DNA of 64,000 nucleotides, taken from positions 26,389,792 through 26,453,791 of the forward strand of contig OZ038456.1 of NCBI GenBank assembly GCA_964036195.1, in the 5' to 3' direction. The DNA comes from Sphaerolaimus hirsutus (Eukaryota; Nematoda; Chromadorea; Monhysterida; Sphaerolaimidae). Every line of letters starts with the position of its first letter. Positions within the stretch are counted from its first letter, which is position 1. Under the pieces are notes generated by a model, which was not told the DNA's origin, searched no databases, and was given only the letters and a program-made list of their open reading frames with translations. Position numbers and translations under genes: made by a program. This document shows, piece by piece, positions 1-64,000 of this stretch.

Positions 1-560
1 CTTGTTTTGCAGAAATGTTATTGAATTCAGTTTTTTTTTTATGTGAAAAAATAAGGGCTTTTTACTGTGATAATGTGATAATTACAGATACAGGGATGTA
101 ATTTTAAAAAATTATTTAAAGTTTTGAGCATCACAACAATTTCTCCATCATCTTTGAACTTCTATCATGAAACATGGTATCAAATGAAAGAGAAAAAAAA
201 ACTGGACATATATCTGAGACGGATATCATATACAATGTAAAACCAAATTTTTAAAAATATTTATAGTTATAAAATGAATTAATTTTTAAAAATATGTATA
301 ACAGCGCTAAAAATATACAATACAGTCCCAAAAATCAAGCATAATTTTCTGCATCACATGCCGCTTACAGCTTGTCCTACAAATTTGTACTTATTCGACA
401 AAAAAATATTATGTCTGCAGCATTTTACCAGAGTTTTCAAATATGTGTTCTTCCGGAGGAAAAATCGAAAAAAAACAAAGATGGCGGCCGTTTGGCTCAT
501 TACACAGACTGTTTAAATGAATTTGAAAACAAAATAATGGGTTTTCACAGAGGGAACCTT
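1..560. other. AT-rich sequence, no gene seen
   Basis: AT-rich DNA with no supportable coding region. The last 40 bases contain a short copy of the end of a foldback repeat (AAAACCAGCTTGTGTGG) that is seen complete at 28949-29141 and, in a related form, at 47074-47272. Confidence 0.5.
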
Positions 561-576
561 GAAAACCAGCTTGTGT

Positions 577-1522
577 GGGGCCATTGGCGCTTGGCGCCCT
601 TTTTCCGTGGCGCCCTTGGCGCCTGGCGCCCTGCTTTAAAAGGGCGCCAAAAAAGCGCCAGCAGGGTTTCAAGGTGAGCGCTGTGTAAATGAGAAAAATG
701 AACAACACATCCGTGGATGATCTAAATTCGCCGGAAAAATGGGTTTGAGTGGTGGGAATCTTTCGTAGAACGGTTCATAAGATTGATGAAGCAACGGTGC
801 CTGACCGATCAGGTGCCGGTTCCGCAAGTGGAAAAGTTAAGAGTTAAAACTTAAGAGTGGAGTAAAATGATAAATGATAAGAGTAAAGTTAAAAGTTAAG
901 AGTTGAGTAAAATCATTTGTCGTTTTACTCAACTCTTAACTCTTAACTTTACTCATAACTAGTCATTTGTCATTTTACTCTACTCTTAAGTTTTAACTCT
1001 TAACTTTTCCACTTGCGGAACTGGCCCCAGAAGACGAGAAGGATGGACCATCAAACTTGCAAAATCATTGCAAAATGGATTCAAATCATTGCAATTCCGT
1101 TTTTGTCCATTTCAAGGGAACATCAATTTGTCTATTTGAAGTGAATGGATTGTTGTCAAATGACAATTTCCATCGTGTTTGAATTTGTCATGTTGATTTT
1201 GAATAAAAATTTTCTGTTGCTAGTCTTGTTTTTGTTAATTAAATCCTGGAGAACGCGAATTAAGAAGTAAATGCACGTACTAAAGTGCTGTAGAAGCATT
1301 TTTAGCACACACAGGGTGTTGTACGCACCTATTTATACTGGCACCCTTGGCGCCTGGCGCCCTTGTTTTCAAATGGGGCCATGGCGCCCTCTTTCCGTGG
1401 CGCCCTTGGCGCCTGGCGCCCTTTTTCTGTGGCGCCCTTGGCGCTTGGCGCACACTTTCCGAAAGGTGGCATGGCGCCCTTGGCGCCTGGCGCCCTTTTT
1501 TTCTGGCGCTTTTCCATCACTA
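577..1522. mobile_element. GGCGCC-array hAT-like element, copy 1 (left end lost)
   Basis: Arrays of GGCGCC-containing units lie at both ends (about 577-660 and 1340-1510) around a unique core. The right end is CCATCACTA, matching complete copies at 18448-19378 and 15250-17091. The core (about 665-1300) is recognisably the reverse complement of the core at 18700-19150, for example the stretch around the words ATCCGTGGATGATCTAAATTCGCC. No matching TAGTGATGG left terminus is seen, so this copy is probably truncated on the left. It is itself interrupted by the foldback element at 814-1027. Confidence 0.7.
814..1027. mobile_element. Foldback element nested in the GGCGCC element
   Basis: Near-perfect inverted arms running from TTCCGCAAGTGGAAAAGTTA to its complement TAACTTTTCCACTTGCGGAA, with a short loop. 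It interrupts the core of the surrounding element. A relative, with the same TGCCAGTTCCGCAAGTGG start, lies at 44604-44760. Confidence 0.7.
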
Positions 1523-1529
1523 GTGGAGA

Positions 1530-3195
1530 CCACAAACTCTGATTATGTAAACTGGTGGAAAATATAAATGAGAAAATCACTTAATTGTATTTTACAAATC
1601 CCACATGCAAGCTGTTAGGCTTTCATTATGTGTGAGGGTGCCCCCAAGTATTTACTATATATACCCTAGGGGGCGACCCCCTCAGGCCACCCTTGGTGCA
1701 GAAAAAATTGTTTTTCACATTTTTTCTGGTAAATATAAATGAGAATTCCATACAAATTTTTGTTCACGATGAAATTTAAATTTTTAATAATTTTTATTCT
1801 GGACATTTGAGCCCAAAAAGTTTTTTTAGCATTGGTAGATTCACAGTATGTACAACTTTTCCACCCCCTCAGAACCCCCAGAATCCCCACACAATGATGG
1901 CATTGTTGATCAAACTGAAAAAAAATTTTGGACAAAAACATAGGTTTTACAAAGTGGATAATCCACTATCCCAAGCTATTCATGGGGGCCAGAATTGGCT
2001 TGTTCGGTGTCAGGGGCAACATATGGCTGCTCCTGGGCCCCGTTTTTGCCCTCAAATATTTTTTATAGCAAATGATAAAAATGGCTCTATGTAAAGAGAG
2101 CACTTGGGTGACAGCGTGTCCGACGCCTCCAATATCGCCAGACAAATCACAAAATAATTGTGCCCATTTAATGTGGGCACTTATTATCTGTAAAAAATCT
2201 ATGGGGACCAATGGGCAATGTGCCATGTATCTAGTTTGAATGGGCCAGACAAAAAACTAGGTCATGTCCAGAAAGTTGAAAATCATGGTTTTTCAATAAT
2301 GATCGCAATTTGTATTATCACAAAGTTAAAAATAATTGTTGAGCTGGCTTCATAGCACATGTCTGCATCTTGGCAGCCATTTTTATGTGGGGGTAGTGGA
2401 ATGGGGGTCAAAATATACCCACAAATGACCAGCGGGTCAAAATATGGCTTTTGGCAAGCCACAAGGAACTTTTATTTTTTGACAAAGCACCAACACAAGT
2501 GTATTCATTACTTATGTGGTCAGCACACCAAAAAATGGCTGCACACTTTACCGCAACTATATTTTGTGTGGTTTTCTGAAAATTCTCATTTATATTTTCC
2601 GGGAAAAAATTGGCAAAAAACCTTCATCAATCTGTAACAGCAGAACAGGGGGGTGCCATGGGGTGCCACTTGGCATTTATGTAGACAAATGTTGTGGGCA
2701 CCCCCACAACAAATGGTAGCCATATTGGGCTGCACGTTTCCCTGTGAGATTGTTGTGAAAAATGAGGTACCTGATTTCTCATTTATATGTGCCACCAGTT
2801 TATATTGAGTGTATGTACACCACATGAAAAAGCTTCCAAATTAGTTCATAAAAATAACCACAAAGCATAAACAAAAGATGCTGTATCTTGATGCTAAATG
2901 CAGATCAGTAAATCTAGAAATTAATGTTTAATTATTTAGTTTGGTATAAAATGGTGAAACACCTTTGGCTGCGCACATTTTGGTTTGAGAATTTTGCACT
3001 TTCAAAACACCTTGTCAACTTTTCAGGAATTTTTTGTAGTGAATTTATGTAGGGATGTCATATTTGAGTCTTGTTAACACAAATCTGATAGAAATGTTAA
3101 TTGGAACCTGCAATCCTGTTGATTTCTTCACAGGGAGGTTTCAAAATATAAATTTCATGCAGTAAAGTAAAATGTGGTGAATTACCAAATAAGTC
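1530..3195. other. Intergenic, no supportable gene
   Basis: No coding signal that I can defend. Short open frames here have no recognisable domains and no splice context. The sequence includes a G/C-run-rich stretch near 1630-1690 and 2640-2720 that may be old repeat. Confidence 0.4.
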
Positions 3196-3203
3196 CTTCC
3201 AAC

Positions 3204-4609
3204 TAGGGTTGGGAACCCGACCCAACACGACCCGACACGACCCGATACACGCACACTTTTTGGAACCGAAACCCGATACCCTGACCTGACTCTACTACAT
3301 GAACCCGAACCCGATTCCCTGACCTCAATACCCGAACCCGCACTCAATACCCAAACAAATTTCTGACAGTTTAATCTTTCAAGCAGTTTGGAAGCATTGT
3401 GAAACCAACTTCCAGGTGTTTGGTGCAGTTGTAATTTAGACACTTCTAATTGGTTTGTTTCTATTAATTCAGATCTGATTTTATTATAAACCACATGTTT
3501 TCATTCACATTTGGAAAATTTGATTCAATTTAAGACAATTCAGATAGCTGACTTTCCCTTGGCCAAAATGGCTGCCAGATATCTGGGTGCACTTGATTCC
3601 AGTTTTCTCCTCTAAGTGAGTTCAGTTGCATTGGTTCAGTGAGATAGACAGTCTGACTGGGTGCCAGAGTGACTTAGAAAAAGTTGTTTGTTCAATTACA
3701 GAATGTCCACACAGTTGAGTTTGCAACTGTTTTGCTATTAGGCAATGAGAATTCTTATCCTGAGTGTGCCAACGGTTGCACTTTATTGGCATCCTGTGAA
3801 GGCCACTGGAATCCTTCTACCATAAACTAAGATGTTTCAAGCAATGTTGAATTTTTTGGTCGGTTTAGTATTTATATATAGGTATTCTATTTGCCACTGG
3901 TTTTTACCCAACCACCTGAAAAAATATGTTACACCATTCTTCAGGCCTCAGCAGCCATGCTGTGAAACTATGCATCAACAGGTGTAACCATCACTCACTC
4001 TCCAAATAACAGATACATAAAGCTCAAATGCTACAACTGGAAATGATTATCAAGAATCATTGAAACACATTTATTTTAGGTTCGCAGTTAAATGGGTTCA
4101 GCAGTTATTACCCAAGCATGTTGAGATAATTAAATGTTTGGATAATTTCACATGCCAGTTTTAACCCATATTGCTATACTAGCATGTAACTGAGCTGGGT
4201 CTCATCAGTGGCAACTCAGTGAAATATTTAGCATGTCAGTGGCTGTGGGCCAATCTGAATCTACCAAAATGTTTTAACGTTTTTAGGGACCTCAGCCACC
4301 ATAGATAGATACATGACACCATGCTGTATTTGTGTTGTTCAATCCAATACCAGATGATTTTATGGGATCATACCTGATAAACTATTGATTACCTGATACC
4401 TGACAATTTTATTACCTGATACCTGACAATTCAACTACCCGATACCCAACATTTTGACCTGAAAACCTGACCCAATACCCGACCTCAATACCCAAACCCG
4501 AACCTGATACCAGCAAAGTTTTTGGAACTGATACCCGATACCCAACCCGAAATTTTCAGGACCCAATACCCGATACCTGAACCCGAAAATTTTGGAATTC
4601 CCAACCCTA
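3204..4609. mobile_element. Non-autonomous hAT-like element A
   Basis: Terminal inverted repeats TAGGGTTGGG and CCCAACCCTA, flanked by the 8-bp target duplication CTTCCAAC at 3196-3203 and 4610-4617. The 8-bp duplication is the hAT hallmark. Subterminal zones carry many ACCCGA/ACCTGA words on both sides (3215-3350 and 4380-4600). No transposase is present in the 1,406 bp. Confidence 0.85.
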
Positions 4610-4617
4610 CTTCCAAC

Positions 4618-5117
4618 CAGAGTTGTGAAAAAAATACTGAACTTTTTAAAAAGTAAACGTAAACGTAAAGTATTTATTTTTACCCAACTCTGAGTACAGA
4701 AAACGTAAACTATTTTTTAAATACTTTTACACTGCGTAAAACGTGAGTAAACGTAAATACCAGTATTTTTACTCAGGGAAAACGTAAAAGCTAGTATTTT
4801 TTCAATTTTGTACTTTTCAATTTAGAAAAACATAAAGGTGAGTAGAGCAAATGTAGAAGTCATCGCTTTCCCTACCCGTCGCAACTTTGATCATTGCCGC
4901 TGCGATTTTCACAGCTACTTCAATTCGTTTGAATAGTCTTTGCTTGTTTTGCACCCCATTATTGTTTTGGAATTACATTTGCTGTACTCGCGTACTTTCA
5001 AAAAGTACGCGAGTAATTGAGTACCAGGTTTTTGGTGGGAGGAAACGTAAACATATTTATGCAGTACTCGAGTATACGTAAAAGTCGAGTAAACGTAAAT
5101 ACGTTTTAACAACTATG
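4618..5117. mobile_element. Non-autonomous hAT-like element B (500 bp)
   Basis: Starts CAGAGTTGTGAAAA and ends TTTTAACAACTATG. It is flanked by CTTCCAAC at 4610-4617 and 5118-5125, the same 8-bp sequence that flanks element A. The interior is dominated by short AAACGTAAA repeats. It belongs to the family of 13568-14609 and 17458-18219. Confidence 0.85.
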
Positions 5118-5125
5118 CTTCCAAC

Positions 5126-5779
5126 ACACATGGTATGCTAGCATTCAATATCCTACAATACTCCCTTTATTCATTAGTTGATAAATTACAGTAAGATTGT
5201 GACAAACATGCACAAATAATTTCTATTCGGTAGATTCTTTTCACACATAAATTTTTAAGCTCTTTTTAAAGCTTTGAATTCACCATAAAATTTTCTCACC
5301 ATGAACAGCACGATTATCTGCTGAATTCCTTGGTGCAACTATATTCCCTCCTTTAAAATGTCTGCAAATTCTGAGTGACCTGCAATGCCACACAACACGC
5401 TGTGTAGCGTTCTAAAAATCTCTGGGAGATTTATATTTAAAAAATCTCAGAAAATATGATAAAATGGTAATTTAATTACATTTATATTTTTTCTGAGATT
5501 TTTCAGAGAGATTTAATTATATTTTTTATTTCTGTGGGAGAAAATATAAAAAAATCTCTGAAGTCACCTTTTTGAAAAATTTTGCACCAATTTTCATACT
5601 TTTTGCCTATTTTCACCTTCAAATACACTACAATCCATGCTTTTTCCCTTATTTTTGGCTATACATGTGTTTATTTATATACAATGTTCGGCTATTTTAT
5701 ACCCTTTTGTCTTGAAAAAGCTTACATAAAAGCCTATGTGAAATACAGGTTCTGTACTCAAGTAGTTTCAAAATGTATA
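5126..5779. other. Intergenic, AAATCTCT repeat remnants
   Basis: No gene is supported. Inverted AAATCTC/GAGATTT words at about 5405-5570 recur near 7985-8095 and in a related form near 21485-21640. They look like pieces of another element family that I could not delimit. Confidence 0.35.
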
Positions 5780-7330
5780 CCGTATTTCCTCGAAATACCC
5801 CCCCCCCCTCGAAATACCCCCCCCCCTCGTTTGACCCCCCCCCCCCCCTCCCGAGACCACTATAAAACAATCACCCCCCCCCCTCAAAATACCCCCCCCA
5901 GATTGAGTGTAAAGAGAAAGTACATGACAAATACTGAAGTAAAAGTTCTTGTGAAATACACTACTGTGCAGAATAGTTGAGACTTTTCACACATAGAGAA
6001 ACAGTAGGCTGGGGGTCCACTGCACTTTTTTGCTTCCCAATTTCTTGTCCCTTGCAGGATTTTGATGCCGTTTGAGTATGTTGGGGTTTGATGCTGGGGC
6101 TACCACAAAAATATTTTGTTTGCTCAAATAAACCCTCAGGCCCAAGATAAGGGGGGTCTATAAAAAGATGGTCAATAAATATACAAAAAATGGGCAATCT
6201 GGATGAGTGTCCTTGAAGCTTAATAACTCAACCATTTCTAGGCTGATTTGAATCATTCAACACTTCAAATGATCGGGACAACCTGCAGATACTATTTTTG
6301 TGGTCGGTTTAGTGATGTCTAAATACCGTATGTCAATTTGACCCAGTTTTTGAACATGAAAAAATAATAGTTTTGAACATGCTATCATATACTTTAGACA
6401 ACGATGATTCATTTAAAACAAAAATGAGTTCAATATCTCGTTCCAATCAAAAGTTATGGCACTTCAAATTTTTTAATGGTGTCTACATATTTTATGCTTA
6501 TTTTACTGGGGTTTGCAGCATGAAAATTTTGTTATTGAACAGTCTATAACATACTTTAGACAGAGAGAATTTATATGACAAAAACGTTTTTTCAATATCT
6601 CTTTCCAATCAAAAGTTATAGCACTTACAAACTTCCATCTCCATTCCATCCAAAATAATTGCACTATACTCATTCACAGTTGGGCCAACTTTTCTCCCTA
6701 ATAGAGCAAGGCCAAAACCTCAAATTTACACACCAAATAGCCCCACCCAGTAGTATGACTACCCCCAATTCAAAGTTGCTGGTAATGGATGCAAAACTGC
6801 AGCAAAAATTAATAAATGCCACATTTCTATATATGCATCGCCATATGCTGTTCATGCATAGAATGTTTCTTGCTGCACACAGAGCTCAGCGATGCAGGCA
6901 AGCAGTTGCAATGGTGAAAATTTTGTTAAAAAATGAACATAGGAGGTGGATATAGACTTTAAAGTGAGATACTGGGTGGCTACTGCCCAAAACAAGAAAA
7001 GTAACAACTATTCTGAAACATGAACAAACTGAGTTAATATGTTTGTACACTAGGAATATACGCAGATTTGAACTTGAGGGGCGGTCATCCTGGGCATGTG
7101 TAGTCAACCCCCCAGGGTACCCATGTATAGTATCCAAATGTTTTGCACGTCAACCATTTTGAAATTCTGGCAACATTAATCACACAGCGCAAAAAGTCTC
7201 AACTATTCTGCACGGTAGTGTAATACCCCCCTCCTCGAAATACCCCCCCCCCCTCGTTTGACCCCCCCCCCCCCTCTCGGGACCACTATGAAACAATCAC
7301 CCCCCGGGGGGGTATTTCGAGGAAATACGG
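5780..7330. mobile_element. CCGTATTTCCTCGAAATAC foldback element with an internal insertion
   Basis: Left arm CCGTATTTCCTCGAAATACC with C-runs, right arm the complementary GGTATTTCGAGGAAATACGG, flanked by TA on both sides (5778-5779 and 7331-7332). This is one of at least ten copies of the family in the window (others near 12289, 16410, 23019, 32450, 34196, 42670, 44169, 45862 and 47689). The interior is taken up by the Tc1-like element at 5959-7220. Confidence 0.8.
5959..7220. mobile_element. Tc1/mariner-like element (TA duplication), no transposase
   Basis: Inverted termini CACTACTGTGCAGAATAGTT and AACTATTCTGCACGGTAGTG, flanked by TA at 5957-5958 and 7221-7222. Such termini and TA duplication are typical of Tc1/mariner. 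The 1,262-bp interior lacks a transposase frame; the longest open frames are about 100 codons and carry no recognisable catalytic motif. It is nested in the foldback element at 5780-7330. Confidence 0.75.
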
Positions 7331-7467
7331 TATGTAATTGTGAGTACAGGTACTTTCTTCAGAGACATGTGAACATATTTACTCATTAAACTCAGTAAAC
7401 TTGATAATACATAATTTTTGAGTAAACATAAATATGTTTCAGCAACTTTGGCAAAACAAGATAAAGG

Positions 7468-7809
7468 TTGAATGGTCAAATGGGTGAAAGTGAAAATTCA
7501 GTTAATTCTGAGGTTTCAGAGGGTGATGTCATGTGTTGTTTGGGAAGTTCTGCAGCCAGAACCATCAAGCAATGCACCATTATCATCATCACGCACCAGT
7601 TCCTTCACAATTCGCAGTTTATGATATTTTTGTGCAAGTTGGTTGAAATGAATGCCCGACATTTTGCACTGAACATACTCTGTATACCTACAAGTGCTGA
7701 TCGTGCTGAGCAGCTTTTCAGTCAGTCTTCAGTTGTGACAAATATGTGTTTAAATTTGAGTGGGAAGACTTTTTGGCATAATATGTTTTTGAAAATAGTG
7801 ATGAAGTAA
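7468..7809 (+). pseudogene. Relic of a hAT transposase C-terminal (dimerisation) region
   Basis: The 113-codon frame contains LCIPTSADRAEQLFSQSSVV at about residues 71-90. This resembles the hATC motif in which a short Leu-Cys-Ile-Pro stretch is followed by a Ser/Ala-rich segment with E-x-x-F-S. The rest of a transposase (BED finger, RNase-H-like catalytic core) is absent upstream, where the sequence is the end of a foldback element. I read it as a decayed fragment, probably the source family for one of the many hAT-like elements nearby. The call rests on one motif. Confidence 0.45.
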
Positions 7810-8913
7810 CATTTGTGACCTTTGATAGTTTCACTTGACTCTATTTGAAAATTATATCTTTGTTTCTGTGGTTTGTAATTTCAAATAAAACTGTTTAAGC
7901 AACACATAATAGCTTATTGAATACATATTTACTGTGTGTTGCCCAAACACCTTGAAATATCAAATAAAAGTAAAATTCCAACAGGGAGATTTTTTGAGAT
8001 TTTTTTCAAGCATGGGAGATTTTCTCGGAGATTTAATTATATCATCTAAATGACGAGAGATTTAATTATATTTTATTTTTAGAGAGATTGGTGCAGTGTC
8101 CACTTTTTTGGCTTTAGCCATTTTTATACATTTGAGATATACTTCTTTTTGGTGGCCACGGGCCCACTAAGATATGTATTTATAATAAATATGAACAATG
8201 ATGTCATTATTCAGAAAACTGTATAGTGTGTACTCCACAAAGTACTTATACCTTTTTCATAACAAAAAAGTATAACATAAAATCAAAAATCAACAATCAA
8301 ATGTATTAAGAATTGTTTAATAGGAATATAATTATGAAAATCATCTAAATATGAATAAAATAAAATAAAAAGTGTCAATAGTAAAAAAATATAACAACAA
8401 CAAACAAACAATAATATGTGAAAACTCAGCAAAAGTTGAAAGTTAAATACAACACTAAATAAACATAGAGTAAAAATAAGAGTAAATAATAATAAGTAAG
8501 AGTAAAAAGAAGCAAATTTTTAAAATAATTTAATTTTACATCAAAATGAAATTAAAATATTAAAAATGACAAATGAAAATGAAAACATAAAATTTGAAGT
8601 TAAATACCAATATAAATAAACAGAGTAAAAAGAATCAAATTTTAAAAAATAATTGAATTGCAGATAAAAATTAATTAAAATACTAAAAATGACAAAAGAA
8701 CATGAAAAATAAAATTGTTAAAAAAATTAAAATAAAAAAAATAATAATAAATAACATAGATAAATGAAAAAGCATTAAAAGAATGCAATGGAAAAGTTTA
8801 AAAAATAATTTTATGAAATAAAAAAATTATTATAAAAAAAATAACATAAAAGTAAAAGCAATACAAAAATAAAAATTTTATTCAAATTAAATTAAAATAA
8901 ATTCAATATAATG
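7810..8913. other. Strongly AT-rich stretch, no gene
   Basis: About 8200-8900 is very AT-rich with AAATAAAAT/TAAAAAT words and no coding potential. Nothing else is recognisable. Confidence 0.5.
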
Positions 8914-9640
8914 ATGTGATGAAGCCACCGGAGTTAGCGACCTCTGCCACCGATTCTGGCAACTCCAAGACCATATTGAGCGACGGTCTTTAGAGTGGTT
9001 GGATTTTCCTTGTAGCCAAAATGTTCACTTGTCAGCAGCCAATTGCGTTTATTTCGTTGTTGTGTGTTGGAAAGGGGTTCGAGATTATTTCAGGTACTTT
9101 ATTGTTGATCAGAAACAGCACAAATACAAAAGCGCAAAGTTAGCAAGCTTCCTAGTCAAAGTTTCTATTGCTAACTTATTTATTTCATGAGGTCAATTTC
9201 AGACTGAGGTAAAAACTCTCAAAGTTGCAGAAACACGGAAATCTGTATAGAAAACCTAGCTACAATATTTTCCTAAATATAATGCATAAAATGATGCACT
9301 TTTAGCCTAAACAGTAGGCTTACGCAGCGCGCGCATATATTCGAATTATGGTACAGAAATACAGCGTACAAATTGGGTGAAAAAGAAATCATTAATCTTG
9401 TGGGGCGCGAAATCGGCAAACTTGGGTGAGTTACTAATCTATTCCAATTTGTCAGAAAGCACTGACACATTTTGGAAACTAATTTGATAGAGTTGGAAAC
9501 TGTAAATAGTGTTGCAAACTGTTCCTAATGATATAAGTAGAGCAGAGTACATATTGAATACTTTGTCAATCACTTCCGGAAAACGTAAAATTAATAAATG
9601 AGCAAATTGGGGTTTAATTGAGGTAAATGGGTGTCATGAT
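8914..9640 (-). repeat. Decayed BEL-type LTR fragment, minus orientation
   Basis: Read as reverse complement, this stretch aligns by eye with the 3' half of the intact LTRs at 50037-51328 and 61301-62592. Shared landmarks are TGTGATGAAGCCACC at 8915 (complement of the LTR end), the GTACTTTATT zone near 9095, GGCAAACTTGGG near 9415 and CATTTACCTC as its complement near 9622. Divergence is high with many indels, so it is an old solo LTR or LTR piece of a related family. Confidence 0.65.
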
Positions 9641-9699
9641 CAAATTAGGCCACTCAATGCAAATGTCATCATATTAGAGTAGATGGTGCCACTCAATGC

Positions 9700-9970
9700 A
9701 AATGATGCTGTTTTATAGTAGATTGCGCCACTCTAGAAAATGGGTTCATTTTGGAGTAGATGGCACCACTCAATGAAAATGGCACCATTTTGGAGTAGAT
9801 GGCCCCAATCCATAAAAATGGTGCTATTTTGGAGTAGATGGACCCACTCAATGAAAATGGCACCATTTTGGAGTAGATGGTGCCACTCCTTGAAAATGGT
9901 GCCATTTTGGAGTAGATGGCAGCAATCCATAAAAATGGCACCATTTTGGAGTAGATGGCGGCACATCATA
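9700..9970. repeat. Minisatellite, about 39-bp unit, roughly seven copies
   Basis: The words ATTTTGGAGTAGATGG recur at spacings of about 37-39 bp from 9749 to 9955, separated by CACTCAATGAAAATGGCACC or close variants. Less regular copies precede it from about 9640. The repeat leaves all frames open, which explains spurious open frames on both strands. Confidence 0.9.
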
Positions 9971-10717
9971 AAAAGGCAAAATTTGCAGCAGCCACTGCAT
10001 AAAATGGCATAATTAGAAATCATAATGGTTGAAAACCCCCATAGTGGCAGTATCTCATCAAGCAGCACTAATGCGCGTTTTACACAAAACACGCAAAGTT
10101 GAAAAACTTTTCTAAATCTTGACCAAAATTGGTAAAATTGGGCTCATTTGAAAGCCCATTGTCCCCACGCACATCAACAATTTTTTTTATTCCCTTGTTT
10201 GTAGTTTATTTTTTAACTTATTCATGTTTGAAGATTTCAAACCACTACAATCCAAAAGTGGGCAGAGTTTTGACAAAAAAATTTTGAAAATAAAAAATTG
10301 CATCAAATGCTCTTTCAAATGTGCCATTACCCATAAAAATCGGTTGAGTAGCAAAGAAGTTATTACACTGAGTATCACGGGACAACAACAAGAATGCCAC
10401 CTCAGAAAGAATCTTGAATAACTTTTTGCTAACTCAACCAATCAGTCTGAAAATTAGAGACGGAGTACTTCCCGACACGGGCTTTCCAACGGTGTAATCG
10501 GTTTTCTCATAGCTTATGGCATTCTGGAGTTATTTCGATTTCAATCTCCGATTTTGCTGTCTCTGAGCATATTATGGGTGGGTCGCTTGCGCCCTCCCTT
10601 GGCAGCGAGGGATGGCGCTGGCGCGCCCACCCGATTTATGCAGTGTACAGTGCATTTACCTCTATTGCACCACGCTCTGGACGAGAAAAATGCATTTCAT
10701 GCACTTTTAGTCATGAG
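9971..10717. other. Intergenic, no supportable gene
   Basis: No recognisable coding region. A GC-rich patch at about 10570-10640 (with GGCGCTGGCGCG) is loosely self-complementary and may be a fragment of the GGCGCC family. Confidence 0.35.
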
Positions 10718-11575
10718 TAGGGTGTCAACTTTCCATTTTTCAATTTCTGTTTACATTTCCTGAAGGCAAACAATTTCCGTTTTGTTTTCTGATTTTCTGC
10801 TGCAATTTCTCTTTTCATTTACATTTTTTCTTCACATTTGTTATATTCTAGCTCATCATTCTGTTTATACATGATGTCGCCAACATTTCTCCAAACTCTA
10901 TCTAAGCTTTATATAGCGTGGTAATTTTTGTTTCAATTCACTCAAAACAACACCTTTGCATTTCATATTTTCCAGTTTTCATTTTGTACCACTTCATTTT
11001 TTTTGTATCCAAATTAAATGAAATCTAAAAAAGTTCCTCCAATTGTAGAGATTGTGACTGCAATGTGTATTGTGACTGTATTGTGACTGTACAGAGTGTG
11101 TTGTGGAGAATTTTCATGTACAATTTGTTTTAAATTTTTTTCGTAGGTTTATGAAGAATATTTAGGTTAAAACGTCAATTATGTTGTAATTAAGTTCATG
11201 TAAGCAATATTAGGCTTATCTGATGCGCAATAATTTTCTCATTAAGAATAAATATAGTTTGATATAGTTAAAATGAGTTTTACAAAAGTAAATGGATCAT
11301 AAAAACCTCACATTTTATGCAAGCCACATGCTTATTTAGCCCAGCATCCGGAAAAAGAAAATGTATCCTATTTAGGTAGCCGCTCACGTTTGCCATTATG
11401 AACCTCGTATTTAGGTGAGCAATTGAATAATAGCCCAGCGCCCAGTTATTGCCATTATATTTGTCCCAGTTATTGCCATTATATTTCATTTTTAAATTGT
11501 CTCATTCCCGGCAACTGTAAATTTTGATTCCATTTCCCAACTTTCTGTTTTCCGCAAAAAGTTGTTGACACCCTA
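10718..11575. mobile_element. hAT-like element, TAGGGTGTCAAC termini
   Basis: Termini TAGGGTGTCAACTTT and AAAGTTGTTGACACCCTA are inverted. The flanking octamers GTCATGAG (10710-10717) and GTCAAGAC (11576-11583) agree at six of eight positions, consistent with an aged 8-bp duplication. The interior contains a BEL LTR-like stretch (11140-11420). Confidence 0.65.
11140..11420 (+). repeat. Decayed BEL-type LTR fragment, plus orientation
   Basis: Resembles the U3-side segment of the intact LTR around 50235-50435: TTTAGGTTAAAA, then TTAGGCTTATC, AATTTTCTCAT, TTTACAAAAGT and a terminal AGCCCAGC/AGGCCAGC landmark occur in the same order. Heavily diverged; orientation is opposite to the fragment at 8914-9640. 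Confidence 0.55.
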
Positions 11576-11744
11576 GTCAAGACCCCGAAACGCAATTAGG
11601 CATTTTGAATATTACACATTTTTCTTTGATGTTGTTTTCTCTGAACTTTACAAAACATGACCTAGACACCAAGAAAAACCTACTCATAAAATTGGGTACC
11701 ACCGTCCGCAGCACCATCGCCATCCATGTCAGCTATCATTACGC

Positions 11745-11945
11745 TAGGGGCACTCCCAAGCCCTGTGAAAAGCCCTGCAAAATGTCAAATGTCATGCAAA
11801 GTGTCAAATGTCATGGAAAATGTCCTGCAAAAGGGCAACCGAGTTGCCATTTTGCAGGGCATTTTACATGACTTTTGACACTTTGCATAGCATTTGACAC
11901 TTTACAGGGCTTTTTTACAGGGTATGGGATTGGCACCAGGAGTGC
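11745..11945. mobile_element. Palindromic repeat, CCCTGTAAAATGTCAAATG family
   Basis: Long inverted arms made of GCAAAATGTCAAATGTCATG-type words, meeting near 11845 at GTTGCCATTTTGCAGGGCAT. Family members at 20577-20710, 21645-21826, 22655-22778, 24534-24695 and 45100-45415 share the outer GCACTCCCAGACCCTGTAAA end. No coding content. Confidence 0.75.
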
Positions 11946-12288
11946 CCATTGCTCCATTCTTTCTGAGACCATACTCCTAGTAGAACAGCCTCACCTGAAG
12001 GAAACAGATTTTCAAAATGAAAATTGCATAAATTTAAAAAATTTAAAATTTCAAAAAAATACTCCACTTACAGCTAAAATATTTTAGATTTTTGAGGGTA
12101 AGTAAGCGGAGAATTGCATATATCATTGTTGTGTGGAATTGAGTCGTTGAAACCATGATCGTACAGAGTTTTTATAATTGATGTTGTTTTTCTGGTAAAC
12201 CGACTAATTGTGGATAGCCATTAGAATTTCATTAATTATGTCTAGGCTGTTGAAAGGTTTTTGAACGAAATTTATAAGGGTATCATTA

Positions 12289-12720
12289 CCGTATATCCTT
12301 GAATAAGACCCCCCTCGAATAACTCCTCCCCCTTAAATAACTCCCCCCTCACATACTCTGACGAAAAAATAACTCCCTCCCTCGAATAACTCCCCCCTCT
12401 TGAATAACTCTCCCCTATGGGTACAAAATATGCTACATATTTTACAAAAAATGGTTGATGAAAATACAAAATAATGTTAACGTATGGCAGCTGCAGCAGA
12501 TACATAGCATGTATGCAATGTATACACACCTTTTTGTTGTTGTTGAACTGTCAAATAGCTGGATTACATGACAGAATGCATTCATACAATGGATTAAGTC
12601 CAAGTTTTCTGAGGAAAAATAACTCCCTCCCTTGAATAACTCCTCCCCCTTGAATAACTCCCCCCTCAAAAGCTCTGACGAAAAAATAACTCCCCTGGGG
12701 TCTTATTCGAGGATATACGG
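12289..12720. mobile_element. CCGTATATCC foldback element, TA-flanked
   Basis: Arms CCGTATATCCTTGAATAAGA and TCTTATTCGAGGATATACGG, flanked by TA on both sides. The interior has GAATAACTCCCCCC-type blocks repeated at both ends around a unique centre. Confidence 0.8.
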
Positions 12721-13295
12721 TATGTGTATTTTTACCAGGTACACAGTATGCAAACTTTAAACCATAAATTCAATATCAATCAAGTGTAACTGAACACAAG
12801 ATTATAGAAATTTGATGAAATGGTAATATACTACATATAATTCACTTTGTAAAACATGTTATCAAAATGAAAGTCCCGTCCACACTTGTCACTGACAACA
12901 CAAAAATAAAGCCACAGAAAATAAAATAAAAAACCATAGGATAATTTTGGACCATGGAATTTTAGGATGGACACCTCATAAATATTTCTTGCATCCACAT
13001 TCTGCTGCGCATGGGTCACATGGATTTTGCCATTGTTTGAGTGTGGTTGGGTTGGGGGCTGAGTCTAACCATTTTTATTGTTCTCAAGTAGTCACACAGT
13101 CCTCATTTAGGAGAGGTTGGTAGAGAAATTAAACTAATGAATAAAAGAAAAAGAATAAAAGTTTAAAAAGATTTTAATAAGATTTTAAAGACCTGAGTCA
13201 CTATTGAGTCTGGAGTCAGGGATTTTTTGATAAATAGAACAAATTACACACCAAAGAGTGGTAACTAGTGATATAAAAGTGTGCAGCGCTGGTGG

Positions 13296-13446
13296 CAGTT
13301 CCAAGCCCTGTAGAGTGTAAAGTAAAGTGTCAAATGTAAAGTCAAATGAAAAGTTCAGTAATAAAACCTTTTCTTTTTTTGTTTTGATTGACATTTGACT
13401 TAGCATTTGACTTTACATTTGACACTTTACAGGGCTTGGGACTGCC
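13296..13446. mobile_element. Palindromic repeat, AGCCCTGTAAAGTGTAAAG family
   Basis: Arms CAAGCCCTGTAGAGTGTAAA and its near complement ending TTTACAGGGCTTGGGACTG. Other copies are at 19384-19632, 35797-35990 and 42478-42655. The outer edge is typically GGGGGCAGTCCC. Confidence 0.75.
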
Positions 13447-13567
13447 CCCTGCTGTGGCACTTTCAGCACATGGTGCCATTTTTACGTGGTGTCAGATACA
13501 AAACGACTGGTGCTGGCAAGTTGCCCTACCACAAGCACCATGGCTGGCACCATTGCCAAGTAAAAAC

Positions 13568-14609
13568 CAGAGTTGGAAAAACGTATTTACGTTTACCCGA
13601 AATACCCGGTTATTTGGGTATTTATATTTATGTTTACGTTTACGTTTTCCAAAAATACCATTACGTTTTGTTACGTTTTCCTGACCAAAATACCTGGGTA
13701 CTTCGGAAAACGTAAAAATTCTGATATTTAGGTGTTTTTAGTGGCTGCGCCCTCAGAAGAAACTGCATATTGCCACGAATTCTCTACCGATTTTGATGGT
13801 TGACCACTTAAAATGATCAGAATGACGTGGCGATCACTTTAGTCCCGCGATTAGAATGAATACAAACAACACCTCAAATATTTAATGCACTCCAATACAT
13901 AGCCACTATTGTCCACTGACCGGAGTAAATGCTGCACATAAAAATGCAACTGTATATTGTCATAAACTGACAATAAATTATGAACAAAATAATGAAAGAA
14001 ATGTAATATTTATGATAAAAATTCAATACAATTTTAGGTTCCATCTTCAGATAAGTATGACAGATGTCACAGTATATTTGATGAGACATTTTTCCAAAAT
14101 AGGCTAGGCTAAACAAACAGTTTTAAAAGTTGCAATGCACTGAAACAGTGGCTGTAAAGTGTCCATTTAGCCACGCTTGGCTTTTGAAATTTGGTAAAAG
14201 TATCCATTTGGGATGTGGAAACATTTGAGCAAATTATTTATCAGACTGAATTACAAAAATATGTAATTTTTGCTCAATGTTGATGTCGATATCATCATTG
14301 TGTAAAATTAGATTATCATTTGTTATAGTTGTCTGACTCGATGTTGTTCATTATGGTGAGCATGTAGTGCTAAAATAATTATATTGTATGGAAATCAGTG
14401 ATTGACCCATATAAAGGTGAAAATAACGGTATTTTCCAAAGCAAAATGGCAAATACTACTCGTATAAAAATTTTACGTTTACGTTTTTTTTACGTATTCC
14501 TCGGTATTTTTAAAATACCTTACGTTTTAGTATTTATACTTTAGATTTGGAAAAGGTATTTACGTTTACGTTTACGTTTTCCAAAAATACCAGTATTTGT
14601 ACAACTCTG
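13568..14609. mobile_element. Non-autonomous hAT-like element, CAGAGTTG family, exact TSD
   Basis: Starts CAGAGTTGGAAAAACG and ends TTTGTACAACTCTG, with a perfect 8-bp duplication GTAAAAAC at 13560-13567 and 14610-14617. Both ends carry many ACGTTTACG/CGTAAACGT subterminal repeats. 1,042 bp, no transposase. Same family as 4618-5117 and 17458-18219. Confidence 0.9.
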
Positions 14610-14617
14610 GTAAAAAC

Positions 14618-15249
14618 TGTTATTCTGTTTTCTGACAAGTCAAAACCTTTTACTGTCCATACTCTGAGATCTGAAAAATGTTTAACATTCCATTTTAACA
14701 TGTTCTTTTGGTTCATGAATATTGACTACAAAGCCCAAACGTTATTTTGGTGCAGCTACATTCTTAATAACTTTTTGCCATGGTTGCAAAGAGACCAAAA
14801 TAACTTAAGCTATTGTTAAAACTTTCAGCTGTGTTACATTGAATATTCATCAGATCTGACCTATGTGTTCTTGCTACCACAAACCATAAACTTGCTAGGA
14901 GTGTAATATTCAGTGGAAATTATTAAATGTGGTAGCGCAACAGTATTTGCATAGCTTTCGGTTCGGTCCGTTCCTGACCAGTATCAGTTTGCCCGTAAAG
15001 TTTGCACAGTTGTTAAAACGTATTTACGTTTAGTTATAAATACGTTTACGTTTTTTCCCGGAAAAAAATACCTAAAAATAGGGACAAAATATCCAAAATA
15101 GCACAAAAATAGGCAAGAATACATTTAATAGTGAATTTTATGGTGAAAAAGTTCAAAAATTTGAGCAAAAATTGGGGCAAATGTTATCAAAAATACCCAT
15201 TTTCACATTTTCCGGGGACAAAAGTAATTTATTCACCTTTACTCGTGAG
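14618..15249. other. Intergenic; one end of a CAGTTGTTAAAACG element
   Basis: No gene seen. A CAGTTGTTAAAACGTATTTA end at 15007 belongs to the CAGAGTTG family. Its partner may be the TTTTAACAACTCTG end near 17206, with the GGCGCC element 15250-17091 nested inside, but the flanking octamers do not match, so the pairing is unproven. Confidence 0.4.
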
Positions 15250-17091
15250 TAGTGATGGAAAAGCGCCAGGAAAAATGGCGACAGGTGCCAATGGCGCTAT
15301 GGCGCTATTCAAAATAATGGCGCCGAGCGCCAAAGGGCACCAGAGAAAATGGCGCCAGGCGCCAATGGCGCCACGGCGCCATCTGAAAAATGGCGCCAGG
15401 TGCCAAAGGGCGCCAGCAACAATGGCGCTGCGCGCCAAAATGGCGCCAACGATAAAAGTCTTTATTTCAACAGGTATATCAACAGAGAGGACATTTGAAA
15501 CCGGCAGCAAAAGAACACGTGTATCACCCATCGACTGCGCCGCCGACATGTCCGAGGATAACTCCACGCCCACTGCCGCTGCCCCAGTAAGTTTGTAGGA
15601 GGTAGGGTTAGGGTTGTAGGAGGTAAGGAGTGGTGGTCAGTACTGATGAGACCCTGCCACCTCTCTCTAAAAAATCCCTGTCTACTGAAAAGGGTCGAAA
15701 CAGGGTATAGGCTTGGAGGTGCTGAGGGAGTGCACCATGTGACTTTTCCAAGCCTTTTTCACGTTTTTCACCTATTTTTTACAAGCCGCTCATTCAATTC
15801 CTCAATTTGTAGAATAGCAGTGTGTTATACCATTTTTCTGGTGTATGTACAAGAGAAAAAACTGTCTGCCACATTCAAAAAACTGAATATTATCATGAAT
15901 ATTATCTATATTTTTGTACCTATATTCAAAAAGTGTCTGGGGTTCAGTGTTTCGTATTTTCTGCCCATGAGATGCACATTTTCAATGGCAAGCACTTTGA
16001 GCAGAAACAACATTCTTCAGAATTTTCACAATTTTATACTAGGTATTGTAATGCGTTTTATGTTTGATGTATTTCACATGAGACAGCATTGAACTGGTGA
16101 TTGAACTAGCAAATCCATTTTTAGTTGGGTTGAACAATTCTATGCCACCTTTAGATGACAATTTTGAGACAAAAATGAACTCAATTAGACAGAAAAGTTT
16201 TTTAAAGGGTCAGACTAAAGGACAAGATGCATTGAGCATGATATTCAAAATATATTTTTATGATCACTCATTATTACATGCTAGCATACAGAAATCAAGT
16301 TTTCACACTTCCATGTCACAAAGCTTACTAAAACAGCCATCATATCATGAATATAAACTTAAATGTTGGCAAGAAATTTCAAGGTAAAATGCTAAACACC
16401 ATATAAATACCGCAAATCCTCGAATAAGACCCCCCCCCCTCGAATAACCCCCCCCCCCCCCTTGAATAAGTCCCCCCTGCTGGCGGGGTGAGGAAAAAAT
16501 AACTCCCCCCTTAAATAACTCCCCCCTCTCAAAGAACTCCTACTTCTGATGAAAAGGATACAATACAAAACTATAAAAGAATAGTAGCGACAGCAGATAC
16601 ATAATGTGTATACAGTGTATACACATTGTTTTGTTGTTGTTGGACAGTGAAGTACATGAATTACACGAGTTTACATACTGCATCCATACAACGAATTAAG
16701 TCCAAGTTTCCTGAGGAAATAATAACTCCCCCCTCGAATATACCCCCCCCCTTTGAATAACTTCCCCCTCCAAAACGTCTGACGAAAAAATAACTCCCCT
16801 GGGGTCTTATTCGAGGATTTAGGGTAATTTAATTCCAACTTAAAATGGATAAAAATAAACTCTCATCGTGGCATCTTGACGCCTTTTCTGGTGCCATGAA
16901 AAACATTGGTGCTGGGCGCCAAATTGGCGCCAGCAAAAATGGCGCCAAGCGCCAAGGGCGCCATGGCGCCATTAGAAATGAGGGCGCCAGGCGCCAGATG
17001 GAGCCAGAGAAAACGGCGCCAAGCGCCAATGGCGCCATGGCGCTGGCAAACTTTGGCGCCATTAGAGGGCGCCAGCGCCATTCCATCACTA
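15250..17091. mobile_element. GGCGCC-array hAT-like element, copy 3, spanning the first CDPS exon
   Basis: Begins TAGTGATGGAAAAGCGCC and ends GGCGCCAGCGCCATT followed by CCATCACTA, as in the complete copy at 18448-19378. GGCGCC arrays occupy 15265-15445 and 16905-17080. Flanking octamers CTCGTGAG (15242-15249) and CTCATTAG (17092-17099) match at six of eight positions. Between the arrays lie the first modelled exon of the CDPS gene (15548-15586), part of its first intron and a TA-flanked foldback element (16410-16824). The core does not resemble the core of copies 1 and 2. Two separate short array elements remain possible. Confidence 0.55.
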
Positions 17092-20000
17092 CTCATTAGT
17101 AAAAGAAAAAAAAATGCTTTACGTTTTCTGTACTCACCTGTGAGTAAAAAACTTTACATTTATGTTTACTTTTGAAAAAGTTCAGTACTTTTAACAACTC
17201 TGAGAACTGGTTGCGCTTGACAAATTTGGCTTTGGCAGCTGTTGTTTCTTCACAGTTGTTAAAATGTATTTAGGTAGACACCCGAATTTACATTTACCTG
17301 AAGATACATTTACTCAAAAAATTTAACATACTGTATTTCTTCTAACAGAATGACATTCCTCCAATAGAACGGCATCTCCAATAGAACGGCAGGTAAAATG
17401 GTTGACTAAAAAAATTGAACAGCACTCTTCTATTAAAAGAAATACCGTACTTGAGTACAGAGTTGCGAAAGTGTATTTACACTTACCCAAAATACCCGGG
17501 TAAATGGGTATTTATATTTACACTTACACTTACACTTTCAAAAAATACCCATACACTTTTTTTACACTTTCCTGGGCAAAATACCCGGGTACAGAAAGTG
17601 TATTTTTTTCCTTTCAGATGGCCCTGTTTTATGCTTTCGAGAAAGCATAAAATAGGGTCATGTACAAAAAATGCATTGAATGTAGAAAATATGGCAAATG
17701 TACAGTTATCCTTTGATCTACAACCTTTGATCAGTACTCATGGTATTCTACAGTTTCATCATACTTTTGTAAAAAGGACAAGATCAATGGAAATTCACCA
17801 GCTGGACACAAAGTCAACTTTTGCATTGACATTGGCTGCATATCCATTCTTGCATTTAAACAGTGTGTATCGCATTGCTCAATCAGTAAAATATCAACAC
17901 TGAAAAACTGCCATTATTAGGGAACTTCATACCACTACAGTATTTGTTACAGTCTGAAATGTTTCATAAAAGGCTGTAAAATGTGAAGTAATGCATGAAA
18001 ATGATAAATAAAGTGATCTAAAGGGGAGAACAGCGGTGTTTTCTAATGCTCAACAGTGAGTGCTCATTCAAAAAAAAAATTTTACACTTACACTTTTTTT
18101 ACACTTTCCTAGGTATTTTTAAAATACCTTACACTTTTAGTATCCATACTCAAAATTTGGAAAGTGTATTTACACTTACACTCACACTTTCCAAAAATAC
18201 CGGTATTTTAACAACTCTGCTTGAGTACTGAGTAAACACATTTACAAATCATCTGTAAAAAGACTTCCTGTGTGAATGAATGAAATGAATACTTCCTGAA
18301 ATGAATAATTCCAGAGTATACTCGGCAGACATGATACTGTACAAATAGATATGATTTATGTCTTCAGCTGGCAGACAGCCAACCGAAAACTTATGAACCG
18401 ACTCCCCTCACCACTCCACTTCACTCAACTCTGAACCGGGTCAGGGGTAGTGATGGAAAAGCGCCAGAAAAAAGGGCGCCAAGCGCCAAGGGCGCCATGG
18501 CGCCATTCGGAAAGTGGGCGCCAAGCGCCAAAGGCGCCACAGAAAAAGGGCGCCAGGCGCCAAGGGCGCCATGGCGCCATTCGAAAAGAGGGCGCCAGGC
18601 GCCAGGGGCGCCATGGAAAGCGGGCGCCAAGCGCCAAAGGCGCCATGGCGCCATTTGGAAAAAAGGGCGCCAGGCGCCAAGGGCGCCAGGATAAACAAGT
18701 GCCTACAACACCCTGCATGTGCTAAACATGTTGCTACAGCACCGTGGTACACACATTCACTTCTTGATACGCGTTCTCCACAATGTAATGAACAAAAACG
18801 AGACTAGCAACATAATTTAAAAAAATCCACATTACGAATTGAAACACAATGGAAATTGTCATTTGACAATAATCCATTCACTTCAAATAGACTTTTCCAA
18901 TCGATGTTTCCTTGAAATGGACGAAAACGGAATTGCAACGATTTGAATCCGTTTATTTGTTTATGATTTTGCAAGTTCGACGGTCTATCATTCTTGTGTC
19001 TTCTACTCTTTTGATCCGTCAGACACATCTGATGAACCGTTGGACGAAAGATTTTCACCCACTAACACCACTTCGTCCATTTTTCTGGCGAATTTAGATC
19101 ATCCACGGATGCGTTTTTCATTTTTTTCATTTACACAGCACTCATCTTGATACCCTGCTGGCGCCTTTTTGGCGCCCTTTCAAAGCAGGGCGCCAGGCGC
19201 CAAGGGCGCCACAGAAAAAGGGCGCCAAGCGCCAAGGGCGCCATGGCGCTTTTCAGAATGCGGGCGCCAGGCGCCAAGGGCGCCACAGAAAAAGGGCGCC
19301 AAGCGCCAATGGCGCCATGGCGCGGCACCCTTTGGCGCCCTCAAATGGCGCCAGCGCCATGGCGCCATTCCATCACTAGTCAGGGGGCAGTCCCAAGCCC
19401 TGTAAAGTGTAAATTAAAGTGTCAATAGTGTATCCAAATCTTATTTTTCTTATCTAAATCTTATGTTTCTGTATCCAAATCTTATGTCAAACAATAAGAT
19501 TTGGATACAAAAACATAAGATTTGGATACTTAATTGACACTTTACTTTACATTGTACTTTACTTTACAATTGACTTTGCATTTGACTTTACATTTGACAC
19601 TTTACTTGACACTTTACAGGGCTTGGGATTACTACCAGTTACTGTGGACTGCAGTTATGATGTCATGATGGAGTGTAACCTCCAGAAAAATGTAGGCTGT
19701 AATGTTGCCCAAGTATACAGAAAACATATTTCAGAAATTTCAATTTGGACATAAAAAGACTAAACACTAAACTAAACACTAAACAAAAAAGACTATCTAT
19801 ACTGTCATGTATTTACAGAAGTGCTAGGATTGAAAATTTTAAAACACATCTTTTTGCCCGCAAGTGTAAAAATGTAAAAATTACTTGGTTTTACATTTTC
19901 CACAAAAAGTACTTGCCTGCCTTGAAATATTCCATGCACAAGTCCCCACTTTAAAATTTTTCAGGGACAATATTTACGTATTAAACAATGTAATCATGTA

Positions 20001-23000
20001 TTTAATATTAATGAAAAAAGTTATTTTAATCACGTTTACTTATGAGTGCAAGTTAAAGAATTTTACTTTACAATATATTTGTACTTGTTGCTGTGCGCTT
20101 GGTGTGCATAAAACAATGTTTAACATTTCAATATAAATACTTTGAAAAAGTTGAGTAATTTTAACAACTCTGTATTTCTCCAGCTACTGAACCAAAAACC
20201 AAAATTGTTCATATCGCTTAAAACACGCGTTTTTCACACAAATTAGAATAAAGTGTATTAAACTGAATAACTGATTAGGTATACACGAGTTTCGCAAAAC
20301 GTTCGCTCGCAAAACGTTTTTCGAAAAAGCCACTAAGCAAACAATCAAACCAAACTTGTGATAATTCAAATCAACATCCTTTATTTGTTTGTTTTGTAGT
20401 AAATACATAAATTGAATGACGCGCTTGAATGGATGTCGAAAATGCGTCAAAAAACAACGGTTTTTGCGCAAATCTTGGCTAAACAATAAAAGCTCGGTTT
20501 TGGTGTTTTGGGTGGGGTTTGTTTTTGGTGATAGCATGTTTTGTTCGAAAGCATTCATTGGCAGAAACTGTGTGAAACTCCCAGACCCTGTAAAATGCCC
20601 TGCAAAATGTCAAATGTCATGCAAAGTGTCAAAAGTCATGGAAAATGCCCTGCAAAATAGCAAACGTACGTGTGCCGTTTTGCAGGGCATTTTCCATGAC
20701 TTTTAACGCTTTTTAAGGGGGAACAACTCAGGGCGGGGGGATTATTCAAGGCGAGGAATTATTTTTCCTCACTCACCTTACAGGGGGCATTATTCAAGGG
20801 GGAACTATTCAAGCAAATACGGTATATTTATCACACATTTTCCACCCGTGCTACAATCCGTTTGATGAAGTTTCTGTGTAAACCATAAGGAACAATGCAA
20901 TTTCAAGTTTGCTAGCAGGCTGTAACACATATTTATTTGCTGTGATTAACCGACTGCAAACAAACACATGTGAAGTCAATTTGACGTCAATATGAAGTCT
21001 GCGCTGACTATAAAATGTGGTGGGGCGGCTGGCAGTCACAACAGACAAGCCACAGTCAGAGTCAACTTACAAAGTCAACTCAAACCGTCAACTGAAGTTG
21101 GACTGGTGCCAAATACAACTGCACATAAAGGATCTTCCGGAGGATAACTGAAATCTGAGCAATGGCTCTGCAGATTTGCACTATGGATGTTAGTGTTTGT
21201 TTGTTCCTAGTTGTAAAAAGCACTATTCCTACTGAAAAGTGATTGTGGCTTTGTGAAGACAAGGACACTTCTGAATTGTAAAACATCAAAAAAAATCAAA
21301 AAGTCATAGATGTTTCTAAATTTATATTTGCTACTGTAAAATGGAAAAAGTCATACAAAATGCCCTGCAAAATGGCAGACGTTGAAAAAAATACAAAGAT
21401 TTTACATTTTACAGGGTAATTCAAAGTCCATTAGTAATTAGCCGAATCCAGTCCATCCATCAGGATCACCTCTGTTAGCATAGTAAAATCTCTGGGTGAT
21501 TTACCTAAATAGGTATGCATGCATAAAAGTTTTAAAAAAAATACTTTTTTTAAGTATTCAAATTCCATATAAATATACCTTTTCTAAATTTACATCCTTT
21601 TTTCGAATCTTTTAATAAAATTACACTCTCAAAATCACCCATGTGCCACTCCCAGACCCTGTAAAAAGCGCTGTAGAATGTCAAATGTCATGCAAAGTGT
21701 CAAAAGTCATGGAAAATTCCCTGCAAAATGGCAACTGTTGCCATTATGCAATGCATTTTCCATGACTTTAGACACTGCATGACACTTGACATTTTACATG
21801 ACATTTTACAGGCTCTAGGATAGTTCCCCCAAATCCTCATCCCCAACCCCAAACCCCTCTCAACCCCAACCCCCACAGGTCTACAGCGCGCGCATGAAGG
21901 GCTACAACGACTCGCCCAAAGCGGGCCGAAGCAACAAGCAGCGCAAGGCGTCTAGCAGCGACGTGGCCCTTGTGGGCATCAGCTTGAAGAACCCCGCGTT
22001 CACTGGCCACAGGCTCAGGGCCATGGTCAAATTGGTGCAGGCTACTTTTGGGAAGGAATCTTTTGTTGGTTGGGGTTGGGGTTGGGAGAGACTTGTCAGT
22101 GATTTGACCTGTCAGACTATTTACTTGTCATTTTTGGTTGGCAAATTTTTTGAGATAGGGTGCGGGACTGCCCCAGGTTTGGAAACTACTATGCACACGT
22201 TTCACTGAATTTTACTACAATAAATAAAACACTGAAAAAAGTAAAACAGTATTTTTGACGTCAGATTTCTATGAATTATTTTGGTGATAAACATTTCACG
22301 TCATAGCATTCATTAAAATACGGTAACACATATACATCGTCACCACGCCAATCATCATTTACCATATAACAAACATTACTCACGCCAAAAATCGCTCTCA
22401 CAAACTCAACCCAAATACCCCCCACCCCAGTTCCTGCTCTGCGACTCGAACCACCGACACAACGTGTGGGCGGAGTCAGAAACCCCCTGCGACCAATCAG
22501 CAGAGACCACGGGGGCGGAGTGCAGCGAACCAACGGAGGAGCACAGAACCAGGGCTATGGAGATGGGCGATAAGTGGATAAAGGAGAATTGGCAGTTTGT
22601 TGAGGATTTGCAGCCCAAGGTTGGTTGAGTTGGAGGTTTGGGGTATTCACAGATAATGTAAAAAGCCCTGTAAAATGTCAAATGTAAAATGTCAACCGAG
22701 TTGCCATTTTGCAGGGCATTTTCCATGACTTTCAACACTTTGCATGACATTTGACATTTTACAGGGTCTGGGAGTGGCACTTGACTTACTCCCCGGACCG
22801 CGTGCTATGCATTTTTTCTGGGGGAAACGCTCGATCATGTCGTCATCATTAAGTAACTCATAATTGTTCAAAAAAGGAAACACTTTAGAGGAAAACCGTT
22901 CGCATCTCGTACGTGACTCCACCTTGTTCTATCTGAAATATTTTTTGTGAAAGTGCGTGCATACATAACTGTCCAGGTCACGCGTTATTGATTGATACAT

Positions 23001-25224
23001 AAGTAAGTTTTTCACATACCGTATTTCCTTGAAATACCCCCCCCCCCTCGAAATACCCCCCCCCCTCGTTTGACCCCCCCCCCTCTCGGGACCACTATGA
23101 AACAATCACCCCCCCCCCTCGAAATACCCCCCCAAATTGAGTGTAAAGGGAACGTACATGACAAATACTGCAGTTTGTGTTCTGTGTACTGCAGAACACA
23201 CGTTAAAACAATGTCGGTGTCACGTTAGAACAGTGTACATACCATCTACATACTAATATTAGTCTACAGAACCTTATAAATGGCGGTTTTTGTTGCATTT
23301 TTCGACGTCTGCGTACGTTTCAGACGACTATTTCGTACTTGGTTTTCAAAAATTTTCTTGTGAAATAATAACCCCCCCCCCCCTCGTTTAACCCCCCCCC
23401 CTCTCGGGACCACCATGAAACAATCACCCCCCGGGGGGTATTTCGAGGAAATACGGTACTTTGCTATCCGCCGAGTAAAATTATGCTAATAATACACCAA
23501 AACCAAACATGTTAGATCTAGTGTTGGAAAAGGCACCGGAAAAACGGCACCACACCGCACCGACACCGGTGCTATTCTTAAAAAAATTGAACCGGCACCG
23601 CCAGGGCACCCTCAAAAAAAGTCACCGTGCCCCGGTGCCTTTTTATCACTAGTCACATCAACCAATCCATAACACTGTGGAATATTTGTTTCAGCTGGTG
23701 CGCTGGGACGAACTCGCCCAACAGACTGGGCTCTTTGCCAAGTGGCAGGGAATCATTGTGGACATGTTGGAGAACGACCAGGAATTTACCCAGGTCAGTT
23801 GGAGCATAACTGAATTGTGTGTGGGATGGAATATTGTTCATGGTGCTGGATAGGGTTGGCAAAATCTCAGGAAAAAAATAAAATTAAAATAAAATTGAAA
23901 ATTGAAGAATAAAATAAAATAAAATCTAAGTAAAATTAAAGTATAAAAAAAATTTCTACAATTTTACTGCAATTTTAGTAAAAAGAATTTTACTAAAATC
24001 TATCCTGGTGCTGGCACATTTTACATCAGTAGCTAGCAGGCTTTGAAGTGACAACAATTTTATGCAGAGCCACAGAATGTAATGATGTATCCAAAACTGA
24101 CTTCAAAAATGTAAAAATTCAAAATACCTAGTGGTAAAAAATACAACAAGTATTATAACTTGAAAAGCTAATCTAAAAGTGTTAAAATGCGAAAATTCGA
24201 AAACCATTTCTGGAAAAAGTCAAAATGTTTTTTTCTTCCAAAAACATATTGCCCAGAGGGTTCATAATCACAAAACCTATAACCCAACCTCCCCACCCTT
24301 ATCCACAGGCAATCGCCAGCGACCTGGACAGGTTCACAGCAGCCAAGTTGGCTGGTGATGGCATTGACAAGGCCAAAGCTGACAGGCTCGTGCGCGCCAG
24401 CACCGCCTACATCGTGGAGGAGTGCATCGTGCTCGGTGAGTCAGATTCTGATCGGTACTGATGCATCAGATTGATTTTATGTTGTTGGGTCGTGTGTAAA
24501 ATGGAGTTGGGGAGTGTGTGGAAGTGTGTGGCTAGTGCCACTCCCAGACCATGTAAATGTGAAATGCCATGTAAAGTGACTTAAGTCATGTGAAATGACA
24601 AACATCCTGTAAAAAACAGAAATTTGTCATTTTCCAGGACATTTTACATGATTTTTGACGTTTTCCATCACATTTGACATTCTACAGGACAAATTTCAGT
24701 ATCCATCCACGTGCACCACAACTTTTCACAGCAAAAACAGTGCCAGTGATCTGCTGTGATTAGCAGTGAAGTGTCTTCACGCGGACCCTTGTAGGCACTT
24801 CAATGCAATTCACAAATTTCTAATTTTTTGTTTCTATAAAAAATTAGTAAACAAATTCATGAAGTGTCGGTGAAGTGCATTCCATCGGTGATCAGGCTCT
24901 AAAGTGTGCTCACAAGGGGCACTTCACACCACTTGAGCCTTCATGAGCACATCGTTTGCTGTATCTGTCCATCTCCACCCATCCCCCGTCCCAGGCATGC
25001 TGAGCAGCACGGTGGACATGGTGCTGTACCCGGGCAGGCTGCCGCACTGCGTCAACGTGGCCGGCAGCAGATTCAACAAGATGCTAGGTATACAGACAGA
25101 GAATGAATTCAAGTTGCAGCTTAGGGAGGTGACCTTTAGGAAGATTGCCAGGGGAAAGGGCAGTGCCTGAGTGAATGTGTTTTTGTGTTGTTTTTTTTCA
25201 GGCTCAAAAGCCAGATTCGAGTAG
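15548..25224 (+). CDS. tRNA-dependent cyclodipeptide synthase (CDPS), seven exons
   Basis: Exons: 15548-15586, 21879-22064, 22431-22619, 23695-23793, 24309-24435, 24995-25087, 25202-25224 (stop TAG 25222-25224); 251 codons. All introns are GT-AG with phases 0,0,0,0,1,1. CDPSs take two aminoacyl-tRNAs, load the first aminoacyl group onto a serine, and release a cyclic dipeptide; the fold resembles class Ic aminoacyl-tRNA synthetases. Visible hallmarks in order: VGISLKNPAF with the catalytic-type Ser48; FLLCDSNHRHN at 76-86; GDKW at about 122; RWDEL at about 141; a YIVEE block with Tyr205 and Glu209 (the Y-x-x-x-E pair); and LYPG with Tyr225-Pro226, as in the XYP subfamily. Length fits the family (about 220-290 aa). 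The start ATG 15548 has A at -3, but the same frame is open upstream to 15131, and exon 1 is less certain than the rest. Exons are GC-rich like those of the neighbouring gene. No tailoring enzyme gene is adjacent. The family call is from memory of motifs, not a search. Confidence 0.85.
16410..16824. mobile_element. Foldback element in CDPS intron 1
   Basis: Arms CCGCAAATCCTCGAATAAGA and TCTTATTCGAGGATTTAGGG with TA on each side. The two ends repeat GAATAACTCCCCCC blocks. Variant of the CCGTAT family. Confidence 0.75.
17458..18219. mobile_element. Non-autonomous hAT-like element in CDPS intron 1, exact TSD
   Basis: Starts CAGAGTTGCGAAAG and ends TTTTAACAACTCTG, with a perfect duplication CTTGAGTA at 17450-17457 and 18220-18227. 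Subterminal repeats are TTACACTTTA/GTAAATACAC, a variant of the ACGTTTACG words used by 13568-14609. 762 bp, no transposase. Confidence 0.88.
18448..19378. mobile_element. GGCGCC-array hAT-like element, copy 2, complete with exact TSD
   Basis: Termini TAGTGATGGAAAAGCGCC and GGCGCCATT followed by CCATCACTA, with a perfect 8-bp duplication GTCAGGGG at 18440-18447 and 19379-19386. Arrays at 18460-18690 and 19155-19365 consist of about 40-bp units built from GGCGCCAAGCGCC / GGCGCCATGGCGCC. The core is the reverse complement of that in copy 1 (665-1300). 931 bp, no transposase. It lies in intron 1 of the CDPS gene. Confidence 0.9.
19384..19632. mobile_element. Palindromic repeat, AGCCCTGTAAAGTG family
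   Basis: Arms GGGGGCAGTCCCAAGCCCTG and CAGGGCTTGGGATTACTACC. The centre contains repeated TATCCAAATCTTAT words and their complement, a different loop from the other copies. It abuts the right TSD of the GGCGCC element 18448-19378. Confidence 0.75.
20577..20710. mobile_element. Palindromic repeat in CDPS intron 1
   Basis: CTCCCAGACCCTGTAAAATG start, arms of TGTCAAATGTCATGCAAAG type meeting near 20665. The right outer end is replaced by sequence of a different, half foldback element (20715-20825) that ends CAAATACGGTATA. Confidence 0.65.
21645..21826. mobile_element. Palindromic repeat in CDPS intron 1, upstream of exon 2
   Basis: GTGCCACTCCCAGACCCTGT left end; arms AATGTCAAATGTCATGCAAA and partly decayed complement ending TTTTACAGGCTCTAGGA. 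It ends about 50 bp before the exon 2 acceptor at 21878. Confidence 0.7.
22655..22778. mobile_element. Palindromic repeat in CDPS intron 3
   Basis: Short copy with AAGCCCTGTAAAATGTCAAA left arm and TTTGACATTTTACAGGGTCT right arm. The left arm is shortened relative to other copies. Confidence 0.65.
23019..23456. mobile_element. CCGTATTTCC foldback element in CDPS intron 3
   Basis: Arms CCGTATTTCCTTGAAATACC and GGTATTTCGAGGAAATACGG, TA-flanked. Interior blocks of GAAATACCCCCCCC and CGTTTGACCCCCCCC type occur near both ends. Confidence 0.8.
23519..23651. mobile_element. Short hAT-like element (133 bp), relative of the GGCGCC family
   Basis: Ends TAGTGTTGGAAAAGGCACCG and CGGTGCCTTTTTATCACTA, flanked by GTTAGATC (23511-23518) and GTCACATC (23652-23659), six of eight identical. 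The interior carries GGCACCG words in place of GGCGCC. It lies about 43 bp upstream of CDPS exon 4. Confidence 0.65.
24534..24695. mobile_element. Palindromic repeat in CDPS intron 5
   Basis: GTGCCACTCCCAGACCATGT start and decayed arms (ATGTAAAGTGACTTAAGTCATG and the TTTTACATGATTTTTGAC complement). An older copy of the CCCAGACCCTGTAAA family. Confidence 0.6.
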
Positions 25225-26483
25225 AGCATATTGCCCAATGAAGCGTAAAAGTGCACAATTTCAGTTCCTAGTTAGGCACCTCATGTTTTTATTGAATTGA
25301 GCACCAGAGAATTGTACAGTGTCATTGCTGTTGAATTTTATAGTCATTGAATCTTTGTTGTGTCATTTGAAACTGCTCGATTGTTGGATGGACTTTATAC
25401 TGCGTGTGAACTTTATTTTTAAAATATTGTATTAAAAACTTTATCTATTTGTCCTCATTTATTTCTGTCCATCTCATGCTGCTTTAAGTTGTATCTACAG
25501 TTGTGTTGTAAAGAAATACCTATGTCTGAATAACCCATTTCAACATTTAGTGAGTGTTTGGCAGCTTGTAAATACCTTTGTAAATAGCTTGTATGTTTCC
25601 TTTCACCGTTCTCTTTGGCTTTATCATTGTGATAAATTATTTCCAGTTTCTAAATATTTCATAACTTGTTACACCTTCATTGAAATAAATGTAAATTTCA
25701 TATTCTTTGCTTAAACTGGTTTAAAGCTGGTTTAAAGATTAATTTAATGCAAAGAAAAGGGGCACTAATGTAGGCAACTTCAACTATACATATTGATGTA
25801 GTTAAAGCAATGTCCATCACATTAGAAAAAGGCAACAGTGAGACATTCTGTTTTTTTTGTCTCTAATAATCAGTGTAGAACTTGAATTCATGGCAACAAA
25901 AAATTAATATTGGTCACACAGAGCAAACACAAAAGACAAACCATGAGCCTATATATGTCACATAAACTGTCCACAGCTAAATGGAACAAAAACATAATAC
26001 ACATTGCAATTTTCATAAGAAGGTATATTGGACAATTGTGAAAAACAGATGTGCCATAAACTGACAATGAAAACTAAATTTAATCATTGCACTGAGACAT
26101 CCATTCATGAACTTTGTCTATGCCTATTACCTTTGACTGGATTTTAATAATAACACTTATCTCAGAGTTATTTGTCAAACTGACTTTGAGTTTTCACATT
26201 CCAGTTAAAAGTTTTTTGAATATGCACACAATAACTAAAAAGGTAGACTAGAGTTGCATTGAGTAAATATTTATCATCTAATAATGGACTCAGCAAACAG
26301 CACATAAATACATAGGTACATAAGTTCCTCAGCCAAAAATTAAACAGCACCACATGAAACCAGATACTGTAAATCCTCAAATACATCCCCCAGTCAAAAA
26401 ACTCTCTACAGGCCCTTATTCCAGGATTTAGAGTACTCAGCAGTGAAAATAGGCGCACTGAGCACTGAGCAGTCACATTAGCA
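25225..26483. other. Convergent intergenic region, probable CDPS 3' UTR
   Basis: AT-rich sequence between two stop codons facing each other. The first part is probably the CDPS 3' UTR, ending after AATAAA at 25684-25689. A degenerate CCGTATTTCC-type remnant lies at about 26366-26436. No gene is seen. Confidence 0.55.
25684..25689 (+). terminator. Candidate polyadenylation signal of the CDPS gene
   Basis: AATAAA about 460 bp after the TAG stop, in AT-rich sequence. It is the first clear canonical hexamer on the plus strand downstream of the stop. Confidence 0.4.
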
Positions 26484-29400
26484 TTAAAATGGTTGGTTCT
26501 GAGGTGGCCAGCTGGGAAAGTTGACCTTTCTGACATACTTGACAGGTTCTGGTGGTGGCTCATCTAGAACGGTGTAGATGTGCTGTTCTGGCACATTGCC
26601 AGCATTTCCACCATAAACCGGCTGCACGTAGGGCATCTGCAAAGTGATTAGATCATGTCATGTCGCTTCTCAGCAACTGTACACAAACATTTTGCGCAAT
26701 GAATTGAATGCTCAGTTGGTGACTTTATATTTATATAAGGTGACTTTATATAAGTTGGCACATTGCCAGTTATCAGACTTAAATAAGTGAGCATGTAAAC
26801 TGTGTTGCATTTGACACGTGGATAATACATAGGAAAATACAATTTTTTTATGTGCAATTTCAAAGAACATTGTGCACAAAATCTGAAAAATATTTCAACC
26901 ATTGAACAGACCATGAAACAACAGAAAAACTAAAGAACAAAAATACTGTAGCACCAGCTATAGCGACTCACATCAACAAACTGCTGCTGGTACATCTGTG
27001 GGTGCTCCCTGTGGACATCCACATGCTGTGCCCCATGCATTGGCTGGTGCATAAACTGTTCATGTGCTTGCACAGCAAATTGTGATGGCACTGTGCCAAA
27101 ATCATCAGGTGGTGGCTTTTGGTACATTTGACTGGATGGTGTCCATGGAGGCTGTGTATGGTGGGCATATATTGATTTGAGCTGTATACAATGTGTTTTT
27201 TCAACAATGTTCAGATAATGATCACTGTTATTTGTTAGGTGAGCACTCAAAGTTTACTTAAGCAAATATGTCATTTACATGGATGTATGTCAAACGAACC
27301 TGATCCACATTTATTGGCTTGTTTGGGTCTTCCAGGGTAAATTGTTTTTTGGCTACCTGCGTGGGATGTGAACTTCGAAATGTGATACATGAGTGACATA
27401 TTACTTTACAACTTTGGACTAGTTAGATAAGAATACTTAGGTCTAAAATTTCAATTTCTTCATAATGGCATTTATTTCATAGTTTGTTTGACGTATTTCG
27501 ATTTTTTTTGGATCAGTGCCAACTTGGGTGCTAAAAAAGTCGGAAATCAGAAACGGAAAAATTGTTGTTCTTCGAAAAAATGCTAAAAAAAACTTTATGA
27601 AAATCTGAAAAAACGATACCTAGTTGACTCTGACACCCTCAATTGTGAACTTGTGAACTGAATTGTGAACCTCCATTTGATGGCATACAGGTTGGCTACT
27701 CACGTCTCCCAAAAAAGCGTACAGCAATAAATCATTAGTGTACAAATAAATCATTTTCCAAATCAAAAATACAAAACACACTTGTACTTTTGGCGGCGGG
27801 GTGACAGGTTTGTAAGCTGGGCTAAGACTGGGCGAAATGGCAGGTTTGAATGGCTCCGCTTGCAGCGATGGGCTCACTGGCGACGCCTCAACAAAAGTGG
27901 GTAATGAAGCGATTTTTGCGGGTTGCTTGAATTGTGGGGGGTTTTTCAAGCCGGAATTACAGCTCAGCGGCGTTTGACGTGAAATGATGACGTAGTAAAA
28001 TTGATTACATCAAAATAGACAAAGGTACAGCATTGAAATTTCAGAATTAGGTAGATACTTCTAGTAATTGTGTGTAATGTCCCAAAAAAAATTTATCAAA
28101 TAATCATTATTTAAGTAGTTATTAATTTAACGTCAAAATTTTTTGGTGACGTAAAATGTTTGACATGAAATGTTGACGTAGAATGTGTAAATTTTGACGT
28201 AAAAATTATTAACTTATTAAATAATAATTAATTTCTTAATTTTTTTTAGGACATTACACACAATTACTAGAACTATCAAATTCTGAAATTTCAACGCTGT
28301 ACCTATGTCTAATAAGATGTAATCAGTTTTACGACGTCATCATTTCACGTCAAACACCGCTGAGCTGTAATTCCGGCTTGAATGTAAATATACTCCGTGT
28401 AATGCATGTGATGCATTTTTCTGAATGGAAGATCTTTTAAAACATTCAATTTATTCATATTTTATCGAGGTTTGTTTCCAGACAGATTAGGTAAATGGTA
28501 TATATTTTCTATGCATTTTTTCAGGGGGAGATAATTTCAATCTTTGAACTATTTTTTGAGATTATATAAAATAATACTTTCACAAAAACATCCATTATTC
28601 GGAACCCTAAACACAACTCACTTTGCTTGCACCTGTATGAAGCATTGGGCTCGCCTGTTCATTTTTGCCGCCACTTTTCACTGATTCGGTCTGAAATTGG
28701 GAAAATGTGCGATAAAATGTTCACCGTTGTAGATTTGTGAGTAGGGCTTGAATTGAAACCGGTATTCCGATACTGTAACTGTTATGCCGGCTAAATTTAA
28801 TTCAAATTGTGTATAAACTGTAACACAACTCTTATAAATTGCAGTGGGAAAATGAGCACCCCCCTCGAAATACCACTTAGAAATACCCCCCTGGAAATTT
28901 GCATTCTAAAACACTCACCCCTCGGGGAGTATTTCGAGGTAATGGCGCCACACAAGCTAGTTTTCAACCAAAATTTTGAAAACTTGTAGATCTGCATTGA
29001 ATGCATTTGAGTTTTCTAGAATGAGGTGCCCGTCATCTACAGTTGACAGAGAGTAAAAACGACTCATTCTAGAAAACTCAATGCGTTCAATGTTGATTTA
29101 CGAGTTTTCAAAAAGGAACATTGAAAACTAGCTTGTGTGGCCACAATACAGTACTTACTAAATAAAAAAAACACATGAAATAATCAAGGCTCACCTCAAC
29201 ATAAACGAGATTATGCGTTGTTGGCAACTGCGATGGCGTGTGTACTGGCGTTCCTGTCTGCTGTCTGTAATTAAAACAGATCACATATGTGAGTGTTGTG
29301 TTGTGCGCACTTTGTGCACCCAGGGACTTATGTATTACATTGGCATCGTGCCAACGACAACTTATGTGTGTAACTGGTGTAGGGTGCCGAGAAAGTGCAT

Positions 29401-32400
29401 TGCGGTTAAAGTCAAAAATGAAACATTTGGACAGCAGCAATTTTCATAGATTTTAAAACAATCACATGAATTAAAATCATTGGCACACGGCTAACAAGAA
29501 ATTCTCAAGCATGGGTACTAAATGGGTATACTCGGCGGACTGCAAAGTATGCGCCCAAAATTACTTATGTCTTGGTCGATAACGCGCGAGTAGGATACTT
29601 AGGTGTCCACTTTCACAAAAAAAAGAAAAATATTTTAAAAATAAAAAGGCGGTATCGAGTTCAAGCGATGAATGTTTTTTCCTGGAAAGTTTTTTTTGCT
29701 GGAACAATTTTTTTTTAACGATGGCGTCATGATGGAGTGTTTCCTTCAGAAAATTGCATAGCATGCGGTCCGCCGAGTACACTAAAGTAAGCATAGTATA
29801 CTCGGCGTACATGATACTCTGCCCTCGCACTGATTTATGTCTCGTGTTGGAAGCGTGCCAATGATCATTAAATTATGCGATTTCCGTAAAAAGATGAAAA
29901 AATTCATCGATGTGAATATGTTTATGAATAAGATTATAACAACAATCAATTTTGTCATATTTTATGAAACTTGCATGCGTTAACGATCGTTGGCACACTT
30001 CCAGCCGGAACCATGCGTGCAAGGTGTAAAGTAACCAGAGTATATACCTATTAACCAAACCGACAAATTATCCTGGTGCTGCTGCCTCCACCTGGGCACG
30101 AACTTTCCCCCGTGCTCTTGCTGCGGTGCGGCCGCGTGCACCTGCTGCACCCCGGTGCCTGGTGCTGGTGCTGGTGCTGGTGCTGGTGCGTGCACCTGGG
30201 GTTGGTGCTGTTGGTGCTGCACCTGGTGCTGTTGGTGCTGCGCCGGTGCGTGTTTGTGTTGCGGTTGTTGTTGCGGAACCTGCTGCCGCGGCGCTTGCGG
30301 CTGCCGCGTGAACATTGGGGACCTGTGAGGGAACGTTGGTGCAAACTAGGCGCTCGTGTTATTTACAGGGAAACTGGTTCAATTCCTGCATGAGGGAGTG
30401 AAAATTTTGCACTTTCTTTAGTGATGGTAAAAATTGCACTGGCGTCACTTTGGTTTTGAAACTCGACCTAGCTAACTCAATCCAAAGCCTGGACCCGATA
30501 CACAAAGTTTCAATTTTCCTAGTAGATAATTCTGGTGAATTGACTATTCCTAATTAGACCAATTGGCAGGGGTCTCCTAGGGGGGGGCTGGGGGGGGGGC
30601 TGCTACTACCCCCAAAGACCCCCCAAATCGCTCAGCTATCCATCTATTTGGTGTGGTTTTTCAGAAGTTTTCCCCCAATTTTCGCTCAAAATCACTACTT
30701 TTCACACCCTTTTATAGTTTTTCACCTTCAAAATCGTGCTCTCCAGCATTATGCATGGTTATATGCCTGTTTTTAGCCATTTTAAACCTACTTTTAGCCA
30801 CTTTTAACCAATTACTAGCGATTTTTTCCCCTTTCGGCTTTCTATGCACTGAAGAAGCCTATATATTTTGCCCCCGCGAGCCACCCCCCCCCCCCAAGCC
30901 CCCCCCAGCAAAATTTTTCAGCTATCTATCCCTTGGGAGGAGCGATTTGCTATCTATCCAGCCCCCGCGAGGGCCAAAATCTTGGAGACCCCTGCCAATT
31001 GGCAAGTCTGTCAACTGGCCAGTCAACTAAAATCAAAAACCACCTACACAGGCTTAGCCTTGGGGCCCCTTCCGGTGATCTTAGCCACCTGTTCAACTGA
31101 AATCAGCATGGTGGTGCTGCTGACCGACTGCGGGGCGGCTTTTTTGGCTCGCATTTGCGCGTGGCTCGACCCGCGCGGAGATAGAGGCATGTGGTATACT
31201 GGAATCCGGGTTTAGGTGTTATTTGAGTCGGGTTTTGGAAGATGGAAATATGGAGATGTGGAGATTTTGAGAAAGGAAAAATCAAATGAGTTTTTTGGGA
31301 TATTTTCAGATTTAAATTTCAGAGTCTGGCCTGGCACAAGTGAATTTTTCAAATTCGCTTGTGTCAAATATTTTTAAAAAAATTGAAATTTGAACTTTGA
31401 ACCTCATTCATTCTAAACCATTCTATTTTTTGAAACAAAACGTGAAGCTCAAAAAAAAATATTCAGAAAAAGGAAAGTCTAAAAAAAATTCCGCATCGAG
31501 TTTGCGATCGAAGGCAGCAGCATGAGCTGGGCATACCGGTAATTTGCACCACTTAAATTTGGGAAACTCAAAAATATTTTTGAATACATTTGACTGTATC
31601 CGAGTGAGGAGTACTATTGAGGGAGTGTGCGGAACGCGCTGGTAAAAGAATGTAAACATGTCTGATTTTGCATTAAAGGTGGCAGCGCAGCTTTGATCAT
31701 TTTTTGGTTATCTGTTGTAGACATAATAACATTTATATTCATTTTACCTTTACTTATATGAAAGGTTTTGCAATTTGAGAGTCCGGAAGCTTGCCGTTTT
31801 CACTTCACTCTATGATATACGACTTTGAGCAATAAATATTTATTCTGAGTTGACTTTGTGTTTAATTAGAAATAATTCAATTTAAACATAAAATCGGACA
31901 ACTAATTTTGCATGCTAAGGGATTTTACAGGGAGGTCAAAAATGATCAATTCTGGTAAAAACTCAAATGTGTTCAAAACGGAGCTAGGAATCCCATAATT
32001 TCTGTGGTGTACAAGTGTACGTGGCCACAATACACCCTTTCTCACAGCCCTTTCCCGTACACTGTAATCTCTACCCCCCCCCACCCACCAGGCACATTAA
32101 AGGCGGGGTCAGTGAGGGGTCTGGGCGACAATCTGTGGCCCGCAGCCATGGCCGGCGACTCGACGAAGGGGCGCTGCTGCGGCGACAACGGCGTGGGCGA
32201 CTCCGGGCGTTGAGGGACTTCGTGCGCCACTGCCAGGGGGTTGGTTTGGGGTTCAAACGGGATTGACTTTTCGGGATCGGGATTGGTATTGGTATTTTTG
32301 GATTTCGGGATCGGGATCGGGATCGGGATTGGGGTTTCGGGATCGGGATTGGGATCGGGACTGGTAAATCCCAGAATTTCACGGGATCCGGGATTGGGAT

Positions 32401-35400
32401 CGGGATCCCGTTTGAACCCTGGTTGATTTGGGGGTGTTTGAGGCAGATACCGTATTCGCTTGAATAGTTCCCCCTCTTTCAATAATTCCCCCTCGAATTA
32501 TTTCCCCCTCTAAGATAACTCAGGAAATTATAATTCCCCAGGGAGATTTTTCAAGCAAATACGGTATAAGAAGCGTTTGGTTCTGAGTGTTGATAAATTC
32601 TTTGTGTTAAGCACAAAACCGGCAACAGTAGAATTGGCCCCGTACAATTTGCTATTTTTTTTTTGAATTTGTCTTTCCTTGCGAATTGCAGTTGCCATTT
32701 TTAACGGGTCACATTTTGATACTTTTGGGAAAAATCAGATTCAAATTGTTAAAAAAGATCCGGTACGAAAAATTTGGTTAAATAATCGATAAAAAATCGA
32801 TTTTTTGGACTTATCGACTTCGGGTGTATAGAAGTAGGCGCTTCAAAACCCTGTAAAATTGCGCCAACCCGCAGTATCCACATTGAGCGCGTGATGGTGC
32901 GGCGTGGCGCCCGCCGCGTGATGATGGTGGTGCGCCACGGCACCTCCCCCATGCTGGGCACCACCGGCGTGCTGTTGGTGCTGTCTGTGCTGCAGCTGCG
33001 TCAAGTTGGGCGCCTGCGTCGCCAGCATCTCCAATGGGGCCGGTTCTTGCCGCGGCGGCTGGAACGCTGCCGTGTCCGTGTGCTGCAGCACTTTGTCCGC
33101 TGCCGGTGGGGTAATTGGGTTGGTTTAATTGGGTGCATTTTGGTGTCTAGGAGTTCTTGGACGACATGACGCGGCGGCGTAGAATCAAATGGCGCCATTG
33201 ACGTTGTCTTACGATGGCAAACATGTTTTTGGACACTTTTGGGCTTTTTTTGGGCTTTCAAATTTTTCACATGAAAATCGTTGGGTTTTCCTCCCAAAGG
33301 AAACATTTCGGTATTGGAAGTGGTCCAAAAAAATTTAAGTTAAGGATCTACATAGTAAAAAAACCTGAAAACGTTTTCAAAAAGTTTGGAAATAGGAAAT
33401 TGACTTTTACAACTGTTGCTAATAAAAAATCAAAATTTGAATACTCATAACGAATTAAAAAAACGCTTAAAAACTAAAATACATTGTCCATAAACCTTGC
33501 CATCATTAATCCCGGCCGCCTAGCAATTCTAGAATACTATAACCATGGCGCAGCACCATGAAGCCCCCCCCCCTGGGGGTGCACTGATACGCACATCTGC
33601 CCGATACGCACATTTGCCCGTTTTTTCACTTGACACTTTTTCAAGTGATTTTCAGATATGAGTAAAGTGAAAAAAGTTTCGCAATGACATTAGTGAACTT
33701 TTTTCACTTCACTCATATCTGAAAATCACTTGAAAAAGTGTCAAGTGAAAAAACGGGCAAATGTGCGTATCGGGCAGATGTGCGTATCAGGCCTGCCCCC
33801 CCCCCCCTCCCCATGCGACACAACTCACCCATGGACGCGTTCCACCCCACTCTGTTGACCTTGTGCTGCTGGGCGACGCTGTCCTGGGTGATCCAGGCGT
33901 CGCCCCTGGCGCCAATGTTCATCTTGCCCGGCCGGTAGCCCCTCCTGGAAGGGGGTGCCGCACCGGGGGCAGTTGGTTCTCTTGGTGGCCATTCGGGGTC
34001 TAGCTGGCCTGTGGGGGGGGGGGTGATAAAATTACGATTTAACGTAAATACTCTATTAGTAAGACCCCCCTCCGATAAAGCAACCTCTCCAATGGTGCGA
34101 CCCCTTTCGGTCCGTTGTGTGAGTATAATGCGAACACGTCAAAGCAATAGTGCGACCCCCTAAGGAAAACAAAAAAAACGACGAAAAACAAAGTACCGTA
34201 TTTACTCGAATAATTCCCCCCCCCCTCGAATAATTCCCCCCTCGAATAATCCCCCCCTGTTAGACGAGTGAGGAAAAAATAATTCCCCCACTCGAATAAT
34301 TCCCCCCAATGGACGAAAAACACAACCCATATATCTTAAAAAACAATTGATGACGCCAGAACAAGCAAATACAGTCATCCCCGGGTTATCGGGTGGCACA
34401 AAATTCTCGAAAACTTACCCGATAATGCGGGGAACCCGATAACCGGGGGGTGTAATGTTGAATCGCCACGGTGCTGGCGCGTGCATTTACCATCATTTAC
34501 ATTCATAATAAGTGACTACGTTATATGTATTATGCTCTGCGGACAGCTAGTTTACATTCACATATTTTACATGTGTTTGATGCAATAATGCAATACTACG
34601 AATGCACCTTCACAAAAAAAGGGGTCACAAAATTCGGAATACCCTATAACTGAAACCGTTTTGTATACAAAAATGCAGAACGTGTTCACAAATCCCACCC
34701 GATAACCCGGGAATGCGGGGAAACCTTCAATCCGGGGAATTTAGTTCACACGTGTCCCCGGTTTTCACAATTTCACCCATTAACCCGGGGAACCCTATAA
34801 CCGGGGGAACCGTTAACCCGGGGACGACTGTAGCTGCGTCTGCTGTGATTCAGCGATGAATGCACATCCGGTGTAAAAAAATGCAATGGAATATGCACAA
34901 TGAATGGCGACGGAACCTACATGTGTATGTGTGTGTACGTGTATTGTTGTTGAATTTGAACATGAATTGGCGTGCTATTTTGTTATAAAGCAAATTCCAC
35001 GAATGAATTGAAAGAAACATCCTTGAAAATTTTGACGAAAAAATAATTCCCCCACTTGAATAATTCCCCCCCTCGAATAATCCCCCCCTCAAAAAAGTCT
35101 GACGAAATAATAATCCCCCGGGGGGATTATTCGAGTAAATACGGTATTCAATGCGCTAAAAACTATAATGCGACATTCGCATTAATAAGAGCATTTACGG
35201 TAACTAATTATAAGGTTTAAGATTGGATAATCAAGTTTTTTTCTGGCAAAAAATCTTTTAAAAATTTAACACGTTTTCAAAATTTGGATTTATCGACATT
35301 TCCGACATAAGTGGACGCCTCAATTCCAAAATTGAAAAAACAAACAAATTCACAACTTCCACAGCCCCCCCCCATCCCAGCACCCAAATGCACCCAGCCA

Positions 35401-38400
35401 ACCCACCAGGATGAACCTCCCCACGTGCCACCTCCACACGCACATCATGCTCCGGCACGAAGTCCTTGTGCAGGTGCACCTTGGGCAAGGGCTCGTGCGG
35501 CTGCGGCGCGGGGCTCACTGGTGCCGGCTGCTTGGGAGGGGCCGTATGCGGGCTGCTCGCTGCCACCGGTTTCGGTTGGGGCGAGTGCTGCGGATTTTCC
35601 AGTCGGGATTAGCCTTCCACATTTCCACCTCTGACATAAATTCCCACAAAGTAATTACCTAGGTACTGTATTTCCTTGAAATACCCCTAGGGATTTTTTC
35701 AGAGTGCAAATTTTGAGTGGGGGATATTTCGAAGGGAGACCTCATTCCAGATGAGGGGGGTTTGGGTTTATTTTTCCCTTATCTCGCTCAGACCTGGGGG
35801 CAATCCCAAGCGCTGTAAAGTGTAAAGTAAAGTGTCAAATGTAAAGTCAAATGCAAAGAAAAGTGTCAATCAAAACAAAAAAGAAAAGACTTTATTACTG
35901 AACTTTGCATGACAATTGACAGTTTACTTTGCATTTGACTTTACATTTGACACTTTACTTTACACTTTACAGGGCTTGGGATTGCCACCTGGGGATATTT
36001 CGAGAAGGGTGTAATCCAAGGGGGGTATTGGGAGGAAGTACAGTAGACCCAAAATTTCCAAACAATCTAAGACAAGATAGGGATTTTAAGTACCATTCAC
36101 CTTTGGCTGTGGACTTTCTTTCTGCGTTTGCACTGCAGGTGCAGGTGCCTTAGCAATATCATGCTGCTTCACAGCCACCTTATTCACTTGTTCAATGACA
36201 TCAGGCGGGGGTCTGAATGGATTGACCTGTGGTTGTGATCTCTCTGGTGCCCCACCACCGAAAACTGCTGGCAGCTTGGGGGAAGGCTCTTGTTTGGCAC
36301 TCGGATGCTCATCTGAAAGTGTAAGTATCAATTTTACCTGCTTATAGATTGTTGGAATGGGGCAGGCCTGATACGCACATCTGCCCGTTACGCACATTTG
36401 CCCGTTTATTTCACTTGACACTTTTTTAAGTGATTTTCAGATATGAGTGAAGTGAAAAAAGTTCACTAATGTCATTGCGCAGCATTTTTCACTTTACTCA
36501 TATCTGAAAATCACTTAAAAAAGTGTCAAGTGAAACAAACGGGCAAATGTGCGTAATGGGCAGATGTGCGTATCAGTGCACCCCCGTTGGAATATGTCAA
36601 TCTTTTGTGTTTTCTCTTGTGAACTATTTGATGTTCAGTGATAGCTTGTTTTGCATTTGGCAGATATCCAGCCAGACATTGGAATAAATTCCTAAAACAC
36701 ACCCCGACTGAGATCCACCGAGATTGTGATACATACAGGGGTGGGCATCTTCAGTTACCGCTGGAAAAACGCGATAGCTTGAGCTACAGTTGAGCTATAA
36801 CAATGAAATTGTAACACAATAGAGTAGACTCCATAGGACACCTATGCTGAAGTTTGCAACCCAAACGGCCACAGTTTGGAGGAGTTGTGGAACACACAGT
36901 TTTTAGTGTAATTTTGTGACTTCACCTCCCTTATCTCGGGACTGGGGGACTATTCGAGTAAAAAAAGAATTTGGTAGTAGGCGCGACCACAACATACTCA
37001 AAGGGCATCAAAATCGGCCGATGTACGACAGAATGGGACGACACCAACGACCGATGACCCCCCCCCCCTCAAATGCCACCCTCGATTTATCCTATGGGTG
37101 ACGCCAAGTCACAAAATTACACTAAAAACCGTGTGTTCCACAATTCACCCAAAATGTGGCCGTTTGGGTTGCAAACTTCAGAATAGGTGTCCTATGGAGT
37201 GTAGTCTATTGTGTTAAAATTTCATTCTGATAGCTCAACCGTAGCTCAATCTATCGCGTTTTCCCAGCGGTAACTGGAGATGCCCACCCCTGTAGTATGT
37301 GGAGTTGTGAACTGCCCTGTCTGGTGAGTATAGGTAAATTTGAAGTTGCAAAATTTCAATACTCAAGGTACCCCCAACTTCAGCCACATGATAAATAAGT
37401 GAAGTGTGTAAATTAGTTCATTTATTGAACACCACAACAACTATACTCCAGCGACTTTACACCTTGCACGCGTGGTTCCCACTGGAAGTGTGCCAACGAT
37501 AAATAACGCACGCGATTTTCATAAAATGTTGAAAAAAATTTATTGCTGTCATAACATTATACATTTACATATTCACAACAATGAATTTTTTCAACTTTTT
37601 ACAAAAATCACTGCTTTAATTATCATTGGCACACTTCCAACATGAGACATAAATCAGTGCGAGTGCAGAGTATCACGTCCTTCGAGTATATTCTCCTCCA
37701 AAGAATGCCCCCACCAATTGAACCCACCAGTCTGCACGTGCAACTTGTGTGTATGCGCAGGTGCTGCAGTCGTAAAGCCATGCGTGTCCCCCGCAGCCGC
37801 AGGGGCGTCCCTCCACTTGCCGTCCTCAAATACACCCAGCACTTGGGGTTCTATGTCCTGGGTTATTGCTGCCGTGCTGGCGGGGGTGTCCGCGCCTTGC
37901 TGTGGTGGTTTTTGCAGCTATTGAGGTGGCTATTTGCAAGAGTCATTGAACCCGAATTTTTGAGGATTGAGTTTGGTATGGATACAGAATTGGTCCCACA
38001 CATTTTTCACCAGTTTTTTTAATATCACTTGCACAATTTTGAATGAGTTTCAAAACAAAATTTCCAGCAAAAAAAAATCAAAGAGTCCATACAGTATTTA
38101 TGCAACAAAAAGCTAATAACTCCCCTTTTAGTGGAAAAATAGTTAAAAAATGTGTTGAGTCCATGCTCCAAAAGCTTCCATAATTCGATAAGTCATCCAT
38201 ATCTATTGTTATCAGCAAGTCAATAATCCACATTTACTAGAGTTATTTCTGGATGTTTGAGGCAGGAGCTACTGTGCTGAGTAAACACTCAGTGTCCATT
38301 GATTTTTTTTCAGTTATATGGCATCAGCATATCACTGCTCCATCAAAATAGAGTATGCCACTAAGCATGGAATGACTCACCCAGACCTTTCCATCAAAAA

Positions 38401-41400
38401 CACCAATGACCTCCTCTGCTGGAGCTTCTTTCTCTATTTTATGTGTGTGTTTCTCTGTTTTTGAAGTGTGTTCCTTTGGAGCCTCTGCCTTCTTCGGCTC
38501 TTTTTCTTTTTCCTTCTTTGCTTTTGCTTCAGCCTTGTTTGCTTCCTCCTCAGAAGCATACTGTTTTTATTTGGAAAAACATTTGATTTTTTTGTTAAAT
38601 ACTGGTGGATGGTATATAATTGAGTGAACAAAAAATGTCTTGTAGTGATGGAAAAGCACCAGAAAAAGTTGCTTTCAAGTGGTAAAAATTTTTTCCAGCC
38701 AGACTAAATAATATCTTCAAACTTCTAGTGTCATTGTTCAAGGTGAATATTTTACTACACAATACATCACTTCACATCCAAAACTGTTTATCTGGGTGTG
38801 TACAGTCACTTAATTATTTTTCCATCATTATAAATGCATGTTGCGTTAAATATGAATATGAAAAACAAACCCATTTGCCATCACTGAAAAAGCCCAAAAC
38901 CTCAGGCTCATCATGCACAATCTTTAGGTGGGAGGGGTTTGGCACATGGCCAACTGCACTGGGATGAGCTGCTTCCTGTTGCAATTCTGCAGCCTTTGCC
39001 TCCTCTTCACTGCCATACTGAAAAGGGGGATTTCATTTTGCAGTTAGGTATGTAATCATGTAAAAAAATGAATTTTTTTGAAAAATCTTAAATTTATCTG
39101 TGCAGCTTCAGCATTTTGGTGCTGTTGCGCACCAGGCTGTGAGAACCTGGGCATTGACAAAAGTCTGTTTTCAAGTGTTCAGGGCTCACACTGGCCAAAG
39201 TTCTGGTCAAAAATTACTGCTTATTTTAAAATCATCACTGAAACCTAACATTTGCGGGTTTCATCCCCATGTGCATATCACATGATCAACATGCTGCACA
39301 CACTAGTCTACTGCGATAAACCTGCATTTTGGTAAACTCATAAATGTGCTTTGAATAAACTACTCGCTCACCCATTTTCCATTGGCAAAGTAGCCCAGCA
39401 CCTCTGGCGCGCTGCTGGCACTGGCAGTCGCTGCATCTGCTGCTTTTGCTGCAGTCGCTGCCACTGCTGGAGTTGATGCAGCAGCTACAGTTGATGCAGC
39501 GGCTGGAGTTGATGCAGCAGTTGGAGGTGGTGCGTGTGCTGCAGTTGCTGTCTTTTCACCGTGATGTTGTATGGCTTGCTTGGCTGGAGACTGCTGGATG
39601 AAGTCTCCTGGATAAGTGCAAATAAATATTGTCCCTTGCAAACATCGCAATCATCATGTGAGCACTATACATGAGCGTTTGACATTACGAATGAATAAAT
39701 ATGTCCCAGAAACTTTTGTCCCACTTTTGTGAACATTCTGATTCAGTTATGTATAGAAATCATACATAGACTTTTCTATATATTTTCTGAATTTCAGTTA
39801 CAAATGTTACCATTGGTTATGGTCTCACTTGTCCCACCGCTACTGTAACTCATTGGGTTCTAGTCTCACTTATACCAATAAAATCCCCAAATGTTTGGAA
39901 TGTCAGCGAAAGTGGGACATAAGTGTGTGGGACATATCTATCAATTTGTAATGTAAAAGGCTTGTATAACTGCTGATTCAAAATAATGGTGTCAGCCAAT
40001 CCATCAACATACCAATAGCCATGGCGGGTTGTTTGGCGGTGGCGATCTGCTGCACCTGGGTCGTCTGGCTGCTCTCCTTCACCGAGCTGTTCGAAGTGAC
40101 TCCCTTGACCACGCCTCCAGTGCCCATCTGAAACGGTACGAGTGAGGTGTGTACTCTGAAGGTCGATCTGTCCAAAAAGTTGATTTTGAGAAAATGGTGC
40201 ATCTGGAAGGTAGCGTGGACTCATTGACTTATTTTTAGAGATTGTTTTATAAATCTTTCCTAATTGTCCCAAAACTATCAAAATGCGACACTTCGAAAAA
40301 ACTGACATCGAACGAATTCAGAAAATGGTAGAACATTTTATGGGGGCAGGCCTGATACGCACATCTGCCCGATACGCACATTTGCCCGTTTTTTCACTTG
40401 ACACTTTTTCAAGTGATTTTCAGATATAAGTGAAGTGAAAAAAAGTTGCGCAATGACATTAGTGAACTTTTTTCACTTCACTCATATCTCAAAATCACTT
40501 GAAAAAGTGTCAAGTGAAAAACGGTCAAAAATAGCCATTTTTCACCGTTTTTTCACTTGACAATTTTTAGAGTGATTTTCAGATATGAGTGAAGTGAAAA
40601 AAGTTCACTAATGCCATTGCGCAACTTTTTTTTACTTCACTTATATCTGAAAATCACTTGAAAAAGTGTCAAGTGAAAAAAACGGGCAAATGTGCGTATC
40701 GGGCAGATGTGCGTATCAGTGCACCCCCATTTTATGTACCAATTTTGTATGCTCTTTCCATGGAACCATTCAATTTTCGAAATTTCATCTCACATAATGA
40801 AGCACAGAAAGCACAGAGAAATCCAAAGTATACTCGGCGGACATGATACTCTACCCTCGCACTGATTTATGTCTTGTGTTGGAAGCGTGCCAATGAGTAT
40901 TAAATCATGCGATTTCCGTAAAAAGATGAAAAAATTCATCGATGTCAATATGTTAATGAATAACATTATAACAACAATCAATTTCGTCATCTTTTTATGA
41001 AACTAGCACGTGTTAATCATCGTTGGCACACTTCCAGCGGGAACCACCGGTGGAAGGTGTAAAGTGACCGGAGTATAACCTGTTGATTTTGCGCGGTGAT
41101 CACAGACTGGGTCTCAATTGTGTCGTGTGTCTCTCCAGTCCTTTGCACCTGCACTTTGTTCTGTGTGTCCACCTGCCCGCCCGCCTTCTCACCATCTTTT
41201 GTGATTAACCTGTGGGGGTAGTGTTTTTTAAATGTGTTGTGAAAATTAAAGGAAAATAAAGCCATGTTGTGGTACAAATTTTGCGTTTCAATTGAATAAA
41301 TTATGAAAAGTGCACATGCCACATTGTAAGTTTGTTTATCAGCAGTCTTGCAGGCTTTTTGGAATGAAGGAAATCTCACAGAAAATGTGAAACACTTTGT

Positions 41401-44400
41401 CATGTGGTGATTCAACACAGACATTTGTTATCTGTAGTCCATTGCATTTTATGAATTGTTTTCAATAAATGTACAATGCATACAAAAATCGTGCACTCTA
41501 AACAATAAGCCAGTAACCCATAGCCAAAACAGCAACACAAAGTTGCCAGCCTGCCTGTCAGCACCCACCTGAGTCCTCCTGCAGATCTCTTCATCACAGG
41601 CGGAGCCTCTTCACTCTCCTCCTCCTCATCACTCTCCGCAGTCGCCTTGGGCGCCACCTTGGCTGCTGGCTCAGCTGGCATGGCTGCAGTTTCTGGATCT
41701 GCTGGCTTGGCTGCTGGTGCTGGCTCAGCTGGCTTGGCTGCTGGTGCTGGCTCAGCTGGCTTGGCTGCTGGTGCTGGCTCAGCTGGCTTGTCTGCTGCTG
41801 GCTGGACACCCTTACTTTCTAGTTGTTTTGTGGCTGTAGTGCTATCTACTGTAGCAGGTGCAGGTGCAGGTGTGTCTTGGCCACTTGGCGCTGGCTGTGT
41901 CTCTGCTGGCGCCTGCGAGAAATTGTCACAAAATGTCATTGTAATATGTTTCCAATCCACACAATGTAAACTAAAAAAGTTTTAAGTGAGAAGTTATGTT
42001 TGAACTTTTTTATTTTCACTTATGAATCCAATTTTCGTTCAACTTTTTAGCAGGTCACTTCTCACTTCAAAATTGGTCTTTTCATAGTTGCGGAATTCAC
42101 CCCTGGTGCCGGTCTCGCCCACTTTGACGTGTAAAGTAGTCTCAAATGTCATGTAAAGTATCACAGAAAATTGCCACAATGTCATAATTCCAGCATAAAA
42201 TCTCTCAGTTGTATTCAAATCAACACTTGACACTTTACCTGACACTTTACAGGGCACTTAGCACTTTGCCCTCCCACCCAACACCCCCTACCTGCACGGG
42301 TGCCGGCTGTCCCCCGTCGCCTAACAGCTCGGCCGCCTCGAGGATCACCGACGCGGATCTGGGCGGGCGGTTGAACGCCGCCTCGACGATGATCTCCGCC
42401 GTGATCGGCACGCCGGCCAGGTCGGGCTGCGAGAGCGTCGCCTGCAGGTGGACAGTGGATTGGTGGTGGGAATAAAGCCAGGGGGCAGTCCCGAGCCCTG
42501 TAAAGTGTAAAGTAAAGTGGCAAATGTAGAGTCAAATGCAAAGTAAAGTGTCAATCAAAACAAAAAAGGAAATATTTTTTTACTGACAATTGGCACTTTA
42601 CATTGCATTTGACTTTACATTTGACACTTTACTTTACACTTTACAGAGCTTGGGCCTGCCACCAGGTTACCGTATTTCCTCGAATTACCCCCCCCCCCCT
42701 CCCCCGGGGGGCTTATTTTTTAGAGTGGAAATTGGGGGGGTAAACAAAGGGGATAGGTATTTCGAGTTTGAGGGTTATTTATTCCTGTTTGTTTCCTGTT
42801 TGGCCTGTTTGAGGGGCTATTTCGAGGGGGGTTATTTCTTCATAGTGGCTACCTTGAGGGGTCTTTCGAGGGGGGTATTTCGAGGGGGGTATTTCGAGTT
42901 GGGAGAGTATTCCGAGGATATACGGTAAATGATGACGTAAAAGTGTAGGTAATGGCGCTGGCGCCTGGCGCCAAAGAAAAGTGCGCCATGGCACTCTTGG
43001 TGCTTGGCGTCAGTTTGCTGTGGACTATTGGCGATTGGAGCTGGAGTTGCAAAAGTGACCTTAAGGCACTTTTATTTTGTGACTTTAGAGACAATGGATA
43101 ACAGATTTGACTAATGATCTAATTCAAAGAAATCCTCGAATGACTTCTGATTCTCTGGGGGGTTATTCAAGGGGGAGGGTATTTTTGTCAGATTTTCAAG
43201 AAAATTAAAAATCAACTGATCATCAAGTGTCGATAACCAGTTATCCTTGTAACAAGTATTCTGGTAACTTAAATTCAATAAAAATTCATAAGTTAAAATA
43301 TGCATATATTTTTTAAGTCTACCTACTATATCTGAAGTAGGATTTCTCTAAAGAACAAAGCAGCCCTAATGATAAAAAAAACAGATTATCTCACTACAAG
43401 AATAAAAAAAGAAAATTCAATTTTTCGCATTCGATAAACATAACGAAATATTTTGAACTCGACAAAGGGCAGAAAAATGCCTCTGAAAAGGATATTTAGT
43501 GGAAGCAAGTTTGTTGTAAACACAACCAAAGCTGAATTCACATTAGCGTTGCAATAATCTGGTCCAAAGATATATATTTCAATATAAATAAATAGTAATA
43601 ATCTTATATTTTTTAGATTTTCACAATGTTTTTCCGGATAGATTTAATAATTTTTACGATAAGAAAATTGCTAAAACGTCTCATTTATTCAGATTTTTTG
43701 CGTTTATAAGATTGATTTATAGTATTTTATTATCAGAGAAATTTTCTGAACCCAAATAAATAGTTTTTCTGAAAAAAAAAAATTTTCTTCGGAACACTAA
43801 TTCCCATTTCAAAATCTAGGAACTGCAGAAAGCTTCCAGTTGCAAACGAAATACACACAGCAAAGTCCGGATGTTTTAATGACTTCTAAAATCCCCCATT
43901 TTCATCTCGGGTACATTCAGAAGGCACCAGCTGTGCGGTTTGGAAATAATTTGAGCTTCAATTCAATTGACATAATGTTTGAACAAATCTTGAGTTGACT
44001 TTTGGGAACCGTAAATATGTTTTGCGGCACTCTCGAATGAATGTGCGATATTTTGTTTTGGGCGATGTTAATCTTAATTTGGTCGTTAATGAGATCATAG
44101 CTGACAAATCATGAGAGATAATGACAAATGCCGAGGTTAATAGCACCAGAAAATTACCCATGTATTTACCGTATTACCTCGAAATACCCCCATGGGTGTT
44201 TATTATTACGCCAGCAAAATTTGAGGGGGGGGGTTAATTCGAGGGTTGTTTTATTATTTCGTCAGAAAGTAAGGATCGTAGTAAATAGTAGGCATTAGCA
44301 TACCCAAAACAGGTAATAAATCTGTCCAAACAGTATATTTTTAAACATAAAAACGTAGATAGCTACACAAACTAGTCCATGTGTAGCTGCAATGCAAATT

Positions 44401-45057
44401 AACAGTAATATACATCATGTACATTGCATACATGACGTATTTATTATGTACATGACGTACATCATTCCGAATGGGGGGGTATTTCGAGGGGGGGGGGTTA
44501 TTATTTCCGCAGCGCATTTTGAGGGGGGGTTAATTCGAGGGGTGTTGATTCATAATTCGAGGAAATACGGTAATTCCGCGATAGTGCAGCTGAAATGCCT
44601 GGTGCCAGTTCCGCAAGTGGAGAACTGAAAGCGCAAACGGCAAAAGCGAAGTGAAATGGCAAGTAAATTGGCAAAAACCAAGTAAAAACAGAAGTGAGAA
44701 GTGAAATGGCACATGTGTTTTTTAAGTTGTTTTGCCACTTTACTTCGCTTACAACTTTGCTGTCATCAACTGAGCAACGACAATTTTGTCATCACAAAAA
44801 ACGCATGTGACGACAACAAATTTCTTTCATCATGACAATCCATGTGAACAACCCAGAAATGACATTAGCCCAGCAGCGGTGCCTCTATCTTAAACCAAAA
44901 CTTGGCAATCTGCCAAGAATTCTCACACAGAACTCCAATCAATTCCAACCACCTTATTCAAGGCGAACTCGAGCCGACTCTCCGCCTCGGCGCTGATTGG
45001 CTGCTGCACGCGGCCGGCGGCGATGATTGGATGCCTGGCGGCGGCGCGCGAGTACTG
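26484..45057 (-). CDS. Uncharacterised Pro/Ala/Gln-rich protein with VLGxFxxGKW repeats (23 exons, 5' incomplete)
   Basis: Exons, in coding order: 45057-44953, 42441-42292, 42113-42066 (uncertain), 41912-41569, 41209-41080, 40127-40013, 39607-39372, 39017-38871, 38560-38381, 37899-37728, 36312-36101, 35587-35425 (or 35417), 34008 (or 34003)-33829, 33099-32869, 32229-32089, 31198-31089, 30322-30092, 29260-29195, 28690-28622, 27925-27782, 27356-27300, 27181-26972, 26636-26484 (stop TAA). Each has AG/GT borders and the phases (0, 1 and 2) match at every junction, giving about 1,200 codons without a stop. I do not recognise the protein. Visible: a helical Ala/Glu/Leu-rich start; a nine-residue KPAEPAPAA repeat with an acidic DEEEESEE run (exon 4); four motifs EVLGYFANGKW, EVLGFFSDGKW, EVIGVFDGKVW and QVLGVFEDGKW ending or inside exons 7-10, two followed by YxSEEEAxxAE; His/Gln-rich and Pro-rich central exons; and a Gln/His/Tyr-rich tail. 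No signal peptide or membrane span is seen. Probably disordered or structural. It is convergent with the CDPS gene. Confidence 0.8.
27946..28383. mobile_element. Foldback MITE, TTCAAGCCGGAATTACAGC termini
   Basis: Arms TTCAAGCCGGAATTACAGCT (27946) and its complement AGCTGTAATTCCGGCTTGAA (to 28383); similarity continues inward through TGACGTGAAATGATGACGT and beyond, so most of the 438 bp is one large palindrome. It sits in an intron of the minus-strand gene, ending 20 bp from the modelled exon acceptor at 27925. No clear target duplication. Confidence 0.85.
28949..29141. mobile_element. Foldback element, CACACAAGCTAGTTTTCAA termini
   Basis: Left arm CCACACAAGCTAGTTTTCAA and right complement TTGAAAACTAGCTTGTGTGG. 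Internal arms include GAGTTTTCTAGAATGAG and CTCATTCTAGAAAACTC. It is immediately preceded by a CCCTCGAAATACC fragment (28855-28945). Related copy at 47074-47272. Confidence 0.75.
29790..30046. mobile_element. MITE, TATACTCGGCGTACATGATACTC family, copy 1
   Basis: Begins at AGTATACTCGG and runs through CGCACTGATTTATGTCTCGT to AGGTGTAAAGTAACCAGAGTATA. Highly similar to 40828-41079 (same orientation) and, inverted, to 37434-37692. The internal arms GTTGGAAGCGTGCCAATGAT and ATCGTTGGCACACTTCCAGC are inverted repeats. Confidence 0.8.
30567..30994. mobile_element. hAT-like MITE, CAGGGGTCTCC termini, exact TSD
   Basis: Ends CAGGGGTCTCC and GGAGACCCCTG, flanked by the perfect (and palindromic) octamer CCAATTGG at 30559-30566 and 30995-31002. 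428 bp, with long G and C runs and no coding content. It lies in an intron of the minus-strand gene. Confidence 0.85.
32247..32424. mobile_element. Short MITE of GGGATC repeats, GGTTCAAACGGGAT termini
   Basis: Inverted ends GGTTCAAACGGGAT and ATCCCGTTTGAACC around about 20 copies of CGGGAT/TGGGAT hexamers. A related fragment (TTTCAAACGGGATCC followed by CGGGAT words) lies inside the element at 46278-46754. It starts next to the splice acceptor of the exon at 32229-32089. Confidence 0.7.
32450..32564. mobile_element. Short CCGTATTCGC foldback element, TA-flanked
   Basis: Arms CCGTATTCGCTTGAATAGTT and TTTTTCAAGCAAATACGG with TA on each side; 115 bp. The interior is CCCCCTC-rich. Confidence 0.75.
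33575..33798. mobile_element. Palindromic element, GATACGCACATCTGCCC family, copy 1
   Basis: Left arm GTGCACTGATACGCACATCT, right arm AGATGTGCGTATCAGGCCTG; the inner arms CACTTGACACTTTTTCAAGT and complement are near perfect. Copies at 36357-36585, 40342-40729 and 48901-49092. It ends about 30 bp from the exon donor at 33829 of the minus-strand gene. Confidence 0.8.
34196..35144. mobile_element. CCGTATTTACTCGAATAATTC foldback element with an internal pogo-like insertion
   Basis: Arms CCGTATTTACTCGAATAATT and AATAATCCCCCGG-type blocks ending GAGTAAATACGG; TA-flanked. The element 34372-34830 is nested inside. Confidence 0.75.
34372..34830. mobile_element. pogo/Tigger-like MITE (TA duplication)
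   Basis: Termini CAGTCATCCCCGGGTTATCG and CCGTTAACCCGGGGACGACTG, flanked by TA at 34370-34371 and 34831-34832. CAGTC-x-TCCCC termini with TA duplication are characteristic of the pogo branch of Tc1/mariner. 459 bp, no transposase. Confidence 0.7.
35797..35990. mobile_element. Palindromic repeat, AGCCCTGTAAAGTG family, nested in a decayed foldback
   Basis: Arms GGGGGCAATCCCAAGCGCTG and CAGGGCTTGGGATTGCCACC. It is flanked outward by TACTGTATTTCCTTGAAATA (35665) and GGAAGTACAGTA (36034-36045), the ends of a decayed CCGTATTTCC-type element. Confidence 0.75.
36357..36585. mobile_element. Palindromic element, GATACGCACATCTGCCC family, copy 2
   Basis: Arms GGCCTGATACGCACATCTGC and GCAGATGTGCGTATCAGTGC with the shared CACTTGACACTTTTT inner arms. 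Intronic in the minus-strand gene, 45 bp upstream of its exon 36312-36101. Confidence 0.8.
36736..37292. mobile_element. Large foldback element, CAGGGGTGGGCATCT termini
   Basis: Termini CAGGGGTGGGCATCTTCAGT and ACTGGAGATGCCCACCCCTG; the inverted similarity extends about 200 bp inward on each side (AGTTTGCAACCCAAACGGCC and complement). The centre (36930-37090) holds C-run sequence of the CCCTCGAAATACC type. No matching target duplication found. Confidence 0.8.
37434..37692. mobile_element. MITE, TATACTCGG family, copy 2 (inverted)
   Basis: Reverse complement of 29790-30046: starts near ACTATACTCCAGCGACTTTA and ends TATCACGTCCTTCGAGTATATTC. It terminates about 35 bp from the exon donor at 37728 of the minus-strand gene. 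Confidence 0.75.
40342..40729. mobile_element. Palindromic element, GATACGCACATCTGCCC family, copy 3 (double arm)
   Basis: Same outer arms as the other copies, but the inner CACTTGACACTTTT...CAAGTGAAAA palindrome is present twice in tandem (40395-40524 and 40550-40680), making it about 160 bp longer. Confidence 0.8.
40828..41079. mobile_element. MITE, TATACTCGG family, copy 3, abutting a splice donor
   Basis: Begins AGTATACTCGGCGGACATGATACTC and ends AGGTGTAAAGTGACCGGAGTATAAC. The right end coincides with the donor of the minus-strand exon 41209-41080, whose intron begins GTTATACTCCGG, i.e. essentially with element sequence. Confidence 0.8.
41690..41800 (-). repeat. 27-bp coding tandem repeat in the minus-strand gene
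   Basis: Three near-identical 27-bp units encode KPAEPAPAA and a fourth diverged unit encodes KPADPETAA, in frame inside exon 41912-41569. Unit length is a multiple of three, so copy-number change would keep the frame. Confidence 0.9.
42115..42265. mobile_element. Decayed palindromic repeat next to exon 42113-42066
   Basis: GTGTAAAGTAGTCTCAAATG and ACACTTGACACTTTACCTGACACTTTACAGGGC arms of the TGTCAAATGTCATG family. It directly precedes (in coding direction) the uncertain third exon of the minus-strand gene, so the acceptor region of that exon is repeat-derived. Confidence 0.6.
42478..42655. mobile_element. Palindromic repeat, AGCCCTGTAAAGTG family
   Basis: Arms GGGGGCAGTCCCGAGCCCTG and CAGAGCTTGGGCCTGCCACC; centre AATCAAAACAAAAAAGGAAA. 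Intronic in the minus-strand gene. Confidence 0.75.
42670..42925. mobile_element. CCGTATTTCC foldback element, TA-flanked
   Basis: Arms CCGTATTTCCTCGAATTACC and TTCCGAGGATATACGG, with repeated GGGGTATTTCGAGGGGGG blocks. A short GGCGCC-type remnant follows at 42950-43015. Confidence 0.75.
43020..44168. other. Intron of the minus-strand gene, no element delimited
   Basis: AT-rich sequence with no coding signal. A GGTTATTCAAGGGGGAGGG patch near 43160 is a fragment of a foldback family. Nothing else is recognisable. Confidence 0.4.
44169..44570. mobile_element. CCGTATTACC foldback element, TA-flanked
   Basis: Arms CCGTATTACCTCGAAATACC and ATTCGAGGAAATACGG with TA on each side. Interior GGGGGGTTAATTCGAGG blocks are repeated near both ends. 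Confidence 0.75.
44604..44760. mobile_element. Fragment related to the foldback element at 814-1027
   Basis: Starts TGGTGCCAGTTCCGCAAGTGG as at 811. Arms GCGAAGTGAAATGGCAAGTA and the loosely complementary TTGCCACTTTACTTCGCTTA. The right terminus is lost. Confidence 0.5.
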
Positions 45058-45099
45058 CTGCCCCAAGCCCCGCCCACTCATTGACTAGGGTGCTGTCGC

Positions 45100-45415
45100 C
45101 CTGGGGACACTCTCAGAGACTGTGGGATGTCTTGTGAAATGGAAAATGTCATGTAAAGTGTCTCAAGTTGTGTAAAATGTCTTGAAATATGTTGGACAAC
45201 TGGTAGAGCAATAAGTGAATCTTTGCCATTTTTCAGGACATTTTCTATGACTTTACAGTTTACACACTTTGCATGACACTTGACATTTGACAGGGCATTT
45301 TCATTGAAAATGAATGAAAATTTGCCATTTCCAGGGCATTTTCCATGACTTTACTCTTTGCATGACATCTGACATTTTACAGGGCATTTTACAGGGTCTG
45401 GGAGTGGCACCTGAA
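45100..45415. mobile_element. Palindromic repeat, CCCTGTAAAATG family (compound copy)
   Basis: Arms with ATGTCATGTAAAGTGTCTC and TTTGCATGACACTTGACATT. The right half is present twice (45225-45300 and 45320-45410). It lies just upstream, in coding direction, of the first modelled exon of the minus-strand gene. Confidence 0.65.
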
Positions 45416-45861
45416 GTGATTGCTGCCCACCACCTACACTGCCAACAAACAATAAAATAGTAGATCTAAAATTTTACCTGTATGCATGCATTGGTGGTGA
45501 AAAGAGAGAACTGGTGAAAATTTGTTCACTGCAACAACATTTTGAAAGCAATTTCAAAACATAGGGACGTTTTCACAAATTGTTTGATGCAGTTTTTTTT
45601 TCAAAAGTCCAGAATGTAGTTTTTGGGTGTGATGTTAGAATTTAAAAAAATATTCCAAAATTTGTAAATTTTACATTCGAAAACTATTTAAAAATCCAAA
45701 ATTCGAAATGTTTTTCCAATAAGTGTTTCTCAATTTAGTATTTTAGGAACCACTGACAATGGACACTTAAACAATCAACATTCACTTTTATCAAATGGAT
45801 GAACGTTTGGGTTTTCAATACATACTTGAAAACTTAGAAATCACGAAATTATATCATTTTA
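45416..45861. other. No gene seen; missing 5' exons of the minus-strand gene not found
   Basis: AT-rich. I searched both strands between here and the gap for further upstream exons of the minus-strand gene and found none that I could defend. Confidence 0.4.
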
Positions 45862-46124
45862 CCATATTTCCTCGAAATAACCCCCCCCCCCCTCGAAATA
45901 TCCCCCGTCAAAATGGGCACTATGAATTAGTGGTCCGGGAAATGCATAACAGACGTTCAAAACACTTACTGTGTTACGTTAGAACATCGTTTATACCATC
46001 TACATCCTTATATAAGGCTGTAAAAACTTATAAATTGTGGTTATTGTTGCATTTTTCACGTTTTTCTCCCAAAATTTTCACTCTGAAAAAAATAAACCCC
46101 CCGCCGGGGTTCGAGGAAATACGG
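45862..46124. mobile_element. CCATATTTCCTCG foldback element
   Basis: Arms CCATATTTCCTCGAAATAAC and GGGTTCGAGGAAATACGG. The interior (ATGGGCACTATGAATT to TATAAATTGTGG) is closely similar to that of 47689-47937, so these are two copies of one subfamily. Confidence 0.75.
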
Positions 46125-46277
46125 TATGATAAGTCAACATCTATCACCGCGTGGTTGTCTCATCACAAGGACAAGGGTAGGCACAAATTCATGTGTGCAG
46201 TAGCATCGACGCACGTGACTCCGCCCACTAGCGCCCGCATGAACCTGTCTAAACCGCACGCGAAAACGCTCAACCTA

Positions 46278-46754
46278 TAGAGTGCGGCAATTTAGACCTG
46301 CGCTCTAGATTTCGAATAACTTGTCACTGGGTGGTCGGATTGATGTCGAATTTTAGGTCAACATTAACAACTATATTGGAAAGGATCCCTGAAAATATGG
46401 CTATGATAGCTCCACTCGTTCTCAAGTTATTGATGCAAACGCGTGATAGGTTTCAAACGGGATCCACTTTTCGGGACCCGGATCGGGATTGGGATTGTTT
46501 TTTTTTTGTTTTATCTCTCTTTTTTCGCAGCGGCATGCCAAAATGCGTTCGCGCGCGCCACTAATCCGCCTTACCGATAAGGAAATCGGCAGACGCTTTT
46601 GTAATTGGTTGTAAAGCAAGGTGGTAGTAAAGCGACAATTATTGGTGTTTGCATGAATAACTTGAGAACGAGTGGAGCTATCGCAGCCATAATCCGACCA
46701 CCCAGTGACAAGTTATTCGAAATCTAGAGCGCAGGTCTAAATTGCCGCACCCTG
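46278..46754. mobile_element. Foldback element, GAGTGCGGCAATTTAGACC termini
   Basis: Left arm GAGTGCGGCAATTTAGACCT to GGGTGGTCGGATT; right arm the complement, AATCCGACCACCCAGTGACA to AAATTGCCGCACCC. A second inner pair (CCACTCGTTCTCAAGTTATT) supports a large hairpin. TA lies at each edge. Confidence 0.8.
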
Positions 46755-47073
46755 TACTTTTATCCTATACAACTTTGTGTTTTGCATTTACAAAGTAGCA
46801 TGAGTCTGTGCAAGCCTGACCGAAAACGCGTTTTTCGAAGCACGTCGCTAGTGTGCCAATGAAAATTGTGCAGAGCGGACTGATACACATCAAAATATTT
46901 ATTTGCTTTCCCTGTAGTAAATACAACCAATACGAAATGATGTTTACTGATACCTTTTCTAATGCACAAAGTTGAGTAAATTTTTGCTATAATATTTTCT
47001 ATATAAATGCCATTCTTAACACGCGCTGGGTAAAAAGTGCAGTAAAAAGTTGGCACCGATCCAATGGCCCGGC

Positions 47074-47272
47074 GCACACTAGTTTTCACACGAAATTTCG
47101 ACAACTCATAAATTTGAGTTTTTATAACTTAATAAATAACGTGTTTGAGTTTTCCACAATGGGTCATCTTTATTTTCGTCAACTGCAGTTGATGGATACC
47201 TCATTGTAGAAAACTCAAATGCGTTCTAAGCTGATTTGTGAGTTTCGAAATTGGGTGTGAAAACTAGTGTGC
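47074..47272. mobile_element. Foldback element, GCACACTAGTTTTCACAC termini
   Basis: Arms GCGCACACTAGTTTTCACAC and GTGTGAAAACTAGTGTGCAC with inner GAGTTTTCCACAATG / CATTGTAGAAAACTC. Related to 28949-29141. Confidence 0.75.
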
Positions 47273-47688
47273 ACAGGCACAATGAACCATGATGAAGCTT
47301 AATTTCACCATTTTAGTATCTAAAAAATATCAGAATGTAGAAAAATAAACTTCGAAACGAACGAAATAAAATTATTAGTAACTGTCTTGTGTAAGGTGTT
47401 TGTACGACACTGGTCGAAAAGTGGGCAACAAAATTTCACAGGAGTTTACGTTTTCCGCATAAAATACACATTTGGAAATGAAATCAAACCTAGAAAAGAG
47501 CTACACAGCTGTAGAAAAAGACAAAAATGGTATATAGGTATTCTAGGTAGGTATATAACTTACAGTTAGGTAGTTATGTATTCAAATCGCAAGAATGCGT
47601 ACAAGTAAGCAGTTGTTCTATTCTATAATCTCACACAGAGACACAAACTGCACAGACTTTCACTGTCAACTCAAATTCAGCTTACATA

Positions 47689-47937
47689 CGTATTTCCTCG
47701 AAATACCCCCCCCCCCTCGAAATACCCCCCCTCAAAATGGGCACTATGAATTTGTGGTCCAGGAAATCCATAACAGACATTCAAAACACTTACTGTGTTA
47801 CGTTAGACATCGTTTATACCATCTACATCCTTATATAAGGGTGTAAAAACTTATAAATGGTTGTTGTTGTTGCATTTTTCTCTCAAAATTTTCACTCTGA
47901 AAAAATAACCCCCGGGGGGTAATTCGAGAAAATACGG
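47689..47937. mobile_element. CGTATTTCCTCG foldback element
   Basis: Arms CGTATTTCCTCGAAATACCC and GGTAATTCGAGAAAATACGG; interior near-identical in layout to 45862-46124. Confidence 0.75.
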
Positions 47938-48252
47938 TAATCCAGTGCGCTTTAGGGCAGCTTCCCATAGAAATTTCCGTGAAGAAAATTGCGGGGCAGC
48001 GACACATTGACATTGAGTAGGACGGACCGAAATGTTTAATTTGACACCCGTAATATTCGCGTTCGGGTGCCCGACGAAAAAAACTTGTCGGGCCGATAAA
48101 ATAAGTGTAGGGTGCCCTGTCGCCGCGTACCCACACCCCCCTAAACTTTCATAACACCCCTTTGGTGCTCGGAGAAAAATGTTAGGGAAAGCTATATTTA
48201 TAACTAATGATTAGGGTTACAAGCACTGGGACTTTGGCAGTTGGCACCAAAC

Positions 48253-48452
48253 NNNNNNNNNNNNNNNNNNNNNNNNNNNNNNNNNNNNNNNNNNNNNNNN
48301 NNNNNNNNNNNNNNNNNNNNNNNNNNNNNNNNNNNNNNNNNNNNNNNNNNNNNNNNNNNNNNNNNNNNNNNNNNNNNNNNNNNNNNNNNNNNNNNNNNNN
48401 NNNNNNNNNNNNNNNNNNNNNNNNNNNNNNNNNNNNNNNNNNNNNNNNNNNN
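48253..48452. other. Assembly gap (200 N)
   Basis: Exactly 200 undetermined bases. Sequence on either side may not be truly this distance apart. Confidence 1.
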
Positions 48453-48569
48453 AGTCACTTTTTACATACACCGCTTTTTTGTACATAAACATGTTACATT
48501 TATGCAAAAACATGAGAATATTGTTGGCTGCAGGTGGTGCGGCCCATTTGAACATGTGCACGTGAGAAC

Positions 48570-48735
48570 GATCACAAGTTTTTCTACGTTTTCCCTAGTA
48601 CCTGGGTATTTTGGTCAGGAAAACGTAACAAAACGTAATGGTATTTTTGGAAAACGTAAACGTAAACGTAAGTATAAATACCCGAATAACCGGGTACTTC
48701 GGGTAAACGTAAATACGTTTTTCCAACTCTGCTAT
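48570..48735. mobile_element. Right end of a CAGAGTTG-family hAT-like element; GGCGCC remnant follows
   Basis: ACGTTTTCC and GTAAACGTAAATACG subterminal words ending TTTTTCCAACTCTG. The left end is absent or lost near the assembly gap. A decayed GGCGCC array follows at 48776-48893, ending CCATCACTG. Confidence 0.6.
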
Positions 48736-48900
48736 GGTGCTTGCTAGAGCCAGGTGCTAACACCAGGGATTCCGTTCCTGGCGCCACACAAGTGCCAAAA
48801 GCACAATGGCACCAAGTGGCAATGGCGCCGCAGAAAATTAACAAAACACTCCATGGCGCCATTTCCTGTGGCGCCAGCGCCATAGTACCTCTGCCATCAC

Positions 48901-49092
48901 TGGGCAGGCCTGATACGCACATCTGCCCGATACGCACATTTGCCCGTTTTTTTTCACTTGACACTTTTTCAAGTGATTTTCAGATATGAGTAAAGTGAGT
49001 AAAGTGAAAAAAATTTGCGCAATGACATTAGTGAACTTTTTTCACTTCACTCATATCTGAAAATCACTTGAAAATGTGTCAAGTGAAAAAAA
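48901..49092. mobile_element. Palindromic element, GATACGCACATCTGCCC family, copy 4 (right arm truncated)
   Basis: Starts GGCAGGCCTGATACGCACAT and has both inner CACTTGACAC... arms, but stops after CAAGTGAAAAAAAA; the outer right arm is missing. Confidence 0.75.
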
Positions 49093-49603
49093 AGCAGTGA
49101 AAAATGGCTATTATGGAAAAAAACAAAAAAAGAAAATCTGGAAAAACTCGCTTCTTGACTGTGGAACGGTTTGGAGGCGAACTGCGGCGGCAAAACAGCG
49201 CGGCGGTGTGTGTGGAGGTGCGTTTGGTGAACAAAGAGCACCTGGTGCTCTCGCTACAATCTGTAGCCTCTCTAGACAATGCTTCGGCTCGTTCTATGAG
49301 AGTTTTACCGTCACTGGCATTGTGCCAAAAGACTGGTAATACCATATTTATAATATGGTACCCTTACTGGGGTAAGTCGCTCTATGAGCTGACTAACATG
49401 TCGCGGCTAACGTCCGACATTTCACCTACTCGCGCCCCTACCGCGCAAAAGTCGGATGTTTATCCGCATCGTACTTTGGCAATGTGCCAACTACGAAAAA
49501 TAGCAACGTACAAATACTACCTGAGCGTACAAGTGTCACATAACAAATTGCAAACGTTTTACAGATACGGATCTTCGTACGTGCGGTGCAGGAACATTTC
49601 GCT
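49093..49603. other. Upstream region of the gene starting at 49604
   Basis: A long open plus-strand frame (49104-49643) crosses this stretch, but it lacks recognisable motifs and ends after passing through the modelled donor at 49639. I treat it as possible 5' UTR or promoter region rather than as a separate gene. Confidence 0.35.
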
Positions 49604-52600
49604 ATGTCGGGCCCTGGTGCTTCTCTGGAAGAACCAATTGTGAGTTATACCTTGATATTATTGCAATTTCAACTTGGTAAAAAATGTAGACGGATCGCAC
49701 GTTCATATATAAGATGTGCAATCATGTGGCCTTTACAGGCCCCGAGTCGTGGTTTGGTGGCCCGTGCGCTAGCCGGCGATACCGAAAATGTACAGAGTCA
49801 GCCAAATGTGAGTAACGATTCGAATGTTACAAAAACGCGCCGCAGTAAAATGGTGAAATTGAATGTTCAGCCAGCGGGTGGACAAGAAGGTTCTACACCC
49901 AGCGGAGGCTCAAGGGGTGAGTACACGGGGGTTAGCTACATGGGGTTATTTAGAAGGGGGTGGATATTACCCGGTACTCAAAGGTTGTATGCGGAAAAAT
50001 ATTCAAGATCATATACATATTTATACACTTCGATAGTGTGCTGACCGTGGCAAAATGGATGGATAAAGAAATACAGAGAATTGATAATTAGGTTCATATT
50101 CGCACATTTACTTATTTGCACTAATTTACAATTTATGCACTATATTAATTTACCACGCAAATTGTATTTCCTGCACTATATTATTTACCCATGGAGAATA
50201 TTCGATTAGGAAAGTGTTCTATAAGTTATTGATAGGTTTATGTGGAATGTTTAGGTTAAAAAGTCAAATATGTTATTATTAGGTGTATTAATATAAAATT
50301 AGGCTCATTCAACTCGCCGTAATTTTCTGATCATGATTATACATACATTTGCATAGTTTACTTGCAGTTTACAAAAGTCAAATCTTGTAAATATTTATGT
50401 GCTGCGTAATTATCTAGGCCAGCGTCCTAATAGAGAAATGGTGCCCTGCGTGCAACTAGCATTTACTTTACAAAGCCCTTCGCATAGGCATAATTATTGT
50501 AACCCTGCTCACAACTTATATTTATATTTACTTGATATTTAATACCCTGCTCAAGCCGAATATATTATAAACCCTGCTCAATTAACACACCCATTTACCT
50601 CGAATAAGTCCCAGTTTACTGTTTATTCAACATACGTTTCCAGGAAGTGATTATTATTATTATGTCGAATATACCCTACTCTATTTACGTCATTAGGAAC
50701 ATTTGCATTACTATTTACAGTTTTCAAACCCTATTATATTAGTTCCAATGTGCGTCAATGTTTTCTGACAAATTGAAACAAATTAGTAAATCGGCCGAGT
50801 TTGCCGACTTCGCACCTCAAGATTAATAGTTTTTCCATTAGCCCAATTTGTACCTGGTATTTCTTTACCATAAGTATTTGAATGTATGCACGCATAGAAT
50901 AAGCCAACTGTTTCTGTTAAATGTGTCTTATTGCTATATTAGTGGTTTATTTGTGCATTTGTATTAGGAAATTACTGTAACTGTTTTTCTATACATGATT
51001 TCCGTGTCTTAGCTACTTTGAGAGTTTTTACTTCAGTCTGCGGACCCACCCCAAGTGAACAAAATAAGCTAGCGATAGAAACTTCGACTAGGAAGCTCGC
51101 TAGGCTTTGCGCTTTTGTAACACGCTGTATCTGATCAAAATAAAGTACCTGAAACAATCTCGAAACCCCTTTTCAACACACAACTACGAAATAAACTCAA
51201 CTTGGCTGTCGACAAGTGGACGTTCGGCAACAACGGGAAATCAACCACTCTAAAGGCCGTTTCTCACTACGGTCTTGAAGTAGCCGGATTCGGTGGTAGA
51301 AGACGCTGACTTCGGTGGCTTCATCACATGGCGCAGCAAGCAGGGTGATTGCATGACATTGTGCTATCACCAAGCCGGAACGGACATTGTGCGGCAGTTG
51401 GCAGAACTTCAAAAGTCCTGCTGAACATCAATTGGCCTTGGCTGAGCGTTGGCTGTTGATTTGCAGACAGCATTGTGCCAAAGTCACGGCACTCCTGTCT
51501 ACATCCTGGGAGCGGTTCTACGCTCACGCGCGGAGGACACTGGAGTTCTGACAAGCCTGTCAGGATTTCAGGCAGCTTTCACCAGTGTTCTGGCAAGGTG
51601 CTAGACACTGGGCGGCACCGGCATTTGACAAGGAGTCATTGTCGGACGGTGGTCAAACTTTTGCTGGACGCTCCTGGACATCTGGACTCCAGTGACCGCT
51701 CGCACGTCCTTCCTATGCCAAGGGAGGGTGACCTGACGGAGACAGGATCGCCACAAAGCCACGCTAGTCAAAGGGCTGTTTTTGGGCATTCGCGGAGGTC
51801 CCTCGCTCCACTGGGTAAGAGTGGACTCATACCTAGGAAGTGCAAAAGTAGGGGTATCAGTGTACAAAGGGCTGTAGCTGACAGAGGGCTGTAGCTGACA
51901 GAGAGTGGATTTGAAAACCAAGTATTAGGATACTTGGTAGCGTGTAGGGGCTTTGCGGAGCTCCCATCAAATATACACGCTGTGCCTGCTCGGTACCATC
52001 AGATCAGACAGCACAAAAGTGCCAGAATACTGCATTGCACCGGCGCAATTGCAGAGCAGTGTACAGAAACACTGCCCAGAATCGGAAAGTGCACCAGAGT
52101 GCACAGAAACGTGTCACGGGTGACACGGCAAGCGCAGCACTGCGCACGGCGGCACAGGAGCCGCTCAGGAAAGCAAGTGGCCGGCGTGGTCACAAGGCAC
52201 ACAGGCGTGCCAGAAAGAGCGCCAGAGCGCTCAGAAAGAGTGTGTACGGACCCTCTTTGGGCGCACACTGCTGGGCAAATAACTTGTTTATTGTCCAGGT
52301 GGATTTGACCGGTGTGTTGAAGTCAACGCGTGTAAACAATCACGTCAGGGGCTTTAGGAACACACCTGGTGCTAGTGCAGTAAAGGTCAACGCGTGAGAA
52401 CACGTCAGGGGCCTGTAGGACTGCATTGGTATTGTGCGTGGCACAACAAATCCGTGGTGCACAGAGCACTGCACAGAGAGACGCAGAGAAGCGTCACAAG
52501 CGTCACAGGAGACGCACTATAAAGAGAATCAGTGAAGGAAAATTCATCAGCAAAAATGGTTTCACCAACGGGTCACATCAGAAAGACCCTGGGGCCAGCA

Positions 52601-55600
52601 AAGCACAGGGTGGAAAGCAGATTGGCAAGAGAATTTGCCAAATATGACCTGGAACTATTTGCGGAAGCATCAAAGGATGATAAGAGAACAGAGATGAGAA
52701 GAGTGATTGCATCTGTAAAACAGGAGGGTGCAAAATTGGAAAGTGCAATGAATGCAGTGAAAACTCAATTTGACGCATGGAGGGATATCGTCAAGGACAT
52801 TGACGAACCCGACCAGATGGAACAAGAACAGAAGATATACCAAGACTCATATGAGGAATATGCAAATATGTCAGACTTGGTGACACAGAAAGTAGTAGCC
52901 ATGAATGTGTACATCGAAGAGTTGCAAGACATGATCCAGCAACAGAGCGGAAATACCATGTATGAAGTCAATACAGCATTCATACAGCAGATGGCTGCCC
53001 AGATGGCTCTGACAGCTCAGGGAGCTGCTCCGGGGGCCAGTTCAACCAATGCAACCACAGCAAAGAGCGTCAAATTACAGAAACTGGAAGTGGAACAGTT
53101 TACTGGGGAAATTGTCAAATTTCGATCATGGTGGCAAATGTTCGAATCCCACATCCACAATCGGACAGATTTGGAGGACATTTCCAAGTTCTCATATTTG
53201 AGGAGCTTGCTGAAAGGCTCAGCATTCGGCATGATCAGTGGATTGAGTGTGACCGCAGAAAATTATGCACCCGCAATTGCAATGCTCAAAAAGAGATATG
53301 ACCAGCCAGTTGTGGTCAGAAACACGCTGATGAGTAATATCATGAAGTTGCGACAGGCCAGGAATACCTGTCAGGATATGAGAATTTTGTTTGATGCAAT
53401 TGAAAGGCTGCTCCAGCAGTTGGAGTCACTGGGCGAATCAGTGGAACATCCAATGCTGTTGAGCCAGCTGCAACAGAAAGTGCCACCCGAGGTTCTCAGA
53501 GAAATCCAGAAGGAACAGGGAACTGAGGAAGCCTTGACGGTGGAAAAATTCAGAAAGCTGTTTGGCCAGCAGCTAGCGCTCAGTGAGGCTGTACAGCACG
53601 CGCAGCAAACTGAGGCACCAGTTCAGCAATCGCGCCAAGGATTTGGGAATAATCCCCGCGCACAGCAATTCAATAATCGATTCCAAGGCAATGGGAATCG
53701 ATTCAGAGGGCCAGAAAACCCAAGGACCAGCACAGGGAGCATGTCTGTGATCCAGAATGGTCAGAGTGCACCACAGGCTGGATTCATGAATCCTGGGAGG
53801 CCGTGTGTGTTCTGCAATGACACACAGCAATTACACTTTAATGATAAGTGTCCAAAGTTCAAAACTGCCAGAGAAAGGAGAGTGATTTTGTCAAAGGCAG
53901 AGCGATGCCTGAGATGCCTGCAGAAAGGGCATTACATGAATCAATGTCAATTTACGAGAAGTTGCTTCTATTGCAAGTCCAATAGGCACCACACGGCAGT
54001 GTGCCCAGAGAAATTTGGTGACAATGGCAATGGAAACGCTGGACGGCAAATTCCAGCGTTTAGAGCAAATGGTCAACAGAATGGCCAGCAATCAGCAAAC
54101 AATGGCAGAAAGTCTGTGCCGACGGCCGGTCGACCAGCACAGAGCCAACAGAGAAAGGCTACAGTGAATTGTGTCACTGTGGAAGAAGCTGGACCAGAAA
54201 TGGTAGAGACAGAAACCATATCCAGCACAGTGGTTACAGAACCAAATACAAAGCAACAAAATACGTCAGTGAACCTGTCAGTAAACAGGAATATGTCAAT
54301 GCTGATGACAGCCAGAACCGTGATTGAGGCTTCAGAAATGGAAACAGAGATGGAGCCTGAACAGCCACCACTACAGATTCAAGCGTTCTTGGACACAGGA
54401 TCCCAGGGAACGTACATGTCAGAGAAAGTGGCCAAGAAACTCAATTTGAAGAGTACAGGTGAACACCACATCCAGGTGTACACATTCGGAAATGAAAAGC
54501 CGCACTATAAAGTAGTACAGCAAGTGGAATTCAGAATGCGGCTCAGAAATGGCTAGAAAGTGGAAATGGTGGCAGATGTGGTCCCGACGTTGACCACAGA
54601 ACAAGTCAAAGTGCCTGTGTCAGAACAGGACGAAAGGTACCTGCAGAAGTACTTCCCGGATGAGAGTTACTTTGCAGACAGAATTCCCAAGGACAAAGGG
54701 ACAGAGTGCAAGTTCAAGCCAGACATTATAGTGGGCTTGAATTATTTCTGGGACTTGATGTCCAGAAACACCAGCACCACCAGACTTCCGTCAGGATTGT
54801 ATGTCATTCCATCAGAATTGGGATTGCTGATGGGAGGTGGGCAGCTGACGAGCAACAGAAATCAATGGACCACGGATGGTGCATATCCAGTGGTGGTCAA
54901 CACAATTGTGCATCAAATTCAGAGAGAAAAGTGGTACGAGGAAGCACCGTTGTCAATTGCTCCTGTACCAAATGTCAAAGACATGGATAGACTGGATACC
55001 ATTGGCATAATGGACCAGCCAGACCTCGTCGAGGACGATGAGGCCATCAAGCAATTCAATGAGAGTGTACAGAGAAACCCAGATGGACGGTACTCTGTAA
55101 AGTTCATGTACAAACCAAATTTGCATGAACTCCCAGATAACAAAGCAATGGCGTTCAAGAGGTTCAGGTACCTCACCAACAGGCTCAAGAGAGACCCAGA
55201 ATTACTGGAGAAAATTCAGGCAATCATGAAAGCACAAGAGGAGCAAGGAGTGATTGAAAAGGTTCAAGAGGATATTATGGATGGTAGAAAGTTCCATATA
55301 TTGCCTCATCAACCAGTGATAACGCCAGAGAAAACTACCACAAAGGTCAGAGAGGTATATGATGCCTCAGCGAAACCGCCAGGCATGCCAAGCTTGAATG
55401 AGTGCATGTACCGCGGTCCAGTTATACTACCACAGCTGGTAGGGATGCTGATGCGATTCCGATTGCATGGAATTGCACTGGTCGCAGATATAGAGAAAGC
55501 GTTTCTGCAGATCAGTCTGCAGGACAGTGACAGAGATGTGACAAGATTTCTGTGGTACAAGGATCCTACGAAACCATCTATGGAGGACAACATTCAGATT

Positions 55601-58600
55601 TACAGATTTGCCAGAGTGCCATTTGGTATAATCTGCAGCCCAGCGCTGCTGGCGCTGACAGTTAGATACCACCTGAATCAAGCTGGCACAGAGAATGCAA
55701 AGTTGATCGATGAAAATCTGTATGTGGATAATTTGATCCTCAGCGTGGACACAGAGCAGAAAGCAATTGAATTGTACCAGGAATCCAAAGTGTTGTTCAC
55801 AGAGGCACAGATGAATCTGAGAGAATGGAACAGCAACAATAAGAGCTTTACTTGGCAATTGGCAGAGTCAGATGTGGCCAAGGAAATTGTCACAACAGTC
55901 CTAGGAATGAAATGGGACATAGAAAGCGACCAGATGTGGCTAAAAACGCCAAAGACAGTTCAGCAATCACAATTATCAGAAACTGACCAGAAAATCAAAC
56001 TTCCCACGAAAAGGACAGTCGCAAAGGTGACTGCGGGATGTTTTGATCCAATGGGACTCGTTAGTCCTGTCCTACTGCCAGCAAAGAGATTTTTGCAAAC
56101 GTTATGGCATTCAGGACCAAGTGCCAAAGAGTGGGATACTCCCCTGTCTGAGGAACAGACAGCAATTTGGCAGCAATTAGAGACAGAGTTGCTCAAAGTT
56201 GGACAGATCAAGTTCAACAGAAATTTGAATTATCAGAGTGGTGCAGATGCACAACTGCACATTTTCGTCGATGCCTCAGCAATAGCATACAGCGCGGCGG
56301 CATACATATGCCAGAAAACAGAAAATGACAGCGGCACGTCAAGCCTGCTGTACTCCAGATTGAGACTCGCTCCAAAGAAACCAGAAGTGACAATTCCACG
56401 GCTGGAATTGTTAGCAATGTTGATTGGCAGCAGAATGTCAAAGTTTATTCACAAAGAGCTCAAGGACGTCAAATTCAGTCAAACAGTTGTATGGTCAGAT
56501 TCAACCTGTTGTCTGAAGTGGCTGACAACAGCGAAGCCACTGGCATGTTTTGTCAAGAACAGATTGGATGAAATCAGGAAAATTCAGAGTGAGACAGAAA
56601 ACATGCATATCAGACACATCGCAGGACTGGAGAACCCAGCTGACATGGCTACAAGAGGCATGAATATGTCAGAGTTGGAAGGCAGTAACCTGTGGTGGAA
56701 AGGGCCAGAATGGCTGATGACTGGAGAGTGGCCAGAGCCAAAAGTGGAGCCAATTACGCCAGAAGTAATGGCAGAAATCAAGAAAGAAGAGCTCAAGTTC
56801 CCAAAAGCCAGTCCAATTTACCTGGGCGCCACACAACAAGTGGTCAGTGACCCAGATGCCAGCAATGTGCAAGCTGATGAAAGCAAACAAAGCAACCCAT
56901 TGGGAATTGAGATACAAAGATTCTCATCATTGACAAAGTTACTGGATGCAACAGTATACGTGATGAGATTTGTGCGACAGATGCACAAAAAGCGCAACAG
57001 AAATGACAGTCAGAATGGATTGTCAGAAATCATGGAAAGTATCTGTGGTACAATAAAACCACAGGGGATTATCAGCATTGAAGAGAGAGAGATTGCGTTG
57101 AGATACTGGATCAAAGTGACGCAACAGAATCATTACAAAGGAGTGGCAGAGATTCTGGCAACAGACCACAACAGAGGCAGCCAGAATGGCAAGAAAGCAG
57201 CTGCAGACCAGCAGTTGATCAAATGGCTCAATGTGCAAATGCATCAGGATGGAATCCTGAAGTGCCACGGCAGAATGGAGCATACAGACCCACAGGAGGT
57301 CACAGTGCCACTCATACTGTTGCCAGCAACGGCTACAGTAACTCAGCTGATTGTCAGAGACCAGCATGAGAAGTTGATGCACGCAGGAGTGCAACACACA
57401 TTGGCAGCGATCAGACAAAAGTACTGGATTACACAGGGCAGACGGGTGATCTACAATGTGACGAGAACCTGCCCAACATGTAAGAAATTGGGAGCGAAGC
57501 CGTACCAGCTTCCACCAATGCCAGATTTACCAGAAACCAGAGTTCAGAGAGCCAGACCGTTCCAGTACACGGGCTTGGATTATTTGGGACCAGTTTGGTA
57601 CAAAGTGGACAAAGATCACAGGAAAATGTGGATCTGTTTGTTCACATGTATGGTGACACGTGCAGTTCACCTGGAAAGTGTGCTGGACATGACAGCACAG
57701 GAATTCCTGAACGCAGTCAGGAGATTCATCGCCAGGCGTGGAAAGCCTGAGGCAGTGATTTCAGATAATGCGACGCAATTCAAATTGACAGAGAAAGTGC
57801 TCAGCACAAGCACGGACAAGGCCATTAATACTGGGAAAGAATGGTCAGAAATGATCAAAAGTGGAGCAGTACAGACTTACTGCTCACAGCAACAAATCCA
57901 GTGGAACATGACTACTCCTATGGCACCATGGCAGGGAGGAGTCTATGAGAGAATGGTGGGCATCACCAAGAAACATTTCAAGGCAGCTGTGGGGCACAGA
58001 ATGTTAACCCTGCAAGAATTGTTGACACTTCTGCCAGAAGTCGAAGCAGTGATCAACAGCAGGCCAATCTCTTACATCTATGGTGATGTAAAGAGCCTCA
58101 GAGTGCTGACGCCAAAAGACTTCCTGACAGGGGAAGGTCAGATTGGAGCACCACAGTTTGACGCAGACAAAGATGGAGAATTTGTGCCCAGAATGGATAA
58201 CGTAGCGAAACTGCAGAAATATTGGGAGACAACCCAGCAAACTTTGAATAAGTTCTGGGACTTATGGCATCAGGAGTATATCCCGAGCTTGAGGGAAAGG
58301 ACTCAGGTGACACACAAACATGGCAGATTGACAGCGACTCAAGAACCCAAAGTGAATGAAGTTGTGCTGATTTATGAAGAGAACATGCCCAGAGGTGCAT
58401 GGAGGATGGGTCGCATCGAGCAGTTAGAGCCCAGCAAAGATGGACAGATTCGCTCAGCAAAAGTCAGAACTGCCAACAGAAATGTGGTCAGCAGACCACT
58501 CAATCAATTGTATCCGCTGGAAATCAATTCAAAAACAATGGATATCCCAGAGACAGCAGTGACAGTCAAAGTGGATTTACTGGACCCAGCAATTGTCCAG

Positions 58601-61600
58601 AAACATGTCAGAAATCAGAGCTCGAACAAAGACTCTGTACCAGACCCTACTCAGAGGAACTCAGCGTCAGACAGAGTCCTGAGGAGTGCAACAGGGAAAA
58701 CCACAGCAACCACCAGCAGTCTAGTGATTGGAATGCTGTGCATGGTGTTGATGCTGACAGGCATGTCAGAGTCAGCAACGCTGAGAGAAGCCAGCAAAGC
58801 TTACAGCGAAGTATTTTCCAGAACATACGTTCTAGAAACCTCGACAGTAAGGCCACCATCATTGGCAGCGCATCATGGATTGCCGCCTTTGCCTTCAGAA
58901 TGGCCACCAAAATCTGTCAGAGAAATGCAGACTTATGAGAGATTCAAGGATGCAATCAAGGATCATCCTGTGGAACAGGTGATCAATTTGCAAAGCCAGA
59001 AGTATCAGATTTGCACCAGTGGAAGGCATGGACATGCGCTTACAGTTCCTGAAGAAGTGCAGTGCCATATCCCACCAAGGAATTTTGTCAAGGCAATGAA
59101 AGTTACACTTTACGCACAGAGACAGATTCCACAGAAAGAGAAAGCATACAGATGCTACATCAGAATCAAAGAAATCATCACACACACCAGTTTCTGGGGA
59201 GCGAAAGGCATTACAGGCAATTTTGAGAAATACCAGCAAGTTGGCGTGGTAGCCTGTAACTATGCAAGAATTCACAAGATGTTCAGAGGAACACCTTTGG
59301 TAGAAATGGAACCCAGAGTGTGGACAACCAATCAAACCTTGAATGTGGAATATTCATGGTGTTGTCATGACAAAGAAAATGTCGTCAGAAACTTCTACAT
59401 GGAAGAAGGAACCGTGGCTTCACTCGATGGAAAGACTGTAATCAGCGACTTGCAAGATTTCAGCCAGTGCAGAGCCATGATGGGACATTGCAGAGACCAC
59501 AATTATGGAATTACAGTGTGGGATACAGAGAACTTCAAGCATCAATGTGCATATGAGAGAATTGGCAGATTCAAATCAGAGATATCTGGCCAGACAATTA
59601 TTGTATCAAAATTGCAAGCAGCATACTCCCACAGCAACAAGACAAAGAGGCCAATTGGCTCAGAATGTGTTCCAGGAGACACATACTACACCGATCAAGG
59701 AGGTGTATTCATCCAGTTTGACAGAAGAGAAGATGTGCCTGTAGAATGGGCAATGCCAGGAAAGATAGTGGAGGCGAGAGAGTCGACAATCAGTGGAACA
59801 CTGTATGCCAGATTGGACGACAGAAACTCCAAGTTTCAGTTCCTGCAACATGTAGTCAGAGAGATGACTCAGGCACAATTTGCGATTGTATGGCATCAGT
59901 TATGTCAACTTCGCAAGAACCAGCTGGACATGTTGACTCAGCTTTTCCGCATCGATCCAACACTGGGGATTTGAGCCATGCTGGGAAGACAGGATGTTCA
60001 TGCAGAATGGGCTGGAGAAGCAATTATGTTTTGGGAATGCAAGGAAGTGCAGCCATACATAATTTATCAGACAGGAAAAGTGGGAGAGACATGTTACAAA
60101 TACACACCAATGAGATTGGACAAAGACGGGCCCTTGTGGTTCAAGAGCCCAGGCAGCAGAGACTTGGTGGAGAAATCACCAGAAGAGGACTGCAGCCACA
60201 CTACACCGCACCTGTACAGAAATGAGCATGGACAATGGAAGTCCGCACATGGAATGGTGCATGTCACAGAGACGCCAATTGAAATGACATGGAAAGGACA
60301 GTGGCAGGCCTTCACGTTTGACGCGCCTCACCTGTTCACCAACATTGTCAACAGAGCGACCAATTTCATGGATGTCAGAGGCCAGATTCAGAGACTACAG
60401 AATTTGGAGCATGTGCAGAACCAGTTGATCGATTACACAGCAGATATGTCATTGGATCCCAGAGTGATCAGAAATTCAATAGAAGGCATTGGAGCTGGAA
60501 TTGGACAGACAGCAGCAGGAATCGGCAAAGCATATGGTCACTATATATCTGGAGTGTCAAAAGGGTACACCAACTTTATGGGAGGAATGCTGAAAGGACC
60601 CTTTCAAGTGATCATCAACACAATCGCAATGCTGCTGGGGATCACAATCCTGATAGCCGGAATCGTAGCTGCAGGATACCTGTGGTACAATTGGAGAATT
60701 GCCACATGAAAGCCAGTGATTCCACCGTGTGTATACACATGCATATGGAAATGCATAGTGTGTCCATTCAAATGCATATGGCTATGCTTCAGAGCCATCA
60801 GATACACTATCAAGAAATCAACTCAGAAAGAGACCAATTATCCACAAAGAAAAGTACGCAAGACAGAGTTGAGACCAGCAATCAAGAGGAGAGCCAGATC
60901 CAACTCAACACAGTCCGTCAGATTTGCCAGGAGAGCAGAAACAGAAGACAGAATGGCAAAGTCACTATCAGCATATGTTCAGCCAGATGAAAGTTCAGCT
61001 GATGAAGGACAAGTCAGAGCCAGGAACAGAGACAGTATTCACATGCCTGATATCCGCAAATTCACCACACGCGAACGCGCAGGAAGCGACACGGGCAACT
61101 ACCTGCTTCATCATCAGGCTAGGTCGGCGTTGGCATCACCAACAACCGGACCTGCAACTTCACGCACACCCACGACTTCGCGCACGACCACGTTCACCAC
61201 CGAGGCGACTGTGGAAACGCCACTCATCACTTTGGCACCCACCACCACCAGCATGTGACGTTGCTGCAACAACGGGGTGCAGCAATTCTTCCGCCCGGAG
61301 TGTGCTGACCGTGGCAAAATGGATGGATAAAGAAATACAGAGAATTGATAATTAGGTTCATATTCGCACATTTACTTATTTGCACTAATTTACAATTTAT
61401 GCACTATATTAATTTACCACGCAAATTGTATTTCCTGCACTATATTATTTACCCATGGAGAATATTCGATTAGGAAAGTGTTCTATAAGTTATTGATAGG
61501 TTTATGTGGAATGTTTAGGTTAAAAAGTCAAATATGTTATTATTAGGTGTATTAATATAAAATTAGGCTCATTCAACTCGCCGTAATTTTCTGATCATGA

Positions 61601-64000
61601 TTATACATACATTTGCATAGTTTACTTGCAGTTTACAAAAGTCAAATCTTGTAAATATTTACGTGCTGCGTAATTATCTAGGCCAGCGTCCTAATAGAGA
61701 AATGGTGCCCTGCGTGCAACTAGCATTTACTTTACAAAGCCCTTCGCATAGGCATAATTATTGTAACCCTGCTCACAACTTATATTTATATTTACTTGAT
61801 ATTTAATACCCTGCTCAAGCCGAATATATTATAAACCCTGCTCAATTAACACACCCATTTACCTCGAATAAGTCCCAGTTTACTGTTTATTCAACATACG
61901 TTTCCAGGAAGTGATTATTATTATTATGTCGAATATACCCTACTCTATTTACGTCATTAGGAACATTTGCATTACTATTTACAGTTTTCAAACCCTATTA
62001 TATTAGTTCCAATGTGTGTCAATGTTTTCTGACAAATTGAAACAAATTAGTAAATCGGCCGAGTTTGCCGACTTCGCACCTCAAGATTAATAGTTTTTCC
62101 ATTAGCCCAATTTGTACCTGGTATTTCTTTACCATAAGTATTTGAATGTATGCACGCATAGAATAAGCCAACTGTTTCTGTTAAATGTGTCTTATTGCTA
62201 TATTAGTGGTTTATTTGTGCATTTGTATTAGGAAATTACTGTAACTGTTTTTCTATACATGATTTCCGTGTCTTAGCTACTTTGAGAGTTTTTACTTCAG
62301 TCTGCGGACCCACCCCAAGTGAACAAAATAAGCTAGCGATAGAAACTTCGACTAGGAAGCTCGCTAGGCTTTGCGCTTTTGTAACACGCTGTATCTGATC
62401 AAAATAAAGTACCTGAAACAATCTCGAAACCCCTTTTCAACACACAACTACGAAATAAACTCAACTTGGCTGTCGACAAGTGGACGTTCGGCAACAACGG
62501 GAAATCAACCACTCTAAAGGCCGTTTCTCACTACGGTCTTGAAGTAGCCGGATTCGATGGTAGAAGACGCTGACTTTGGTGGCTTCATCACAGATAGAAA
62601 CATGCATATGGGTGTTCCAATTCTCGCTATTTTCAGATAAAAACTTGGAGTCGGAGAGACGGTCGAGTGACGGCGGAGATTTAATTGGCCCTCTGCCAAA
62701 TGAAATCCTTGAGCCGGTAAACGGTCCACCGGCAGTGCAAAATGAACAAGATGAACAAGACTGCTCCCAGGAGATGGTCGGCAATGAAGAGGTACTCGAT
62801 GACTATAACTACGGCGTTGGATTTGACCCGCGGACGATAATTGGGGGCTATAAAGTTTCGGGTCAGATTTCCCTGTCGGATAATCGCGTCATGGAACCTG
62901 ATCTTAGAGGCCACTGCCGAACTACCACAAAGATGGCCACAGCCATGGGTAAGAGTAATTTTGTTTTTAAAACAATGATGGCTTGGCATATGTGTGTATA
63001 TGACATTACCATGGCAAATAGGGGGATACTTATTAACTATTATCGGAACCAACAAAAAACAAATAATAAACTTTTGCTGCATTTAGTATTAAATGAGGCA
63101 AGACTTGCTAGAATACCCATGAATCTATACTACAAAAACATATTAGTTGTAAAAATCGTAGGATTTTCGTCGAAAACTGGTGTTTTCAATTGGGAGGCGG
63201 CGACGGCCGATGCTTGTAATGGCTACCTAGTACCGGGCACGAATCTACACCCCCTCGAAATGGCCAACTTTTTGATGAAATGTTTCTCGGACCACCCCCT
63301 GGGGACCCCAAATGGGCTCGAATTGGGATACTTGGCGACTATTGTGCGAGACCTAGAAGAATCCCGCAACCTTCAGGGAGACTACATGCGCCATGTTTGT
63401 TGGGGGTGTCATTTAATTTCAAGTCAGGCGAGACATGCAGTTTAGTAAAAATTGGGGGGGTTTGCAAAAAGACAACAAAATTACCAATGATGAATTTATG
63501 ATATGGTGTAGACATTCAAAACAAATACACTGTAATGATACTTTACAGCTGGAAATAGAGTGTGCGAACGCCTGTGGTCGACTGCAGTTTGAAAATGCCG
63601 ACATTCAAACTCAACTGGCTACACTTTCGGGGCGTCTGTCGACAATCGAATCCGGGCTGAGGGACCTAAACACGGTTTGTGTGACTTGTGTACCACTCCC
63701 TTTCGACCAATGGGTGAACTCACATAGCCCGATGTTTGTGCGAAATATAAATATGGCATCAAACCTAACAAAAGTAGTACTTTGTCATAACTCTCACATT
63801 CTGGGGGGGGTTGCAACCCTTTAATTGGTTTACAGTGACAAACGCAATATTTATCAATACGCAGAGCTTCATCGATCACGCGAAATTGATCGATCAGTGC
63901 AAAAACCAGCTATGGGCTCTGCAAAATTCGAAATCGAGTTCAACCGGTGCATTGGCTGACAATTTGATGACGTCATTGACGAGTCGCACGGCTGCTCCGA
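49604..64000 (+). CDS. Unrecognised gene interrupted by a BEL element in intron 2 (3' end beyond window)
   Basis: Modelled exons: 49604-49639 (12 codons from ATG, phase 0), 49739-49916 (phase 0 in, phase 1 out), then 62637 onwards. All three borders have clear AG/GT, and the phase-1 junction across the retrotransposon restores the long frame from 62637. Exon 3 is open to 63445 in one frame; similar-looking coding continues at 63435-63824 and from 63825 to the window edge in other frames, with frame changes falling near G-runs (63398-63402, 63456-63462, 63803-63810). A donor-like ATGGGTAAGAGT at 62945 is an alternative end. The product starts with a polar Ser/Asn/Gln-rich segment, then an acidic stretch (EQDEQDCSQEM), a mixed globular-looking part and a coiled-coil-like segment (63560-63670). 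I recognise no family; a cellular gene, an endogenous viral gene or a transposon protein are all possible. Confidence 0.5.
50032..50036. repeat. Target site duplication, left (GATAG)
   Basis: GATAG immediately before the 5' LTR; identical copy at 62593-62597 after the 3' LTR. Confidence 0.9.
50037..51328 (+). repeat. 5' LTR of the BEL element
   Basis: 1,292 bp, TG...CA. It contains AATAAA at 51139-51144 and 51190-51195, suitable as polyadenylation signals. Differences from the 3' LTR that I see: near 50400 (ATGTGCTG against ACGTGCTG), near 50752 (GTGCGTC against GTGTGTC), near 51294 (TTCGGTGG against TTCGATGG) and near 51313 (TTCGGTGG against TTTGGTGG). Confidence 0.95.
51329..51346 (+). other. 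Probable primer binding site
   Basis: TGGCGCAGCAAGCAGGGT starts directly at the LTR edge. The leading TGG pairs with the CCA end of a tRNA. I could not assign the tRNA species. Confidence 0.65.
51347..52555 (+). other. 5' leader of the BEL element
   Basis: About 1.2 kb between the primer binding site and the gag start, with no recognisable protein. It contains several GCACAGAGAG/GCACAGAAAC-like repeats around 52060-52470 and is the likely packaging and translation-control region. Confidence 0.6.
52556..54556 (+). CDS. gag: BEL/Pao gag and aspartic protease
   Basis: Start chosen at ATG 52556 (AAAAATGG context); the frame is open slightly upstream without an ATG. About 666 codons to TAG 54554. 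Residues about 20-150 are charged and helical, as in Pao gag N-termini. Residues about 175-310 match the DUF1759-type capsid region (VEQFTGEIVKFRSWWQMFE). Two CX2CX4HX4C zinc knuckles (CLRCLQKGHYMNQC and CFYCKSNRHHTAVC) lie at about 450-482, preceded by another Cys pair in PCVFCNDTQQ. A retropepsin active site, FLDTGSQG, has its Asp at residue 613. The stop falls about 55 residues after the active site, before the protease domain would normally be complete. The product should form the particle and begin polyprotein processing. Confidence 0.9.
   Translation: MVSPTGHIRKTLGPAKHRVESRLAREFAKYDLELFAEASKDDKRTEMRRVIASVKQEGAKLESAMNAVKTQFDAWRDIVKDIDEPDQMEQEQKIYQDSYEEYANMSDLVTQKVVAMNVYIEELQDMIQQQSGNTMYEVNTAFIQQMAAQMALTAQGAAPGASSTNATTAKSVKLQKLEVEQFTGEIVKFRSWWQMFESHIHNRTDLEDISKFSYLRSLLKGSAFGMISGLSVTAENYAPAIAMLKKRYDQPVVVRNTLMSNIMKLRQARNTCQDMRILFDAIERLLQQLESLGESVEHPMLLSQLQQKVPPEVLREIQKEQGTEEALTVEKFRKLFGQQLALSEAVQHAQQTEAPVQQSRQGFGNNPRAQQFNNRFQGNGNRFRGPENPRTSTGSMSVIQNGQSAPQAGFMNPGRPCVFCNDTQQLHFNDKCPKFKTARERRVILSKAERCLRCLQKGHYMNQCQFTRSCFYCKSNRHHTAVCPEKFGDNGNGNAGRQIPAFRANGQQNGQQSANNGRKSVPTAGRPAQSQQRKATVNCVTVEEAGPEMVETETISSTVVTEPNTKQQNTSVNLSVNRNMSMLMTARTVIEASEMETEMEPEQPPLQIQAFLDTGSQGTYMSEKVAKKLNLKSTGEHHIQVYTFGNEKPHYKVVQQVEFRMRLRNG
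54560..59974 (+). CDS. pol: BEL/Pao pol (RT, RNase H, integrase) with envelope-like N-terminal part
   Basis: Open from just after the TAG at 54554 (no ATG at its start, so it probably depends on gag translation) to TGA 59972; about 1,804 codons. Order, numbering from 54560: remainder of protease and linker; RT about 230-450 with LYVDNLILS at about 387-395; RNase H around FVDASA at about 569; integrase zinc-binding HX4H...CX2C at about 935-975; and catalytic core with Asp in TGLDYLGPV (about 1005), Asp in VISDNATQF (about 1066) and Glu in GGVYERM (about 1130). After the integrase C-terminus, a hydrophobic segment (VIGMLCMVLMLTGMSESA, about 1389-1406) looks like a signal peptide. It is followed by a Cys-rich ectodomain-like region to the stop. 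The envelope region is thus fused in frame to pol. Confidence 0.92.
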   Translation: MEMVADVVPTLTTEQVKVPVSEQDERYLQKYFPDESYFADRIPKDKGTECKFKPDIIVGLNYFWDLMSRNTSTTRLPSGLYVIPSELGLLMGGGQLTSNRNQWTTDGAYPVVVNTIVHQIQREKWYEEAPLSIAPVPNVKDMDRLDTIGIMDQPDLVEDDEAIKQFNESVQRNPDGRYSVKFMYKPNLHELPDNKAMAFKRFRYLTNRLKRDPELLEKIQAIMKAQEEQGVIEKVQEDIMDGRKFHILPHQPVITPEKTTTKVREVYDASAKPPGMPSLNECMYRGPVILPQLVGMLMRFRLHGIALVADIEKAFLQISLQDSDRDVTRFLWYKDPTKPSMEDNIQIYRFARVPFGIICSPALLALTVRYHLNQAGTENAKLIDENLYVDNLILSVDTEQKAIELYQESKVLFTEAQMNLREWNSNNKSFTWQLAESDVAKEIVTTVLGMKWDIESDQMWLKTPKTVQQSQLSETDQKIKLPTKRTVAKVTAGCFDPMGLVSPVLLPAKRFLQTLWHSGPSAKEWDTPLSEEQTAIWQQLETELLKVGQIKFNRNLNYQSGADAQLHIFVDASAIAYSAAAYICQKTENDSGTSSLLYSRLRLAPKKPEVTIPRLELLAMLIGSRMSKFIHKELKDVKFSQTVVWSDSTCCLKWLTTAKPLACFVKNRLDEIRKIQSETENMHIRHIAGLENPADMATRGMNMSELEGSNLWWKGPEWLMTGEWPEPKVEPITPEVMAEIKKEELKFPKASPIYLGATQQVVSDPDASNVQADESKQSNPLGIEIQRFSSLTKLLDATVYVMRFVRQMHKKRNRNDSQNGLSEIMESICGTIKPQGIISIEEREIALRYWIKVTQQNHYKGVAEILATDHNRGSQNGKKAAADQQLIKWLNVQMHQDGILKCHGRMEHTDPQEVTVPLILLPATATVTQLIVRDQHEKLMHAGVQHTLAAIRQKYWITQGRRVIYNVTRTCPTCKKLGAKPYQLPPMPDLPETRVQRARPFQYTGLDYLGPVWYKVDKDHRKMWICLFTCMVTRAVHLESVLDMTAQEFLNAVRRFIARRGKPEAVISDNATQFKLTEKVLSTSTDKAINTGKEWSEMIKSGAVQTYCSQQQIQWNMTTPMAPWQGGVYERMVGITKKHFKAAVGHRMLTLQELLTLLPEVEAVINSRPISYIYGDVKSLRVLTPKDFLTGEGQIGAPQFDADKDGEFVPRMDNVAKLQKYWETTQQTLNKFWDLWHQEYIPSLRERTQVTHKHGRLTATQEPKVNEVVLIYEENMPRGAWRMGRIEQLEPSKDGQIRSAKVRTANRNVVSRPLNQLYPLEINSKTMDIPETAVTVKVDLLDPAIVQKHVRNQSSNKDSVPDPTQRNSASDRVLRSATGKTTATTSSLVIGMLCMVLMLTGMSESATLREASKAYSEVFSRTYVLETSTVRPPSLAAHHGLPPLPSEWPPKSVREMQTYERFKDAIKDHPVEQVINLQSQKYQICTSGRHGHALTVPEEVQCHIPPRNFVKAMKVTLYAQRQIPQKEKAYRCYIRIKEIITHTSFWGAKGITGNFEKYQQVGVVACNYARIHKMFRGTPLVEMEPRVWTTNQTLNVEYSWCCHDKENVVRNFYMEEGTVASLDGKTVISDLQDFSQCRAMMGHCRDHNYGITVWDTENFKHQCAYERIGRFKSEISGQTIIVSKLQAAYSHSNKTKRPIGSECVPGDTYYTDQGGVFIQFDRREDVPVEWAMPGKIVEARESTISGTLYARLDDRNSKFQFLQHVVREMTQAQFAIVWHQLCQLRKNQLDMLTQLFRIDPTLGI
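59978..60709 (+). CDS. Envelope-like C-terminal segment with transmembrane anchor
   Basis: Begins at an ATG three bases after the TGA of the preceding frame (TGAGCCATG) and stays in the same frame; 243 codons to TGA 60707. The upper part has spaced Cys and Tyr residues. A Gly/Ala/Ile-rich stretch at about 168-195 precedes a strongly hydrophobic span (MLLGITILIAGIVAAGYLWY, about 219-238), suited to a membrane anchor near the C-terminus. Its position after pol is that of BEL envelopes. I cannot assign the viral glycoprotein family. Confidence 0.75.
   Translation: MLGRQDVHAEWAGEAIMFWECKEVQPYIIYQTGKVGETCYKYTPMRLDKDGPLWFKSPGSRDLVEKSPEEDCSHTTPHLYRNEHGQWKSAHGMVHVTETPIEMTWKGQWQAFTFDAPHLFTNIVNRATNFMDVRGQIQRLQNLEHVQNQLIDYTADMSLDPRVIRNSIEGIGAGIGQTAAGIGKAYGHYISGVSKGYTNFMGGMLKGPFQVIINTIAMLLGITILIAGIVAAGYLWYNWRIAT
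60710..61258 (+). CDS. Open region continuing the envelope frame: Cys-rich, basic and Thr-rich
   Basis: Same frame as the three preceding blocks, open from the TGA at 60707 to TGA 61256; no ATG at its start. It begins with a run of paired Cys (CVYTCIWKCIVCPFKC), then a strongly basic stretch (KKSTQ...RKVRKTELR), and ends in a Thr/Pro-rich tail. It may be a cytoplasmic tail reached by readthrough, a separate small protein, or non-coding. Base composition and codon pattern match the upstream frame, which favours former or present coding use. Confidence 0.45.
   Translation, partial: KPVIPPCVYTCIWKCIVCPFKCIWLCFRAIRYTIKKSTQKETNYPQRKVRKTELRPAIKRRARSNSTQSVRFARRAETEDRMAKSLSAYVQPDESSADEGQVRARNRDSIHMPDIRKFTTRERAGSDTGNYLLHHQARSALASPTTGPATSRTPTTSRTTTFTTEATVETPLITLAPTTTSM
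61301..62592 (+). repeat. 3' LTR of the BEL element
   Basis: 1,292 bp, same ends as the 5' LTR and near identical throughout. No strong polypurine tract is evident directly upstream (GCCCGGAG). Confidence 0.95.
62593..62597. repeat. Target site duplication, right (GATAG)
   Basis: Identical to 50032-50036; 40 bp upstream of the exon start at 62637. Confidence 0.9.

What the first reader, a model, noticed from the sequence alone, without database searches (positions are those of the whole stretch)
15548..25224. Intron-bearing cyclodipeptide synthase in an animal genome
Seven phase-matched exons encode a 251-aa product with the CDPS landmarks: a V-G-I-S loop (Ser48), a Y-x-x-x-E pair (Tyr205/Glu209) and a Tyr-Pro (225/226). 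CDPSs are mainly bacterial; a few animal examples (such as a sea anemone) are known. Six spliceosomal introns and host-like GC-rich exons argue against bacterial contamination and for an ancient acquisition or an overlooked animal family. The gene would give the animal a tRNA-dependent route to diketopiperazines.
Basis: partly seen in the sequence, partly recalled or inferred. Interest (0 to 1): 0.9.

Follow-up and report, generated by a model that had tools for sequence, protein, structure and literature searches.

The report
Animal cyclodipeptide synthase of bacterial type
An apparently animal genome carries a split (intron-bearing) gene for an enzyme that should join two amino acids taken from tRNAs into a small ring molecule; its nearest relatives found here are bacterial enzymes of a branch not reported from animals in the papers I could read.

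Summary
Seven exons rebuilt from the finding join to the 251-aa protein, with GT-AG sites and matching phases. It is a genuine cyclodipeptide synthase (CDPS) homologue. An XYP-type profile built without it scores it 80 bits, against at most 3.5 for 1000 shuffles; HHalign gives 99%. Ser48, Tyr205, Glu209 and Tyr225 align with the catalytic residues.

Two corrections. First, it belongs to the XYP subfamily, not to the NYH subfamily of AlbC and of the animal CDPSs placed so far (PMC5816076). Second, the last intron is doubtful. Reading exon 6 on to TGA 25170 gives 271 aa and a basic C-terminal strand like the tRNA-binding beta-7 of XYP enzymes; the 251-aa version is shorter there than 44 of 44 relatives. 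Profile scores do not separate the two versions.

Repeats shared with the rest of the window lie in three introns, against contamination. 'Animal' rests on a nearby BEL/Pao element and long introns; the species is unknown. Fold, activity, product and expression are untested.

The parts
15548..15586 (+). Candidate exon 1 (13 residues, phase 0 donor CCA|GTAAGT); weakly supported
   Evidence: good donor, one of three distinct phase-0 GTRAGT donors reachable from an ATG in the 7 kb upstream of exon 2
21879..22064 (+). Exon 2: basic N-terminal stretch (beta-2-like) and catalytic loop with Ser48 (VGIS-LKN)
   Evidence: Ser48 column is S in 138 of 138 comparators
22431..22619 (+). Exon 3: Asp80-x3-Arg84-His85, about 15-residue insert, Gly121/Trp124/Asn128 (XYP-type residues)
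23695..23793 (+). Exon 4: Arg141-Trp142-Asp143 (XYP-type)
   Evidence: W142 in 134 of 134 XYP rows, 0 of 4 NYH rows
24309..24435 (+). Exon 5: Tyr205...Glu208-Glu209 catalytic helix
   Evidence: Y205 136 of 138 (2 F), E209 138 of 138
24995..25170 (+). Exon 6 read through to TGA 25170 (favoured end): Tyr225-Pro226 and a basic C-terminal strand (EFKLQLREVTFRKIARGK)
   Evidence: 45 residues follow YP, inside the 33-96 range of 44 of 44 XYP rows; profile scores do not separate the two ends
25088..25201 (+).
25202..25224 (+).
   Evidence: leaves 25 residues after YP, fewer than in any of 44 XYP rows
15587..21878 (+). Intron 1, 6292 bp, with 2357 bp matching repeats elsewhere in the window

Best explanation
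This is a nuclear, spliced gene for an XYP-type cyclodipeptide synthase in what is most likely an animal. Inferred mechanism, by homology to XYP enzymes: the basic N- and C-terminal strands (beta-2 and beta-7) grip the acceptor stem of a charged tRNA. Its amino acid enters pocket P1 and is transferred to Ser48. A second charged tRNA delivers the second amino acid, with Tyr205 and Glu209 anchoring substrate and Glu209 acting as base. Tyr225 then helps the dipeptidyl-enzyme to cyclise and release a diketopiperazine. Shown here: the gene, its splice-compatible frame, family and subfamily, and the presence of all four catalytic residues. Inferred: animal host, expression, fold, activity, product, and a role in chemical defence or signalling.
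For: Frame and junctions. Family: TIGR04539 E 2.9e-8; solved CDPS structures 9i5m, 5mlq, 9iam, 5ocd, 5mlp and 9j61 at E 1.2e-8 to 1.2e-4. XYP profile (44 proteins, query excluded) 80.3 bits, best of 1000 shuffles 3.5; NYH profile (4 proteins) 8.4 bits, best shuffle 6.7. HHalign against 134 XYP rows 99.3-99.4%, E 5.5e-21 to 9.2e-21; against 4 NYH rows about 10%. Residues invariant in a 44-row alignment (query + 43 XYP) are I47, S48, G121, W124, W142, Y205, E208, E209, Y225, P226. In 134 XYP rows G121, W124, W142 and E208 are invariant, and absent from the 4 NYH rows. In a quick 139-row tree the query lies with the 134 XYP rows and the NYH rows lie apart, SH-aLRT 100, no bootstrap. Repeats shared with the flanks lie inside introns 1, 3 and 5. 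Catalytic roles and tRNA-binding strands: PMC7566563 (passages) and PMC13062777 (passages).
Against: Pfam (16.3 bits, cut-off 27) and TIGR04539 (33.5, cut-off 45) miss their curated thresholds. A single-sequence search of 5.8 billion proteins gave 443 word-sharing candidates and none at E <= 0.001. Best identity to any relative over a substantial part of the query is 26-28%. The query's branch is the longest in the tree (4.25 changes per column), the tool warns that long branches meet there, and its place inside XYP is unresolved, so neofunctionalisation or loss of activity is possible. The X position is Asn (N51), found in only 2 of 134 XYP rows. Two donors are non-consensus. No transcript or structure was tested.
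Confidence: 0.72

Rival explanations
1. A CDPS-fold protein that no longer makes cyclodipeptides: it binds charged tRNA or another ligand, or makes a linear dipeptide or other aminoacyl transfer product.
For: Very long branch, best identity 26-28%, about 15-residue insert in exon 3, Asn at the X position.
Against: All four catalytic residues and the XYP-type Gly121, Trp124, Trp142 and Glu208 are kept; frame open with GC3 0.77. Inserts also occur in the active bacterial Cglo-CDPS (PMC7566563, passages).
Confidence: 0.2
2. Member of the already known animal NYH CDPS family (Nematostella, corals, marine worms).
For: Asn51 matches the N of NYH.
Against: Pro226 instead of His; NYH profile 8.4 bits against XYP 80.3; HHalign about 10% against 99%; tree. 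The NYH set held only 4 sequences and no animal ones.
Confidence: 0.03
3. Bacterial contamination or a bacterial symbiont contig.
For: Most CDPSs are bacterial (PMC4159871, passages).
Against: Five or six GT-AG introns; 3228 of 8807 intron bases match repeats elsewhere in the window; BEL/Pao element in the same window.
Confidence: 0.01
4. Real CDPS homologue but a decayed or unexpressed gene.
For: Two weak donors (GTTGGT), uncertain first exon.
Against: No stop or frame break in 252 or 272 codons across 7 or 6 exons, CAG acceptors throughout, biased third positions.
Confidence: 0.04

Closest known systems
Nbra-CDPS (Nocardia brasiliensis; PDB 5mlq, 9i5m; species of the entries recalled), XYP subfamily; makes cyclo(Ala-Glu) (PMC13062777, passages seen)
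   Same: Best solved-structure match (E 1.2e-8); 27% identity in the pairwise alignment; same catalytic residues, GD-W-x3-N, RWD, AI-S--DRF, EEC motifs
   Different: Bacterial; query is split by introns, has an about 15-residue insert before the GDxW helix, and Asn instead of Ala at the X position
Rgry-CDPS (5mlp) and Fdum-CDPS (5ocd) (species recalled), XYP subfamily
   Same: E 7.2e-6 and 2.4e-8; same catalytic set; Rgry shares the YPG and GIS motifs
   Different: Gln at the X position; 25-26% identity
Nvec-CDPS2 of Nematostella and other marine-animal CDPSs, NYH subfamily (PMC5816076, PMC2922099, passages seen)
   Same: Animal-encoded CDPS; presumed same chemistry
   Different: NYH subfamily (His after the cyclising Tyr). 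No sequence of these was available here, so no direct alignment was made
Fungal XYP CDPSs (PMC5816076 passage; FoCDPS 31ee in the list, presumed fungal from its name)
   Same: Eukaryotic XYP CDPS
   Different: Fungal; FoCDPS matched profile A2 (33.5 bits) but was not listed for the query itself at E <= 10

Membership tests
CDPS superfamily | Significant profile similarity | tested here: met
   TIGR04539 E 2.9e-8 though under its cut-off; XYP profile 80.3 bits; HHalign 99%. Pfam PF16715 E 0.0084, under its cut-off
CDPS superfamily | Catalytic Ser, Tyr, Glu, Tyr (S37, Y178, E182, Y202 of AlbC) | tested here: met
   S48, Y205, E209, Y225 in the matching columns
CDPS superfamily | Rossmann-type fold with the four residues clustered | not tested
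CDPS superfamily | tRNA-dependent cyclodipeptide synthesis | not testable with these tools
   Needs expression and LC-MS
XYP subfamily | Any residue at position 40, Tyr202, Pro203 (AlbC numbering; X = any, PMC13062777, passage) | tested here: met
   N51, Y225, P226; Asn at X in 2 of 134 XYP rows
XYP subfamily | Groups with XYP, not NYH, in profile and tree | tested here: met
   only 4 NYH sequences, none animal; exact place inside XYP unresolved, longest branch
[quoted passage not shown]
   Basic N-terminal stretch; basic C-terminal strand only in the 271-aa reading
NYH subfamily | Asn40, Tyr202, His203 | tested here: not met
   Asn51 and Tyr225 present, but Pro226 in place of His; NYH profile 8.4 bits

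The most novel reading that the evidence does not exclude
Animals acquired cyclodipeptide synthases at least twice: besides the NYH type known from cnidarians and marine worms, an animal lineage holds an old, intron-rich XYP-type enzyme of its own deep branch, giving it a tRNA-dependent route to diketopiperazines with an unknown product.
Probability: 0.55. Interest if true: 0.72.

Novelty: new variant of a known kind. Interest (0 to 1): 0.6.

Why it matters
Animals are rarely credited with making secondary metabolites from charged tRNAs. In the passages read, the animal CDPSs placed in a subfamily are NYH, and eukaryotic XYP enzymes come from fungi (PMC5816076). A spliced XYP gene in an animal would mean a separate origin of the pathway in animals, and a new, directly testable enzyme far from those characterised. 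It could bear on how some animals come to contain diketopiperazines that might otherwise be credited to their microbes.

Tried and rejected
Bacterial contamination: rejected (introns; intron repeats shared with flanks). NYH membership: rejected. A second CDPS copy in the window: tblastn showed nothing convincing beyond the exons; the best other piece was 18.5 bits inside intron 1 (15661-15714), the rest had E of 0.9 or more. A mobile-element origin: no match in phages at E <= 1; matches in 8 plasmid records were weak (E 0.07 and 1), taken as chance. Viral contigs: 2 stretches matched a pattern, none confirmed. Profile scoring to choose between the two C-termini: uninformative. Whole-model scores were equal, and the C-terminal profile gave 0.7 and 0.0 bits, with 1061 of 2000 shuffles as good as the longer end; a first attempt used the wrong Tyr-Pro and is void. 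GC3 of the extension (0.63) is reached by 378 of 2648 stop-free intron windows, so it is only weak support. Neighbouring genes for a pathway or species: twenty open fragments (one of them already) gave no Pfam family above its cut-off. Substrate prediction from pocket residues: not made, because I could not map the pocket positions with confidence. RNA families and tRNAs: none.

Full report
OBSERVATION. The finding gave a range and landmarks; I rebuilt seven exons that join to a 251-aa open frame ending in TAG. Every junction is GT-AG and the phases fit. All six acceptors are CAG. Donors are GTAAGT, GTTGGT, GTTGGT, GTCAGT, GTGAGT and GTATAC, so two or three are poor. Exons 1-6 are 56-64% GC and exon 7 is 48%, in a 41% GC window; third positions of the six-exon reading are 77% GC.

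FAMILY. The single protein misses both curated cut-offs: TIGR04539 33.5 bits, E 2.9e-8, over residues 34-244; Pfam PF16715 16.3 bits, E 0.0084. The first is nevertheless significant. Against all solved structures, six CDPS sequences match at E 1.2e-8 to 1.2e-4, led by those I know from recall as the Nocardia, Fluoribacter and Rickettsiella enzymes; AlbC is not among the eight sequences listed at E <= 10. A search of 5.8 billion proteins with the query alone gave 443 candidates and none at E <= 0.001. Two searches with small alignments of the query and solved relatives gave 114 and 121 proteins (120 of the latter listed). Identities to the query are mostly 18-28% (one is 54% over only 5% of it).

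SUBFAMILY. From the 114 proteins, those of 200-300 aa were thinned to 44, and a profile was built without the query. The query scores 80.3 bits, against at most 3.5 for 1000 shuffles. An NYH profile from only four solved enzymes gives 8.4 bits, best shuffle 6.7. For a wider view, 224 proteins of 195-350 aa (of 231 fetched by both searches) were thinned to 133; with Nbra and four NYH enzymes this makes 138 comparators. I call the 133 plus Nbra 'XYP rows' from their retrieval and their Tyr-Pro. Ser48, Glu209 and Tyr225 are the same in 138 of 138, and Tyr205 in 136 (two Phe). Gly121, Trp124, Trp142 and Glu208 occur in 134 of 134 XYP rows and in none of the four NYH rows. Pro226 occurs in 133 of 134 XYP rows, His in all four NYH rows. 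Asn51 sits at the X position, where XYP rows mostly have Gln (101) and only two have Asn. PMC13062777 (passages) states that X can be any residue, so N-Y-P still fits XYP. HHalign agrees: 99% against XYP, about 10% against the small NYH set. In a quick tree of 139 rows (no bootstrap) the query lies with XYP; its branch (4.25) is the longest, the tool warns of meeting long branches, and its place inside XYP is open. The XYP sets were collected by word matches to alignments that included the query and solved XYP enzymes, so they are not an unbiased sample of the family.

GENE MODEL. I favour a six-exon gene ending at TGA 25170 (271 aa). All 44 XYP rows have at least 33 residues after Tyr-Pro; the 251-aa model has 25 and the 271-aa model 45. 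The extension reads EFKLQLREVTFRKIARGKGSA and lines up with the basic C-terminal strand of XYP enzymes, RVAWLPLRFKK in Nbra. [quoted passage not shown] Against this: whole-model and C-terminal profile scores do not separate the two ends, and GC3 of the extension is only mildly unusual for the introns (378 of 2648 windows reach it). Both forms could exist. Poly(A)-like ATTAAA at 25431 and AATAAA at 25684 lie downstream. Exon 1 is plausible but not established.

SURROUNDINGS. Introns 1, 3 and 5 hold stretches matching repeats outside the gene (2357 of 6292, 731 of 1075 and 140 of 559 bases; introns 2 and 4 none), while none of exons 2-6 matches elsewhere in the window (exon 1 not tested). So the gene sits in its host's own repeat landscape. 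The window also carries an LTR element with Pao-type pol and LTRs 99.7% identical over 1294 bp. BEL/Pao elements are, from general knowledge, an animal group, and introns of 366-6292 bp argue against a fungus; 'animal' is therefore an inference. No convincing second CDPS copy was seen in the window. No tailoring enzyme was recognised, but only selected open fragments were scanned: twenty, of which none reached a Pfam cut-off, besides the nine proteins, where only frames of the LTR element did. The genome-wide search did not complete (13 of 13 tries), so paralogues and species remain unknown.

MECHANISM. Inferred from homology: charged tRNA 1 docks on the basic strands, its amino acid goes to Ser48; tRNA 2 delivers the second residue; Tyr205 and Glu209 anchor substrate and Glu209 acts as base; Tyr225 assists cyclisation (roles from PMC7566563, passages). 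Which amino acids are used cannot be said. A role in defence is a guess by analogy: PMC2922099 (passages) reports that the Platynereis CDPS gene is induced in the antibacterial response.

NOVELTY. PMC5816076 (passages and two sections) places marine-animal CDPSs in NYH and says that eukaryotic XYP enzymes come from fungi. PMC4159871 and PMC11610984 (passages) list Ascomycota, Annelida, Ciliophora and Cnidaria as eukaryotic phyla with CDPSs. Passages of PMC12945691 and PMC13062777 name no animal CDPS. Seven paper searches (listings only, apart from the papers named here) showed me no report of an animal XYP CDPS; subscription papers are mostly not held, so this is not proof of absence. The enzyme kind is known; an animal, intron-bearing, deep-branching XYP member appears new.

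Noticed in passing
50035-62592: LTR retroelement of BEL/Pao type: LTRs 50035-51328 and 61299-62592 (99.69% identical over 1294 bp), gag/protease-like frame 52532-54556 (DUF1759, aspartyl protease), pol-like frame 54560-59974 (Pao peptidase, reverse transcriptase, integrase zinc domain, DUF5641). Looks recently inserted.
   Followed up: partly
59978-60709: Third open frame of that element matches PF24664, a viral fusion glycoprotein family (Monjiviricetes, negative-strand RNA viruses by recall; 29.2 bits, cut-off 27): possibly a captured envelope-like gene. Described only.
   Followed up: no
18454-18691, 19151-19376, 16900-17090, 1271-1580: Dispersed GGCGCC-rich repeat clusters; stretches of CDPS intron 1 holding them match the window's left part at 80-87%.
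   Followed up: partly
29983-45084 (- strand): GC-rich, in part Gln/His/Pro-rich open fragments that may be exons of a minus-strand gene; ten of them gave no Pfam family above its cut-off.
   Followed up: partly
16402-16826, 23016-23174, 23373-23458: C-run-rich repeats inside introns 1 and 3 that match 12281-12722, 5777-5940 and 7243-7332.
   Followed up: no
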